From the NCBI GenBank assembly GCA_905478325.1, contig CAJQIB010000036.1, positions 1 to 34,530 of the forward strand: a stretch of DNA of 34,530 bases. Reading direction: 5' to 3'. A program made the position numbers and the translations under genes. Source of the stretch: an uncultured Flavobacteriales bacterium. Its GTDB lineage: Bacteria; Bacteroidota; Bacteroidia; Flavobacteriales_D; Sanyastnellaceae. The stretch's first letter is position 1, and each line of letters opens with the position of its first letter. The notes under the pieces were generated by a model. That model did no database searches, was not told the DNA's origin, and saw only the letters and a program-made list of their open reading frames with translations. Below are positions 1 to 34,530 of the stretch, piece by piece.

Positions 1-2
1 GA

Positions 3-581
3 AGCAGTTTTGGCGTGCGCTTGTTGCGTCGGTTTCCCTCAGCTTGGAGCATTGAAACCGGGCTGGAAACAGTCCGCTACACCTCTGATTGGTCCTTGAC
101 TTTCCACCCTGGGTTTGACACTCCACAAGAACCACCGGGCACTCCATTATCAGACACCTTGTCTTTAAGAACATCTCGCTATCGGATACCTCTTCTAGTG
201 CGCACACAAGTTCAAATCAACAATCGATCTTTATTGACGGCGGCAGCTGGATTGAGTTTCGACTATCTCTTGAGTGATGCCTTTACCACCGGATCCCAAT
301 CCGAGGGTGCGATCTACAGCGATTACTTGATTGAAGAAAACCGCCAACACCGAGCAACTTTGCCATTGCGCTTCGAACTGGGCTGGGAAATTCTGCCGAG
401 CCAGCGCTTGGGCCCTGCGCAAAAGCGGCCTGGCGTTTATCTCGGCGTCATGTTTTGGAGAGAGTGGAATGCCAACCGCTGGGGAGAGGCCACTTGGACA
501 AGGCAATTGGAAACGGCTAATGTGCGACTCTATATGGGCCAGGCGGCGTTCGCTTTGGAATGTAGGCTGATCCTACCCTAG
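3..581 (+). CDS. Outer-membrane beta-barrel-like protein, 3' part only
   Basis: The frame is open to the left edge of the window, so the true start lies outside; the GTG at 15 is simply the first possible start seen. The roughly 190 visible residues alternate polar and hydrophobic positions with many aromatic residues (for example LGVMFWREW near the end, then YMGQAAFALECRLIL). This is the pattern of transmembrane beta strands, and the chain ends on a strand, as outer-membrane barrels do. The likely role is an outer-membrane barrel of unknown function. Its TAG stop overlaps the stop of the convergent nitroreductase gene in a CTAG at 578-581. No family can be named from this fragment. Confidence 0.55.
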   Translation, partial: SSFGVRLLRRFPSAWSIETGLETVRYTSDWSLTFHPGFDTPQEPPGTPLSDTLSLRTSRYRIPLLVRTQVQINNRSLLTAAAGLSFDYLLSDAFTTGSQSEGAIYSDYLIEENRQHRATLPLRFELGWEILPSQRLGPAQKRPGVYLGVMFWREWNANRWGEATWTRQLETANVRLYMGQAAFALECRLILP

Positions 582-1177
582 CCTTCTGAAGGCGCTTGAT
601 CCACCCATTGGGTCACATACTCCAGAGGCTTCCGATGGCTCACAGGCCATGATTCTTCGGGGTAACCCATGTAGAAGAATCCCAATACCTGCCCGTTGGC
701 TGGCAATCCAGCAAATTCTCTAACCTCGTCCAGATGAATGAATGGCGGAGTCGACCAAAAACCGCCTATACCATGCGCTGTGCACGTCAAGTACATATTT
801 TGCACGGCACATGCGACAGCCAACATTTCATCCTGCTTACCAATACGGCCGGTCGCATCGGGAACCATTCCGATCACCACCATGGCCGAAACACGCTCGC
901 CTCTTCGTTCGAGTTTTTCGAATTTCGATGCTGAAAAGGCATCTCCTGAGGCCACCTTGTACCAATGAGAGAGCTTCGGACCAATGGCCCGCATTCCTTC
1001 ACCCACATATGCCGTAAACCTCCACGGCTGGGTCATGCCATGCGTTGGTGCCCAGGTCGCATTGGTCAGCGCCAATTCCACAATTTCACGATGCACTTTT
1101 CTCCCCGAGAATTTCTCCGGTGACAAGCTTCTCCGGTCGCGAATCAAATCAGTAACCTCCGACAAGTTGTGGCGCAT
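578..1177 (-). CDS. Nitroreductase family protein (FMN-dependent oxidoreductase)
   Basis: About 200 residues, the usual length of small nitroreductases. Near the N-terminus is DLIRDRRS, the Arg-Arg-Ser that contacts the FMN phosphate in this family. It is followed by APTHGMTQPWRF, matching the family's conserved 'W-APS-N-QPW-F' segment, and later by GIGGFWSTPP and GQVLGFFYMGYPEE, the typical second FMN-side motif. Family members reduce nitro groups, quinones or enones with NAD(P)H as cytoplasmic flavoproteins; the substrate cannot be read here. I chose the ATG at 1177 over a TTG at 1213, because the latter lies inside a promoter-like box at 1211-1218. The gene is divergent from the M28 peptidase gene. 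Confidence 0.88.
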   Translation of the reverse strand: MRHNLSEVTDLIRDRRSLSPEKFSGRKVHREIVELALTNATWAPTHGMTQPWRFTAYVGEGMRAIGPKLSHWYKVASGDAFSASKFEKLERRGERVSAMVVIGMVPDATGRIGKQDEMLAVACAVQNMYLTCTAHGIGGFWSTPPFIHLDEVREFAGLPANGQVLGFFYMGYPEESWPVSHRKPLEYVTQWVDQAPSEG

Positions 1178-1210
1178 GGATTGAGTTTGAATGGGTGAAT
1201 ACCAACGCAA

Positions 1211-1218
1211 CAAAGTTA
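1211..1218 (-). promoter_or_regulatory. Possible -7 box for the nitroreductase gene
   Basis: On the minus strand the bases read TAACTTTG, an exact fit to the Bacteroidota -7 pattern TAnnTTTG, 33 bases before the ATG at 1177. The nearest upstream TTTG (1244-1247) is 25 bases away, longer than the usual spacing of about 17-23, so the match is only partial. Confidence 0.3.
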
Positions 1219-1290
1219 AGGACAGCTAGCAGCTCATAGCAGACAAATTCTAGGCTACCATGCGCTCCTTTTTTGTTCTACTTTTCGGTC

Positions 1291-2706
1291 ATGCGAACGA
1301 TGTATCTTCTTTGTGCGGTGGCTTTCATTTCCTCTGCAGCTTTCGGACAATCCACCTCCGAATCCACAGACAGCCTGAACATTCGAAGCCTCTATGATGA
1401 GGTCTTGCTCAACGGGGAGGCTTACGAAAACCTCAGAACACTCACGAAAGACATTGGCCACCGTTTGAGCGGTTCCGAAAGTGCCGGAAAGGCCATGGTG
1501 TGGGGCGCAGAAGTGATGCGGTTGTATGGCGCTGATGACGTCCGCATTATGCCCGTCATGGTGCCGCATTGGACGCGAGGAAACGTGGCCAACGCTACAG
1601 CCCATTGGGGCAATGGCGAAAGCAAGAAGCTGCACGTCACGGCATTGGGAGGTTCAGTTGGGACTCGCTCAAATGCTGAGATCATCGCCAACGTAACGGT
1701 CGTTAAGCGTTTATCGGAATTGAAGGAGTTGCCCGCCCATGAAACGGAGGGACGTATCGTTTTGTTTAACCGGCCCATGGACCCTGTTCAAATCAATACG
1801 GGATCGGCTTATGGCGGCGCCTATGATCAGCGTGGCAACGGAGCAAGCGCTGCATCGGATGTTGGAGCCAGCGGTGCATTGGTGCGTTCGTTGACCCATG
1901 CGTTGGATACACTTCCTCACACGGGAGCAATGCGCTACCAGGACGACATCCCAAAAATCCCCGCTGCGGCTATCTCAACGGTCGATGCCGCTTGGTTGGC
2001 AAAGGCCGTTCAAGCCAATCCCGAATTGGAAATACGTCTAGAAATGGATTGTGAAGCGTTTGAAGATGTGGAACAAGGCAACGTCATCGGGACCTGGTAT
2101 GGGACCGAATTGCCCGATGAGATTATCACCCTTGGAGGACATTTGGATTCTTGGGACATCGGAGAAGGCGCTCATGACGACGGCGCTGGGGTCGTCCACA
2201 CCTTGGAGGTGCTTCGCCTTCTCAAGGCCATCGGGTATGAACCGAGACGCACATTGCGGTTTGTTCTCTTCATCAACGAAGAAAATGGAAACAGAGGAGG
2301 CATTGCCTATGCTGAGAAGGCGCGCCAGGAAATGGAGGAGACAGATCGGGTGCACGTCGCCGCTTTGGAATCCGATGCCGGTGGATTTGTTCCACGTGGC
2401 TTTCGCATCGACGCTTCCGATGATGTTACGGCACTCATGCGATCGTGGACCGATTTATTCGACCCTTACAACATTCATCAATTCAGACGCGGAGGTGCTG
2501 GCGTTGACATCTCTCCCCTCAAAGAATTGACTCCACGACCAACTTTGGTGGGGCTGAGCCCTGATGGCCAACGGTATTTTGATTTCCATCACAGCGCTCA
2601 GGATGTCTTCGAAAACGTACACAAACGCGAATTGGAGCTTGGCGCCGCAACGTTTGCAGCAGCTGTGCTCTTGCTTGATCAGCATTTGCCTTCTCCAACT
2701 CCCTGA
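1291..2706 (+). CDS. Secreted M28 family metallopeptidase, carboxypeptidase Q-like
   Basis: 471 residues from the ATG at 1291, beginning with a clear signal peptide (MRTMYLLCAVAFISSAAFGQ); a TTG at 1273 would lengthen it needlessly. The two-zinc site of M28 peptidases is complete: His284 in GGHLDSWD, Asp296 in GAHDDGAG, the catalytic Glu pair at 330-331 (INEENGNRGG), Asp362 in ESDAGG and His434 in DFHHSAQD. The GGHLDSWD...DDG spacing and the ESDAGG block are those of the plasma glutamate carboxypeptidase (CPQ) branch, which removes N-terminal residues from small peptides. It probably acts in the periplasm or outside the cell in peptide scavenging. It ends nine bases before the stop of the convergent propeller gene, with no terminator between them. 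Confidence 0.92.
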   Translation: MRTMYLLCAVAFISSAAFGQSTSESTDSLNIRSLYDEVLLNGEAYENLRTLTKDIGHRLSGSESAGKAMVWGAEVMRLYGADDVRIMPVMVPHWTRGNVANATAHWGNGESKKLHVTALGGSVGTRSNAEIIANVTVVKRLSELKELPAHETEGRIVLFNRPMDPVQINTGSAYGGAYDQRGNGASAASDVGASGALVRSLTHALDTLPHTGAMRYQDDIPKIPAAAISTVDAAWLAKAVQANPELEIRLEMDCEAFEDVEQGNVIGTWYGTELPDEIITLGGHLDSWDIGEGAHDDGAGVVHTLEVLRLLKAIGYEPRRTLRFVLFINEENGNRGGIAYAEKARQEMEETDRVHVAALESDAGGFVPRGFRIDASDDVTALMRSWTDLFDPYNIHQFRRGGAGVDISPLKELTPRPTLVGLSPDGQRYFDFHHSAQDVFENVHKRELELGAATFAAAVLLLDQHLPSPTP

Positions 2707-2715
2707 AACCTCCCA

Positions 2716-4572
2716 TCAAGGGCAAGGCTGGTTGAAGTCTGTTAAAAGAATGAGCAAGTCTCCAATTGTGATGTTGCCATCACCGTTTAAATCGTTTGGA
2801 CACGGGTCATCAGTTGGCAACAGAACACATAGCAATAACTCAGCATCCCATACGGTCCCAAAACCGCACATCCCGGGGTCGGTGTGGCAGCTAAAATCAC
2901 AGCTGCCGTCATCCTCCATGGCCACGTCATTGTAGTTGCAAGCCTCTTCATACGTACAGCCCAAACAAGGCTCAGGACAGTCCGCAGTGAAAGGATAGAA
3001 AAAGCCGCCGTCTTCGATCACAACGATGTGCTCATCCAAAGCCACATCGTAGAGCGCATTGACAATTCCTGAAGGCCAGGCTACCACTACAGAATCGATT
3101 GCCGTGGCGCTGCCCAATCCAAAGTGCTCCCACGCGCTGTTCTGCCCAAGGTAACTTTCACCTGCGAACCGGACATGGTATTGCATCTCTCCGCCTGCCC
3201 ACACATATATCTTCGCTCCGATTCCATCATAATTGCTCACTGTGCCTTGCGTCGTCACTTTGACCCAATGGTTTTCGTTGGGCGTTCCCTGAAGCATTTG
3301 AGCATATTGACCAACGCGGTTTGAGACCAAGTCGGGAAAACCATCCATATTGAAGTCACCCACAGCCGTGGCAAAGGACAGCACATTGTTGTCGGAGAAA
3401 TCCGAACCCGCACTCGTGAACGCGCCGCCATCATTATAAAAAAGGCGATCGGGATGGTCTGTATAAACCGACATCACTTCCGGATAATTCGTGAACACGC
3501 TGAACCCTGTTGCAACATGCAAATCTTCGTAGCCATTGTTGTCAACGTCCAACCAATTTGCTCCCCAACACACATCATTGACTTGGACACTGTCATTTGG
3601 CGTGAAGTCTAAATCCGGATGCTCAATGGAAAAATCACCTTCATCATTCAAGAGCAGCCAGTTTCCATCTGCAGCAAACGCCGTCAAATAAATATCCTGG
3701 TAGCCATTGTGATCAACATCGGCAACCGAGCCTGACATGCAGTTGATCATGATGTCCAAGCCAAAATCACTTGCACTCTCCTCAAAAGAAGTCAGGGCGT
3801 TCGGAGGCTGCTGTTCGTAGAACTGATTCGCATAGATCGTACGATCTCGAATGATGTGCAAATCAAGTAAATCGTCTTCATTGAAATCCACCCACATGCT
3901 TTGAAAGCTCTGGATTCCAAATTCAGTCACACCTTCCTCTTCAGCCACATCTGAAAAGATGGTATTCCCTAAACTCAAGCTGCCCAAATTTCGATAGAAT
4001 TCATTGAACGGCACATCATCCGTTGCAGACGTATAGTTTGATATGTGCAAATCCAAAAAGCCATCCGTATCGTAATCTCCGAAAGCCGCCCCGTAACTTT
4101 TGGAAGGATATTGATCCAACCCTGATGCACTGGCAATTTCAGTGAAGCCCGCATTTCCATTGTTGAGATAGAAGCGATTCGGAGCCAGTCGATACCCCAC
4201 AAACAAATCCCGATCTCCGTCATTGTCGATGTCTCCCCAAAGCACCATCTTAGCCTCATAAGGGTGACCCGGAAGGTTGAGGTCGACAGGAATAAAACCC
4301 GCTCCCGTGCCTTGATAAAACTTCAAGTCGCCTTCAAAATTGGCAAAGGTCAGGTCGTCGATGTAATCACCCGTGAAATCTACAAAGCTCACACCCGCAC
4401 CCAAATACCCTCCGAAGTGATTCGTTTCCAACGCCAACTGGCTGCTGACATCAACCAACTGTGAAAACGCAAGGCTTGGCAAAAACACCGAAGCCAGCAG
4501 CAATTGTGTCATCAAGGTGCTTTCGGCTCGCGAAAGAATCCCTTTTGTTGCCAAATGGAAGGGAGACTTCAT
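2716..4572 (-). CDS. Secreted FG-GAP/VCBS propeller protein with ASPIC/UnbV domain and EF-hand tail (paralogue 3)
   Basis: 618 residues from the ATG at 4572, whose ATGA overlaps the stop of the preceding paralogue and suggests translational coupling. A later Met at 4512 would give a shorter, more classical signal peptide ending SLAFSQ. Seven Asp-rich loops follow (such as DIDNDGDRDL, DYDTDGFLDL, DVDNNGYEDL), one per blade of a seven-bladed integrin-alpha-like propeller. The first loop (DFTGDYIDD) has lost its Gly and may not bind calcium. Then comes an ASPIC/UnbV domain (DGIGAKIYVWAGGE, HFGLG, WPSGIV), one Cys-rich CTYEEACNY unit, and a tail with the EF-hand loop DLNGDGNITIGD ending in Cys. 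It is a third tandem copy of the same design. The role is unknown; adhesion or surface display is a guess. Confidence 0.88.
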   Translation of the reverse strand: MKSPFHLATKGILSRAESTLMTQLLLASVFLPSLAFSQLVDVSSQLALETNHFGGYLGAGVSFVDFTGDYIDDLTFANFEGDLKFYQGTGAGFIPVDLNLPGHPYEAKMVLWGDIDNDGDRDLFVGYRLAPNRFYLNNGNAGFTEIASASGLDQYPSKSYGAAFGDYDTDGFLDLHISNYTSATDDVPFNEFYRNLGSLSLGNTIFSDVAEEEGVTEFGIQSFQSMWVDFNEDDLLDLHIIRDRTIYANQFYEQQPPNALTSFEESASDFGLDIMINCMSGSVADVDHNGYQDIYLTAFAADGNWLLLNDEGDFSIEHPDLDFTPNDSVQVNDVCWGANWLDVDNNGYEDLHVATGFSVFTNYPEVMSVYTDHPDRLFYNDGGAFTSAGSDFSDNNVLSFATAVGDFNMDGFPDLVSNRVGQYAQMLQGTPNENHWVKVTTQGTVSNYDGIGAKIYVWAGGEMQYHVRFAGESYLGQNSAWEHFGLGSATAIDSVVVAWPSGIVNALYDVALDEHIVVIEDGGFFYPFTADCPEPCLGCTYEEACNYNDVAMEDDGSCDFSCHTDPGMCGFGTVWDAELLLCVLLPTDDPCPNDLNGDGNITIGDLLILLTDFNQPCP

Positions 4573-6347
4573 TCTGGACATTGGATGTCGAATTGAGCTA
4601 AAAACCACAACAAATCTGCCGTATTTACGACGCCGTCATCATTGATATCCGATGGGCAATCACTTACCGGTCCCGCTATACATTGGCCAATCAACGGGTC
4701 CCACACGGTTCCCTCACCACAGCTTATGCTACCGTCAAAACAACTGAAGTCACAGGTCCCATCGTCCGCGGCGGCCTCATCGTTGAAGTTACACGCTTCA
4801 ACATAGGTGCAACCAAAGCAGCCAGCATCCAAACTAGGACAAGGACTCGGTTCGATGGAAGCTCCTTCAATGAGAACCAAACTCTGCAAGGACAGGACAT
4901 CATAATATTGATCGACAATACCGGAAGGCCAATGCACGGTCAGTGAATCCAGCGTATTCTCTGTCCCTAGACCAAAGGTCTCCCACCGGCTATTCTGCCC
5001 CATGTAATTTTCACCGCAAAAGGTCATACGATAGGTCACTTCTCCATTTAAGTATGCTCGGATTTTTGCTCCTATGCCATCCCGATTGCTCTCCACTCCG
5101 ACCAAAGACACCTTGAGCCATTTATTCTGATTGGGAATCCCTTCTAAAACTTGAGCGTACTCGCCAAATCTGTGCGAGACCAAATCAGGAAAACCATCCC
5201 CATTGTAATCGCCAACGGCTGTTGCAAACGACAACTGATTCGTTTGAAAGATCGCTGCCGTATCCTGAGAAAAGACGCCCTCTGAATTCCAATAAAAAGC
5301 ATTGGGAACGTCTGGGTATTGAGCGAACACTTGAGGGTACTGTGAGTAAACACTAAACCCCGTCGCCACATGCAAGTCATCCCACCCGTCATTGTCCGCA
5401 TCAAACCAATTGGCCGCCCAGGAGGTCAAATGTAAATCTGTACTGTCCCCCTCTTCCACGACATGCGGTGTAAAGGAGCCCCCTGTATTGTTCAGCAGAA
5501 AATTGCCTTCGAATAGACCTGCCGTCAGGTACAAATCCAAATCATTGTCGCGGTCATAATCCGCTACCGAAGTTGACATGCAATTGATGGCATAATCCAA
5601 TCCCCTTTCATTTGCCACTTCCGTAAATACGCCATCAACCTGCTCGTAGAACCTATTCTCAAAACAGAGGCGGTCTTGAATTAAGTGCAGGTCAAGATTG
5701 CCATCCTCATTGAAGTCGACCCAATGTCCCTGAAAACTGTTATCCACGACCTCTCCCATCGGAGTGTCCAACGTGACATCTTCAAACAGCCCCTCTCCCA
5801 AATTATGGTAGAGTTCATTGTGAGGATAATCCTGGCCGAGTACGTAATTCGCTACGAACAAATCCAGCAAACCATCCTTGTCGTAGTCACCAAAACTAGC
5901 GCCATAGCTCCGTTGATTTGTCTGTGCGATGCCACATACATCACTGATGTCAACGAGCGTCATTTCGCCGTCATTTCGATACAACCGGTTGGGAGCCAGC
6001 CTGTACGTTACAAATAAGTCTTGATCACCGTCGTTGTCTATGTCCGCCCATAAAATGCCTTTCGCCTCATTCAAATAGGCCGGCATGTTCAAGACCAACT
6101 CAGTAAAGCCCGTTCCGTTTCCTTCAAAGAATTTTAAGACCCCGCCATAATGAGCAAAACTCAAATCATCCAGGCCGTCTCCATTGAAATCCGCCATGCT
6201 CATTCCAGCTCCCCAATTCCCTCCTGTGTGGTCCGTGAAAAGATCCATTTGATTGCTGACATCGTTGAATTGACTCCAACCTGATATGGGCAAAATGAGG
6301 GATACACCAAGCACGAACCCCATCAAGAATGACGGAAAACGTTTCAT
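4569..6347 (-). CDS. Secreted FG-GAP/VCBS propeller protein with ASPIC/UnbV domain and EF-hand tail (paralogue 2)
   Basis: 592 residues from the ATG at 6347, chosen because it gives a normal signal peptide (MKRFPSFLMGFVLGVSLILP, then ISGWSQ); a Met at 6404 would add 19 residues before it. Seven calcium-type loops (DFNGDGLDDL, DIDNDGDQDL, DYDKDGLLDL, DFNEDGNLDL, DYDRDNDLDL, DADNDGWDDL, DYNGDGFPDL) indicate a complete seven-bladed propeller. The ASPIC/UnbV domain has CGENYMGQNSRWE and WPSGIVDQYY. A CTYVEACNFN unit and the EF-hand tail (DINDDGVVNTAD, final Cys two residues from the end) close the chain. The gene sits between two paralogues in the same direction, 171 bases after one and overlapping the next by 4 bases, so the three probably form one transcript. 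Confidence 0.9.
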   Translation of the reverse strand: MKRFPSFLMGFVLGVSLILPISGWSQFNDVSNQMDLFTDHTGGNWGAGMSMADFNGDGLDDLSFAHYGGVLKFFEGNGTGFTELVLNMPAYLNEAKGILWADIDNDGDQDLFVTYRLAPNRLYRNDGEMTLVDISDVCGIAQTNQRSYGASFGDYDKDGLLDLFVANYVLGQDYPHNELYHNLGEGLFEDVTLDTPMGEVVDNSFQGHWVDFNEDGNLDLHLIQDRLCFENRFYEQVDGVFTEVANERGLDYAINCMSTSVADYDRDNDLDLYLTAGLFEGNFLLNNTGGSFTPHVVEEGDSTDLHLTSWAANWFDADNDGWDDLHVATGFSVYSQYPQVFAQYPDVPNAFYWNSEGVFSQDTAAIFQTNQLSFATAVGDYNGDGFPDLVSHRFGEYAQVLEGIPNQNKWLKVSLVGVESNRDGIGAKIRAYLNGEVTYRMTFCGENYMGQNSRWETFGLGTENTLDSLTVHWPSGIVDQYYDVLSLQSLVLIEGASIEPSPCPSLDAGCFGCTYVEACNFNDEAAADDGTCDFSCFDGSISCGEGTVWDPLIGQCIAGPVSDCPSDINDDGVVNTADLLWFLAQFDIQCPE

Positions 6348-6518
6348 CCAATAAAAGATGAAGTTCTCTGAAGAAGGAGCAAAGACTTGTAACATACACC
6401 GCAAATAAAACGAATGAGGCCACCCCTGTCGAGGTAATTAAAAATAGCCTATTCCATTGATACTTCCTAACTTATAAAAACAAACAGCCAGCTAACAACA
6501 CGAAATCCCGCGTGAAAT

Positions 6519-8321
6519 TCAATTGGGACACCATGTCGCAAAAGACAAAAGCAGCAGCAATAAATCTTCAATGTTGACGACGCCGTCCCCATCCACGTCT
6601 GACGGACAATTCTCAACGCATTGCTGCAGAGTAGCATTCCAAACAGTGCCGTTTGCACACACATTCTCATCGAACCAACAGGAAAACTCACAAGAGCCGT
6701 CATCGTCTTGAGCGTCCGCGTCATAGTTGCACGCAACTGGATACGTGCACCCCAAGCAACTGCCTTGGCATTGGCTCGCTGTTTCCCCTTCTGTAATGAC
6801 CAGGCTTTGATTCGCCATGACATTGTAGTAAACGTCCACGATCCCTGAGGACCATTCTACCTGCATCGAATCAATCGAAGTCTCAACGCCTAAACCAAAG
6901 TGCTCCCAACGGCTATTCTGACCGAGGTAATTTTCTCCGCAGTACGTCTCCCTGTAGAACGGAACACCCTCGATCCAAAGCTCAATTTTGGTGCCTACAC
7001 CGTCACGATTGCTACTGGTGCCTACGGGTCGAATTTTGATCCAGCCATTGTCATTGGGTATGCCACTCCACACTTGAGCTGTCCCCCCAATGCTATGGGA
7101 AACCAAGTCTGGAAACCCATCTTGATTCAAGTCCCCTGTAGCGGTAGAAAAACCAAGAGACGAAGCCACATCAAACGTACCATCCTCTTCGGTCAATTCA
7201 CCCATTTCATTCATGAACAGCGCATCGTACATATTTGGATACTGAAATAGAACGCTGGGGTAGTCCGTGAAGGCCGCAATACCTGTCGTGACATGCAAAT
7301 CCTCCCAGCCATTGCAATCAACATCCATCCAACTTGCAGCCCAACACGTTTCATTCATGACAACGTCCGGGTTGTCATTCAGGGAGTATGCACCCTCACC
7401 ATTGTTTTCAAAAAAAACATTTCCTTCAATTCCACCGCTTAAAAAAAGGTCCAAATCTCCGTCACGATCAAAATCACAGGGACTCGTTGACATGCAATTG
7501 ATCCCGACATCCAAACCGATCTCACTCGCTATTTCTTGAAACACCCCTTCCCCATTGAGGGCGCCGTTTTTATAAAACAAATTCGAATAAATCTCGCGGT
7601 CCCGAATGACGTGCAAGTCCAATGTCCCATCGCGGTCATGGTCCATCCATTGTCCTTGGAAACATTGAAGCATACTTCCCCCCAAACCCATCTGCGCTGT
7701 AACATCTTCAAATAAGCCTCCACCCAAGTTTCGATAAAGTTCGTTTCCAGGCAGGTCTGACGAGTACGAATAATTGGCTATGAACACATCAAGTAAACCG
7801 TCATTATCGTAATCTCCATAACACGCACCAAAACTCCTACGGTTGTCTTGGGCTATGCCACACGACGCACTCACATCAAGCATTGTAAGGTCACCCTGAT
7901 TGATATAGATCTTATTCGGGGCCAACCGGCAGGTCACTAACAAGTCTTGATCTCCGTCGTTGTCAATATCAGCCCACAAAATCGCCTTGGACTCTACTGC
8001 AGGAAACTCTAGTTGAAGCTCTATTTCTTCAAAGCCGATACCTGTGCCTTCATAAAATCGAAGTAAACCATTGTGATGGCCAAAACTCAGGTCGTCTTTT
8101 CCGTCCCCATTGAAGTCAGCAAAGCTCAATCCAGTACCCAAGTATCCTCCTGTGTGATCTGTTTGAATCATCAAGGCATCCGATACTTCTACAAACTGTG
8201 TCAAACCAAAAAAAGGCAGCATCACAGCAACGCAAAACAAGCATGGCTTAAGAAGCCAAGAAGTTCCGCCGTTCCCATTCAAAAGAACATGAAAGCGTTC
8301 AGTAAAAACGAAATGCAGCAT
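6519..8321 (-). CDS. Secreted FG-GAP/VCBS propeller protein with ASPIC/UnbV domain and EF-hand tail (paralogue 1)
   Basis: 600 residues, first gene of the tandem set. The N-terminus has a hydrophobic stretch (LLKPCLFCVAVMLPFFGLTQ) preceded by a long polar leader, so the real start may lie downstream of the ATG at 8321. Seven Asp-rich blade loops (DFNGDGKDDL, DIDNDGDQDL, DYDNDGLLDV, DHDRDGTLDL, DFDRDGDLDL, DVDCNGWEDL, DLNQDGFPDL) are followed by an ASPIC/UnbV domain with CGENYLGQNSRWE and WSSGIVDVYY. Next are a CTYPVACNYD unit and a tail with loop DVDGDGVVNIED and a Cys two residues from the end. As in its paralogues, blade 5 carries an INCMS motif. Proteins with this domain pair include CRTAC-type secreted proteins; no enzymatic residues are evident. 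Confidence 0.89.
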   Translation of the reverse strand: MLHFVFTERFHVLLNGNGGTSWLLKPCLFCVAVMLPFFGLTQFVEVSDALMIQTDHTGGYLGTGLSFADFNGDGKDDLSFGHHNGLLRFYEGTGIGFEEIELQLEFPAVESKAILWADIDNDGDQDLLVTCRLAPNKIYINQGDLTMLDVSASCGIAQDNRRSFGACYGDYDNDGLLDVFIANYSYSSDLPGNELYRNLGGGLFEDVTAQMGLGGSMLQCFQGQWMDHDRDGTLDLHVIRDREIYSNLFYKNGALNGEGVFQEIASEIGLDVGINCMSTSPCDFDRDGDLDLFLSGGIEGNVFFENNGEGAYSLNDNPDVVMNETCWAASWMDVDCNGWEDLHVTTGIAAFTDYPSVLFQYPNMYDALFMNEMGELTEEDGTFDVASSLGFSTATGDLNQDGFPDLVSHSIGGTAQVWSGIPNDNGWIKIRPVGTSSNRDGVGTKIELWIEGVPFYRETYCGENYLGQNSRWEHFGLGVETSIDSMQVEWSSGIVDVYYNVMANQSLVITEGETASQCQGSCLGCTYPVACNYDADAQDDDGSCEFSCWFDENVCANGTVWNATLQQCVENCPSDVDGDGVVNIEDLLLLLLSFATWCPN

Positions 8322-8539
8322 GACGCACAGATAGTCCGTGTCAGCTTCAATTCAGAGGTTACTGAAAAATAAAGCTTTTAACCGATACAACCTAACGCTT
8401 GACCTTAACCGCTTGGTTAAAACATCCATTCCTCTCCCGCTACTCTCCAAACCAACTCAAATTAAATCAATCAATTCTGAACATCGCGGTGCAAACATGA
8501 ACCATAAACACCCCTCACTTCGTCCGAATTATTGCACAC

Positions 8540-8572
8540 AAAAAAGGGGCCTAGCAAACGCTAGGCCCCTTT
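8540..8572 (-). terminator. Strong intrinsic terminator of the 1557-residue protein gene
   Basis: A perfect 13-bp stem (8543-8555 with 8560-8572) with a 4-base loop. On the minus strand it ends in six T (complement of the A run at 8540-8545). It lies 26 bases past the stop codon of the gene at 8599 and separates that gene from the propeller cluster. Confidence 0.9.
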
Positions 8573-8598
8573 CCATAATGATCGTATTGATCAGAAGC

Positions 8599-11500
8599 TT
8601 ATTCGCAAATCGTACCGAATGCACCCAAGAATTGGAGCAAGTCAGCCGTAGTTACAGAACCGTCTTCGTTCAAGTCAGCAGGACAAGGATTCGAAAGATC
8701 GAATTCACAAGACCCGTCGTCATTACCTGCGTTGGCATCATAGTTTGATGCGTCAGCATAGGTACAACCAGCACAATCATCGAAGATGCACGCCTCAAGG
8801 TCGAGAATATTCGCTGTGTCGTCATAGTTACATGCACAAGCAATATCACACCCTTCGATACAGTTCTGACCACCCGCAGACACGTAAGCAGGACCGTAAA
8901 GCTCACCACCGGTAATCACACCACCGAATACTCCGGTGATTGACCAAGAAGGCTCACTGTTAAAGACATCATCACCTGAAGTCAAGATGTAACATCCATC
9001 AGCCAAGCAATAGGTCTCTTGAGCATAACTTCCTTCAGTCAAAGACGTCTGGATGACAGTGTTGCCTTCCAAGTCTGTGATATGAACATCACATCCAGAC
9101 CAGCCATCACCGAACGAATCATTCATCGTGATCGTGATGCAAGAACCATAGCAGCAAGAATTGTCTTCAATGGTCGCCTCAGGGTCAAAATCACATGCTG
9201 TTACGTCCGTACAACCAGCACAAGTTTCGTACTCACAAGTACCATTCTCGTCTGTCGCCTCAGGATCATAGTTACAAGCAACTTCTTCCATACATCCACA
9301 TGTTACATCACCCAATCCGAATGGATAAGATTCTGTCACCAAGCTTCCACCGGCACCGCCTTCAGCCAACGTGTTGGTGCCATCGGTTACACTCCAAGAC
9401 TGCTCTTCAGACCAAAGGAACGCACCAGTGAAGGAATAAGAGTAGCAACCTGGATCCAAGCACAATACGTCTAGACCAAATTCAGCTCCGTCATAGTTGT
9501 CTTCGTCAATGATGAACATCGCATCATCAATCGCACCGGCAGTAATGCTGTTACCCACTGCATCGAATACTTCGTATCCACCAGTAGAACCGCTGTTACC
9601 ACCTGTCCATCCGTCACCGAATGAATCATACATATTGATGATCAACGCAATTCCGTTAGGGTTAGCGTCACAAGCACATGAAGTGTACTCACAATCGTCA
9701 GCATCAATGTTAGCTTCTGGGTTGTAGTTGCAAGCAACGTCAACGAAGCAACCATAAATAGCTTCTTCGCATTCCATTTCAATTTGGAACGAACCTCCAC
9801 CATCAAAAATACCATCCAAGTCGTATCCGACATATACATAGTACGTCATAGCAGGATCTGAAACAAACTGAACAGCTGCGTCATCTTGATCGAAGAAACC
9901 ACACGTATCGAAGCTTCCGTCGCTGATCGCAACTGAGCCGTCTACCTGGTTCACACACGAGAAGTCTCCACAGTCAGCTGTAGCTGAGCTGTAAACATGC
10001 AATCGCGTGTCAATCACAGAACCACACGTGTTGATGCTGTGCAAGTCGCCTGTACCGGCGAACGTGTACCACACACCTTCATATGCTGGGAACGTCAATT
10101 CTGATGTTCCATCTTCTGCAGCTGTTCCAGTAGTAGAACCGCCGGTTCCAGCTACAGTAAATCCAGCCAACACCTCATTGCTGTTGAAATAGATTGTTGC
10201 AGTTGCACCGTTCCATCCATCGCCATATGAGTCAACACCATCGAATGTGAAGTCACCTTCAGCCATACCGCAAGCCCACTGGCCTGTTGTAGCAGCGCCT
10301 TCGAAGACAGTGCCATCAGCATCCGTCAATGACCAGGTGATTTCGCTATCCCATGTACCTCCACCTACAATAATGTAAGCAGCGTTTTCATCGGCAGCAC
10401 AAGGAGCACATACAACTTCAGGAAAACCTGTGTTCGTAGCACCACCCATTGAACCTGTAATAACTTCTCCACATGGAAGATCTGCAGCATCAGCACACAG
10501 GTCATTTTCAGGAACCACAGAGTACATGCAAGTACCGTCGTCTTGGTTAGCCAAGGCATCGTAGTTGTCAGCAGCAGCATCTGTGCAACCCAAGAAAATA
10601 CCTTGAGTCGTGAATTCAAATTCACCACACGTTTCAGCGTCTGTTGTACCTACAGCGAAGTAGTAATCCGTATTTGGCTCCAACGTGATGAAGGATTCAA
10701 TTGAACCAGCACAAGTGCCCGTGAAATTGCAACCTACATACGTAGTCAAAGCGTCACAGTCACCTCCAGCCAAGTAAATGGTTAAAGTCAAGTCTCCAGA
10801 AGTAAGGTTCGTTGCGTTAAACATGAACGTATCGAAATCTTCACCTGAAACTGCATCTGTGCTGTTAAATGTGAACCAAACCGCATAGTTGGTACCTCCA
10901 AAGCTAGGAATAGCCGTTGGTGAGGCACAGCAGTTCGTTCCAGTAAACGTTACGTTGTCAATTTGAGGAGTCGCTTCAGCACAGAAATCATTGCTTGGAA
11001 TCTCATCACAAGCAGCACATTCTACACTCAACAAGAACTCAGATCCAGAGCTGAATGCACTGTACTTAGAAACGTAGATGTAGTAGTCTTGACCCGTCGT
11101 TGCAATAAATGCTACGCTTGACATCAAACCACATGCATCGTCGTTTCCAACGATCAATTCCAATTCACCTTCATCGTTGTACTGGAACACGTGCAATTTC
11201 GTGTCACTTACTGGATCCGCAAATCCTGAAGTTGAGGTAGGTGTATCGCATGTGTTAGCGAAAACCTGCTGATCTGAATCCGAGTTGAATTCATACCACA
11301 CACCACCCGTAGTGACTGTTGTTCCGAGGAACAAGCCTGTAACACCTTCTTCATCCGAGGCGTTGGCCAAGTTACCGTTTGAAAGTGCTCCACAGAAAAC
11401 TGCTTCAGCATTCTCAATCGCGTTGTTGGTTGGAGGACAGATACAAGATCCATCATCAACTGTAACCGAAATGTTATAGTTGAAACAGTTCTCATCTGTA

Positions 11501-13272
11501 CAACCTTCGAAATCACATCCACCCAACAAGCCGAAGTCGATAAACCAACCGCCGCTTGGGAATCCAACTGGAGGAGGCAATACACCGTAGTAATTCGTTG
11601 CAATCTGGTCACCATATACCGTACCGAATTGGTCAGTAATGATCATAGCGATTTCATCATCAGCAGTTCCACCGCCAGAGCTGAGAACATAGCATCCCAA
11701 AGGAATACAATGGAAGTCTGTTGCGACACCGTCGACATACAGGTCCGCCTCATCCCAGTTTCCTGAAATAGATGTTTCACCGTCATAGCTATCTACGTAG
11801 TAAGATGCTCCGTTCCAACCATCACCACCCAAGTCGTACATGTCAATATTCATGACATACGTACCCGCGTCACAGTAAACACAAGAACCATCGTTCTGTT
11901 GAGTTGCTGTTGGATCATAGTTCGCAGCAGAAGTGTCCATGCAACCGATGCAACCGTAGTCACATGTGCCGTCATCCAAGTTTGCTGTTTCGTCGTAGTT
12001 ACATGCCGTAGCATCCGTGCAACCAGGAAAAGCTGGCAAGCAAAAATCAGTCGATTCAGAAGAACCGAACGAAGCTCCAGAAGCCAATGTCGTTCCATTT
12101 GCATCTTCAACCGCATAAGAACCATTGCCATAAGAACAGCACATGCCGTCTCCGAATGAATCATACATCGTGAACGTGTAGCATGTTTCGTTGACACAAA
12201 GTTCAGCACCAACGCCACCTCCACTAGCAATCATATTTCCTTCAGCATCTACCAAGTCCCAAGAGGTCTCAGAAGCATAGTTGTCAGGATTGATGATTAC
12301 AGTCACCGCTTCAAAAGCACATGATGCATCGTCAGTTGTCGCAGCTGGGTCGAAGTTACATGCAGTCGCATCGGTACAACCGACGTACTCACAAGAACCA
12401 TCGTCCTCTGTTGCAATAGGGTTGTAGTTTGAAGCCGCAGAATCAACACAACCTGGGAAAGCGCAAGCCGCTACCCAGTCAATAGGCGTGTAGCCTGAGG
12501 CCGCACAAGAGCCAGAACCGTCTGAATCCATGACGATGTTCACAACACCGGTTGGAGACTCAACAAAGGTGCCAGAGATGTCCTGGTTACCCGCCACAGA
12601 TGTAAAACCTGTTGACCACAAGATATTGGCCGTAGCCAAGTCCAATCCGTCATACACATAGATTTGATCCCAGTAGTCCTCGATTTGACCAGAATTGATC
12701 AACAAGAAAATCGATTGTCCTGCAGGAGCAACCGCGTATCCATAAGAAACAAAGTTTTGATTTGAGTCATAGCAGAAGTTGCCAGCCCAATCACATGAAG
12801 GAAACTCGCAAGAGCCATCGTCTTCACCCGCGTCTGGGTTGTAGTTGATTGCGTCCATGTCCATGCAACCTGGAGTTGCCGCATCACCCACACAAAAACT
12901 GCCCGTAGAAACAGATCCAGAACCCGTTCCTGAGCTCACGACATCGCCCATGGCGTTTGTCATGCTCCAAGACGTTCCACCATCACCATACGCGTCAGTT
13001 ACCGCAAGGGTGTAACAACCATCAGCCAAACAGGCAGTGGCATCAACACTTCCGCCGTCAGGTACTGTTGCATAATCTCCTGCAGCAGCATAAGCTACTT
13101 CCACTCCATCAGCGTCTGTAATCGACCAACCTGCCTCTTCTGGCCAGTTATCGAAAGTCAGTGACAAAGTCACTTCGTTGGCATCACACTGCCCAAAGGC
13201 CGCGGGTGCAGAATAAAGGAAAAGCGCGAACATCGCTACGATGCTGCAACACTTTGTAAACGTGTTAAACAT
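8599..13272 (-). CDS. Giant secreted mosaic protein with 12 Cys-rich ACNY repeats and EF-hand tail
   Basis: 1557 residues with a signal peptide of about 27 residues ending AAFGQ. I count 12 copies of a roughly 25-residue unit of the form GC(T/M/V)D..A.NY.(P)......DDG(S/T)C, from about residue 134 to 1520. Between them are six blocks carrying a D(S/A)(F/Y)GDG(W) motif and W-S-(I/L)-T-D-(A/V)-DG strands, a CUB-like segment near residues 160-270 (DQIYVYDGLD), and three domains resembling bacterial pre-peptidase C-terminal (PPC) domains at about 615-745, 760-890 and 920-1180. The last residues form the EF-hand tail (loop DLNEDGSVTTAD, then FGTICE). Many disulfides and bound calcium are expected. 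Probably a cell-surface or adhesive protein; no catalytic motif is seen. Confidence 0.9.
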   Translation of the reverse strand: MFNTFTKCCSIVAMFALFLYSAPAAFGQCDANEVTLSLTFDNWPEEAGWSITDADGVEVAYAAAGDYATVPDGGSVDATACLADGCYTLAVTDAYGDGGTSWSMTNAMGDVVSSGTGSGSVSTGSFCVGDAATPGCMDMDAINYNPDAGEDDGSCEFPSCDWAGNFCYDSNQNFVSYGYAVAPAGQSIFLLINSGQIEDYWDQIYVYDGLDLATANILWSTGFTSVAGNQDISGTFVESPTGVVNIVMDSDGSGSCAASGYTPIDWVAACAFPGCVDSAASNYNPIATEDDGSCEYVGCTDATACNFDPAATTDDASCAFEAVTVIINPDNYASETSWDLVDAEGNMIASGGGVGAELCVNETCYTFTMYDSFGDGMCCSYGNGSYAVEDANGTTLASGASFGSSESTDFCLPAFPGCTDATACNYDETANLDDGTCDYGCIGCMDTSAANYDPTATQQNDGSCVYCDAGTYVMNIDMYDLGGDGWNGASYYVDSYDGETSISGNWDEADLYVDGVATDFHCIPLGCYVLSSGGGTADDEIAMIITDQFGTVYGDQIATNYYGVLPPPVGFPSGGWFIDFGLLGGCDFEGCTDENCFNYNISVTVDDGSCICPPTNNAIENAEAVFCGALSNGNLANASDEEGVTGLFLGTTVTTGGVWYEFNSDSDQQVFANTCDTPTSTSGFADPVSDTKLHVFQYNDEGELELIVGNDDACGLMSSVAFIATTGQDYYIYVSKYSAFSSGSEFLLSVECAACDEIPSNDFCAEATPQIDNVTFTGTNCCASPTAIPSFGGTNYAVWFTFNSTDAVSGEDFDTFMFNATNLTSGDLTLTIYLAGGDCDALTTYVGCNFTGTCAGSIESFITLEPNTDYYFAVGTTDAETCGEFEFTTQGIFLGCTDAAADNYDALANQDDGTCMYSVVPENDLCADAADLPCGEVITGSMGGATNTGFPEVVCAPCAADENAAYIIVGGGTWDSEITWSLTDADGTVFEGAATTGQWACGMAEGDFTFDGVDSYGDGWNGATATIYFNSNEVLAGFTVAGTGGSTTGTAAEDGTSELTFPAYEGVWYTFAGTGDLHSINTCGSVIDTRLHVYSSATADCGDFSCVNQVDGSVAISDGSFDTCGFFDQDDAAVQFVSDPAMTYYVYVGYDLDGIFDGGGSFQIEMECEEAIYGCFVDVACNYNPEANIDADDCEYTSCACDANPNGIALIINMYDSFGDGWTGGNSGSTGGYEVFDAVGNSITAGAIDDAMFIIDEDNYDGAEFGLDVLCLDPGCYSYSFTGAFLWSEEQSWSVTDGTNTLAEGGAGGSLVTESYPFGLGDVTCGCMEEVACNYDPEATDENGTCEYETCAGCTDVTACDFDPEATIEDNSCCYGSCITITMNDSFGDGWSGCDVHITDLEGNTVIQTSLTEGSYAQETYCLADGCYILTSGDDVFNSEPSWSITGVFGGVITGGELYGPAYVSAGGQNCIEGCDIACACNYDDTANILDLEACIFDDCAGCTYADASNYDANAGNDDGSCEFDLSNPCPADLNEDGSVTTADLLQFLGAFGTICE

Positions 13273-13629
13273 TTGATTTGGTTTTGGTTAGAATTTTCAG
13301 ACAATTTGGTAGGCTCAACTTTTCAAGCCTTTAAGAGAACGCAACACCCAACACTGACCGATCGTTATAGTTTAAAGCCTTCTAGAGCAAGACTCGACCT
13401 GTTTTCATTCACTCGAATCGCGGCGAAATTTTGTTAAGGCGCACTTCGATTGGGGCTAAATGTAGCGCAAGCTTTTAATAAATCCAACAAATCACAACGG
13501 AATTAACCCATGTCGTCAAAAAGCTTCATCGCTTATTTAACACAACTCACGGACAATAGACCCCGTTTTACCGAATGTTGTAACATCCGAATTCCATGCA
13601 AACATGCTTGATTATGAGTCCATTAGGAT
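13273..13629. other. Gene-free stretch upstream of the giant protein gene
   Basis: About 357 bases between the start of the giant gene and the end of the next minus-strand gene. It must hold the promoter of the giant gene, but I find no exact TAnnTTTG box on the minus strand. A 12-base palindrome (ATGTTGTAACAT, 13575-13586) is the only symmetric site I noticed. I see no RNA gene. Confidence 0.4.
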
Positions 13630-14172
13630 TTACTTCCACATCTCATTGTGCCAACTTTCTTGAAACGAAGGCGTCGATTGTGTCTCCCACTCCCCTTTGT
13701 TTGCACAGAGTGTGTTGACGACTACGGTGTTATCCTGGACCAACCCCGCCTTTCGTGCCATCCAAAATGCCGACAATGCAGATTCCTCCCACACAGGCGA
13801 TTCCGCAGTTCGATGCAACACCTGATCACGTCGCAACCAGTCAATCGCCGGCGTCTCTTTTTCTCCCAAGCGCTGCATGAATTGAACGGATGCATCGATG
13901 GAGCAACCCGACGCTCCGGCCTGACCCTCATCCAATGCAATTAAAAGAATCCTTGACCCTTGCAGTTTCCAACTTGCTGTCAACTCGGTTCCGTGAGCCA
14001 CCCATGCCGCTGTGAATCGCTCGGCATTTTCTGCAACGCGATCATTTTCCGACGTCGTCAACAACCGATCGGCCACATAAACCCACAATCGGCTTGAATC
14101 AGGCAATTTTACCCAAAGACTCCCTTCAAGACTTTCATCCGGAAACCACGAATTCGTCGGTGTATCAATCAT
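13630..14172 (-). CDS. Conserved Bacteroidota hypothetical protein (often labelled 'ABC transporter ATPase')
   Basis: 180 residues, no signal peptide and no membrane segment, so probably cytoplasmic. The pattern DSSRLWVYVADRLL...WVAHGTELTASW...ILLIALDEGQAGASGCSIDASVQF...ESWHNEMW matches a small family of about 160 residues found across Bacteroidota. As I recall it, databases often call this family 'ABC transporter ATPase'. There is no Walker A (GxxGxGKS/T), no signature LSGGQ and no Walker B here, so that label cannot describe an ATPase. The most conserved block, ASGCSIDASV, has a Cys that could be functional. It is divergent from the polysaccharide kinase gene, with 106 bases between starts. 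Function unknown. Confidence 0.8.
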   Translation of the reverse strand: MIDTPTNSWFPDESLEGSLWVKLPDSSRLWVYVADRLLTTSENDRVAENAERFTAAWVAHGTELTASWKLQGSRILLIALDEGQAGASGCSIDASVQFMQRLGEKETPAIDWLRRDQVLHRTAESPVWEESALSAFWMARKAGLVQDNTVVVNTLCANKGEWETQSTPSFQESWHNEMWK

Positions 14173-14278
14173 ACGGCAAGGTAAAACTCAATCTGTACGA
14201 ATACGAACACCCCTCGCTGAGCAAAATTCAATGAAGTGCGGTTCCAACGTAATGCATTCCTTGCGAACTTGCGGGCGC

Positions 14279-16717
14279 ATGGCGGACACAACGAACCAGA
14301 ACAACGGGCTGATATCTCTCAGTACGCTTAGGCCTTATATTAAGCTACTCATCAAGAACTGGTGGCTCATTGCATTGCTTGCAGCTACGGGCTATGCCTC
14401 CGGCCGTTTGATCACCCACAGGCAACTCAACATCTACAATGCCTCCGCCGAGATCCTCCTTGACGCCGGCAAGGAATTGGATTACCAGAAAAAGATGATG
14501 GGGACGATGAACCCCTATGGCAACATGGGCAATTCAGACACCAAGGACCAGCAACGGATCCTGAGCTCGTTTGATTTGATTGGCCGAGCGGTGGACCGCA
14601 TGTCGCTGGACATCGACTATTATTTTGTGGGACGATTGCGAACCAGCCAAGTGGCCGGTTACAGCAATATCCTCATCCGAGCCAATCCTGAATTGTTCAA
14701 CAGTTCTTTTTTAGGTCGGGACATTGATCTCTTCATTGAGGACGAGGCGCATTATTTGTTGCGCTACGCGATGCCCAATGGAGAGGTCGTGGAAGAACGG
14801 TATGCTTTTGGTGTGCCCATCGAAGGCCCGAACTTGGCCTTGACCATCGACTTCGTAGACAGCAAGGTGTTCAATTACACCAACGCCAACGGACGGGGCA
14901 TCAACACCGAAGCGCTGGAAGAAGCGCGACGACAGCACTTCCGTTTCCGCGTGTTCAATCGCTCCCAGCGCATTGGTCAAATGCGGGGTTCGTTGCGGGT
15001 CAACAACGTGTTGGGCACCAACATCCTGACTCTTCAATCTTCCAGTACGCTGCCAGGCCGTGGGCAAGAATTCTTGAATATACTCAGTGAGATCTACATC
15101 AATTACACAAAGGAAGCCCGATTGGAATCCAGCTTGAAAACTGAATTGTTCATCAACCGACAATTGGACGAGTTGGTCAACATCATGGACAGCTTGGAGA
15201 TGCAAGTGGATGGCTTCAAGGCCCAGAATGACATCTTGGACTTGACGCGTGAGCAGACCGAATATTTCAATAGTCTCGTGCAATTGGAGAGCGGAGAGCG
15301 AGAACTCGACATGCGCCTCGAGGCACTGAAATCCTTACAATCCTATTTGAAGTCTGGGGCGGAAGATTCTGGCCTCCCTCCCACCTCTTATTTATTTGGA
15401 GAAGACGCGCTCTTAATTGAACAAGTGAATCAGCTTTTTCAGATGCGCACGGAACGGACAGCTGCCTTGCTTGACGTGACCGAAGACAGCTTTTCGATTC
15501 GACGGCTGGACAGTGCGATCAGCAATGCCCGGTTTACCATCGCGAAGTACATCAACGACACAGAGGATGCACTGGCGAGCCAGCGCATTAGCTTGCGTGG
15601 TCAAATCGCCAGCCTGGAGCAACGTTTGAGCGGAATCCCTGCTACCCAGCGTGACATCATCAGCATGGAACGGAAGCTGCAGGTTAACGAAAAACTGTAT
15701 GTCTTCTTGCTTGAATCCCGCGCACAAAATGTCATTTCACGTGCCGGCATCGCACCCCAGGCCATCATCATTGAGCAGGCTCGTGGAGGCGGCATCATTG
15801 GGCCGGATAAACGCGGGACCATTCGTTCCAACACCCTCATGGGGGCCCTGGCCGCGTTGGCCATTGCCTTCTTGCGCATGCTCTTGTTCGAACGCATTGA
15901 ATCGACACAGGAGCTCCGTGAAATCTCGAGTATTCCTGTGGTGGCCGGACTGCCGCATTACCCCGAAGCGGAGAAAAACCCGATCTCCATCCTCGCGGAC
16001 AGCCGCTCTCCAATTACGGAAGCCTTCAGGAGTCTCAGGACCAATTTGCAGTACCTGCTCGCCAAGGAAGGCGCCAACACCATCCTCATCAGTTCGCTAC
16101 ACCCTGGTGAGGGCAAGTCTTTTGTATCCGCAAACTTGGCTACTGTTTTGGCTAAAACGGGCAAAAAGGTTGCGCTCATTGACTTTGACATGCACAAACC
16201 CAAGGTTCACAAGAACTTCAAACTTTCGAATCAACTTGGCCTGAGTTCCTTTCTCATTGGGCGTTGCTCTGTCGAAGAGATGAGGCAATTGGGACCCGTC
16301 GAGTCCTTGCACGTGTACACGGCCGGCCCGGTACCTCCCAATGCTTCGGAATTGGTCCTCAATGACCGATTGGATGACCTCCTGACTGGGTTGCGCGCCA
16401 CGTATGACTACGTGATTTTGGATACACCGCCTATTTTGCTCATCACAGACGCGTTGGTACTCATGAGCAAGGTGGATACCGGACTTTTGGTCACCAACAC
16501 GTTGAAATCCAACAAACGCGGCATCAAACATTTGGAGGAGGCTTTGAGTCAAAACAATCTCAACCACGCCTCCTTGGTCTTGAACAACATTCGCATGACC
16601 CGTTGGGGACAGGTTTACGCCAAGTACGCTTACAAGTACGGATACGGATACGGATACGGATACGGATACGGATACGGTGGAGCCAAGTACGGCGACGAGC
16701 CGGAGTCGCAGGCATAA
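14279..16717 (+). CDS. Wzc-like polysaccharide co-polymerase / tyrosine autokinase (BY-kinase)
   Basis: 812 residues from the ATG at 14279; a start at 14231 would add a 16-residue extension. A Wzz-type chain-length domain is framed by membrane segments at about residues 24-44 (NWWLIALLAATGYASG) and 517-537 (LMGALAALAIAFLRMLLF), with a periplasmic coiled coil at about 290-450. The cytoplasmic kinase has Walker A HPGEGKSF near 608, Walker A' VALIDFDMHKP near 631 and Walker B VILDTPPILL near 711. The C-terminus holds 11 tyrosines, seven of them in a Tyr-Gly run, the expected autophosphorylation cluster. Such proteins control export and length of capsule or exopolysaccharide in the inner membrane. 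No wza-like export gene or phosphatase gene is adjacent, although a glycosyltransferase lies at 32.4 kb. Confidence 0.93.
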   Translation: MADTTNQNNGLISLSTLRPYIKLLIKNWWLIALLAATGYASGRLITHRQLNIYNASAEILLDAGKELDYQKKMMGTMNPYGNMGNSDTKDQQRILSSFDLIGRAVDRMSLDIDYYFVGRLRTSQVAGYSNILIRANPELFNSSFLGRDIDLFIEDEAHYLLRYAMPNGEVVEERYAFGVPIEGPNLALTIDFVDSKVFNYTNANGRGINTEALEEARRQHFRFRVFNRSQRIGQMRGSLRVNNVLGTNILTLQSSSTLPGRGQEFLNILSEIYINYTKEARLESSLKTELFINRQLDELVNIMDSLEMQVDGFKAQNDILDLTREQTEYFNSLVQLESGERELDMRLEALKSLQSYLKSGAEDSGLPPTSYLFGEDALLIEQVNQLFQMRTERTAALLDVTEDSFSIRRLDSAISNARFTIAKYINDTEDALASQRISLRGQIASLEQRLSGIPATQRDIISMERKLQVNEKLYVFLLESRAQNVISRAGIAPQAIIIEQARGGGIIGPDKRGTIRSNTLMGALAALAIAFLRMLLFERIESTQELREISSIPVVAGLPHYPEAEKNPISILADSRSPITEAFRSLRTNLQYLLAKEGANTILISSLHPGEGKSFVSANLATVLAKTGKKVALIDFDMHKPKVHKNFKLSNQLGLSSFLIGRCSVEEMRQLGPVESLHVYTAGPVPPNASELVLNDRLDDLLTGLRATYDYVILDTPPILLITDALVLMSKVDTGLLVTNTLKSNKRGIKHLEEALSQNNLNHASLVLNNIRMTRWGQVYAKYAYKYGYGYGYGYGYGYGGAKYGDEPESQA
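16637..16678 (+). repeat. Hexanucleotide tandem repeat (TACGGA)n encoding Tyr-Gly
   Basis: Six perfect copies of TACGGA (16637-16672) followed by TACGGT. Every unit adds one Tyr-Gly pair to the tyrosine tail of the kinase. Because the unit is six bases, slippage would change the tail length without shifting the frame. Confidence 0.95.
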
Positions 16718-16763
16718 CTCAGGGTTGTTAACACCGTGCAACAAACAACGTCGGTTCGGCGTC

Positions 16764-16796
16764 TTGTCTACATGCCATCAATGCATTGTATTTTTG
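16764..16796 (+). promoter_or_regulatory. Possible Bacteroidota promoter of the gliding-type protein gene
   Basis: TTG at 16764-16766, 22 bases, then TATTTTTG at 16789-16796, an exact TAnnTTTG box. Transcription would start about five to seven bases later, at or next to the ATG at 16803, which would make the transcript leaderless or nearly so. Confidence 0.35.
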
Positions 16797-16802
16797 TCTA
16801 GC

Positions 16803-18914
16803 ATGAAGTCGATCAATTCAGCCCTCTTCTTGGGGCTCATTATCAGTTTTCCCCCAACACTTTGGGGGCAGCTTCAGTCCGATATGATGTGCGTGGACGT
16901 CAACCAAGCAGGCAATGCTTCGGTCAACTGGACAGAAGCTGTGGACCCCATGGGAGTTTTCGCTTCCTACACGCTCCATATTTTTGAACCCTCTAGCGGA
17001 CTGGTTTTGGACACTTATGTGATTGACAGCCCGACCGACCCCGTCAATCCCGGTTTTGTCAACACAACGTATAACGCCAACACCACGGAGCTGTGTTATT
17101 TTGTTGTGACCGAAGGACCCGCCGGTGTCTTTGGAACTTCCAGTGACACGCTTTGCAGCATGCACCTCACTGCTGAGCCTTCGCTTACGCCGGGGATGGC
17201 CTCTTTGGATTTCAATAGCCCTCGCATCGCCAGCGCCGCACCGGATGGTGGAGATATCGAGGTTCAACTCGAGGATGACCCGGGGAGTTGGAGCACCATT
17301 GCCACGATTCCAGACAATGGGGGCATGATGAGCTATGAATATGAAGTCGAAGAATGCAGTGGAGATTTGAATTTTCGTGTATTCCAAAGCAGCAGCTACA
17401 TTCAGTGCGATCAAAAATCCAATCAAGCAGGATCTTCTATCAGCGACGAGTTGGACCCAGACCCGCCTGTGATCTCCTACATCAACGTGGACAGCTTGTC
17501 TCAATTGGCAATCATCCATTGGGAGCCGAGCGAAGCCAGTGATTTAGCAGGCTACATCGTTTACCGGTGCAATGGTGGATTTCAAATGGCCATCGACACG
17601 ATTTACAATCCAGGCGCCACCTTTTATGTGGATCCCAATTCCAATCCGGTCACATACATCGAATCGTACAATGTAGCCGCGTTCGATTCTTGCTTCATTG
17701 GCAATGAACCGGACCCAGGAGCCGCTGGGGCCTATTGCGCCAGTTCCCTTCACTTGAATGCGAGTCGACTTCCTTGCTCTGATGCCGCGAGTTTAGACTG
17801 GAATGGAGGTTTTAACATCGACTCCGAAATTGCTTCCATCGCCGTCTGGGCCGCTGAAGAGTCCCCAACGGGAAGCGGCAATTGGAACAACGGACAGCTC
17901 CTCGAAACGCTAGACGCCAGCGCCACATCTTATGTGCACGAGGGCGCCACCTTCGGCTCAACGTTTCGTTACGATATCGTGGCAACCAGCACGGATGGCT
18001 CCTTCATCCGTTCCAACCAACGATCAATGGACTTCTCCTACCCGGGAGCACCGGATCTGACTTCGTTGCGACGCGCATCCGTCACCGACAGCGGAGGTGT
18101 GAATATCATTGTGGATTTAGACCCCAATTCCGAGGAAGTCCACACGTATATCCTTCAGCGAAAACGAGCAATCGATGAGCTGTTTTTTGATTTCGATGCG
18201 CAGGAAGGCATCGGAGGCATGACCCTTCAATTTGCCGATTTGGATGCGGTTACTGACGAGATGAGCTACGCGTATCGTGTACGCGTTGAAAATTATTGTG
18301 GGGACTCCGTTGGCATGTCCAACGCAGCCCAAACCATGCACCTTCAAGGCATTTCTGACACCCAATTGCTCAACAACACGATCAGCTGGACACCCTATTC
18401 CGATTTTCCAGGCAGCACTGAAGGGTACCGCATTTACCGTCGAAATCAGCAAGGTGCTGCCGCTGAAATGATCGCTGAAGTCCCATCCCAAGTTTTGATT
18501 TGGGAAGACGACGTGAGCAACCTGCTCTATAGTCCCGGAGACTTCTGTTATCTCATTGAGGCCATGGATTCTGGTACAGGTCCTGCGGGCGGTATGAATT
18601 ATGCACTTTCCAACGAAATGTGCCTCACTCAAGTGCCGGTTTTGTGGGTTCCAAACGCCCTCTTAATCGGTGGGTACAACGACGTTTTCATGCCTGTCGT
18701 AAGCTTCGCCGATTTCGACCAGTATTTCATGCAAATCCACAACCGGTGGGGGGATATTATATTCACCTCGAATCAAGTGGGATACGGGTGGAATGGGATG
18801 CACATGGGAGCGTATGCGCCCGAGGGGAGCTACGGTTATTCCATCTCCATCCGCGATGGAGCCGGCCGAGTTTATGAGACCACGGGATTGGTTCACTTGC
18901 TCATTGGTGAATAA
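16803..18914 (+). CDS. Secreted multi-domain protein with gliding motility-associated C-terminal domain
   Basis: 703 residues from the ATG at 16803, which gives a good signal peptide (MKSINSALFLGLIISFPPTL, then WGQ). The body is a series of fibronectin type III-like beta domains (for example ISYINVDSLSQLAIIHWEPS followed by AGYIVYR, and ISDTQLLNNTISWTPY followed by EGYRIYRR). The final 85 residues match the gliding motility-associated C-terminal domain (CHU_C type): VPNA...NDVFMPV, IHNRWGDIIFTS, GWNGMHMG, APEGSYGY, GLVHLL. In Bacteroidota this domain marks cargo of the type IX secretion system, so the protein is expected at the cell surface. It lies 85 bases after the kinase gene. It is the only protein here using this exit signal; the other large secreted proteins carry an EF-hand tail instead. 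Confidence 0.85.
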   Translation: MKSINSALFLGLIISFPPTLWGQLQSDMMCVDVNQAGNASVNWTEAVDPMGVFASYTLHIFEPSSGLVLDTYVIDSPTDPVNPGFVNTTYNANTTELCYFVVTEGPAGVFGTSSDTLCSMHLTAEPSLTPGMASLDFNSPRIASAAPDGGDIEVQLEDDPGSWSTIATIPDNGGMMSYEYEVEECSGDLNFRVFQSSSYIQCDQKSNQAGSSISDELDPDPPVISYINVDSLSQLAIIHWEPSEASDLAGYIVYRCNGGFQMAIDTIYNPGATFYVDPNSNPVTYIESYNVAAFDSCFIGNEPDPGAAGAYCASSLHLNASRLPCSDAASLDWNGGFNIDSEIASIAVWAAEESPTGSGNWNNGQLLETLDASATSYVHEGATFGSTFRYDIVATSTDGSFIRSNQRSMDFSYPGAPDLTSLRRASVTDSGGVNIIVDLDPNSEEVHTYILQRKRAIDELFFDFDAQEGIGGMTLQFADLDAVTDEMSYAYRVRVENYCGDSVGMSNAAQTMHLQGISDTQLLNNTISWTPYSDFPGSTEGYRIYRRNQQGAAAEMIAEVPSQVLIWEDDVSNLLYSPGDFCYLIEAMDSGTGPAGGMNYALSNEMCLTQVPVLWVPNALLIGGYNDVFMPVVSFADFDQYFMQIHNRWGDIIFTSNQVGYGWNGMHMGAYAPEGSYGYSISIRDGAGRVYETTGLVHLLIGE

Positions 18915-18930
18915 CCCTGATGAGCAGGGC

Positions 18931-20491
<1,561 letters not shown>

Positions 20492-20530
20492 ATTTGTTGC
20501 AACTCGATTTTAGATTTTGAAACCAATCGC

Positions 20531-22546
20531 ATGAAAATCATCTTTTCCCTATTCGTGTTCTGTCTCTTCATTGCTCCGAATGCTTTGAATTCTCAAGAAA
20601 CAGCCACATCCAACGCTTCTGAAACTGTCCTGACTGTAGGGGATGAAGCCGTCTCGCTCGCTGACTTTCAGCACATCTTTATGAAGAACAACCGCGATAG
20701 CGTGGTCACCAGCGCATCATTGGATGAGTACATGGAATTGTTCATTCGATTCAAGTTGAAAGTTCAAGCTGCGGAAGCATTGGGGATGGATACGGTAGCG
20801 ACTTTCCAACGCGAATTGGCAGGATATCGATCGCAATTGGCGCGGCCCTATATGACCAACAATGACTTGCTTCAGGATCTCGTCCTCCAAGCTTGGGAAC
20901 GCAAACAAGAAGAAGTCCACGCACGCCACATTTTGGTGTCGTGCGGAAGTGAAGCTTCTGCATCTGACACCCTCAAAGCATGGAAGCGAGCGAATGCTCT
21001 GCGCACCAGGATCACCAATGGCGAAGACTTTGATGCCGTCGCACGTTCCAAAGGAGGATCCGACGACCCCAGCGTGAAGGACAACGGGGGTGATTTGGGC
21101 TGGTTCACGGCCTTTCAGATGCTCTACCCTTTTGAGGAAGCCGCATTTACCACTGAAATTGGGGGCATCAGCAATCTCGTTCGAACGCGGTATGGATACC
21201 ACGTCATTGAGGTCACTGGAAGACGCGAAGCACGCGGTGAAATACGAGCCGCTCACATCATGATTCGACTTAAAAAAGGATCGGATGCCGATGCATCGGC
21301 CAAATCAGAAGCCAAAATTGGACAGATTTATGATCTCCTCCAGAAAGGAATTCCATGGGATGAACTCGCTTTGAAAATGTCAGAAGACGCCAGCTCGGCC
21401 AGTAAAGGAGGAGAATTGCCTTGGTTTGGCACAGGGAAGATGATTGAAGCATTTGAAGATGCTGCATTTGGATTAGCCGAAGACGGCCAAATTTCTGAAC
21501 CCGTTGAAACCTCCTACGGATGGCACATCATCAAACGTTTGGAATACCGCGCACCCGCTTCCTTTGAAGCGTCCAAAAGAGAGATTGAGAAAAAAGTCAG
21601 CCGCGATAGCCGCAGTGAATTGACACGCGCGTCTTTCATTGAGAATCTCAAAGCCGAATACGCTGTTAAAATTCAGACAAGCTCTTTAAAGGGACTCTAT
21701 CGTCTGGCCAGCAGGCAAGACAGCGTGTTTTACCCCAACCATCCCGTCACAGGTGTGACGTCCACTGATCGGTCCAGAACGCTACTCACGATTGGAAGTG
21801 AAACGGCAACCGTTGGTGATTTCGTTGACCACCTCAATACGAGCAAAATTCGCAACGCTTCGATCGGCGGAAAGGCTGTCGTTGACGAGCAATTGAAGCT
21901 GTGGTCTGAAAACATGCTCTTGGATTATGAAGATGTGCGTTTGGAAGACAAGCACGATGCATTTCGTCTGTTGATGGAAGAATACCACGATGGCATTCTT
22001 CTCTTTGAGTTGACGGACGAGAAAGTGTGGAGCCGTGCCGTAAAAGATTCAACTGGACTTGAAGCCTTTCACGCTGCGACGTCCTCCGACTTCATGTGGT
22101 CAGAGCGAGCCGATATACGCGCCTTTATTTTGGCGGACGCCGCGTTGGCAAAAAAGGTCCGAAAGGCCATCAAAAAGAACAAGTCCCTCCTCCCTATTGC
22201 CGAAGAGGCTAACGCCGTTAATTCCTTGGCCTATCGATTGGAAGAAGGCCTGTTCAGTGAAGGCGAAAACCCTTGGGCCGATCGTATTTTAGCCGATCAC
22301 CTTTCGGGTTCGTTGGTCATGGCATCCAAGGGTGCGACGTTTGTAGAGTATACAGCTGGTGGAGACGAGGTCATCCTCGTCCAGGTTCGGGAAATTCGAG
22401 AACCCGAGCCAAAAACATTGGCTGAAGCCCGCGGACAAGTTATCGCTGCGTACCAAGATCAACTCGAAGCCGAATGGATCGAGTCTCTGCGCAGTGAGAC
22501 AGCGGTCGAAGTGAACCGATCATTGCTCCATTCTCTTGCGGACTGA
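20531..22546 (+). CDS. Periplasmic peptidyl-prolyl isomerase with two parvulin domains
   Basis: 671 residues with a signal peptide (MKIIFSLFVFCLFIAPNALN). After a SurA-like N-terminal helical part come two parvulin domains. The first, about residues 127-235, has ARHILVS, GGDLGWF, FEEAAF and RYGYHVIEV. The second, about 237-340, has AAHIMIRL, GGELPWFG, FEDAAF and SYGWHIIKR. The remaining 330 residues are a further helical and parvulin-like region without the full motif set. Such proteins speed proline isomerisation and chaperone outer-membrane and secreted proteins in the periplasm. The lipoprotein foldase gene starts at or just after its stop, so the two are cotranscribed. It is probably needed for export of the large surface proteins nearby, which is inference. 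Confidence 0.92.
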   Translation: MKIIFSLFVFCLFIAPNALNSQETATSNASETVLTVGDEAVSLADFQHIFMKNNRDSVVTSASLDEYMELFIRFKLKVQAAEALGMDTVATFQRELAGYRSQLARPYMTNNDLLQDLVLQAWERKQEEVHARHILVSCGSEASASDTLKAWKRANALRTRITNGEDFDAVARSKGGSDDPSVKDNGGDLGWFTAFQMLYPFEEAAFTTEIGGISNLVRTRYGYHVIEVTGRREARGEIRAAHIMIRLKKGSDADASAKSEAKIGQIYDLLQKGIPWDELALKMSEDASSASKGGELPWFGTGKMIEAFEDAAFGLAEDGQISEPVETSYGWHIIKRLEYRAPASFEASKREIEKKVSRDSRSELTRASFIENLKAEYAVKIQTSSLKGLYRLASRQDSVFYPNHPVTGVTSTDRSRTLLTIGSETATVGDFVDHLNTSKIRNASIGGKAVVDEQLKLWSENMLLDYEDVRLEDKHDAFRLLMEEYHDGILLFELTDEKVWSRAVKDSTGLEAFHAATSSDFMWSERADIRAFILADAALAKKVRKAIKKNKSLLPIAEEANAVNSLAYRLEEGLFSEGENPWADRILADHLSGSLVMASKGATFVEYTAGGDEVILVQVREIREPEPKTLAEARGQVIAAYQDQLEAEWIESLRSETAVEVNRSLLHSLAD

Positions 22547-23477
22547 CTCCAGCATCTTTCGCCCGCTTCAAAGGGGATCTTTGCAACATCAACCGATCCG
22601 AGTGGATGGGTTTTTCGCCTCGGGGTTTTGCGGGATCATTGGTGGACTCTTACTCTTCGGGTGCGCACAATTGGATGAACCCGAAAAGCCAACCGAGCAG
22701 TTTGTCGCCACGGCTTTCGAGCATGCGTTACCTCTGCAAGAAATTTGCGATCACATTCCGAACAATGCAGCCGCCGCCGACTCCGCGTTGATGGCGGAAC
22801 GCTATGTCGATCAATGGATTCGAGAACAAGTGGTCGTACACGAAGCTGAAAATCGCTTGCCCGAGGATCTACAAACGTTTGAACGCGAAATTGAGGCCTA
22901 CCGCAATGCGCTGCTTTTGCACCATTACAAGGAGCGCTATGTCCAACAACGCATGGAGCAGGAGGTTCCTGAGGAAGAGGCGCTCGCCTATTATATGGCA
23001 CACCAGGATTTATTCATGCTGATGGACTATGCTGTGCGTGCCACCTTCGTGCATTTGCCAGATGACGATGATCTCCATTTGGATTTCATCAAGTCCGCCT
23101 TGATGGCCCCAGATACTGCGTCATCATTTCCCTTGCAACAATGGTGTGTGGAGCACGCCGCCATCCATTCGTTGAATCGGGAAACCTGGTGGTACCTCGA
23201 AGATCTCATTCAGGAGGTTCCTATTGAGTTGTATCGTGCCGAAAAACAACTCGCCAATAGGAAGCTCATCACGTTTGATGCCGATGGGCGCAATTACTTC
23301 ATCCGGTTTCATGAACACGCACTGATCGATGGTGTCGCTCCTTTTGAAGTCGTTCAAGACCGTGTTTCCGAGTTGATTTTACACGGTAAAAAACAAGAGC
23401 TCCTCCTCCAATTGGAAGAAGAGCTCTTGATTCAAGCTTGGGAAAAAGGGAGCGTCCAGAAATTGATTCTGGAGTAG
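22536..23477 (+). CDS. SurA-N-like foldase lipoprotein without parvulin domain
   Basis: Up to 313 residues. The N-terminus has a hydrophobic segment ending in a lipobox-like LLLFGC, so it is probably a lipoprotein. The start is uncertain: TTG at 22536 overlaps the previous stop by 11 bases, and TTG at 22581 or GTG at 22602 would give shorter leaders. The rest is strongly charged helix (YVDQWIREQVVVHEAENRLP; LLLQLEEELLIQAWEKG), resembling the N-terminal chaperone part of SurA-type foldases, but none of the parvulin motifs is present. From what I know of Bacteroidota, a lipoprotein of this kind between two PpiC/SurA genes is a recurrent arrangement. Its last 34 codons also contain, on the other strand, the terminator of the convergent gene, and are copied at 27615-27718. 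Confidence 0.75.
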   Translation: MRTDSSIFRPLQRGSLQHQPIRVDGFFASGFCGIIGGLLLFGCAQLDEPEKPTEQFVATAFEHALPLQEICDHIPNNAAAADSALMAERYVDQWIREQVVVHEAENRLPEDLQTFEREIEAYRNALLLHHYKERYVQQRMEQEVPEEEALAYYMAHQDLFMLMDYAVRATFVHLPDDDDLHLDFIKSALMAPDTASSFPLQQWCVEHAAIHSLNRETWWYLEDLIQEVPIELYRAEKQLANRKLITFDADGRNYFIRFHEHALIDGVAPFEVVQDRVSELILHGKKQELLLQLEEELLIQAWEKGSVQKLILE

Positions 23478-24954
23478 ACCTCGATCGGTTCGCTTAGTCG
23501 CACTGCGAGGCAAACACGGTCAGGAAGGTCAGCATGTCCGACACCGTGACCACACCGTCGCAATCGCAATCCGCAGTTTCGAAGTCAATGTTCGCAGCGC
23601 CGTTGTTGCCGGGAAGACCTGCCAACAAGAACAACAAGTCGATGATGTCGCGCTCGCCGTTCAGGTTGAAGTCACCCAAACACGCGGCATTTACCTCCAC
23701 ATCGACTTCGTTGGCACACGCCACACTGGGCAGGGCATACGTGAACGTGTAATCGCCATTGGCCAAATCGTACGGCATGCCCTCACCTGAGGCCGTGCCG
23801 TCATCCGATGACCATGTCAACGACCACGCGTCCCACTCGCCTTCGAGTTCTGTGACATCCAAACCATCGCATACTGTGCTCGTCAAGGACAGGCTTGGCA
23901 TCGCATTGAAGTGCAACACAAAACGCTCCTCGTACAACGTGTTGGCAGGAAGGTTCACCACGAACGCATCCATGCCCAACTGCCCGCGTTCACCCGTCTC
24001 AGTATCTTCAATCACGGCGCACAGGTTGGCCGGCATCGTTTCCTGTTCTACCATCGAGAACACCACATCGCCTCCCGCTCCAGATGTCACATGCAACGGC
24101 AACGACGGCGTGTTCTCCAAAGAACCTGCTGATTGGATTGACAAGTGCTCGCCGTTCTCGGCCTCCATCCACACACGCAAATCGCTATGGACCTCAGTGT
24201 TCAAGTGCAACGCATCTTCGCTTGGAATAAAAGCTGCCGTAGCTGCTTCGTCGAAGCGAACAAAGGCGTGCGCCCACTGCTCAGAATCGTTGGCAATCCC
24301 CAAACCGATCGAGCCTTGGAAAGAAGGGTCCAACTCCCGCACAAACGTGCCGCTTGTGCCTACCACCTTGTCCGATTCTTTGAACGTGATCGAGGTGTTC
24401 TGGTCAACCTTTACCCAAATGGATTGGCCAACATCCAATGTTGTCGGCGCGCCACCCGTACCATCAGCTAAAGTCTCCACATAGCTTCCTGCTCCGGTGT
24501 TGTCGAACAAGTAGTACGCGGTCACAAGCGCATTCTCTGTATGAGCCAACACCGAAACCATGTTCACCGGTGCCGGGTATGGGTTGGAAACCAGGTTCCA
24601 CCCATCTACCGTCACATCACTCTGGTTGGGATCATCGGTGAACGTCAAAGGAAGCGTTACATCTCCCATTTCAAACTTGCCCGTGACACTGATTGTGCCT
24701 GAGACTCCTGATGGAACCAGCGCCATGTATCCGTTGCCCGGTGTCAATACGGCCGTACCATCCCACAAGTAGTTCCAACCCGCTGCCTGCGAACCATACG
24801 AGGCCTCATTGTATTCGAACAGCAACATGCCTGAGACGCCTGAGGTCCAGTCTGCAACCGTCGTTCCGGTCACGTACGCGCCGATGTTGACCCACGAATT
24901 GTCCGTATCCGAAGGGATGAAGCGTTCGAAGGTGAAGGTCTGATCGACGCCGTC
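23374..24954. repeat. 1.58-kb direct repeat, copy 1
   Basis: Matches 27615-29195 at a constant offset of 4241 bases. I saw no difference in the lines compared, and the products agree exactly in several reading frames. It spans the last 104 bases of the lipoprotein gene, the terminator hairpin, the short gap and the last 486 codons of the large minus-strand gene. Outside the borders the sequences diverge at once on the left, and drop to distant paralogy on the right. Confidence 0.97.
23388..23429 (-). terminator. Intrinsic terminator inside the lipoprotein coding region
   Basis: Bases 23394-23429 form a 36-base near-perfect palindrome (16 of 18 pairs, arms CAAGAGCTC/GAGCTCTTG around CCAATTGG). 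On the minus strand it is followed by six T (complement of 23388-23393). It serves the gene ending at 23494 while lying wholly within the codons of the convergent lipoprotein gene. Confidence 0.8.
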
Positions 24955-27246
24955 ATCGAAATTGGCCAACTCGCAGGCTCCGATGGCAGCGGTTCCATCG
25001 GTCGTGGATTGGAACGTGAGGCTGGAGGAAACCGATGAATCAATTTTCAGCTTGTCCGTCTGTGCGCCCGAATCAAATTTCAAAGCTCCCGCTGGCTTCA
25101 TCTTGATGTGACCTTTCAAGGTTGCCGTTTTGTTGTTTTCAACCACCAAATTTTTTAATTGGAAACGGCTACTGCTGGGATCTGCATAATTGTTCGCATC
25201 GATGGTTTGCTCCGTCAGACTCGATAACTTGAGCGTACCTTGCCCTCCCTCGAACGCTCCAGATGTGCCCAATGCAATGCTGCCAGAGGCAGCCAAGGTG
25301 CGACCTGCACCGTCACAACTCGCGAAGGTTCCGGAAGTGACCGTAATGTCATTGCAGGCGACTTCGGAAGCGGCGTCTACGGTGAGCGATACTCCGCTAT
25401 CCACAACAATATCCAAAGCCGAATTTCCCGAAGGATTGACAATTCCAGGTCCGTTTGCCAAGCCATTCCAAGTTGCGCTGTTTGAGAGGCTAATGTAACC
25501 ATTCGGCTCATATGGAAGCTCACTGTAATCGCTGACTATGCTTGAATAAGTGGGAGTTGCGCCGTTGGCAGCTGAAAATGACACGCCCTCTCCGATCACT
25601 TGGGTCACCAAGCCACTGGCACTCGCCGCAAACGGTAGCACAGAAGCACCACCTTGGTAAGCCCAAGCTGCTGATTGATTGAAGTTGGCATTTTCGTAAC
25701 TGTATGCCTCATCCATCGATGCGGACCAATCTGACCCTTCAATCAGTGTTCCCGCACCTGTATTGCCACCAAAATTCAAATCAAAGCCCAAGCAAGTGAG
25801 GTGGCGCAGGCTCCCGTCGAGCTCAGCTGTTCCGTACGTAAGGTTGGTGTTCCAATCGATGTCTGGCTGGAATATCCACGAAAATTCCGTTGCCCAGTTG
25901 AACTCTTGTCTTCCACTACTCAAGTGCTCAAAGGTGCCGCAAGATTGGCCACCTGAAAGAGTTGCGTTACCAGAAGCTCGAACAATGGGGTCATTTTCAT
26001 CATCGCATTTAGCGATTCCGCTCGATGGTGAAGCATCAATATCAAAGAGAATGACTTCGGTTCCCGATACAACACCTTCAGCCGGCGCTGTCCATCGAAT
26101 CACCGAGCTCGTTCCGCTCAAAGTCCCCCAATAGGACCCAGTCCATTGCCACTCTGAAACTAAAAATAAAGTTGTTCCCGACTCAATGTCTTTTAGAACC
26201 GTGAAACCAATATAGTCGTCACCAATTCCGGAATAGGCATCAGCAGCAAACGAAAAATAAACATCGCCGGGATACAAAATCGTCCCGGAGTAATCGCTTG
26301 GATTCAAGCTGGGGTCGGAATCGGTATTGTCCAAGACATAACCTGCTGGCTGGGCACAGGCCACTTGCGAAACCGCTGGATCACCAAGGCCATCGCCATC
26401 CGCATCCTCGTACCACGTTTGCTGAGTATAGGAACAGGCTGCCGTAGGGTTCGCCAGGTAGTTGCACGCGGTGGTATTTGTGCAACTGTCCGCATCATCG
26501 CACACACCGTCCGAGTCTACATCTACGCCGTCTCCACCGCATACGCCGCAAGCGTCGTTTGTTAAACAGGAGGCATTTGCGTTGCTGTTCACGTCGTAGT
26601 TGCAGGCTGATGTATCATCGCAGAGATCGGTTGAATCGGCGACGTATCCTGCTGGTTGACTGCAAGCGGATGTTGTCGAACTCGGATTGCCCAAACCGTC
26701 TCCGTCGGTGTCGGCGTACCAGGTAGTTGGGGTGCACGAAACGGTTCCGGTTAAAACAATGTTGTCGAGCGTTCGGTATTTGTTCTTGGCAATTGAAAAC
26801 GAATAGGTTATTACCGTAGTCGTCGCACCACCATCGGGCGAGAATGAACCGCTGCTGTATGTACCATTGGACATGGAGACGGAAGGTAAAGAAGTACCAC
26901 CGGAGCCATCTGAGTATGAGGACAACGTTATACTTGTGTACCCTCCAATTGAAATGGGATCACTCACCCACGTGCAGGTGTAAGTCCCATTCGAAGAATT
27001 GCCCAGAAATCGGAATGCACTGCTTGTGATGGACATCGTACCACTCGATCCTGAAGTGGTCTCTGTCGCCACCCATTGATCACCCGTCAGCGTCGTGGTG
27101 CTTGACCCCGTCTCCCCCGTAAAATCTTCCGACCAAATCGTTTGTTGCCCCGTGACTTGACTCGAGAGAAGCAAAAAAAGAAGGGTAGACAAACAATGGG
27201 AGAGAAAAACGCGGACGCCTTCTCGACGAGGTTTCGAATCAATCAT
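23494..27246 (-). CDS. Very large secreted protein with TSP3-like calcium segments and dockerin-like C-terminus (A)
   Basis: 1250 residues from the ATG at 27246 (a GTG at 27264 is possible), with a signal peptide (FLSHCLSTLLFLLLSSQVTG). The order is: an N-terminal beta domain (about 35-180); a calcium-type region with two WY-DxDGDGLG units, QPAGYV segments and two ACNY Cys-rich units (180-330); a module beginning SGTILYPGDVYFSF with RWTAPAEGVVSGTEV (330-500), a design common in bacterial extracellular proteins but unnamed to me; a low-complexity beta region; and a C-terminal half with GWNLVSNPYPAPVN. The end has two EF-hand-like loops (DFNLNGERDIID and DCDCDGVVTVSD) and a Cys next to last. 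Residues from about 765 onward are identical to protein B. It lies opposite to the foldase genes that flank it. Confidence 0.87.
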   Translation of the reverse strand: MIDSKPRREGVRVFLSHCLSTLLFLLLSSQVTGQQTIWSEDFTGETGSSTTTLTGDQWVATETTSGSSGTMSITSSAFRFLGNSSNGTYTCTWVSDPISIGGYTSITLSSYSDGSGGTSLPSVSMSNGTYSSGSFSPDGGATTTVITYSFSIAKNKYRTLDNIVLTGTVSCTPTTWYADTDGDGLGNPSSTTSACSQPAGYVADSTDLCDDTSACNYDVNSNANASCLTNDACGVCGGDGVDVDSDGVCDDADSCTNTTACNYLANPTAACSYTQQTWYEDADGDGLGDPAVSQVACAQPAGYVLDNTDSDPSLNPSDYSGTILYPGDVYFSFAADAYSGIGDDYIGFTVLKDIESGTTLFLVSEWQWTGSYWGTLSGTSSVIRWTAPAEGVVSGTEVILFDIDASPSSGIAKCDDENDPIVRASGNATLSGGQSCGTFEHLSSGRQEFNWATEFSWIFQPDIDWNTNLTYGTAELDGSLRHLTCLGFDLNFGGNTGAGTLIEGSDWSASMDEAYSYENANFNQSAAWAYQGGASVLPFAASASGLVTQVIGEGVSFSAANGATPTYSSIVSDYSELPYEPNGYISLSNSATWNGLANGPGIVNPSGNSALDIVVDSGVSLTVDAASEVACNDITVTSGTFASCDGAGRTLAASGSIALGTSGAFEGGQGTLKLSSLTEQTIDANNYADPSSSRFQLKNLVVENNKTATLKGHIKMKPAGALKFDSGAQTDKLKIDSSVSSSLTFQSTTDGTAAIGACELANFDDGVDQTFTFERFIPSDTDNSWVNIGAYVTGTTVADWTSGVSGMLLFEYNEASYGSQAAGWNYLWDGTAVLTPGNGYMALVPSGVSGTISVTGKFEMGDVTLPLTFTDDPNQSDVTVDGWNLVSNPYPAPVNMVSVLAHTENALVTAYYLFDNTGAGSYVETLADGTGGAPTTLDVGQSIWVKVDQNTSITFKESDKVVGTSGTFVRELDPSFQGSIGLGIANDSEQWAHAFVRFDEAATAAFIPSEDALHLNTEVHSDLRVWMEAENGEHLSIQSAGSLENTPSLPLHVTSGAGGDVVFSMVEQETMPANLCAVIEDTETGERGQLGMDAFVVNLPANTLYEERFVLHFNAMPSLSLTSTVCDGLDVTELEGEWDAWSLTWSSDDGTASGEGMPYDLANGDYTFTYALPSVACANEVDVEVNAACLGDFNLNGERDIIDLLFLLAGLPGNNGAANIDFETADCDCDGVVTVSDMLTFLTVFASQCD

Positions 27247-27614
27247 AAGAACGATTTTTTGCACTCAACAGGAAACATATCCAAGGAAAGTGTAGAAAAG
27301 ACAATTTGGGTTAGTGAAGATACGAATGTGACCTTCGTTACACAAGCATTTAGACCTTTCGCCGGTATAACCGCTGAAATCCCAAAAATGTTCTAGCCCA
27401 TTCGGAAACTAAATCAATATTTTTTTTTCACGAAAAGACTGATAGTCAGTCATTTTAAAACCCATTCCGTATTCCTCATTACATAAATAAACGCAGATTA
27501 AAACAAATTTATCCATCGGAAATAAACTCAAAAAGCACTCCAAGTTGCCCCCTTTTCATGCAAAATGGAGTTGAACGGCTTCTTTTTAGTTTTCATAAAT
27601 GCCCATTTTAGAGC
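27247..27614. other. AT-rich gap before the second repeat copy
   Basis: About 368 bases with no gene. It holds the leader and probable promoter of gene A on the minus strand. A 15-base inverted repeat (GACTGA-TAG-TCAGTC, 27437-27451) is next to a run of T. Bases 27420-27600 are notably AT-rich compared with the genes around. No insertion-sequence ends or RNA gene were recognised. Confidence 0.4.
27504..27532 (-). promoter_or_regulatory. Probable Bacteroidota promoter of gene A
   Basis: On the minus strand: TTTG (27532-27529), 17 bases, TAAATTTG (27511-27504). Both boxes fit the Bacteroidota consensus exactly. It is downstream of gene B's terminator and would give gene A its own transcript with a leader of about 250 bases. 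Confidence 0.45.
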
Positions 27615-27718
27615 TGATTTTACACGGTAAAAAACAAGAGCTCCTCCTCCAATTGGAAGAAGAGCTCTTGATTCAAGCTTGGGAAAAAGGGAGCGTCCAG
27701 AAATTGATTCTGGAGTAG
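27615..27718 (+). pseudogene. Copied 3' fragment of the foldase lipoprotein gene
   Basis: The 104 bases are the same as the end of the lipoprotein gene (23374-23477), including its TAG stop, but no upstream part of that gene is present. The fragment has no mutation relative to the source, so the copying is either recent or continually corrected. It probably has no role of its own except through the terminator hairpin it contains. Confidence 0.85.
27629..27670 (-). terminator. Copied intrinsic terminator of gene B
   Basis: The same 36-base near-palindrome (27635-27670) and T run (complement of 27629-27634) as at 23388-23429. It lies 64 bases past the stop of gene B. The repeat border is only 14 bases beyond the T run. 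Confidence 0.8.
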
Positions 27719-27734
27719 ACCTCGATCGGTTCGC

Positions 27735-30704
27735 TTAGTCGCACTGCGAGGCAAACACGGTCAGGAAGGTCAGCATGTCCGACACCGTGACCACACCGTC
27801 GCAATCGCAATCCGCAGTTTCGAAGTCAATGTTCGCAGCGCCGTTGTTGCCGGGAAGACCTGCCAACAAGAACAACAAGTCGATGATGTCGCGCTCGCCG
27901 TTCAGGTTGAAGTCACCCAAACACGCGGCATTTACCTCCACATCGACTTCGTTGGCACACGCCACACTGGGCAGGGCATACGTGAACGTGTAATCGCCAT
28001 TGGCCAAATCGTACGGCATGCCCTCACCTGAGGCCGTGCCGTCATCCGATGACCATGTCAACGACCACGCGTCCCACTCGCCTTCGAGTTCTGTGACATC
28101 CAAACCATCGCATACTGTGCTCGTCAAGGACAGGCTTGGCATCGCATTGAAGTGCAACACAAAACGCTCCTCGTACAACGTGTTGGCAGGAAGGTTCACC
28201 ACGAACGCATCCATGCCCAACTGCCCGCGTTCACCCGTCTCAGTATCTTCAATCACGGCGCACAGGTTGGCCGGCATCGTTTCCTGTTCTACCATCGAGA
28301 ACACCACATCGCCTCCCGCTCCAGATGTCACATGCAACGGCAACGACGGCGTGTTCTCCAAAGAACCTGCTGATTGGATTGACAAGTGCTCGCCGTTCTC
28401 GGCCTCCATCCACACACGCAAATCGCTATGGACCTCAGTGTTCAAGTGCAACGCATCTTCGCTTGGAATAAAAGCTGCCGTAGCTGCTTCGTCGAAGCGA
28501 ACAAAGGCGTGCGCCCACTGCTCAGAATCGTTGGCAATCCCCAAACCGATCGAGCCTTGGAAAGAAGGGTCCAACTCCCGCACAAACGTGCCGCTTGTGC
28601 CTACCACCTTGTCCGATTCTTTGAACGTGATCGAGGTGTTCTGGTCAACCTTTACCCAAATGGATTGGCCAACATCCAATGTTGTCGGCGCGCCACCCGT
28701 ACCATCAGCTAAAGTCTCCACATAGCTTCCTGCTCCGGTGTTGTCGAACAAGTAGTACGCGGTCACAAGCGCATTCTCTGTATGAGCCAACACCGAAACC
28801 ATGTTCACCGGTGCCGGGTATGGGTTGGAAACCAGGTTCCACCCATCTACCGTCACATCACTCTGGTTGGGATCATCGGTGAACGTCAAAGGAAGCGTTA
28901 CATCTCCCATTTCAAACTTGCCCGTGACACTGATTGTGCCTGAGACTCCTGATGGAACCAGCGCCATGTATCCGTTGCCCGGTGTCAATACGGCCGTACC
29001 ATCCCACAAGTAGTTCCAACCCGCTGCCTGCGAACCATACGAGGCCTCATTGTATTCGAACAGCAACATGCCTGAGACGCCTGAGGTCCAGTCTGCAACC
29101 GTCGTTCCGGTCACGTACGCGCCGATGTTGACCCACGAATTGTCCGTATCCGAAGGGATGAAGCGTTCGAAGGTGAAGGTCTGATCGACGCCGTCTTCAA
29201 AATTCGATGCATCACAGGCTCCAATAGCCGCAGTACCCTGTGTGCCATCCGATTGGAATGTCAATGAGGATATCACCGTTCCGTCCAACTCCAACTGATC
29301 ACCCGTCACCGTGTCATCAAACAGAAGAGAGCCGCCCGATTTCATCTTCACATGGCCTTTCACCTTCAACTTCTTGCCCTTCGTGACTTGAATGCCTTTG
29401 AATTGCACTTTGGAGCTTGAAGCGTCTGAAGAATTATTGGCATCTATCGTTTGTTCATCATCCCCATTGAACTCAAAAACTCCTTGTCCACCATTGAAAA
29501 CACACGTGTTCGCCGGATCCAATAAAATGTCGCCCGAAGCTGAGGTGCATCGACCTGACCCATCACATGCCACGAACTTTCCATTGGTGATGGTGAGATT
29601 CTGCAAACTGACCGCAGGCTTATCCACCACGAACGTCATATCCGCATTGCTAATTGTAACATCCAACGTAGAGGATCCTTCCGTGACAACAGCCGTTGTC
29701 CACAAAAGCCCCATGCTATTGGACAAATTGCCCACAGGCAGTTGGTCATCATCAATATCATTTATTGATGTGCTGATCTCTGAATAGTTATTTGAACTCT
29801 TCAGAAGGCCTTGAATTTCTCCCATCACATTGCCAGAAAGAATCAAATTATCCCCCGCTACTGTTGCTGCCGTTGTTGCATTGAACCTCCACTGGTGCTT
29901 CCCGAAAGGCGCTGCTTGAGCAGAGTAATCATCATTGAAGAATTCATTCGGCGAATTGTTCGCGGAGTAAAGCAGCGTATTCACTGCGGTATTTCCCGGG
30001 CCATTGCCGTGTGACTTATCCAAATCCTTTCCAACACAACTCAACATGCGCACATCGGAATACCCAATATCCTTCCAATCAACATCCCAATCAGAATCAT
30101 CCCCTTCCAATTCATCTGCCGGCTGAAACAACCACAAGTGATCTCCATGAATGTGGTGTTCAACCCCACCGTTGAGCGCAACCCACGAACCACAACTTTC
30201 ACCGCCAGTATAATAATCCTCGCCAGAAGTTACCAATGAAATGGGGCTAGCCGTGGTCGCTTTGATCGCGGTACCCTCAATAGAAGCATCCGCAAAACCG
30301 CCGACACCCCTGCAGACAACTTCCGTTCCTGCAGTCACTCCTCCAATGGGGGCAGTCCAAACAAATCCTTCTAAATCCTCCGCATCAAAACTTGTATCAT
30401 CAACGCCTCCCAACCACTTTTCTCGTGTGAATGCGACCTTCGTTCCTGATGCTACATCGACTAAAAAAACAAAACCCAGATTGCACGTCGCCTTATTGTT
30501 CTTCCCCTCATTTCCGATGGTCATGTACACATCTCCCGGAGAAAGTGTTGTTCCAGAAAATGTCTGAGCATGGGCTCCCACAGGGGCCACAGCCGAAAAA
30601 ATCACTCCTAATATTGCAAGCACAACCAACTTCAACTCTCGGTTTTTCCATGCAAATTGGACACCAAAAGAATACTCAGAAAGGCTTTTTGTAAATACTA
30701 GCAT
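27735..30704 (-). CDS. Large secreted protein with dockerin-like C-terminus (B), chimeric partner of A
   Basis: 989 residues from the ATG at 30704. The export signal is the segment LVVLAILGVIFSAVAPVG ending AHAQ. A TTG at 30635 would begin just before it and give a more usual signal peptide. The N-terminal module (SGTTLSPGDVYMTIG ... WTAPIGGVTAGTEV) is a diverged relative of the middle module of A, but B lacks A's N-terminal beta domain and TSP3-like region. Residues about 385-503 are partly conserved with A (GGQG, EQTIDANN, SSLTFQS, AAIGAC). From about residue 504 to the end the two proteins are identical, including GWNLVSNPYPAPVN, two EF-hand-like loops and the final Cys. It has its own upstream region and a copied terminator. 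Probably a surface-exposed structural or binding protein. Confidence 0.87.
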   Translation of the reverse strand: MLVFTKSLSEYSFGVQFAWKNRELKLVVLAILGVIFSAVAPVGAHAQTFSGTTLSPGDVYMTIGNEGKNNKATCNLGFVFLVDVASGTKVAFTREKWLGGVDDTSFDAEDLEGFVWTAPIGGVTAGTEVVCRGVGGFADASIEGTAIKATTASPISLVTSGEDYYTGGESCGSWVALNGGVEHHIHGDHLWLFQPADELEGDDSDWDVDWKDIGYSDVRMLSCVGKDLDKSHGNGPGNTAVNTLLYSANNSPNEFFNDDYSAQAAPFGKHQWRFNATTAATVAGDNLILSGNVMGEIQGLLKSSNNYSEISTSINDIDDDQLPVGNLSNSMGLLWTTAVVTEGSSTLDVTISNADMTFVVDKPAVSLQNLTITNGKFVACDGSGRCTSASGDILLDPANTCVFNGGQGVFEFNGDDEQTIDANNSSDASSSKVQFKGIQVTKGKKLKVKGHVKMKSGGSLLFDDTVTGDQLELDGTVISSLTFQSDGTQGTAAIGACDASNFEDGVDQTFTFERFIPSDTDNSWVNIGAYVTGTTVADWTSGVSGMLLFEYNEASYGSQAAGWNYLWDGTAVLTPGNGYMALVPSGVSGTISVTGKFEMGDVTLPLTFTDDPNQSDVTVDGWNLVSNPYPAPVNMVSVLAHTENALVTAYYLFDNTGAGSYVETLADGTGGAPTTLDVGQSIWVKVDQNTSITFKESDKVVGTSGTFVRELDPSFQGSIGLGIANDSEQWAHAFVRFDEAATAAFIPSEDALHLNTEVHSDLRVWMEAENGEHLSIQSAGSLENTPSLPLHVTSGAGGDVVFSMVEQETMPANLCAVIEDTETGERGQLGMDAFVVNLPANTLYEERFVLHFNAMPSLSLTSTVCDGLDVTELEGEWDAWSLTWSSDDGTASGEGMPYDLANGDYTFTYALPSVACANEVDVEVNAACLGDFNLNGERDIIDLLFLLAGLPGNNGAANIDFETADCDCDGVVTVSDMLTFLTVFASQCD

Positions 30705-30948
30705 GATTTAAATCAGCGAAATGGTGCCGTAAATGTACGGAAGTGACACGAGTCACACTCATTCCCTTGAATTTTATTTTTTTTGAGAATAAAAATAAAA
30801 TAATCTGCATATGAAATGAGGCGATAGGATTTAAAAAACACTTCAATATTCAACGCTCTAGGGTTCTGGAATCGGCACCAAATCCGTCCGAACGCTAACA
30901 AGTCGTAACGTACACCCAAGGCATCTCGAAAGCGATTAACTTGCGCCC
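30705..30948. other. Intergenic region between divergent gene B and surA
   Basis: 244 bases holding both promoters. Close to the gene B start are three short symmetric sites in a row: the palindrome TGATTTAAATCA (30704-30715), CCGT-N6-ACGG (30727-30740) and GTGAC-N4-GTCAC (30743-30756). They could be operator or leader structures. I found no exact TAnnTTTG box. Confidence 0.3.
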
Positions 30949-32388
30949 GTGAAATCAACGATTCAGAATCAACTCCGCGGGATGGCCTGGTGCATCCTGA
31001 TAGCCGCCAGCGCGACCAATCTGCACGGCCAAGACTCGACCCTTGCCAACACCACCACACCCCTCAACTTCACTCCTTTAGACGCCATTGTCGCCGTAGT
31101 TGGAGATGGTATTTTGCTGGAAAGCGAGGTAGAAGCGCAAGCTTTTGCCCTAAAAGCGCAGCTCGCTCAACAGGGGAAGTCAGCAAACGAACTCAACGCA
31201 CTGCAGCGTTGCAATTTGCTGAACGAATTGCTGTTTCAGAAGCTCCTCGTACACCACGCTAAGCTCGATAGTTTGGAGGTGTCCGATGGCGAGATCATGG
31301 ATGAAATCGATCGTCGACTCGCTTACTACATCCGAATGTTTGGGTCTGTCGAGGCCTTTGAAGCCGAGTACGGACAATCGGTTAGCGAGTGGAAAGCTGA
31401 ATTTGAGGACCCTGTTCGCGAACAGCTTCTCGCTGGGCGTATGCAGGGCCAAATCAACCAACAAGTTCGAGCGACGCCTGCAGAGGTACAGCAGCTGTTT
31501 TCCAGCACCCCAACGGACAGCCTCCCGCTGATACCCGAGGCTTTGCGCTATCGGGAATTGATGATGCAGCCATCCATCACGGAAGCCCAAAAAGCGGGAG
31601 TTCGAAACAACCTTGACTCGATTCGAACTCAAGTCTCCACGGGACAACTGAGCATGACACTGGCCGCTTCCCGCCACTCGGAAGACCCGGGCTCCAAATA
31701 CAAAGGAGGCTGCTATGAAGACATCCCTCGCGGACAGTTCTTACCGGAATTCGAAGCAGCCGTTTTTGACACACCGATTGGAGACCTTTCTCCGGTTTTT
31801 GAGACCGATTATGGGTTTCACTTCTTGCGTACCGTCGACCGTCGCGGCCAGGTTTTCTCTGCTTGTCACGTTTTGATGTCCGCCCAAATCGACCCGATCG
31901 CACTCGATGACATGGGGGCGGAATTTGATGAGTTGATGCAGGATTTGCGGGCCCAAGAAATCTCTTTTTCCGACGCCGTATTGCAAAACTCTACGCGGGA
32001 AAGCTCGCGCAATCAAGGCGGTCTAGTAGTGAATCCGCGTGACGGCAGCACGCTCTTCGGCTCGGATGAATTGGACCCCAACTTGTTCTTCTTGCTCAAC
32101 GGAATGGCTCCTGGCGAAGTCTCCGACGCCATTCAATTGCTAGACGATGAAGATCAAGGCTACTGGATTGCCGTTCAGCTCGAAGAGCGCGTTCCAGCCC
32201 ACCGAGCCAATCCATCCCAAGACTTTGGCTACTTCCAAAACATCGTTGAAGCCTCCATGCGCGAGACGCAGCTCAACGACTGGATGCGCAAAGCCATCAA
32301 CGACACCTATGTGCGGATTGACGCACCATACAGTGACTGCACCTTCCAACAGGATTGGACGGCATGGTCCACCATGGACCGTCGCTAA
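30949..32388 (+). CDS. surA: SurA-like periplasmic chaperone / peptidyl-prolyl isomerase
   Basis: 479 residues from the GTG at 30949, which supplies the charged start of a signal peptide (MKSTIQNQLRGMAWCILIAA); an ATG at 30982 is possible. The SurA N-terminal domain follows (LDAIVAVVGDGILLESEVEA). A first parvulin domain at about 198-300 has HSEDPGSKYKGGCYEDI, FLPEFEAAVF and ETDYGFHFLR. A second, weaker one at about 304-425 has ACHVLMSA and NQGGLVVNP. SurA guides outer-membrane proteins through the periplasm. It would be expected to follow the double-parvulin and lipoprotein genes directly, but 7.4 kb of minus-strand genes lie between. The symbol is given by architecture; true orthology to E. 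coli SurA is uncertain. Confidence 0.85.
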   Translation: MKSTIQNQLRGMAWCILIAASATNLHGQDSTLANTTTPLNFTPLDAIVAVVGDGILLESEVEAQAFALKAQLAQQGKSANELNALQRCNLLNELLFQKLLVHHAKLDSLEVSDGEIMDEIDRRLAYYIRMFGSVEAFEAEYGQSVSEWKAEFEDPVREQLLAGRMQGQINQQVRATPAEVQQLFSSTPTDSLPLIPEALRYRELMMQPSITEAQKAGVRNNLDSIRTQVSTGQLSMTLAASRHSEDPGSKYKGGCYEDIPRGQFLPEFEAAVFDTPIGDLSPVFETDYGFHFLRTVDRRGQVFSACHVLMSAQIDPIALDDMGAEFDELMQDLRAQEISFSDAVLQNSTRESSRNQGGLVVNPRDGSTLFGSDELDPNLFFLLNGMAPGEVSDAIQLLDDEDQGYWIAVQLEERVPAHRANPSQDFGYFQNIVEASMRETQLNDWMRKAINDTYVRIDAPYSDCTFQQDWTAWSTMDRR

Positions 32389-32414
32389 TTCGCTCGTTCG
32401 CGTTCCACGCAGCC

Positions 32415-33167
32415 ATGAAGCTCAGTATCATCACAATCGCCTTCAATGCGGCCGACACGATCGAAGACGCTGTGCAATCCGTTTTATCCCAGCGTCGCGA
32501 TGGATTCGAATTGGAGTACCTCGTCATCGATGGGGCTTCCAAGGATGCGACCTTGGAAATCTTAGCGCCTTACCAAGACCGTCTCACGTTAATTTCCGAA
32601 CCAGACAAAGGGATTTACGACGCCATGAACAAGGGAGTTTCCTTGGCCTCGGGGGATTGCGTGGGGATTCTAAACGCCGATGATCTGTATGCTTCTGACG
32701 ACGTTTTGATGCGGGTTGCAGCCCTTTTCAAAAGCAGCCAGGCCGAATCCGTCTACGGCGATTTGGTCTACGTCGACCGGAACGACCCGACTGAGGTGAC
32801 ACGAACGTGGAACAGCGGCCCATTCAATCGCAAGGCATTCCTACACGGCTGGATGCCACCGCACCCCACCTTTTTCGTTCGAAAATCCGTGTACGACGCT
32901 CACGGCCTTTTCTCCCTCGAACTGCGATCAGCAGCCGACTACGAGTTGATGCTGCGCTTCTTGTATAAGTCCGGCATCACAACGGCCTACTTGCCGTCCA
33001 TCTTGGTACGCATGCGGGTGGGAGGACTGAGCAACGCCTCACTCGGTAACCGTTGGCGGGCCAATCGAGAGGACCGCGAGGCATGGCACATGAATGAGCT
33101 TACGCCTTACCCCTGGACCTTGTTTTTCAAGCCGTTGCGGAAGGTGAGCCAGCTCTGGAAGCGCTGA
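32415..33167 (+). CDS. Family 2 glycosyltransferase (GT-A fold)
   Basis: 250 residues from the ATG at 32415, 26 bases after surA; an upstream in-frame start at 32355 would overlap surA. The GT2 opening KLSIITIAFNAADTIEDAV is followed by the nucleotide-binding YLVIDGASKDATLEIL. The metal-binding acidic motif is LNADDLYAS. The acceptor-side region is MPPHPTFFVRKSVYDAHGLF, then an ADYELMLRF block. There are no membrane segments, so it acts at the cytoplasmic face, adding a sugar to a lipid-linked glycan or cell-surface polysaccharide; donor and acceptor cannot be told. It could serve the same surface polysaccharide that the Wzc-like kinase exports, but the two genes are 16 kb apart. Confidence 0.9.
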   Translation: MKLSIITIAFNAADTIEDAVQSVLSQRRDGFELEYLVIDGASKDATLEILAPYQDRLTLISEPDKGIYDAMNKGVSLASGDCVGILNADDLYASDDVLMRVAALFKSSQAESVYGDLVYVDRNDPTEVTRTWNSGPFNRKAFLHGWMPPHPTFFVRKSVYDAHGLFSLELRSAADYELMLRFLYKSGITTAYLPSILVRMRVGGLSNASLGNRWRANREDREAWHMNELTPYPWTLFFKPLRKVSQLWKR

Positions 33168-33174
33168 TGATAGC

Positions 33175-33199
33175 TCCCCGCCGGGGAATGTCGTTTTTT
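33175..33199 (+). terminator. Weak terminator-like hairpin after the glycosyltransferase gene
   Basis: TCCCC-GCC-GGGGA (33175-33187) forms a 5-bp stem with a 3-base loop. Six T at 33194-33199 follow after a 6-base gap. The gap makes it weaker than a standard intrinsic terminator. Confidence 0.35.
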
Positions 33200-33352
33200 G
33201 CTGCACATTTGCTGCACAAACGATTCTATGTGTTTTTATTAACAATGCAAGGGGCGTCACTTTTTTCGAGCCCGCGAAACAAAATTGAACGGCACTCGTA
33301 AATTTACGGAGGGACAACTTCTTCCTATCTCTTCGACTACACGATTCAACTG

Positions 33353-33436
33353 ATGAAGCCTAAAAACAACTACTTCAATCGCAAATGGAGGCGCTTTTTG
33401 AATACCTGGTTCACCTCGTTCCCTCCTCAACAGTAG
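33353..33436 (+). CDS. Possible 27-residue basic, aromatic small protein
   Basis: ATG at 33353 to TAG at 33434-33436, encoding a peptide rich in Lys/Arg and aromatic residues (its middle reads FNRKWRRFLNTWF). The composition is that of an amphipathic or membrane-binding peptide rather than random sequence. There is no close Shine-Dalgarno site (a GGAGGG lies about 40 bases upstream), and no homologue is known to me. It may be chance. Confidence 0.22.
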   Translation: MKPKNNYFNRKWRRFLNTWFTSFPPQQ

Positions 33437-33570
33437 AACCGAACCACGATCATTTGGCTTGAATGATACCGGCATTTCAACGAGGAATGCCTAGCTGCTC
33501 TTTCCGCATGTTCTATCTTTACGCTTGCCGCTTAGATAGCTATGCGGACAACACCTGAGATCAAGCCCCC

Positions 33571-34530
33571 ATGTACGCATCGGATAAGGAAGCGCTCGAA
33601 GCGCTGAACACGAAACAACAGCAATTGCTCCAAGAAATTGGGAAGGTCATTGTCGGACAAGATCAGGTGATCCGAGAGGTGACCACCGCGATTTTTGCCG
33701 GCGGGCACGTTTTGCTTGTGGGTGTTCCGGGGCTCGCCAAAACGCTTTTGGTCAACACGATCGCACAGGCTTTGGGACTGGAATTCAACCGCGTCCAGTT
33801 CACGCCGGATTTGATGCCAAGCGACATCGTGGGATCGGAGATTCTCAACGAACAGCGCCAATTCCAATTCATGAAGGGGCCGTTGTTTGCCAACATCGTG
33901 CTGGCCGACGAAATCAACCGGACACCGCCGAAAACACAGTCCGCCCTGCTCGAAGCGATGCAAGAGCGGTCGGTGACGGTGGCCGGTCAGAATTATCCGT
34001 TGCCTTCTCCCTTTTTTGTTCTCGCCACACAAAACCCGATTGAACAAGAAGGAACGTACCCGTTGCCTGAAGCGCAACTCGACCGTTTTATGTTCAACAC
34101 ATGGGTGGATTATCCGACGCATGCCGAAGAGTTGAGCGTGGTCAAGGCCACGACTTCGGATGTCACGACTTCGGTCCGGCCGGTCATTTCCGGAGAGGAG
34201 ATTTTGTATTTCCAGCAATTGATTCGCCGCATGCCCATCGCCGACAACGTGCTGGAGTACGCGGTTGGATTGGCCGGTAAAACCCGCCCAGGCCGCGAAC
34301 GTGCCACGGCGGAAGTCAACGCGTACCTCTCGTGGGGCGCCGGGCCGCGGGCCTCGCAATATTTGGTCGTTGGTGCCAAGGTCAACGCCGCGTTGAACGG
34401 AAAATACAGTCCTGACATCGCGGACGTGCAAGCCGTGGCGCTGCCGATTTTGCGGCACCGGATTGTCCGCAACTACAAGGCAGAAGCAGAAGGACATACG
34501 GTCGAATCGATCATTGACGGGCTGCTTTAA
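33571..34530 (+). CDS. MoxR-family AAA+ ATPase
   Basis: 319 residues, complete; the stop is the last codon of the window. Walker A is GVPGLAKT at residues 51-58, Walker B is IVLADEINR at about 109-117, sensor 1 lies in VLATQNPIEQEGTYPLPEAQLDRF, and the C-terminal lid has the family's GASPRA-like block (WGAGPRASQYL). MoxR ATPases are cytoplasmic chaperone-like AAA+ proteins. They usually work with a DUF58 protein and von Willebrand A-domain membrane proteins (BatA/BatB type) encoded just downstream; that part is outside the window. It follows the foldase genes, an arrangement common in Bacteroidota as far as I know, here separated from surA by a glycosyltransferase gene. Confidence 0.94.
   Translation: MYASDKEALEALNTKQQQLLQEIGKVIVGQDQVIREVTTAIFAGGHVLLVGVPGLAKTLLVNTIAQALGLEFNRVQFTPDLMPSDIVGSEILNEQRQFQFMKGPLFANIVLADEINRTPPKTQSALLEAMQERSVTVAGQNYPLPSPFFVLATQNPIEQEGTYPLPEAQLDRFMFNTWVDYPTHAEELSVVKATTSDVTTSVRPVISGEEILYFQQLIRRMPIADNVLEYAVGLAGKTRPGRERATAEVNAYLSWGAGPRASQYLVVGAKVNAALNGKYSPDIADVQAVALPILRHRIVRNYKAEAEGHTVESIIDGLL

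Follow-up and report, generated by a model that had tools for sequence, protein, structure and literature searches.

Probable recent copying of a complete 3' gene block between tandem secreted-type protein genes of an uncultured Flavobacteriales bacterium

The exchange of protein termini between genes is, as an idea, already known. In Jackson et al. (2009, PMC2935791), C-terminal displacement of Rhs proteins is attributed to recombination within the constant part of the genes, with circles being proposed, and the term terminal reassortment is used in the same paper for secreted effectors. For T6SS effector-immunity arrays, homology-facilitated illegitimate recombination is proposed by Kirchberger et al. 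(2017, PMC5361080).

The locus described here lies in what is termed the window, namely the whole stretch of DNA that was analysed (34,530 nucleotides), which comprises all of contig C36 of a 2.38 Mb draft genome of 59 contigs. From left to right, the window encodes an IMP dehydrogenase, a PPIC-type isomerase, a convergent gene, the paralogous genes A and B, SurA, a glycosyltransferase and a MoxR-type ATPase. We hold it probable, at about 70%, that a 1.58-kb block was recently copied from the A slot to a position behind head B, and that this was the latest of serial C-terminal replacements. The features concerned are as follows.

22536..23477, plus strand: convergent gene, 313 aa, of which the final 104 bp fall within copy 1 and overlap the terminator-like hairpin of gene A
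23374..24954, minus strand: copy 1 of the exact repeat, in the A slot, with joint, C-terminal module, stop and 3' flank; probable source
23394..23429, minus strand: terminator-like hairpin of gene A, a 16-pair stem then T6, inside the 3' end of the convergent gene
23494..27264, minus strand: gene A, 1256 aa, with CNYD-type repeats, head, middle segment and C-terminal module
24931..24996, minus strand: joint region in gene A, residues 757-778, adjoining the conserved FTFERFIP..NSWVNIGAYVTG stretch (from the alignment and change points)
27265..27614, no strand: unique 350 bp upstream of A; its 27614/27615 junction to the repeat is a joint without homology
27615..29195, minus strand: copy 2 of the exact repeat, behind head B; presumed derived copy
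27615..27718, plus strand: orphan copy, situated behind B, of the convergent gene's final 104 bp (match 27560-27715); mark of direction
27635..27670, minus strand: copied terminator-like hairpin behind gene B
27735..30704, minus strand: gene B, 989 aa, with a different head and the same C-terminal 486 aa as A

As in Rhs genes, constant and variable gene parts appear to have separate histories at this locus; however, the layout is a mirror image, with a constant 3' part and variable 5' heads, both genes are whole, and the remnants in relatives are mostly constant ends rather than variable tips. The Rhs-type arrangement of a constant 5' core with orphan variable 3' tips downstream is thus reversed in orientation here. 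With terminal reassortment the locus shares a terminus common to proteins with different remaining parts, together with conflicting phylogenies (trees and AU tests, below), whilst differing in that homologous paralogues would exchange near one joint, with the C-terminus moving along with its terminator, and in that an effector role would be hypothetical here. The T6SS arrays offer the likeness of one homologous anchor, one end without homology and tandem products: here the right border lies at the edge of a conserved stretch and the left has three matching bases. In contrast to those arrays, no toxin-immunity pair was recognised and the product is two whole secreted-type genes. Among the openly licensed literature matches listed, which came from searches that did not ask for terminators, neither a complete 3' block with its terminator nor a 3'-constant layout in Bacteroidota surface-type genes was found, a weak indication that these two features could be new.

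Base-by-base comparison of the assembly revealed 1581/1581 identical bases between 23374-24954 and 27615-29195 (offset 4241), these being the maximal exact borders, and an independent repeat search returned the 1581-bp pair as the largest direct repeat family, cut at 300 nt. Block by block (50 bases each, 22001 to 27000), identity was 50/50 within the repeat, fell to 36 and 33 in the two border blocks, and was 7-24/50 outside. The repeat comprises the last 486 codons of genes A and B, the stop and 120 bp downstream. The change point between A and B was placed at A residue 771, with DNA identity of 0.46 upstream and 1.00 downstream and a lnL gain of 545, relative to at most 9.4 in 100 shuffles. 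This right border falls in mid-gene, and A and B share 45% amino acid identity over the 151 positions before it; at the left border there are three matching bases past the first mismatch, and otherwise the two slots have almost nothing in common. Contig C26 bears a third copy of the C-terminus, with 85% DNA identity but lacking the 120 bp downstream of the stop, and contig C55 a distant fourth, with 40% protein identity. The C-termini of A, B and the C26 gene are 89-100% identical in amino acids and their heads 26-30%, such that one terminus stands on different remaining parts. The first-pass annotation had considered the two stretches identical, had placed the right border mid-gene in a stretch still paralogous, and had described one C-terminal module on different heads; each of these is borne out by the alignments, and the many scattered differences that it would have taken for an old duplication are absent (0/1581, in the assembly).

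Since exact identity, copy number and the 27614/27615 joint were all read from the assembly, an artefact was considered, in which two slightly different copies were merged into one consensus used twice, or strains were mixed. The genome is a draft of many contigs; yet a tandem direct repeat is, by our reasoning, a simple loop for an assembler, and where the unique 350 bp run into the repeat at 27614 just three adjoining bases are in common with the other entry, which leaves little to mislead it. The tandem arrangement is hence taken as real, and tandem genes occupy the same slot in G011 and G005. The assembler may nonetheless have smoothed a few differences inside the copies, in that earlier metagenome methods, according to PMC6710874, smooth genomic variants. 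Overall, we regard an artefact as quite unlikely.

The copying appears to have been very recent, as the first-pass annotation had proposed. No synonymous differences separate A and B over 486 codons (dS 0), whereas dS between the flanking genes of the window and those of G008, the nearest relative, is 0.15-0.32 in four of five; the fifth, MoxR (0.67), is probably foreign and was set aside. For 0/1581 differences the 95% upper bound, by our own arithmetic, is near 0.19%, as against a flank divergence of 10.7% from G008. An old duplication whose copies were held alike by protein-level selection would accord with the conservation of the C-terminus across the family, but A and the C26 gene, which share that terminus, have a pS of 0.50 (dS 0.82); a dS of 0 between A and B refutes such a duplication unless the assembly hid differences, leaving it exceedingly improbable. 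The C26 gene and its relative g11C53 have a dS of 0.97. Between G000 and G011, saturation is reached in four of five flanking genes, with a dS of 1.5 for MoxR; the C26/g11C53 pair is much closer than this background, which suggests that the gene itself moved between lineages.

The convergent gene, whose protein had no Pfam match at E up to 0.001, gives an indication of direction. Its last 104 bp (23374-23477) fall within the repeat; it is whole beside A only, whilst behind B there is just its 3' fragment. G008, the nearest relative by both the convergent gene and SurA (94% and 96% amino acid identity), runs collinear with the window between 14474 and 23602, at 89% identity, before jumping to 30888, and retains the convergent gene, the flank of the A slot and, from the C-terminus, the last 35 codons; the A-side arrangement would hence be the older. 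Because the convergent gene is whole only beside A, and this arrangement is kept in relatives, the tract would have come from the A slot and been copied to behind head B. When relatives are included, a reading of the tract as 23370-24954 is possible, with a single difference at 23373, where T is found beside A and C behind B as well as in G008, G012 and G020. Most simply, this would reflect one change beside A after the copying, and it serves as a hint and not as proof, given that the more distant G018 also has T.

In the 120 bp after the stop, both copies carry, on the strand of the genes, a 16-pair stem with a four-base loop followed by TTTTTT (RNA energy z -5.3; 0/200 shuffles as good). A scan for terminator patterns yielded 12 sites against 9.2 expected, so the weight of the hairpin rests on its stem length: only these two sites reach 16 pairs, and all others have at most 8. 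G008 and G018 have the hairpin intact, whereas in G020 it is down to 14 pairs and in G012 it is broken, the latter two being without the A/B-family genes; no such stem was present in the folds of G011 and G005, which do carry the genes. As the hairpin overlaps codons of the convergent gene, its conservation does not reflect termination alone. By its structure it is a putative transcription terminator, and the copied block looks like a complete 3' end consisting of joint, C-terminus, stop and terminator.

With one border in sequence shared by A and B and the other not, the likeliest route would be anchored at one end and unanchored at the other. Recombination would have been anchored by homology at the conserved joint that A and B share, closure beyond the terminator would have taken place without homology, through homology-facilitated illegitimate recombination or a template switch, and the copied block would have replaced the older 3' end of B. 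We put such a one-sided replacement of the end of B a little short of even odds. The first-pass annotation had offered gene conversion or a segmental copy; the segmental copy stands, whereas two-sided conversion does not fit a left end almost without homology. Classical gene conversion between two resident paralogues would place both borders in homologous DNA, and A and B are indeed tandem paralogues of a kind paired also in G011 and G005. In the present-day slots, however, the left border lies 120 bp past the stop, in the 3' end of another gene, with almost no similarity beyond, and such a conversion is very unlikely. Of the window's proteins, 16 were scanned with Pfam (A, B and 14 others) and none matched a transposase, and the repeat search (seed 14, length 40) listed no inverted repeats, at settings that missed an imperfect 42-bp palindrome.

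The slot between the convergent gene and SurA was surveyed across the genus. Among 22 genomes searched (that of the window included), the convergent gene was found in 17 and SurA in 16 at the thresholds used, and 14 loci, the window and 13 relatives, had both on one stretch. Family remains between the two genes were sought by tblastn (E up to 0.01). Two genes were present at three of the 14 loci (the window, G011 and G005) and a remnant at four (G008, G018, G016 and G002), whilst no family remains were detected by that search at the other seven (G012, G020, G019, G001, G004, G013 and G007). Three of the four remnants are constant 3' ends alone (35 codons in G008, 27 in G002 and 136 in G016). 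The fourth, in G018, consists of head and end: a head-B-like part passes directly into a dockerin-like end, and there is a stop close to its start. The C-termini of the tandem pairs in G011 and G005 are unlike (59% and 52% amino acid identity), hence near-identical pairs do not recur at the slot. Family genes appear to come and go at the slot.

The survey bears on another route, in which a single gene with head B on this C-terminus first stood beside the convergent gene, and head A with its own 3' block was inserted later; the 3' block, head A and upstream DNA would have arrived as a circle or duplication and, through a single crossover in the shared 3' block, given the order block-head A-block-head B. 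The head-B-like remnant of G018 lies between the convergent gene and SurA as this route would have it, the single joint without homology at 27614/27615 would be the closing point of the circle, and circles of such a kind are proposed for rhs by Jackson et al. (PMC2935791). The route nevertheless requires that, in some source, head A already stood on an identical block, and none of the 18 loci compared with the window matches the 350 bp upstream of A. We treat insertion as possible but rather unlikely; the borders accord with either route, and the one-sided replacement of the end of B is only somewhat favoured.

Members of the family in the genus would have had their C-terminal modules replaced on earlier occasions too, mostly at or near the same joint. 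The alignment contained ten members (A, B, the C26 gene, the four genes of the G011 and G005 pairs, g11C53, g3C128 and g17C52) along with the distant C55, and trees were inferred with LG+G4, a simpler model, C55 being left out of the upstream tree and B out of the C-terminal AU tree. The trees did not include the remnants (G008, G018, G016 and G002), C55-type members from other genomes or the distant members from outside the genus; g3C128 contains a run of N (X in the protein), and the family proteins of other genomes were read from stop to stop, so that their N-termini are approximate. Before the joint, A is 72% identical in amino acids to g5C79b (151 positions), whilst after it the figure is 55%, as against 89% between A and C26. 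Similarly, g17C52 and g11C66b are 94% identical before the joint and 61% after, and g11C66b and g5C79b 60% before and 84% after. In the tree upstream of the joint, A groups with g5C79b, g11C66b and g17C52 (100/99), and in the C-terminal tree with C26 and g11C53 (100/100). AU tests, on groups chosen after inspection of the pairwise identity tables, rejected A with the g5C79b/g11C66b/g17C52 group in the C-terminus (p 3.7e-73) and g17C52 with g11C66b there (p 7.6e-5), and upstream rejected A, B, C26 and g11C53 together (p 6.7e-5), A with B (p 3.3e-4) and g11C66b with g5C79b (p 1.1e-4). The comparison with relatives that the first-pass annotation had called for hence gives conflicting head and C-terminus trees, and points to earlier exchanges in the genus.

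Change-point tests exceeded their 100 shuffles in 13 of 16 pairs, ten of these 13 at A residues 757-777, the pairs not being independent as five involve the A/B/C26-type end. Amongst them were A/C26 at 777 (774-778), A/g11C53 at 775 (772-777) and g11C66b/g5C79b at 775 (757-781); significant change points elsewhere were g17C52/g11C66b at 808 (798-906), g5C79a/g3C128 at 707 and A/g5C79b at 583. No significant step was detected, with 100 shuffles each, for A/g17C52, A/g11C66b and C26/g11C53. Relative to g5C79b, g17C52 and g11C66b, A has no drop in DNA identity at the joint: the splits fall at 583, 605 and 628, of which only the first is significant. The conflict for A hence derives from protein identity and the trees. 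Some of the steps may reflect a higher rate of evolution in the heads than in the C-termini. Averaged over members, DNA identity is 47-62% for residues 601-780 and 72% for 781-800, which makes the joint the edge of usable homology. Altogether, at least three replacements would have occurred among members of the genus: one linking the ends of A and C26, we think through a C26-type end entering the A slot, though possibly the reverse; a second among g11C66b, g5C79b and g17C52; and the recent A-to-B copying as the third. The locus would then present a C-terminal exchange caught soon after the event, with its direction readable in the copied 3' end of a neighbour and with related exchanges near the same joint in relatives, and it makes testable the general question of how bacteria equip secreted proteins with new heads whilst retaining the end and terminator that the gene requires.

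A bolder reading, which we consider unlikely, is that heads are exchangeable at the slot bounded by the convergent gene and SurA. A circle of 4.24 kb, made up of head A, its upstream DNA and a single complete 3' block and excised via the identical blocks, would loop out and re-enter at any related C-terminal module, in the genome or in another cell. Were this so, heads would circulate among species of the genus, each always landing on a C-terminus with stop and terminator, and the locus would mirror Rhs displacement. As regards incoming DNA from outside the chromosome, which homology-facilitated illegitimate recombination would involve, DprA is present in the genome but was also matched in 11 of 14 control genomes, hence proves nothing.

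Gene A starts with GTG at 27264, although by eye an in-frame ATG six codons further in is likelier, and its N-terminus, also judged by eye, is signal-peptide-like. Such starts, the presence of SprA in the genome and a CHU_C protein encoded within the window resemble type IX secretion cargo; unlike such cargo, A and B matched no sorting domain of type A or B in either Pfam or NCBIfam at E up to 0.1. Searches of these two databases with A and B gave sub-threshold dockerin matches only: the last approximately 60 residues are dockerin-like (PF00404, 16.0 and 17.9 bits against a gathering cut-off of 22.9), and NF041540 scored 14.1 bits on B, below its cut-off of 29. PADLOC gave no match for A, B or the L085 protein, and an AlphaFold2 prediction of B with A and the L085 protein had a mean pLDDT of 31. 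A PDB sequence search of B returned one weak match of its end, to 5lxv_B, named a carbohydrate-binding protein (E 0.0047). The shared C-terminus is at most a putative sorting end, and selection for diversified surface proteins, along the lines the first-pass annotation had suggested should such swaps recur, would be hypothetical. The last 125 residues of this C-terminus matched 14 places in the genome at E up to 1, and in 10 of these, with B counted as identical to A without a rescan, a like motif (by a loose pattern of our own) lies within 90 residues of the protein end, the motif being absent from the other four.

The family gene on contig C26 of the window's genome (L062) and its counterpart in the related genome G011 (L063) were found to be 81.7% alike across 3.45 kb, yet among the matches listed their downstream flanks shared none of at least 150 bp, and the related sequences of G008 and G012 align with that flank only deeper inside it. 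Taken together, these alignments suggest that the gene may be mobile. The starts of both C26 and the G011 contig, C53, fall within this gene, the latter with a repeat:

L063:1-470, tandem repeat of 266 bp, 93% identical, at the contig start within the CNYD-type repeats

In the more distant relative G018, a sequence resembling the head of gene B lacked the middle segment and the larger part of the C-terminal module, and carried one stop close to its start:

L064:6873-8274, head-B-like sequence with a dockerin-like end joined in frame

Several otherwise unlike proteins of the window's genome close with such an end, of about 55-60 residues, which is dockerin-like at scores under the Pfam cut-off and is possibly a sorting or anchoring end common to them:

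Window 23494-23700 and loci L009, L011, L012, L154, L156, L157 and L159, dockerin-like ends

Elsewhere in the window were encoded:

2716-8321, minus strand, three FG-GAP/UnbV-ASPIC paralogues in tandem
8599-13272, minus strand, ORF of 1557 aa, with no Pfam match at E up to 0.001

At the right contig end, the MoxR-type ATPase region (33505-34530) was 98.2% identical to G018, whereas the remainder of the locus was only about 71-75% identical to that genome and the right flank was 88.5% identical to the nearer relative G008. This disparity in identities would be explained either by exchange between species or by a chimeric contig end.
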